A stretch of 21,532 nt of DNA, taken from Ectocarpus siliculosus (lineage: Eukaryota > Sar > Phaeophyceae > Ectocarpales > Ectocarpaceae). Positions 1-21,532 of the stretch are shown in pieces; position 1 is the stretch's first letter; each line of letters opens with the position of its first letter. Location: the NCBI GenBank assembly GCA_000310025.1, contig FN648915.1:1-21532 (forward strand), in the 5' to 3' direction. The notes beneath the pieces were generated by a model that made no database searches, was not told where the DNA came from, and was given only the letters and a program-made list of their open reading frames with translations. Made by a program: the position numbers and the translations under genes.

Positions 1-764
1 AACACGTCTGCCTAGACCTTGCGTGGCGCGCTCTCCCCCCTGAGTGCTCGGACGGCGATAGACGTGACTCAATCCTCGAAGTCCACGTGCCCTCTACACT
101 GCTCACCCTTCGCTCACCCTGGCTCAACGACCTCCTGCTCTCGACTCCGCCTCTCGGCGGCGAGCCCCGGTCCTCTCCCCCTCCTTGGCCCTGCCATCCG
201 CCTTGCTCTTCTTCCTCCTCGTCTTGGCGCCACATCGGTGTCAACGTCCCAAGCCTTACCATATTCGGCATTGGACCCCGCGCTCAGGCGCCGGGTCGGC
301 CGACGTTGCTCTTCTGCAAAATGAACCGACGATGCTCTTGCTCTCGTTCTCTGTCTGCCTCCTCCCCTCCTTACTCTCGCTTCCTTCTTCTTCCTCTGTC
401 TCTCTTCTACTCCTCCTCTAGTTTGCTTGTTGCCTTGCTCCTTTGCGTTCAGATGTTTCTTCTGTTGTAAGCAAGGTGCATCTCTTTTCCCTTTCCTTTT
501 TTCTTGTCCGTGATACCTGCCTATGCCAGGCTATCTCCTAACCGTTCTGACAAAACACCGGGTTGTACAACACAACCTTCCACTTCCGGCGGGACGCCCT
601 CCGGACAGCATTTATTCCGGATTCTCGGCCGTTGAAACACCGCCTTTCATTTTCCGTTTCTGATTTATTTCTGATGATCACGCTCTCTCAGCTACAACAC
701 GCTGTGCTTTCTACATAGAGCAGCAGGCAGTAGTAGTTCTCGTTTTGTCCCTCTCTGGGCTCGG

Positions 765-770
765 TCTCTT

Positions 771-830
<60 letters not shown>

Positions 831-836
831 TCTCTC
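765..836. repeat. (CT)n microsatellite
   Basis: Roughly 72 bp of almost pure CT dinucleotide, interrupted by two TTTC steps and one CCC step. An open frame across it encodes only alternating Leu/Ser and is a repeat translation. Confidence 0.95.
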
Positions 837-1231
837 AAAGTCTGTGGCTCTCTATTATCCCTCCCATTCTTTCCGGGGAATTTTTGCGATTAGTTCCTGT
901 TGCCCCAGCTCTTTGGTACTCCCCTCGCCTTTCGTCCCCCGCGCAGACACTCCCTCTACAACCGCCCTACGCTCACATGTAGCTTCTTCGTGCTCCGTTG
1001 GGGTGTATACATGACGACACGCTGTTATTTCCAACAGCACAATAAGAGCAGCGCTGTGCTTTCTCAATACATGCGTGTTCCAACACATGCGTGGCTGCCT
1101 GTAAACTCTGTTGTGTGCATTTTTTTCAGTTTGGGTCCATCCAATATCTCCAAACAGAGGCTCTTCCGAGCAAACACAGGCAATCAATATATTCCGATCT
1201 CTTTGACTAGATGGCCCGGTCGTTCCGGCTT

Positions 1232-1301
1232 TCCGATCACACGACGTCTGTCGCCCTGTTCTCCCCTGCACACATTTATTTGCGGCTCTCCGATCACACG
1301 A
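1232..1301 (+). repeat. Short direct duplication (TCCGATCACACGA)
   Basis: TCCGATCACACGA occurs at 1232-1244 and again at 1289-1301, each followed by related GTCTG/GTCTGACG and CTGTCGC-like sequence. This looks like a diverged tandem duplication of about 57 bp. No function is visible. Confidence 0.6.
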
Positions 1302-1381
1302 GGCACGAGGTCTGACGCTCTGTCGCTTCCCTCTCTGACTGTCTGAATCTACGCCGAGAGGGCTCCATTTCAAGTCTTCTC

Positions 1382-1811
1382 GGCCTCTCACAGGGCTCCA
1401 TGTTCTCATTTCCATCTGTTTCAGATCGTTGGAGCTCGCTGTCGTTTTCCGTTCACCGTTTCTCTCTCTCATGTCTTCTCATTTTGCGTCTGAGTCGCTC
1501 ATCACATCCGGCTCGATCGCACGGAACCTTTCGCCCGTTCACACACGTCACATTGTTTCGTGCCAGTCTCTCTCTCCTCTCTCATATACCAATCTGCCGT
1601 CGGCTCTTACAAATAACAGCAGGCTGGCGCTCCCTCTCACATGTCCCTCAGCAGCATTTTGTTAATTCCCGTTTTCGGTTCCGCTCTGTTGACCCCTCCC
1701 GTTTTCCCGCTCTTTCTCGCTCGCTCGAGGAGACTTTTGGCGCTTTCCTCTGCTCCCCACCACCCCATCACACATACATGCATCTCTTTTAACTGGGCCT
1801 CTCACAGGGCT
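1382..1811 (+). repeat. 16-bp direct repeat pair, 414 bp apart
   Basis: GGCCTCTCACAGGGCT is present exactly at 1382-1397 and at 1796-1811. The flanks differ, so this may be the remains of a larger duplication or a conserved short word of a dispersed repeat family. Confidence 0.65.
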
Positions 1812-2727
1812 TTACTGTAGTCCAGTCTCTCTTTCTTTCCGCGCTAACACGCCAGTAGTCTGCTTGCTCCCTTCAGCACGTCGGACTTTCGCATGTTCCA
1901 AAATGCGGTCCAGGCGAGAGAGAAAGCGGTTGCTGCTTGCTGAGCACTCCAGGAGGAAGCGGATGCAAGTCATTAAGATGCTTCATGTACTGTAGTACTA
2001 TTCCGTGCGATGCAGTGCGAGGGTATTTTTTCTCTTCATTGAGGACTCCGTGAGGTTTCCTTCTGATTCAGTCAGTGAGCCCCTCATCTCCGAACCTATG
2101 CATACGGCCGTTCGTTTATTTGGTTTCTTCGGGCTTTTTGCATCTTTTTCGATCTCCGCCTGTGCGCTCGCCCTCAGTGCGCGTGTCCAATATATTTGTG
2201 GACTCCGCGCGGGACGCATCGGTTCGCACCCCTTCGGTGTCGCAACGGACTACAGCACGTACGTAAGTAAGCGCAACGACAAGTACACCAACAAGAGACG
2301 GCCATCCAATAACAACGAACGACGATAGCAAGCGTCTTGCGGAACGCTTTTCTCAGCGTGGCGGCGCAAGCCGCCCAACAGCCTTGTAGAATTCATTCGT
2401 TTTATCATTTTTCCAGGATCGCAGGAAATTCGCTCCTCTCTCGGCGCACCACAGGGCAGCATTTCGGGGTCCGCTCTGCCGTTGTTTGCTGTCGCTGTTT
2501 GTCACTTCAAGTATCGCACAATCGCTCGCTGTGGCCTTTGCCGCTGTCTTCGGCCCCTCTGCACCGAGTGCTTTCGGAGCTTTACGCCCAGTGCTCCCGT
2601 TAGCGCTGCATTACTTTCGCCTGCACCTCGCACACTCCCCTTTCGTTTGCGCGCATCGATCAGCAGTTATCCGCGTGCGCAAGTCAGTCGTTCGCATCAA
2701 TGCTCCGCAATCACGATAATCAGTCTC

Positions 2728-2790
2728 GTTCTCTCTCTCTCTCAAATTCTCGTTCTCTCTCTATTGTTGCTCTCTCCCTCTCACTTTCTG
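2728..2790. repeat. Imperfect CT-rich microsatellite
   Basis: Interrupted CTCTCTCT runs separated by AAATTCTCG and ATTGTTG. It belongs to the same low-complexity class as the tract at 765. Confidence 0.7.
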
Positions 2791-3060
2791 TCTTAGTCGA
2801 TTAACAGTTGCTTGGCAACCAGCCAGGTCCGCAGAATCCTGCTGTCGCTTTGAGTCCGCGGTCTCTGCGATCATCCGCGTGGCCACACAGGATCCATGTT
2901 GTTATTTTTGTTGTTGTCTTCACATTTTATAACCGTTCCGGTCTCCGCTCAGTGCCTTCTAATGTCCGTACTGGTGCAACTGATGCCTTCCGTTCCCTTT
3001 GGATAGTTTTTTGGACATACTGTAGTTGACGTGAGGGTGCATGGGGGAAAAATGCGACTT

Positions 3061-3208
3061 CGTTCAAAACTCATCAACCACCAAACGCGAACGTCGGGAA
3101 GAGCACGTCACACCCAAACATCACGCGAGAAGCTCATCTCGGGGTCGGTGAAATGCTGCACGGCGCGGTAAAGAGCCGGTCAACATCGTTCAAAACACAT
3201 CAACCTCC
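3061..3208 (+). repeat. Direct repeat, period about 126 bp
   Basis: The block CGTTCAAAAC followed by CATCAACC appears at 3061 and again at 3187, each copy about 22 bp with two mismatches. The sequence between the copies shows no obvious similarity, so only the repeat ends may have survived. Confidence 0.65.
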
Positions 3209-3262
3209 ATGAATGCTGCTTTCCTACCTCCGACAATTGGATGCACCCCTGGGGACGCACAT

Positions 3263-3663
3263 AAGCCATGCACCCACACCTTTCACCGACGGGACCACCC
3301 AACCAAGAGGGACCTAGGCCTACAAAACCTAGCACGTACCCACGTCAGCACCAACCTAGCACCTATCCAAGCAATACCAACCTAGAGATGATTCCATCAA
3401 TTCCAAGCTAGCGCCAATGCCGGCACACCAGCCTACATAGAATCGAGCCACTCAGCGCCAACCTAGCACCTACCGGGTGGGTTTGGGGTTATTGTTAGGT
3501 TAGCGTTTGGGATTTCAGCCGGTGTACAGTAGTTGCTGGTTGAAGGGACAGCACACTGCGCCTGCCTGCAGAAGAGCGGCAGGTGGCAGAAACGCATACA
3601 TGCTCGTGACGCTCGTTCCCCACACAGGGTTTCCGTCGGTAAAAAGGTGTGGGTGCAAGGCTT
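3263..3663. repeat. Inverted repeat flanking a minisatellite
   Basis: The arm at 3263-3292 (AAGCCATGCACCCACACC, then TTTCACCGACGG) is the near-perfect reverse complement of 3633-3663 (CCGTCGG, AAAAAGG, TGTGGGTGCAAGGCTT), with one mismatch and a small indel. Outward of both arms there is weaker complementarity around GGATGCA/TGCAT. The arms enclose about 340 bp that contain the 26-bp minisatellite. They could be terminal inverted repeats of a small degenerate DNA element, but no target-site duplication was found. Confidence 0.5.
3320..3475 (+). repeat. 26-bp minisatellite, AACCTAGC core
   Basis: The core AACCTAGC or a one- to two-base variant starts at 3326, 3353, 3379, 3405, about 3430 and 3460, giving steps of 27, 26, 26, 25 and 30 bp. 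Copies carry related tails such as ACCTA and ACGTACC. It is diverged and no frame is conserved, so it is probably non-coding. Confidence 0.65.
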
Positions 3664-3914
3664 AAACCCTGTGGATGCATAAAATGTGTTGGCCTACCTC
3701 CACCCGGAAATGATGGTGAGCTGTGGCAACCCGAAGCCGTAGAGCTCATCCCGGAAGAATGAACGGAGAATGAGAAACCCCAAGCTCCTTCTTATTTGCT
3801 TGGTGGAGTGTCGGACTATGTACAAACGCGACTACCGCTGCCGTTCTCTGTCAAGTGGACTATGCATACAACATCGAACGCAGTTTTCTCGTGAAGAAGC
3901 GCCTTTTGACCGTT

Positions 3915-4180
3915 AGCGACATTCCGCCGTTTTTCCGTATTACCACCTTATCCAAATTTGTTAAATAATTAAAATTACCGCCTACCGCCAAAATTGCCGC
4001 TTTATGACGTTACCGCCGAACACCCACTGCCGTATTTTAGTTTTTTCCACCTCCGCTCAGAATGCTTCCTTTGAAAAACGCCAATCAATGTCGTTACCGC
4101 CGAAAAACGCACCACCTCCAACGGCCGAAAACAATTTATCACCTCAGATTTGGGTAGGTAAGGATTGCCGCTACAGCAGC
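3915..4180 (+). repeat. TTACCGCC motif cluster, left copy
   Basis: A/T-rich sequence punctuated by CCGCC words: ATTACCGCCTACCGCC, TTGCCGC, GTTACCGCCGAACACC and GTTACCGCCGAAAAACG. The last word recurs almost exactly at 5354 in the right cluster. Spacing is irregular (roughly 8-60 bp). It may be a degenerate low-complexity repeat or a set of protein-binding words. Confidence 0.5.
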
Positions 4181-4396
4181 TCGCAGTAGCTTCATCCTCT
4201 GATATAGGACAGAACAGTGTTTGCCCCTTCGGATAGTCCCTTGCCGGAAGAACCCCCCGTACTCTCCGTAGAATGCGGGTGTCGAAGCCCAGAGACGTTG
4301 ACCTTTGCCCGGGCGTGGTATTCTACAACTTCATTGGCGCCCCTTGGAGCATGCACCAAGCATTCCAAATCATAAAGCATGCCTTGCGGTCACATT

Positions 4397-4523
<127 letters not shown>

Positions 4524-4529
4524 TTAAGT

Positions 4530-5270
4530 CGTTGTTGTGCGGTCGTTGCTGCCACCGCTGCTTTAAGCTCAGCACTGCTGGTATGGCAGTGTTTCCAATT
4601 CCCTCCTTTCCATCGACCTATTCCGCACACCACCTCACTTGGTACTCCTGCCGATGAGCAGAAACGTTGCGCCGTCGCAAGCGTACTGGTGCGCAACACC
4701 AACATGTGGCGCTGTGCCTCGACGTCCCACCCAACTATCGGGCCATAGTTTCAAGCTTGTGCCCATTAGTGCGCGAGACTCCTTGCTATGCCGCGCGTGA
4801 CCGGAAAGCACGAGAGCCAACGAGCCTTTTGAAACGATACGTGGTTGAGGGGCGCGTAACCAAGATTGATTTTGAGATCGGCAGAGCGGGCACGCAGCAG
4901 TCAATTACGAGATTCCCTGGACCAGTGGGGCCAGTAGCCTTAGCGAGGGTAGTAAACTATGTTTTATATAGTAGAGGTGACGGGTTTGGTTGGGGGTAGT
5001 GCAAGGGTTCGGGTTCCGACGCCCCCTAATCTCTTTCACGTACAACGCTGTGCATCCTCGCAAAGGCGGTCCAGTGGGGCAGCCTTGGGCATGAGAAAAT
5101 CCGTTGGTTGTCGCACAGAGTAGCGGTTGGGTTTTGTCTCCATCACCGTAGTATCCGCGCTCCTTCGCGTGGACAGTCTAACTTCAAGACTGAACAGCAT
5201 ACGGGGAGTTCTTAAAACGGGCCTGCACACCCTACCTCCAAAGTTCCATGGGTAATGTTGGCTTTTTTTC
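4530..5270. other. No recognisable feature
   Basis: Mixed-composition sequence with only short open frames on both strands. I see no protein domain, splice-bounded exon, tRNA or repeat. A G-rich run near 4980-5012 can pair with GCCCCC at 5020 but makes only a short hairpin. Confidence 0.5.
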
Positions 5271-5274
5271 CACC

Positions 5275-5420
5275 GTGAAGATACCGCCCTGGTGGGCGTA
5301 TTGGAAAACCGCCGCCTTACCCCTGGTTTCGTTATACCGCCTCCGCCAAAGTCCTTACCGCCGAAAAACGAAACACCCCCTTCGGCAGAAACAGTTACCG
5401 CTGAATGGTACTATCGCCCT
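5275..5420 (+). repeat. TTACCGCC motif cluster, right copy
   Basis: This holds ATACCGCC, AACCGCCGCC, TATACCGCCTCCGCC, CTTACCGCCGAAAAACG (5354-5370) and GTTACCGCTG. The 14-base word TTACCGCCGAAAAA is shared with 4094 in the left cluster, same orientation, about 1.26 kb away. The two clusters may be fragments of one repeat family. Confidence 0.5.
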
Positions 5421-5429
5421 GCCCATGTC

Positions 5430-6095
5430 CACCTGAAAACCCGTGATCGACCTGTAACCGTTGGAAATCCCGACATGTGGATGACACCATGCAGGAGCTG
5501 CTTGCATGTGACATCTTGAAATGGGGCTGGGCTTTCGGGCGCTGCGCTCGCAGTCCCAACACAACACGTGTGCGGCGCATCTGGTTTCCACGCCTGTCAC
5601 CTTCCCCTGCTGTACCGTACTCACCGTCACAATCCCAACCTCCCGATTTCCAGCTCTACAAACCGTAGCTCAAATCTTGGACGACCCCCGCTTCAGGATG
5701 TTTTGGCTACGCAGCGGCCATTACCGCAGTTGATTGTGATAGGCTGGTTTGGGTCCAGATTTTTCTAAGCTTTTAACGCCCGGCGACAGCCTTTGGTATC
5801 AATGCCCAAGGAGAAGGCCTGAGAGTATCACTAACTTCGCCCGGCTCTGAACACTGCCTTCTACTGATGTGTTCCTAGCGCAACAAAAAAACACTCTAAC
5901 CCCACTGAGTGTTATACAAGTTTTGACAGAGGGAGGTACTGGATGGAGAGATCGGAGCGGTCTTAAGCGAACACAACAACACAAACAACAACAACGACTA
6001 AAGATCCTGTAGATGAGAGGTCATTTTCGATGTTTAGTCTTGGACGTATACACGAACCCATTCACCGTCCTTATCGCCGCTTTGTCTGCCGTTTC
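5430..6095. other. No recognisable feature
   Basis: Short frames only. A small ACAACAACA-rich stretch lies near 5971-5995. No gene or RNA is supported. Confidence 0.5.
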
Positions 6096-6099
6096 CTGC

Positions 6100-6250
6100 C
6101 TTTCTCTGGCCGCGCGTTACTTCGACACGTTTCGTCTGCTGTAGTATTGCTGGTGCCCCTCTTTGTCTGGCCGTGCGTTGCTTTGTTTCGTCTGTTGTAC
6201 ATAGTATTGCTCTCGCCTCTCTCTGTCTAGCGGTGCGCTGCTCCCTTGCT
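6100..6250. repeat. 60-bp minisatellite, about 2.5 copies
   Basis: The words CTGGCCGCGCGTT (6106), CTGGCCGTGCGTT (6167) and CTAGCGGTGCGCT (6227) mark copies 61 and 60 bp apart. Copies share internal TTTCGTCTG(C/T)TGTA and AGTATTGCT. On the minus strand an 82-residue frame (6034-6282) crosses it with a 20-residue periodicity (QRTARQRE, then QRTARQRG). It has no recognisable domain and is treated as a repeat translation. Confidence 0.7.
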
Positions 6251-6259
6251 ACGGCAACG

Positions 6260-7715
6260 TTCACACACGGTTTTGAGCTCAACGGGCTAGGGTATGACTA
6301 GCGCACGACTGTTGTTTCTAGCGATACCATGCGGGAGTCTGGGTTTGCCCACGGGCAAACTTGCCATAACCAAATGTGAAATCGAAAACAAAAGGAGGAC
6401 TAATAAAGCGGGAATGTGGATATTTTGGTACTGTTATAGTGGAAACATTAGACACTAGAGTGCAAGCTATTATGGGTCACGGCCGAAACCATCGCGGTAC
6501 ACAGGATATCAGGCATTCTGTGGTGGTCAGCGTATCCACTTGCCCAGACCCACAACAAGATGGGTCTGCTGTTGCCCGAAGTCGTGAGTCAGCTGAACCC
6601 TGTTGCAGCGGGACGTGTCTCTCTGGAGCGGCATAGAGACGCGTCGTCTCATGGTCGCTGACTCGCTTTCGTGGGTAGAAATTCACTCCCCTGTAGCGAG
6701 ATATTGCTTGGTGCTCAAATATACCGTCAATACCGCCAGTCAAGCTAGTTTGAGGCCAAAATGGAGACAACCCCTGTAGTAGATGTGTTGCAAGACCGGA
6801 GAAACGTCGCCACGACAGAAAATTTCGCCTATGGGGTCAGTTCACCGACGGTGCATTCAGGTTTGGCGAGGAAGAGGAGCTCATTGTGTTACATGCCCTA
6901 TTGTCGCGAATACCAGCGATGGCGGAGGGAACCCGTTCGGGGGAAAATTGTATGCATCTGACGGATCTATCACCTTCTCGATATTTTCCATTCTTCTCCT
7001 CCCCTCAGCTCGACTCTTGGTTGCCTGGACACTCGAAGTTCTCCGCACGCCGTTACGTCAGCATGCGCCTCTTCTACGGAGCGCTGGGTCTTTCATTCGT
7101 CCGAGGCACCGGTGAGAATTCCCACGAAGGCAGTTAACCGAAAACAAAGACAGCAATTGAGGGAGGACTTGGTCGATTTTGATTCTGATGCAGATCTCTT
7201 ACCCTTATCCCGCCCGCCGACAATCTGCACGTTGATGCAGGTAAAAAGATCCAGGCGGTGTTGTCGCCGTAGCGATGTATGCCCCTCCCTTTGGGAGGTC
7301 GTCATTGTATCGCCTCTTCCGCGACGCTGAAGGGCGCACGACTCCTTATAGCCTAGCCTGTACCTCATCGAGCGGAAAGACGCCGGTTGAATCCTGTCGT
7401 CACGTGATTTTTTGTTGTTTTCGATGACTTGTTGTGGCATGTTGTGGCTTGTTGTGTGCAATGAAGCAAGACATGAGGCACGCCGTGGGTTTGTTTTCCT
7501 AAGTGTATTGTGCGGACAAGGCTTTCCGCGAAAACTTGGAAATCTCAAATACCGCTCTCTTCACCGTCTAGCTCCATTGTTTCACATGCATTACTCCGCG
7601 GCAGGTGCGATCAAATCCTGCTTGAACCCTAGGACTGCGTGACCCCTCGGATCAACTCATGTGTGAGCCCCCTTACCCGGACGGATTTGTATTTGGAAGT
7701 TTATCTCGGCCTGTG
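6260..7715. other. No recognisable feature
   Basis: About 1.45 kb of mid-GC sequence with frames of up to about 150 codons on the minus strand (7093-7548) and 110 on the plus (6783-7115). None shows a domain, a repeat, a signal peptide or paired splice sites that I can recognise, and they overlap each other in opposite directions. Confidence 0.45.
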
Positions 7716-7720
7716 AGGTC

Positions 7721-7800
7721 TGTACGTTTTCGGGTACTGAAAGTGTTTTAGAACTCAGCGGACGTATTTTTTAGGGTATTGGAAGTGTCACAGATGTCGT
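7721..7800 (+). repeat. Diverged 40-bp tandem duplication
   Basis: GTACGTTTTCGGGTACTG followed by AAAGTGTTTTAGA (7721 on) matches GACGTATTTTTTAGGGTATTG followed by GAAGTGTCACAGA (7761 on). This gives two copies at a 40-bp offset with many substitutions. Confidence 0.4.
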
Positions 7801-7809
7801 CTGTAACAT

Positions 7810-8235
7810 TCTGTACGAGCGACACCCGGACAAATACACCCGGTACACCTCTGTGGGTATCCTAAATCAAGCACCCTTGGAAACATACTATTGTGATGCA
7901 CGGTATTCTTCCTCGACCCCGAGTTGCAGGCGTTTTTTTCCAGAAGGCGCTCGGGTGTTAGTTGGTCCGGAACTCAAGTCCAGACGTTGTCGATGGTATA
8001 TCCCGGCTGAATTACATTTGTGTCTGGACCCCACAATCCCTCTCTATCAGCCACGGGGTATGGTACGCAAAAGCTGAGAGGCATATGCCATCATAACATC
8101 TTGTGACGTAGGCAGGGCGCGCGGGGCCCCTGGAAAGCTAGTCTTGGTTTTCGTATGTGACGACGGGATGGCGGGTGTTGGCGTGCTCGGTGATATTTTC
8201 TGTATTTTCTCGCAACCTATGCATATCCAGGGCTT
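7810..8235. other. No recognisable feature
   Basis: Only short chance frames are present, for example 7853-8077. No domain, repeat or RNA was recognised. Confidence 0.45.
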
Positions 8236-8237
8236 AG

Positions 8238-8918
8238 TCAGGCGAAACTGACCGCAAGACTTCGCCCCACGTCCTCCTTGCTGTTCGCCATAATCGTGGC
8301 GAAGACTCGGCGCTGATCGAATGCCTCCCGGTGTTGTGCCGCTTCTTCTCCTTGTTCTTCGGGGTGCACCGCCTCGTTGTCATGGCCATCGTCGAACGTA
8401 GGGCCCCAGTTATGATCGTCATCGCCGCTCCTCCGATCCTTGCCCGAGTAGGCATCGCTGCTGCCATCCTCCTGCTCATCGCCGCTACGCCTACCCTTGC
8501 CTATGTAGGCATCACTGTCGGCATCCTCCGTGGTCGTCGCTGTTACTCCTAATATTTTCCGAATAGTCATCACTGTCGTCGTTATGCCCCTTGATGGTGC
8601 CATTCCCGCTTCCCCTCCCCTCTCCACGCTCTTCTGCGGCAGACTGCCGTCGATCCCACCCTCGTTGGTGGCAGTATCACTGCCATCCACTGTACCCCCC
8701 CCGGATTCTTGCCCCTGGCCACCTTTTTCTCCACCCGGTTTGGTGGTTGTTGGGGTACCGGCATCGTTCTGGCATGTGCTCCGTCTGTGTCGCCGAGACC
8801 AGCAAGAACCGTTTGCATCCAACTTTTTGAACCGATAACCACATCGTACGAGTCGGTACAAAGCCAAGACGTCCGGTGTCCCACGTCCCGGTGTGAAACC
8901 GATTTCTGACTCCGACAC
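8238..8918 (-). pseudogene. Charged repeat-containing reading frame, probably a decayed exon
   Basis: A minus-strand open frame of 226 codons that I do not recognise. The C-terminal third is hydrophilic and acidic, with two in-frame 19-residue repeats (SDAYIGKGRRSGD and SDAYSGKDRRSGD) followed by a Glu/Asp/Gln-rich tail ending MANSKEDVGRSLAVSFA. A third upstream copy of the same DNA repeat exists but is in another frame, where it reads DSDDYSENIRSNSDDHG. It is 58 bp long instead of 57. This argues for an older coding sequence hit by a one-base indel. The first ~20 codons fall inside the satellite array that starts near 8866, so the ATG at 8918 is unlikely to be the real start. It could instead be a purely non-coding repeat that happens to be open. 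Function is unknown. Confidence 0.35.
8406..8577 (-). repeat. 57-bp tandem repeat, three copies
   Basis: In minus-strand order the copies are 8577-8520 (58 bp), 8519-8463 (57 bp) and 8462-8406 (57 bp). Each begins with GACAGTGATG(A/C)C or AGCAGCGATGCC, then TA(T/C) plus a Gly-Lys-like stretch, AGG.GTAGCGGCGATGA and an acidic run. Two copies are a multiple of three in length and one is not. Confidence 0.75.
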
Positions 8919-11550
8919 GCATATCTCCCTGGTTTGAGCGAATCGCAGGCATCATGTCCCAGGGCGTCGTTTCCGAATACATGTTTCACGGTCAGTTTCG
9001 AGGAGGGACCTCGACGAGGGAACCGATGTGCATGTGAAACTGAACTCTACGTTTTCAGTAGCACGACACGGATGTCGGGATGAACTTCTTGAAAACGTTC
9101 TGTGGCATCCCAACGGATATTTTACGATGCCGTAGAAGAAATATTGCTCCATGGAAACGCTGTCTTGACGAAATTCAATCATTCATTCTTGCCGACGACA
9201 TTCATAGCCAGCTTTGGGTGTTGCAACCGAACATGCTACTGTAGTTCACTGTCAAAACCTTACTTGATATTTCACTCCTTCATTCTTGTCCATGGCATTC
9301 ATATCGAGGGTTATCTGTGCCAGAGGTCATGGTGTGAAACCGAGTCCCGACTCCTACACGCAAAACTCCCTCGGTTGATCGAATAGGAGACATGTCATCG
9401 CAGGATGTCATTGCCCAAAAACCATTACAATGTTAGCTTTGAGAAGTGTTATTCCTCGAGCGAACCCATATGCATCCGAAACAAGACCCTACTTTCTCGG
9501 TAGGACGGCAGGTTGGTCGAATTGGGAGCGAACGTTCGTCAAAATCTGTGACATCTCAAAGGCAACGGTACCATATCGTTCAAGAATCACAGCTCCACGG
9601 CAACATAGGCTTGACCAAATCCACTCATGCATCTTCTTCGACGACATTCATAGGCAGGGCTTTCGGTGTCCCAGGTTGGGGTGTGAAACCGAGCCCCGAC
9701 TTCTTGAAATGATGATGTTTCACTTTCGTAATATCCTCCGTGATAATTTCACTCCCTCCTTCTTGTCCATGACATTCACAACGCGGGGCTTGGCTGTGCC
9801 CGAAGTCCCGATGCCACACGGAGTTCCGTGTCCGACATACATATCTCCCTGGTTTGAGCCAAACAAAGGGATCATATCGCAGAGCGTCGTTGCCAAATAC
9901 ATGTTTCAAGGTCAGCTTCAAGGAGACTTCCTCGTCGAGGGACCCGATATGAATCTGAAACAGAACTCTACGTTTTCAGTAGCACGACACGGGGGTCGAT
10001 GTCAGAATGAACGTGTTGCCAAAATTCTGCTACATACTAAAGAAAACAGTACCATGACATTGAAGAGATGGAGCTCCACGAAAACACGGTCTTGAAGAAA
10101 TTCACTTGTTCATTCTTGCCGATGACTTCATAGGCGGTCTTCAGTGTCCCAAGTTGCAGTGTGAAACCGGATCCGCACTCCGTGCAAATATCTCTTTCAC
10201 GTTCGAGACCCCTACGTGAGAATTTCATTCCTTCGATTTTATCCATGGCGTTCATATCGCGGGTTATCGGTGCCAGACGTCATCGGTGCCAGACGTCCTC
10301 GATGAAACGAAGTCCGACTCCGACACGCACATCTCCTTAGTTGGATCGAATCGAAGACAGAAATATCTTCGTAGGATGTCATTGCCCAATACAATATTCA
10401 CTGTCAGCTTCAAAAAGGGCCACTCGTCGACAGAACCAATTTGCAACTGAAACAAACTCTGCCTTATCGGTAGCACGACAGGGTTTTCGAATTGGGAGTG
10501 GAAGGTGGTCAAAATCTATGGCATCCCACTGAAACTGGTACCATGCCGTTGAACAAATATCTGCACATATATAGGGTCTTGAAGAAGTTCGCTCATTCGT
10601 TGTCTTCGACGACATTCATAGGCAGGGATTCCGGTGGCCCAGGTTAGGGTGTGAAACCGAGCCCCGAATTCTTCAACTATGATGTTTCGCTGTCGGAGCC
10701 CCCTGTGTGAAAGTTTTTCTCCCTAATTCTTGTCCATCAAACTCATAGCCAGGGTTTGTCTGCCAGAGGTCCGGGTGAAACCAAGTCCCGACTTCGACAC
10801 GCATATCTCCCTTGTTTGATCGGGTCGAAGACAGAAATATCTTTTCGGAAAGTCTTGCCCAGTTCCAATTCGCTGTGAGGTTAGAGAATGGTTAGTCGTC
10901 GAGAGAACCAAGATGCGCCTGAATCTATACTCTGCTTTTCCGGTAGACGACATGGGAAGTTCGTCAAAATATGTGAAATCCCGAAGAATATTGTACCTAA
11001 TCGTTGAGCAAATGTCCTCCGCGCAAAAACAGTCTGGACGAAGTTCACTCGTGCATTCTGTTGACGACATTCATAGGCAGGGTTTTCGGTGTCCATGTTG
11101 GGGTGTGAAATCGAGTCCCGACTTCTTCAAACATTGGTGCTTCACTGTCGTTACCCTGACCGTGAGAATTTCACTCCCTCCTTCTTTTCCATGACATTCA
11201 TACTGAGAGCAGGCTGTGCCCGAAGTCCCGATGTCACACCGAGCTCCGACTTCGACATGCATTTCTCCCTTGTTTGATCGAATCAATGACATAACATCGC
11301 AGGGTGTCATTGTCCGAAACATGTTTTACTGTCAGCTTCGAGGAGGCTTCCTCGTCGAGGGAACCGATGAGCGTTTGGAGTGAAAACTCTGCCTTTTAGT
11401 ACTTCAGTGGCACGACATTCCTTCGAATATCTGGATGTGAAAATACTGCCGAACCAACACGATTATCCAAGGTAAGGTAGTATATTTTTGGTGAAATATT
11501 TGGGCTACATGGAAACGGACCCGATCAATTTCATTCCTTCCTTTCATAAA
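8866..11550 (+). repeat. Satellite-like tandem array, about 470-bp units
   Basis: Between five and six diverged units. The anchor GTCAGCTTC(A/G)AGGAG or a variant starts at 8991, 9432, 9911, 10403, 10874 and 11331, giving steps of 441, 479, 492, 471 and 457 bp. Each unit holds two related sub-blocks. Type 1 reads GACATTCATAGGCAGGG, then TTTCGGTGTCC and GTGTGAAACCGAGCCCCGAC, near 9680, 10160, 10650 and 11102. Type 2 reads CATTCATAT, then a GAAACCGAGTCCCGACT-like word and CGACACGCATATCTCCCT, near 8890, 9331, 9808, 10293, 10775 and 11235. The longest frame across it (9430-10095, 221 codons) has no recognisable domain and is not maintained from unit to unit, so I treat the array as non-coding. 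Its left edge overlaps the charged minus-strand frame. Confidence 0.85.
10266..10297 (+). repeat. Perfect 16-bp tandem duplication inside one array unit
   Basis: ATCGGTGCCAGACGTC is repeated head to tail at 10266-10281 and 10282-10297. Other units have a single copy of the equivalent sequence, so this is a local, recent slippage event. Confidence 0.85.
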
Positions 11551-11559
11551 ATTCGCAGC

Positions 11560-12060
11560 AGATTGGGCGGTATTCGGAGAAATAGCCTACACCAACTGCT
11601 ACAGGCGAGAAAATCATGATCGGTCAACCCACCGTGCGCTCCCGCCCAATCGCATTTCTCCGAAACTTATGCACCGTCCGAAGCAGTTCCCGACCCCCAC
11701 GCTGTTGCTGGCGTTCCTCCGCTGCGGCGTTTCCGTCGCTGATGCCCTCCGGCGCGCTCGGCGAAGGATATTTGACTTTCCACCCCGCTTCCCACGCTTT
11801 TGCCGTGGACTGAGGGTGGTGGGCAAGTGAGGCTACCCCCTTGCGGCCCGTACGCCAATCTCCTGCAGGAATTCCACCCGTGTCCGCCATTTTTGAAGAT
11901 GTACCACCCACCGTCTGCAGTCCACCTTCTCCGGCCATCTTGCCGACCCCACTGCATCCCTTTCGTAATCCCATATCTTCTCCGTATTGTTCTCCCTGTA
12001 TTTCCCCCATCCACCTGTGCCTTCGTTCTCGGCCGTCGTAAGGCTGTAGAAAGGGAGCAT
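11560..12060. other. Spacer between arrays, with unassigned open frames
   Basis: The sequence becomes more GC-rich here. A minus-strand frame (11624-12010, 128 codons) is hydrophilic, with a Glu/Arg/Gln-rich stretch (AAEERQQQRGG). Its overlapping rival frames are equally open. I recognise no domain and see no paired splice sites, so no gene is called. Confidence 0.4.
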
Positions 12061-12660
12061 GTTAGAGTGGCAACCGCATGTTGGCTTCGGTCGAATACCG
12101 GCTTGCGCGATAGCTGTTGGCCGTGGAAACCCAGCAACCTCGTTTTTGGCCACGTAAAATTCGTTCTCGGAATATTTTACTCGGTGTCGTGCATAAGTCA
12201 TATTTACGACAATTGTTTTCGGCCGAAGGACGGCTTGTGTGACAGTGGGGGGCCTTGGGAACACAGTGCAAATGGGTTCGTGCCTATTGGAGATGTTTTC
12301 GGAACTTTTCGTGCGGTGTCGTACATAAGACACCGGCGAGGTGGTGCTGCGGCCACATTCTTGGGCGTATCTCGGGAACCACATACTCGGCGAAATGACG
12401 GCTTGTATGACAGCTGGGGGCCATGGAAACACAGTTCAATTGATTTCATGCCCGTTGGAGGTGTTTTCGGAAAGTTTCGCGGTGTGTCAGAAAATAAGCA
12501 TTAATACGGCACCGCGGAGGTGGTGCCGTGACATCATGTTGGGCCATATCTCGACAGCCACCGGTCACTATGGGACCAACGAGGGCTTACGCGACAGCTG
12601 AGAGCCGTGTCGAAAATACTACGGTGTCGTAAATAGCGATGGGTTTGTGGCCTACTTTGG
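12060..12660 (+). repeat. Second tandem array, 130-185-bp units
   Basis: Four diverged units are marked by CGGCTTG(C/T)G(C/T)GA(T/C)AG followed by GGCC(A/G)TGGAAAC, beginning at 12099, 12231, 12399 and 12583 (steps 132, 168 and 184 bp). Units also share TTGGAG(A/G)TGTTTTCGGAA and GGTGTCGTACATAAG-like tails. The third and fourth units carry an extra CACCG.(C/G)GAGGTGGTGC segment. The first two steps are multiples of three, so the plus frame 11800-12504 repeats the peptide theme GL.DS.GPW.HS and VFG.FR.VS. The minus frame is also open, which argues against clear coding. Confidence 0.7.
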
Positions 12661-12679
12661 GGCTTAGAGCACACTTCAC

Positions 12680-13270
12680 CCAAGCCATGTAAGGGGGACA
12701 CGTCGTGTGCTACTAGGAACGACGTTTCACGAATAGTTTGAGCGGATTGGGTGCTCTCTTGATGTGCTACGCACCCGTTTCGTGTGATCATGGCTTGGGG
12801 CTTCGCAAGACGGGGACTCTAGCTCGCGCATGGCGTACCCGGGCAACTACAGGGCTCCTCGGTGCCCTAATGCTTGATATTGGAATTTGACTTCCCCCCC
12901 CGTGAATGACTCGAATAAGAATTTGGGTGCTTGGTGCCGACAAATTTGTGTTTCGTGCACCCTACAGTAGGTGCCTCGTCAGAGTCCTTATTTGGGTGAT
13001 TCCGAAGCTTTTCACGATTGTTTTCGCAAATTTTGTGATTGTGGGCAAGTGGCGCAATGTTGTCTTGTCGACTGTGTAGGCGTAGCTTGCTAACCATGGA
13101 GCACCTCCTTTGTCTTTTGTCCCCGCGTTCTTGTCGTTGAAGGGAAATCTGTCGATTTTTAGGTGGCGGGGGCCTACATTAACCTTGCAACATACGATTG
13201 GATGCCTGAATTGACGCCAGCACCTGTTTTTCATGTACTTCATTGTTCGCCGTCCTCGATGCCGTTCCAG
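12680..13270. other. No recognisable exon; probable intergenic or intron sequence
   Basis: No domain-bearing frame is visible. The last 60 bases before 13271 are rich in T and C and end in CCGTTCCAG, consistent with the polypyrimidine tract and acceptor of the following LRR exon. Confidence 0.45.
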
Positions 13271-13342
13271 GAACCTCTACTACTGCGGCATAACATCCGT
13301 GGAGGCCGACGCCTTCCTGGGCCTCGAGGCTTTCGTTCATCT
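13271..13342 (+). CDS. Single-LRR exon E1 (72 bp)
   Basis: An exon of exactly 72 bp between acceptor TTCCAG and donor GTAAGG. Read with one leading base, 23 codons and two trailing bases (phase 2 on both sides), it gives a 24-residue leucine-rich repeat starting NLYYCGITSVEA and ending DAFLGLEAFVHL. The last Leu codon is split CT|G by the donor. Consensus positions L2, I7, V10, F15, G17, L18 and L24 are filled; position 21 is Phe. LRR exons of this kind stack into curved solenoids that bind proteins. One LRR per symmetric exon matches published descriptions of ROCO LRR-GTPases in Ectocarpus. No flanking exon within 900 bp was found, so it may be part of a long-intron gene or an orphan exon. 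Frame and boundaries are seen; membership of a ROCO gene is inferred. Confidence 0.75.
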
Positions 13343-14095
13343 GTAAGGCCCCTTCTTTGTATATACATACATGAATATCCTCTCTTTGAATCAGCGCTCA
13401 CACCTCACAAACCCCTACCTGGTAGCTGCTACAGTTTTGGTACCGGTAAGTGTGTGTCATGCGTCCACACCTCTGCTCGCGGAGAAATCCGCTCGGAATG
13501 GGATAAACACGCAGGTATCGGGGTATCACCTGGTATTTGTACGTACCTTCTTGGCAGAATTGAAGCGGCCTGGGTGCAGCACCAATTGAGTATTGCTTGT
13601 GTTCCCTCCTCGGTGTTGCTTTTGATCAAAGGCTTGACAGGAAATTGGTGTATTCTGTCTTAAGCTGTCAATCTTTCTCCACGTGCGGACCCCTTTCGTC
13701 GGTGCTCTTTACCACCGTCTGCGCTGCGATGGGAAGTTCCAACAGCATGGCCTTGGCGCGTAGGTCATCCTCAGTAGAACAGATGAGGCCCGTCGTGAGG
13801 ACACAGCGTTGCGTGTGATGGGCGAACGGAGCTCTTTGCTCGAAAGGCCTACAGCAGTCTGTACAATTCTCATTCTCGCAAGCAAGCTCTGCATCATGTC
13901 TTGGTGGTCTGTGGATCGGATGTGGACCTACCTTTCAACTGTCCATATGCATCATAGTCCCCAGGTGCTTTCATCAGGCTTTCGCATTGAGGCCCTTCGT
14001 CCATGCTTTGTTGCTATCTTAAAATAGCCTCCCTATCCCTTTCGTTGCTCCATGTCCGCCGCCCCTCGTTTTACCTCTCCCTCTTTCTCCTGCCG
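13343..14095. other. Probable intron or intergenic sequence
   Basis: No splice-bounded LRR or other domain was found. A stretch at 13641-13712 after TTGACAG is weakly LRR-like but lacks a donor, so it was not called. Confidence 0.4.
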
Positions 14096-14119
14096 GTCTC
14101 TCTCTGTTTCTCTCCCTCC

Positions 14120-14178
<59 letters not shown>
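14096..14178. repeat. (CT)n microsatellite
   Basis: About 80 bp of CT repeat with a few TTTC and CCC interruptions, bounded on the right by ACCCCCCC. It lies 65 bp before LRR pseudo-exon E2 and, on the plus strand, could act as an oversized polypyrimidine tract. Confidence 0.95.
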
Positions 14179-14182
<4 letters not shown>

Positions 14183-14242
14183 CCCCTATAGATGATGCTC
14201 ACCTTGGGGAATCCTAACACATCGACCTCAACTCACATACAG

Positions 14243-14318
14243 GGGTATAGGCCTTGAGAGTTCGTTGGGACATTTACCAGCCGGAGCGTTCAACGGTCGT
14301 TCGGCCCTACATAAAGCT
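14243..14318 (+). pseudogene. LRR exon E2, damaged (76 bp)
   Basis: Between CATACAG and GTGAGA lies a 76-bp segment encoding LRR sequence: LGHLPAGAFNG then SALHK. It matches exons E4 and E6 closely over the stretch TTGGGACAT, CCAGCCGG and TTCAACGG. Four extra bases relative to the 72-bp standard break it. About three lie near the 5' end and one sits before the final CT, so the last Leu codon is out of frame. The Leu expected at position 18 is Arg (CGT). I read it as a decayed member of the E4/E6 subfamily. It could still be spliced, but it would shift the frame. Confidence 0.5.
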
Positions 14319-14319
14319 G

Positions 14320-14824
14320 TGAGAGTCTATTGTAGCCATGGCCGCCACCCTTCCACTTGGGTCGTTGCAGACATGCAAAGGTGCTCTGTCGATCCGCCCA
14401 CATGACTAGAGATGAGCGCCCCCATATTGCGGTGCCGAAATCCGAAACGTTGAGGGTATTGTGATCTCGTTGGCTCAACCGTCTACGCGATCGACACATA
14501 CGTACCGTTGAACCTACATGCTGGACGCCAATCTCTCCAAACCAGCGCTACCAAGTGAGAGAAGAGAAAATTTGCGGGATGGTACGGATGGTTGTTGGAA
14601 GATTGACTCCAAACGCTCTGCGAGAATCGCAAGGTTTAGATGGGCTCTACAGTCGCCAGTCCAGGCGATACATTCGGGATTCGCGGCGGGCAATAGCCTT
14701 CGCTTCTCCCACGGGGACATTTCGGGTGCTGTGAAAGTCTGATACCTTCGGGTGTGTACAGGCGATTTACACATAACGCACTGAGGAACGCTCGCAGTCA
14801 TCTACATTATAGTATTTTTTAGTG
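14320..14824. other. No recognisable exon
   Basis: Short opposing frames only. The words CTGGACGCCAATCTCTCC near 14520 resemble the start of an LRR, but no acceptor, F15 or donor follows, so none is called. Confidence 0.4.
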
Positions 14825-15268
14825 AAATATTTCATGGAAGTCCATGGAGTTCCTTCCATGGACATACTTTCATCACGGAAGTCTATGAAACATTTCATGG
14901 ACGTTCAAGAAATAATCCAGTGACGCCAACTTGGTTGATAAATGCTGACAATGAGCCTTGGCAGTGTTCGACATTAATTTCCATGAAATGTGTGCATGGG
15001 CTTTTCATTGGACTTCCAAGAAAACTTTTACTTGTTTCCACGGAGCTCCATGGGCTTCCAAGAATCTCTTGATGGAACTCCTTTCACTTCCATGAAACTT
15101 TTCATGGAAGTCCATGGACGTCCATGGAACTCTTCATGAAATATTTCATGGAAGTCCAAGGAGTTCCATGAAATCCTATGAAATGTTTCATGAAAGTCCA
15201 TGGAGTTTCATGAAAAGTTCCATGGAGCTCCATGGACTTCCATAGAAATCGTCATGGAATTTCATGAA
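14825..15268. repeat. CATG palindrome array, block A
   Basis: About 21 CATG tetramers in some 440 bp, against the one or two expected by chance. In the well-preserved right part they start at 15091, 15103, 15113, 15123, 15135, 15147, 15167, 15189, 15199, 15209, 15221, 15231, 15253 and 15263. One-base variants (CAAG 15157, TATG 15177, CATA 15241) fill the gaps, so every step is 10 or 12 bp. The 6-base spacers are GAAGTC, GACGTC, GAGTTC and GAGCTC; the 8-base spacers are AAACTTTT, AAATATTT and AAATGTTT. Both strands read alike. Frames through it give His/Met/Trp/Phe-rich peptides of no meaning. The left part (14833-15060) is more eroded. Confidence 0.9.
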
Positions 15269-15789
15269 AAATATAAAAAAAAAAATGAATAAAACTACCA
15301 TTATAATAATTGAGATGAATCACACGGACGACGGGCTCAGGGTGCATCTGCTCCAAGCCGAAAGAAAAGTGAGTGGTGGACGCCATCCTCCGCCCATCAG
15401 CAGAGCCGCGGGAGAAGTCAAACGGCCGGGCACAACAACCTCGCCGACGGCCTCCACCGCCAGCTCGTCGCGTTCAGCAATGAATGGGTGTCCCATCACA
15501 GCCAGCCCCGATCTGGCGAACCGTCGAATAATGGAGGGGCGGAAGAAGGCGAAAGGGAAAAACATTTCCAACCGATACCTAGCCATTGCCGAGTGAGGTA
15601 GGTGAGGTGCGTTCCGAAACCCTTGTCCAAGGGAGTGTCGTGAACACAAATTCAGGACACTCAGTTAGTTATAGACTACATAGTCGAAAATCGGGGTAAT
15701 TTTGTTCCATTTTGGGGGGGGCGGGGACATATCCCCATGTATCCTCGGGTTTTCCGCCGACGCGCCGGCGCTTCGGCGTCCCGCCCTCG
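15269..15789. other. Unrelated segment between CATG blocks, with a minus-strand frame
   Basis: The segment begins with a 17-base A-rich run and ends in GC-rich DNA (GACGCGCCGGCGCTTCGGCG) next to block B. It contains no CATG phasing. A minus-strand frame from ATG 15649 to 15320 encodes 109 residues with an amphipathic, basic N-terminus (FFPFAFFRPSIIRRFARSGL), and a plus-strand frame of similar length overlaps it. I recognise neither. It may be an insertion that split one CATG array, but I found no target-site duplication or inverted ends. Confidence 0.4.
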
Positions 15790-16347
15790 CATGGAACATT
15801 TCGTGGAGGCCCATGGGCTTTCATGAAACATTTCATGAATGTTCATGGATGTTCATGAAATGTTTCATGGACGTCCATGACCTTTCATGAAATATTTCAT
15901 GAAAATATTTCATGAAATTTCATGGAAGACCATTGGATGTTCAGGACATATTTCATGAAAGGCCATGGACGTCCATGAAACGTCCATGAAACATTACATG
16001 GACGTTCATGGGCTATCATGAAATATTTCATGACCCCCATGGGGTCTCCATGATTTTTTTTTTCATGAACGTTCATGGGCGTCCATTTCATGAACGTTCA
16101 CGGGCGTTCAGGAAAGCATGTCATGAACGTCCATGAAATTGTTCCATGAAAAGTTTCATGACAAGGAGTGAAATTATTTCATGGAAAGTTTCATGACAAA
16201 AATGTCATGGACATCCATGGAACTTTTCACGGAATGCCGTGAAAACTTTCATGGAATTCCATGGACTTCCATGGAAGGCCATGGAAGTTTCATGGAAGTC
16301 CATGGAATTCCATGGAAATCCATGGTCTTTCATGAAACTTTTCATGG
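15790..16347. repeat. CATG palindrome array, block B
   Basis: More than 40 CATG tetramers in about 560 bp, with the same 10/12-bp grammar as block A. For example, starts lie at 15790, 15812, 15822, 15834, 15844, 15854, 15866, 15876, 15886, 15898, 15911 and 15921, with the variant CGTG at 15802 filling the first gap. Spacers are again short palindromes or near-palindromes (GACGTC, AAATATTT, GAATTC). Runs of CCATGG, TTCCATGGAA and TTTCATGAAA make many overlapping small hairpins. It ends at CTTTTCATGGAAAAG, after which ordinary sequence resumes. Confidence 0.9.
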
Positions 16348-16359
16348 AAAAGTACGAAA

Positions 16360-17082
16360 GTGTACAAGCCCCAACGCTCGTGGCAGTCTCGCCATTTCCC
16401 ACGACAAGAGTTCCGTGTTGTCTTGTCCGTGTAAAAGGCTCTCGCTTTCGAGGGACGACCGATATACGCATGGCCGACTATCCCAAAATTGTGGAAACGG
16501 CGGGGGAAGCATCGCGGTCTACGTTAAGGGGCGTAAGGAAATGGTTGTACTGCCGCACGCCTTCTCCATGTGCACAGACCCTTGTGCTTCATCACATCAG
16601 AACCCTCTCGCGCTTATCCAACGAGCTGTGCTCCACATGCAGTTGGGGCGCTCGTTTTGGGCCGTTATGTGCCCAGAATATTCACCTATCCTTTACAGAA
16701 CACCGGCGCTATTCAGAACATAAGGGGTATCTAGGGTTAGTATTGGAGTGAACACTCGTGTCCAGAGATTTGGCCGGCCCAATACCATGCACCGGCACTA
16801 TTCAACCGACACTACCTCTATTGTGCTTGTTTCAGTAGCCTTCGCAATGTATTCCTACTTTGCGAGCATTTTGGAAAATTATATATTCATACAATCGGGG
16901 AAGTTGAGTTTGGGCCAGGGTTAGGGTTGGGATAGGGTCTGCATACCCCCCTCCCTCTTGAAACTCGTCATAAACTTCAATTCTCGCGAAAGAGGGGTAC
17001 ACTTGCTCAGGGCCAACAGCTTCCCCGCATGACCGCTTCCAGCCTTCCAGTACCTCTCTCCGCGCCCCCACGCCCGTACCCG
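16360..17082. other. Probable intron or intergenic sequence
   Basis: No convincing exon. Small features are a duplicated CACCGGC(G/A)CTATTCA (16701 and 16790) and the telomere-like run AGGGTTAGGGTTGGG near 16918. A weak LRR-like segment at 16601-16668 was considered and not called. Confidence 0.4.
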
Positions 17083-17154
17083 ATACCTTTCCTACGCTGG
17101 TGTTGCATCCCTAGCAGCTGGCACGTTCCCAGGCCTCGATTCCCTCGACGAGCT
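17083..17154 (+). CDS. Single-LRR exon E3 with defective acceptor
   Basis: The 72 bp before donor GTAAGT encode a clean LRR in the family phase: YLSYAGVASLAA then GTFPGLDSLDEL, with the final Leu split CT|G. L2, V7, L10, F15, G17, L18, L21 and L24 are all present. The two bases before the expected exon start are CG (in GTACCCG) where the other exons have AG, so the acceptor looks mutated. The nearest upstream AG (17050) would give 104 bp and break the phase. The repeat itself is well conserved, so loss of the acceptor may be recent, or a different acceptor may be used. Confidence 0.6.
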
Positions 17155-17658
17155 GTAAGTGAATTGTTGTTTGACTCGATCGATTGCCGTCGGCTGAGGG
17201 GAATGAATCACAAAGAATCAGTCTCTCTACTGCGGCAATGATGTGGAGGTAGCCTGCTGGAAATTTATATGGCAAGTACGGAATGCTTTAGGTATACGTA
17301 GGACACCTCTCAATGCCAGTTGATAGCAACAGTTTTACACGACATTCGATCCATTCCTCCCACGGGCTGACCTCTATAGCTCCATCTCCTGCAACTTAAA
17401 GGCGGAGTTGCTTTGCCTTGTCTACGGGGAGCCTCCCAGAAACTTGCGCATGCCGTTGTCCGCGAAACCAACGAAAACTCCGCATGGCACAGGCTGACCA
17501 TAGCGCTGACGTACAGAAAGATGCTTTGGCAAATCTTCTCTGAATCGTGGTCGCGAAGGTGCCAAACACGATTGTGGTGTAACCCCGTCACGATTGTCAG
17601 CGCGATCGTTGGGAACTCTCACCCCTCACCGACTGTGCAACTTGTTGTGCCCGCGAAG
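17155..17658 (+). other. Probable intron between LRR exons E3 and E4
   Basis: Starts with donor GTAAGT and ends with CCCGCGAAG before E4. No domain-bearing frame was recognised inside these 504 bp. The intron assignment rests on the flanking exons. Confidence 0.45.
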
Positions 17659-17730
17659 GAGAATATTCGCCGGCGCCCTGGGACATGTTCCAGCCGGGTC
17701 GGTCAACGGCTTGGCTGCGCTTCTGACGTT
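17659..17730 (+). CDS. Single-LRR exon E4 (72 bp)
   Basis: An exact 72-bp segment between acceptor GCGAAG and donor GTGAGT, with the same phase-2 symmetry as E1 and E8. It encodes RIFAGALGHVPA then GSVNGLAALLTL, with the last Leu codon split TT|G. I2, L7, V10, G17, L18, L21 and L24 fit the LRR consensus; position 15, normally Phe, is Val. Its central sequence (CTGGGACAT, CCAGCCGGG, CAACGGCTTGGC) is near-identical to E2 and close to E6, so the three form a subfamily. The upstream pyrimidine tract is modest. The next exon downstream starts after a 235-bp intron. Probably one repeat of a multi-exon LRR protein. Confidence 0.65.
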
Positions 17731-17965
17731 GTGAGTTGACGTCTTTCATGCTCTCCGTTGTGTTCTGATAAAACAACGGATTTGGTCACTACACGTGCGC
17801 AGGCGAGCCAACCGTTGTCAAGGTGCAACTTTGGTAGGTGCGCCTTTTCGAATATTGTTCAAGTCGGCGACCATGCCCAGGGAGAGATGCACCAACTAGA
17901 AGATGAGAATCCCAAGGAAAACTTGTGCTTCCCGCCTCATCTGCCGCCCTTGGTTGCCACGACAG

Positions 17966-18036
17966 GGCCCTCAACCAGGCTGGAATCACATCTCCGCTGT
18001 CGGATGCTTTCGAGACCTCGGGAGTCTCAAGAAACT
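17966..18036 (+). pseudogene. LRR exon E5, one base short (71 bp)
   Basis: Between CGACAG and donor GTGAGT lie 71 bp. In the family phase the first half reads ALNQAGITSPLSDAF, a good LRR start (L2, I7, D13-A14-F15). The second half fits only after a shift of one base, where it reads RDLGSLKKL with L18, L21 and L24 in place. A one-base deletion just after the F15 codon (about 18012) explains both. If spliced, it would frameshift everything downstream. The exon length of 71 bp where 72 is the rule is seen directly; the deletion is inferred. Confidence 0.6.
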
Positions 18037-18359
18037 GTGAGTTGAAACAAGGTCTCCATCGATTGCTGTTGTTTTGAGAATCCCTCGAGATGAAAAGTCC
18101 CTGCGTACAGTACAAAACCCTCGATGCCTACACGGGCGTGGTGTCTTACGTGAAATAGCGTCTGCCGTGCTCTCGTGCACCTTCGGGAGCGAGTTTTGGT
18201 AGCCGGTTTCCGTCAAGCGTGCTCACACGAAAATTGGCGCAGCTTGCGTCTCAGAATTTCTCAACCACGACTTCGGTGCCCACCATCTCTGGAATCAATC
18301 GTTACACGACCCCTTTATTGTTGCTAGTGTTCTGACACTAACCCTACTCCTACCGCTAG
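18037..18359 (+). other. Probable intron between E5 and E6
   Basis: Begins GTGAGT and ends TACCGCTAG. It contains no frame with a recognisable domain. Confidence 0.45.
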
Positions 18360-18430
18360 GGATATTGTTGGAATTCGCTGGGCGACGTACCAGCTGGGGC
18401 GTTCAACGGACTGGCGGCTCTCCAAACCTT
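18360..18430 (+). pseudogene. LRR exon E6, one base short (71 bp)
   Basis: 71 bp lie between acceptor CGCTAG and donor GTGAGT. Read back from the donor in the family phase, it encodes WNSLGDVPAGAFNGLAALQT plus the split Leu (TT|G), a strong LRR with N5, L7, V10, F15, G17, L18, L21 and L24. With the only available AG, the reading phase at the 5' end is off by one, which implies loss of a base in the first four codons. It belongs with E2 and E4 by sequence. Either it is a pseudo-exon or the intron phase was changed by the deletion; in the first case it adds a frameshift to any transcript. Confidence 0.6.
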
Positions 18431-18800
18431 GTGAGTGACCATGCAAGGCCTACCTGCATGTCGTGTAGCTCTAGCGCTAGCTATCCGTATCCCTTAGCCG
18501 TTTCACCTATGAGCAGCGGCAATCCTGAAATGAGGGTGTGTATCACATGGCAATCCGTTGATTGGTGCTTGATTGAAGACTGGCGAAAACGTTCGCTTCC
18601 GATATTGTACTCGTTTCCACCCTTGCGAAGTATTTGGTTCTACGCCCGAAGGCGTCCAAAGCAAAAATATCTTTTCCCCCCGGCCTGCCCGCCTCCCTAC
18701 TGGGTTGGGTCGAGGTCCGTAAGCGGGAGTAGGCCTCGAAATACCACGCATCCAACACGGATATTCAGTCCCTACTACTGTTCCGAAGGGAATCCTGACT
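18431..18800. other. Sequence between E6 and the retrotransposon
   Basis: Begins with donor GTGAGT. No further exon or repeat was recognised. The 5' edge of the retrotransposon is not sharply defined and could lie in this stretch. Confidence 0.4.
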
Positions 18801-19090
18801 TTGGTGGCCGGGAACTACGGCTGTCGTGAGACCGGGGTAGCTCCTGACCTTACCAACTCGGGTAGCTGCAACGTGGGACTGATCCAGATGCCCCGGCTTG
18901 GATACCGGGGCCATGCAGCGGCAGAGAGCACGGTGAATACTGTGGGGGTAAGCACCAGAGAGGGGAAACGAACGAGTCCAGAGCTGGAGGGCCGCACCGC
19001 TCCGGGACGAGAAGACAACTCTGTGGGACAAATAGCAGGCACCGGAGTAACTCTTACGTTAGCCCGAGAGCCCGCAACAAAATTGAAGAA

Positions 19091-19374
19091 ATGCAACAAA
19101 AGAGGGCGCGAAGGAGGAAAAGGAGGGGACGGGCGAAGCGAAGGCTGACTAAGAGAGCAGCACGCGCCGCCCGAGGCAGACAGCAGGGTCGACGTCTTGG
19201 GGTAGCAAACTGGAATGCGTGGACCCTGGCTAAAAACGGGGAAATGTGTACGGGGGAACCTACCGTATCTTGCACGAGGCAAGGAAGCAAAACATATCGG
19301 TGATAGGCATGGCGGAGACACGGAGGAAAGGGCACACGGAATTCGCAGCGACGGGTTTCGGAGTGTTCTGTTTT
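19091..19374 (+). pseudogene. LINE ORF2 N-terminus: endonuclease fragment
   Basis: A very basic leader (an Arg/Lys/Ala-rich run from ATG 19091) leads into RRLGVANWNAWTL, the opening beta-strand and Asn motif of APE-type endonucleases. After about 19238 the homologous frame moves by one, continuing as HEARKQNISVIGMAETRR and then KGHTEFAATGFGVF, which carries the conserved Glu-bearing ET(R/H) motif. The domain then stops after about 75 residues. A full domain is about 220-240 residues, so the catalytic Asp/His motifs are missing. Activity is ruled out by the truncation and the frameshift. Confidence 0.75.
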
Positions 19375-19387
19375 GACTCTAGGCGAC

Positions 19388-20179
19388 CTCTCCCGGGAGA
19401 TCAATTACCGGAGCAGAACAACGTGGGCGTGCGTCAGGAGATATGATCGGGAGCTCTTCGACAGGCCGAGAAAACCGTTCCGACTCGAGACTCGCCTGCT
19501 CCAGGCCGAGGCGATGAAGGCACTACTATACGGCCGCATGACGTGGGCCCCACGTCGCGAACACTACCGGCTGTTGCCGTCGATATATCACCGGCTTCTC
19601 TTGCGAGTTATCGGTTACCAACGCAACAAGGGCACCTGCCGGCAGCTTTCCTACGCCCAGACCCTGAAGAGGGTAGGTGCCAGAGCGTGGAAGCCATTGT
19701 TTCGGGGACGGCGCCCGCTGTTGGTGGGTGTAACCAGACAGACACGCGTTGATGCTTGGCGAACTGGTGGGAGGGGAGGGCCCAGGCAGGGGGAAACCGG
19801 AGCAAAACTGGCAGATATACCTGAAGGACGACCTCAAATTGTTCGAGGCAGAACAAGGATCTACGGACACCGAGACATGTGTCTTCGGAGTCACAACTTA
19901 GATGGAAGCAGCGAAGATGGAGCGGGGTGTACCGTGGCATACGGGTTCACTGCAGGGAGCTGAGAGGTTCATGGCCTCCTGACACAAGAAGGAAGAGGAG
20001 GCTAGTCAACAACGAGCGCTCAAATGAAACAACAAGCCCGGCAACAGCACGGACAGGTCAACACCCAATGGGACGGGAGGGGTGCAGCAGACGGACGAGA
20101 CGGCGAGGGAAGACAGAAAACGAGAAGAGGCGGACCGAGTGGCGCGACATTGCTGTGCCGGATTGAACCCCTTGATTGA
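19388..20179 (+). pseudogene. LINE ORF2 C-terminal region, frameshifted
   Basis: Starts abruptly at REINYRSRTTWACVRRYD and continues ELFDRP, then RLETRLLQAEAMKALLYG and RLLLRVIGYQ, the typical post-RT region of RTE/Jockey-like LINEs in which the template-derived chain passes a Trp/Arg-rich thumb. At about 19676 the homologous frame shifts (CQSVEAIV). From 19761 it is in a third frame (ELVGGEGPGRGKPEQNWQIY, then LKDDLKLFEAEQGSTDTET) up to a stop near 19900. Further fragments (LRWKQRRW, YRGIR and a Lys/Arg/Glu-rich tail ending near 20179) lie in yet other frames. Several indels and stops make it non-functional. Confidence 0.7.
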
Positions 20180-20409
20180 TGGACTAACCCCGCCCCTGTC
20201 ACTACACCATTGCATCAACCCCCCAGCAGTAGTTACATGCCTTTGCTGTCTCGAGCGACGCGTTTTGTATTGGCTTGTGTTGTTTTGTTTGTGTGCCGCT
20301 ACGGTAGTGGTTCTGGCGTCTGTCATCGTGTCTCTGTTTCTCCCTCTTCCTTCTGCTGTTTTTGTTGTTGTTTTTTGCTTGTTAAATATTGTTTCAGTCT
20401 ATTGTTACC

Positions 20410-20860
20410 TTGCATAGAGGGTAGAGGCGAACGGAGGGTCCCAGACTATCTGTCGTTGATTTCTATTGGCTTGCGGACCCTTCGGGTCCATCTAATTTTC
20501 GTACCTTTTCGGGGTAACTTCGCTTGTGACCACGGGAATCGTCCGCGTCAAGTGCTTGCCTAGTACGGACAGAAGAAGGTACTGAGTAGAGAGAACGGGA
20601 CGGTTTTTAATACGAAGTCGGAAACAGTAACAGCAGGTGATTTGTGATGATTGCGATGTGGAAGGGGTTTGCCCTTAAGAAAGTGCTGTTTCGAAAAAAA
20701 ACTGTTTCAGCTCGTGGCGGTGTGCTTGCGGTAGAGGACCCTCAGTTATGCGGTATGCGGAGTGTCGGGAAGTCCTACTTAGTGGGGGCACAGGCTGTGT
20801 CGTGCGTTGCATACTTGAGTACTCCAGACTCGGGTCACGTCACACAGAACAGGACTAGGA
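20410..20860. other. No recognisable exon
   Basis: Mixed sequence downstream of the LINE tail. Short frames without domains. It may be intron sequence of an LRR gene interrupted by the LINE. Confidence 0.4.
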
Positions 20861-20861
20861 C

Positions 20862-20938
20862 CTAACTCAACTCCAATCAACTTAGTGAGGCAGTGCATGT
20901 CCCTGCCCCGAACAAACAAGGCTTTCACTCAACGAATT
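20862..20938 (+). pseudogene. LRR exon remnant E7
   Basis: The start reads LNSNQLSE (L2, N5, L7), the textbook opening of a 24-residue LRR. After a 9-base interruption it continues VPAPNKQGF then HSTN, which lines up with V10-P11-A12 and G17 but lacks F15, L18 and L21. The codon before L2 is a stop (TAA where TAC is expected), no AG sits at the expected acceptor position, and the donor would be the poor GTGTGT. A decayed copy is the best reading; chance similarity is possible. Confidence 0.35.
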
Positions 20939-21009
20939 GGTGTGTAAATCTCCCGGCCAGCGACGTCCAGCGTCACAGAATCCGTTTCTCTTCCTCGTCC
21001 ATACGACAG

Positions 21010-21081
21010 GAGCTTAGGGGGCGCTGGTGTCACGACGCTGGAGGCTGGTACGTTTTCAGGGCTCCAGGCCCTCGTCGAACT
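21010..21081 (+). CDS. Single-LRR exon E8 (72 bp)
   Basis: The cleanest LRR exon in the window. A pyrimidine-rich tract (TTTCTCTTCCTCGTCC) and ACGACAG acceptor precede 72 bp, followed by donor GTGAGT. It encodes SLGGAGVTTLEA then GTFSGLQALVEL, with one leading base and the final Leu split CT|G. Every structural position is filled (L2, V7, L10, F15, G17, L18, L21, L24). The length, phase and splice signals equal those of E1 and E4, so these exons could be joined in any order without breaking the frame. The gene it belongs to probably extends past the right edge. Confidence 0.8.
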
Positions 21082-21381
21082 GTGAGTAGGCTGACGTCTC
21101 GATTCGTTTTTGTCGGTCTCAAGACTGCTCGACTTGCCCGTCGCTGCGTGTCGCTGCACATAGGCATCTGGGACAGGTGGTTGTCATTGGAGGCGGTTTA
21201 TCTGGCCTGGCAGCAAGATGGTAGACTTGACGAGCTTCGTGTAGAGGACGATGCAAGCTGTGAAGATAGATACTTCGTGACCCATAACGGAGGCCCCGCT
21301 GGAGTCGAGCAGGTGATTTTTCGGTACGAACCACCGGACGACGCTTTGCCCTGCCCGTGCCGGTCTCCACCCCGAACAGAG
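21082..21381 (+). other. Probable intron between E8 and E9
   Basis: 300 bp starting GTGAGT. Inside it, 21177-21236 after GGGACAG reads WLSLEAVYLAW then GRLDEL, faintly LRR-like but 12 bases short and without a donor, so it is not called. Confidence 0.4.
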
Positions 21382-21453
21382 GTTTGGGTGGCCAGGACGC
21401 GATTCTTACCCTGCCAGCTGTAAAAAATTCGTCTCTCGGGGCTCTTGAATTTT
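21382..21453 (+). pseudogene. LRR exon remnant E9 (72 bp, shifted phase)
   Basis: Exactly 72 bp between AACAGAG and donor GTGAGT. The family phase gives no LRR and hits a stop. One base over, the sequence reads LGGQDAILTLPAV, then SSLGALEF. This keeps I7, L10, P11-A12, L18 and L21 but replaces the G-x-F core (13-15) by VKN within an A-run. Length and splice sites match the series, the phase does not, so I take it as a decaying exon with compensating indels. It may instead be a divergent phase-1 exon. Confidence 0.4.
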
Positions 21454-21532
21454 GTGAGTGGCTGTCTGCGTTGAGATTCCGGCGCAAACGAGTCTCAGGA
21501 TCGACGGAACGTTGGTTGCCGACGAAGATTTT

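Follow-up and report, generated by a model that had tools for sequence, protein, structure and literature searches.

A probable relic of a phase-2 leucine-rich repeat exon array in Ectocarpus siliculosus, separate from the ROCO exons

Is the cluster of 72-nt exons in this window, which is the entire 21,532-base contig C349 of Ectocarpus siliculosus, a working leucine-rich repeat (LRR) gene, a reservoir of exons for the ROCO (LRR-Roc-COR) genes or a remnant? We favor the last answer, with a probability of roughly 0.8, and consider that the window carries a dead, decayed LRR exon array that belongs to a widespread class separate from the ROCO exons.

Anatomy of the exon relics

The window contains eight LRR exon relics, all on the plus strand, of which three are intact and five are damaged by a lost acceptor, a length of 71 or 76 nt or a frame slip. 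The features are given below with their state in the matching copies on contigs C30 and C158 and with the scores of an independent HMM, built from exons of other loci.

13271..13342, +, LRR exon 1, intact, 72 nt, phase 2/2; identical to C30 and C158 within the exon
14243..14318, +, LRR exon relic 2, 76 nt, register broken near the donor; same length in C30 and C158
14794..16375, strand unassigned, dispersed foldback-like repeat, in the intron that separates relics 2 and 3
17083..17154, +, LRR exon relic 3, 72 nt, CG in place of the acceptor AG; same lesion in C30; 6.1 bits
17659..17730, +, LRR exon 4, 72 nt, phase 2/2, splice sites intact; conserved Phe position occupied by Val (by Phe in C30)
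17966..18036, +, LRR exon relic 5, 71 nt with a frame slip inside the exon; weakest of the eight, together with relic 8
18360..18430, +, LRR exon relic 6, 71 nt, 5' side one base short; same length in C30; 8.8 bits
18675..20617, strand unassigned, two adjoining dispersed-repeat pieces (18675-19370 and 19382-20617), in the intron that separates relics 6 and 7; resembling a LINE on visual inspection only
21010..21081, +, LRR exon 7, intact, 72 nt, phase 2/2; zero differences from C30 within the exon; 6.5 bits
21382..21453, +, LRR exon relic 8, phase slip; conserved Phe position occupied by Asn (by Phe in C30)

Each intact exon spans 72 nt between an AG acceptor and a GTAAG or GTGAG donor and consists of one leading base, 23 codons and a trailing CT or TT, encoding a single 24-residue LRR with a split Leu codon (standard phase 2). 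The initial annotation had described 13271, 17659 and 21010 as symmetric exons of precisely this kind and 17083 as a fourth that fits except for its acceptor, and both descriptions are confirmed by the exon anatomy, with CG preceding 17083-17154 in the window as well as in the C30 copy. The complete set of class features (one leading base, split Leu and typical LRR in a 72-nt exon) is found in three exons, and 17083 has all but the acceptor. The relics at 14243-14318, 17966-18036, 18360-18430 and 21382-21453 are additional to the exons listed in that annotation, the range of which ends at 21453. Frame coherence is lost along the array, which includes two 71-nt exons, a 76-nt exon, a phase slip and the lost acceptor. 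Pfam searches of 15 window ORFs, including the tested ORFs of the repeat at 18675..20617, gave no match, and Rfam returned nothing in the window at gathering scores.

Judging from this anatomy, splicing in the ancestor would have joined eight or more symmetric phase-2 exons, all 72 nt long and each supplying one 24-residue "typical" LRR (LxLxxNxLTxLPxGxFxGLxxLxxL) of a solenoid; gain or loss of an exon of this kind could leave the frame undamaged. The array then decayed through acceptor loss, small changes of exon length and the entry of repeats into its introns, all of which are visible in the sequence.

Decay and the near-identical copy

The window is a near-identical copy of sequence on contig C30, with which it is approximately 98% collinear (95.8-99.2% by segment), and probably represents either the second allele or a recent duplication. 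Exon lengths and the lost acceptor are common to the two copies, and their exons are free of indels relative to each other. Substitutions between the copies amount to 11/578 within exons and 83/7579 outside them (p = 0.10 in a small test, not significant); exon divergence is thus not below that of the flanks and gives no sign of constraint. Six of the nine classified codon changes are non-synonymous, with one substitution (in 17966) unclassified, and two changes fall on the conserved Phe position, in 17659 and 21382. Shared lesions, exons that have diverged no less than their flanks and a 6/9 share of residue-altering changes together argue for a relic rather than a working gene. Furthermore, the intact fraction is 3/8 in the window versus 19/20 among the class exons sampled elsewhere (p = 0.003), in a comparison set that was picked by similarity to LRR queries and leans to good exons. 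Against a relic stand the three intact exons and the unchanged state of exons 1 and 7 relative to C30.

Could the locus still be live, either as an LRR-only gene that joins its three intact exons by skipping the others or as a reservoir that supplies exons by recombination? At three exons the splice sites are clean and the phases fit one another, so that in-frame joining by skipping is possible in principle, and the near-identical duplicates of exons seen in other arrays suggest turnover in the class. However, five of the eight exons are broken, two of the between-copy changes strike the conserved Phe position, the introns carry repeats about 1.6 and 1.9 kb long, and the C30 copy contains a copia element. 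When all eight exons were used as DNA queries, matches came from C349, C30 and C158 only, with no donor or recipient copy elsewhere. A live gene or reservoir is therefore unlikely, and the orphan reservoir suggested by the initial annotation is left unsupported. Its other suggestion, the middle of a long gene, is also unlikely: the readable flanks within 120 kb of C30 contain no further LRR exon, although 16,160 of the 120,000 bases (13.5%) are masked and might conceal an N- or C-terminal part.

Relation to the ROCO exons

Does the decayed array descend from the ROCO family? In Teng 2024 (PMC11378527), brown algal ROCO LRR exons are 72 bp long, encode one LRR each, have symmetric phases and form tandem arrays with many suspected pseudogenes, all of which recalls the window with its five broken exons of eight. 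The same paper assigns the 23 ROCO residues to "nucleotides 3 to 71". Scoring of the 100 best candidates yielded at least 54 Roc matches in the genome. Among 17 Roc-linked loci that were scanned, LRRs were found only at two, L009 and L011, so that the register given here for ROCO comes from three exons together with Teng 2024. All three are plant-type and 72 nt long, with a Gly codon interrupted after the first base (standard phase 1); one of them has an unusual donor, gtcggt. Thus, ROCO exons read from nt 3 to 71, split Gly at these loci and lie beside Roc, whereas the typical-type window exons read from nt 2 to 70, split Leu and have no Roc, and the phase difference means that the two sets are not exchangeable in frame.

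A member or fragment of a ROCO gene, or an exon reservoir for such genes, would share the 72-nt exon length and the single LRR per exon, and LRR-only 72-bp exon sequences of Saccharina japonica were termed a possible reservoir in Teng 2024 (PMC11378527). Nevertheless, register and LRR type differ at both LRR-Roc loci, none of the 54 Roc matches listed from the 100 scored candidates lies on C349, C30 or C158, and the window exons have no DNA relatives outside these three contigs. This origin is accordingly very unlikely. The initial annotation was right that no GTPase or other partner domain is visible here, but its proposed kinship with ROCO genes is not supported.

The 6 kb upstream of five Roc matches contained neither window-class exons nor plant-type LRR exons. 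The COR model PF16095 has a single match in the whole genome (C17) and none in the ORF after Roc at L009; the model thus seems to miss COR in the E. siliculosus genome. An ephrin-receptor-like domain was rejected as a partner, as none of its 14 matches lies near the 12 clusters of the window's class; three of these matches, on C82, adjoin LRR matches of a longer-frame kind. An LRR_6 search returned four loci and no exon of the window's class.

The exon class and its meaning

The class of exons to which the decayed array belongs gave 71 matches in the genome, with at least 12 hand-grouped clusters of three or more each, and no cluster lies within 500 kb of any listed Roc match. Clusters taken as intact include those at C16:6.769-6.775 Mb, C15:5.219-5.225 Mb and C55:157-160 kb. 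Of 20 exons sampled in pieces of about 200 nt, 19 are exactly 72 nt long and in phase 2. Near-identical exon duplicates occur in other arrays and suggest continuing exon turnover in the class.

An LRR-plus-splice score, compared with 60 order-2 Markov shuffles on the plus strand only, was 8-9 for 13271, 17659, 21010 and 18360, and no shuffle candidate exceeded 7; the minus strand of the real window reached 4 at most, and 17966 scored 5, a level also attained by shuffles. The independent HMM, trained on 23 exons from other loci only and set against 30 shuffled windows on both strands, detected 18360, 21010 and 17083 well above the null best of 0.8 bits; 13271 and 17659 were not reported, and 14274 in relic 2 received only -1.0 bit, inside the null. 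With the three intact window exons included, an HMM gave six of the eight no less than 8.1 bits, against a null best of 1.9; three of the six are its own training exons, and relic 2 scored 8.1. Both HMMs left 17966 and 21382 undetected, and the assignment of these two relies on splice sites, on position and on visual recognition of an LRR pattern. LRRs are short and these two relics do not rise above the null, but chance or low-complexity mimicry is contradicted for at least six of the eight by the shuffle and HMM nulls, and with all relics on one strand in the register of 19/20 exons elsewhere it is highly improbable.

What do such arrays encode? A spliced chain, which is not letter for letter the product of the window, matches Pfam LRR_8 at 1.5e-18, and its best PDB matches are the IGF acid-labile subunit, LRRC15 and LGR4/5, followed by TLR and VLR. 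Most of these nearest relatives of known structure are extracellular proteins with typical LRRs, and on that basis we infer that the intact arrays most likely code for an ectodomain used in recognition or adhesion. The ectodomain exons of animal glycoprotein hormone receptors and LGRs also hold one LRR each in phase 2, but these genes differ in their 7TM partner, and the likeness may be convergent.

Tetrahymena possesses thousands of LRR genes with tandem arrays, retroelements in introns and exons of fixed length that have standard phase 2 at both ends, as described in PMC6564038; the ciliate exons measure 90 bp and encode 30 residues, unlike the 72 nt and 24 residues of the window. Closer to Ectocarpus, 15 LRR-only 72-bp exon sequences are reported from S. 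japonica in Teng 2024 (PMC11378527). Like the window, they have no Roc, and plausibly they belong to the same class, with the difference that the window copy is decayed. In the literature screened by title and abstract opening, mostly outside subscription papers, brown algal LRR exon arrays appeared only in Teng 2024 and works cited there.

We lean, by a small measure, toward a model in which brown algae maintain two parallel one-LRR-per-exon systems between which exons cannot be exchanged, one being the published phase-1 plant-type ROCO set and the other a phase-2 typical-LRR set of at least 12 clusters away from Roc, the intact arrays of which would grow by tandem exon duplication and build a recognition ectodomain. 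The window would be a fossil of the second system. Taken alone it is a pseudogene, and its importance lies in the phase result: a split Gly versus a split Leu provides a simple sequence test by which 72-bp LRR exons fall into two pools that are not interchangeable. If this result holds, ROCO genes would be unable to draw exons from an LRR-only array of the window's kind, and brown algae would have a second candidate receptor family that merits a separate inventory.

LRR exon relics and their repeat context

The window contains eight remains of leucine-rich repeat (LRR) exons:

13271-13342, + strand, LRR exon relic 1 (72 nt, AG/GT, score 8)
14243-14318, + strand, LRR exon relic 2 (76 nt)
17083-17154, + strand, LRR exon relic 3 (72 nt, acceptor AG changed to CG)
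17659-17730, + strand, LRR exon relic 4 (72 nt, AG/GT, score 9)
17966-18036, + strand, LRR exon relic 5 (71 nt, internal slip)
18360-18430, + strand, LRR exon relic 6 (71 nt, score 9)
21010-21081, + strand, LRR exon relic 7 (72 nt, AG/GT, score 9)
21382-21453, + strand, LRR exon relic 8 (phase slip)

The three segments that the initial annotation singled out (13271, 17659 and 21010) prove to be real exons: each spans 72 nt between an AG acceptor and a GTAAG or GTGAG donor. In each, a single 5' base precedes 23 codons, and CT or TT remains at the 3' end. As the initial annotation had also described, a Leu codon is thereby split in phase 2 of the standard convention, and 17083-17154 fits except for its acceptor, which reads CG where AG is expected. 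Five further relics accompany the three exons on the same strand.

The top plus-strand score in 60 order-2 Markov shuffles did not exceed 7, and the best value of the same score on the window minus strand was 4. An independent protein HMM built from 23 exons at other loci gave 8.8, 6.5 and 6.1 bits for 18360, 21010 and 17083, respectively, whereas 30 shuffled windows reached at most 0.8; 6/8 relics were recovered when the three intact window exons were added to the model. The relics at 17966 and 21382 have no support of their own from the shuffle score or the HMMs.

Pairwise identity among the eight exons is 46-69%, and their start-to-start spacings are, in order, 972, 2840, 576, 307, 394, 2650 and 372 nt. 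The two longest spacings hold dispersed repeats (~14794-16375 and ~18675-20617). The first is packed with CATGGAAGTCC-like inverted units and has longer copies on many contigs at roughly 76-88% identity. The second comprises two pieces adjoining at 19371-19381, with LINE-like residues by eye and no Pfam match. The stretch 8220-12608 carries a diverged repeat family, its units several hundred nt from one another, that recurs on contigs C1, C24, C219, C241, C20, C11 and others (~69-79%). Positions 1-585 are a dispersed repeat whose copies, ~80% identical, occur on many contigs, among them one right at the beginning of C17, and 4395-4538 is a (TTG)n tract of ~47 units.

Decay in the C30 and C158 copies

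The window makes up all of contig C349. Its sequence runs collinear with the minus strand of C30:3886772-3860306, at segment identities of 95.8-99.2%; for positions 636-1018, 15442-15820 and 16235-16320, the listed C30 pieces (150 nt or longer, >85%) include no match. Contig C158 aligns to window 4080-16269 at segment identities of 88-99%, and relics 1 and 2 are present on it. The C30 copy is longer by ~5.5 kb between these two relics, at a (CT)n tract, and the extra stretch holds a transposable element:

C30:3867396-3872960 (L034, L035), copia-type element between relics 1 and 2, with Pfam matches to RVT_2 (reverse transcriptase, 6.9e-49) and rve (integrase, 9.2e-11); absent from the window copy (window 14097-14178)

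Because the C30 copy has the same exon lengths and the same lost acceptor, with no exon indel between the copies, the damage predates their split. Window and C30 differ at 11/578 aligned exon bases and at 83/7579 bases in the other sequence of 12900-21532 (Fisher p = 0.10); for C158, the differences are 2/148 and 44/3204. Six of the nine classified codon changes between window and C30, a tally that leaves out the change in 17966, alter the residue and three are silent, and two changed codons (17702; 21426-21427) hit the conserved Phe of the repeat. Small as these numbers are, the divergence is as expected of a relic free of constraint.

Across C30 3,800,001-3,920,000 (120 kb) and C158 (39.9 kb), scanned in 10-kb pieces containing 16,160/120,000 and 200 N bases, respectively, the only LRR exons picked up by the score or the HMMs are copies of those in the window; four score-7 candidates are not LRR-like. 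The earlier statement that no GTPase or other partner domain is visible holds: the genome profile search placed no Roc (the GTPase domain of ROCO proteins) on C349, C30 or C158 among the best candidates scored, and the 15 window ORFs tested have no Pfam match.

Phase-2 LRR exons and the ROCO set

Twenty LRR exons at other loci, chosen by profile or protein similarity rather than length, were read as 201-221-nt pieces. Nineteen can be read as 72 nt free of stops, with a single leading base and Leu as the split codon, and the exception (C16:6727820) reads best at 84 nt; the sample includes near-copies and thus represents fewer than twenty independent cases. An exon-peptide query (one peptide written twice) gave 71 matches, some weak (E up to 1.15), from which 12 clusters of at least three single-exon matches within 10 kb were grouped by hand on C16 (2), C15 (3), C21 (2), C55, C12, C47, C33 and C4. 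Nine clusters share a contig with a listed Roc match, at least 534 kb away; the contigs of the other three have none among those listed. Since pieces inside clusters are up to 93.0% (C16) and 88.7% (C15) identical with the intron included, values depressed by end offsets, recent tandem duplication of exon units is suggested there. The DNA search with the eight window exons listed 18 matches (E up to 10), all on C349 (8), C30 (8) and C158 (2).

The initial annotation had tied the window to ROCO exon shuffling. At two putative ROCO loci on C483 and C461 (L009, L011), a Roc exon (1.5e-16 and 8.5e-15, respectively) is preceded on its own strand by LRR exons. The three LRR exons seen there are 72 nt long and consist of 2 bases, 23 codons and 1 base, so that the break falls behind the first base of a Gly codon (standard phase 1); they encode plant-type repeats (about IPxxLxxLxxLxxLxLxxNxLxG), whereas the window exons split Leu in phase 2. 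According to section 11 of Teng 2024 (PMC11378527), nucleotides 3 to 71 of the LRR exons in the ROCO genes of four brown algae encode 23 residues, and the sites under positive selection (14, 16, 18 and 19) lie on the concave face. Both numbers agree with the C483/C461 register, in which the selected sites land on variable strand positions, and neither agrees with that of the window. The same source names the ROCO phase 'phase 2'; by our reading of its numbers, it is phase 1 in the standard convention. Swapping exons whose symmetric phases differ would break the frame, and the window is therefore neither a ROCO piece nor a usable ROCO reservoir.

Ephrin-receptor-like repeats adjoin LRR_8 matches at C82:60191-65949, possibly a receptor gene of another LRR kind. 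EsV-1-7 repeats, a family described in a review as expanded in brown algae (PMC7457493), have at least 150 matches (150/150 candidates scored, of 880). With these repeats and with Roc exons next to LRR exons, the genome is probably that of a brown alga.

Relatives and likely role

Spliced together, the relics give a chain of 195 residues (with one X and one altered letter), which matches Pfam LRR_8 at 1.5e-18. In the PDB, 177 sequences match with E no higher than 0.01; the best 60 of these are headed by the IGF acid-labile subunit, LRRC15, LGR4 and LGR5, followed by Toll-like and variable lymphocyte receptors. Close known kinds are the 72-bp LRR arrays of brown algae that lack Roc (section 15 of Teng 2024, PMC11378527), the 90-bp phase-2 LRR arrays of Tetrahymena (PMC6564038) and animal LGR exons. 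Nothing in this analysis shows an immune role for the class. The window belongs, in decayed form, to a class of LRR exons in phase 2; the original observation was right and the ROCO reading was not. The best PDB relatives are for the most part extracellular proteins with typical LRRs that serve in recognition or as scaffolds, and from this we infer that an intact array of the class would encode such an ectodomain.
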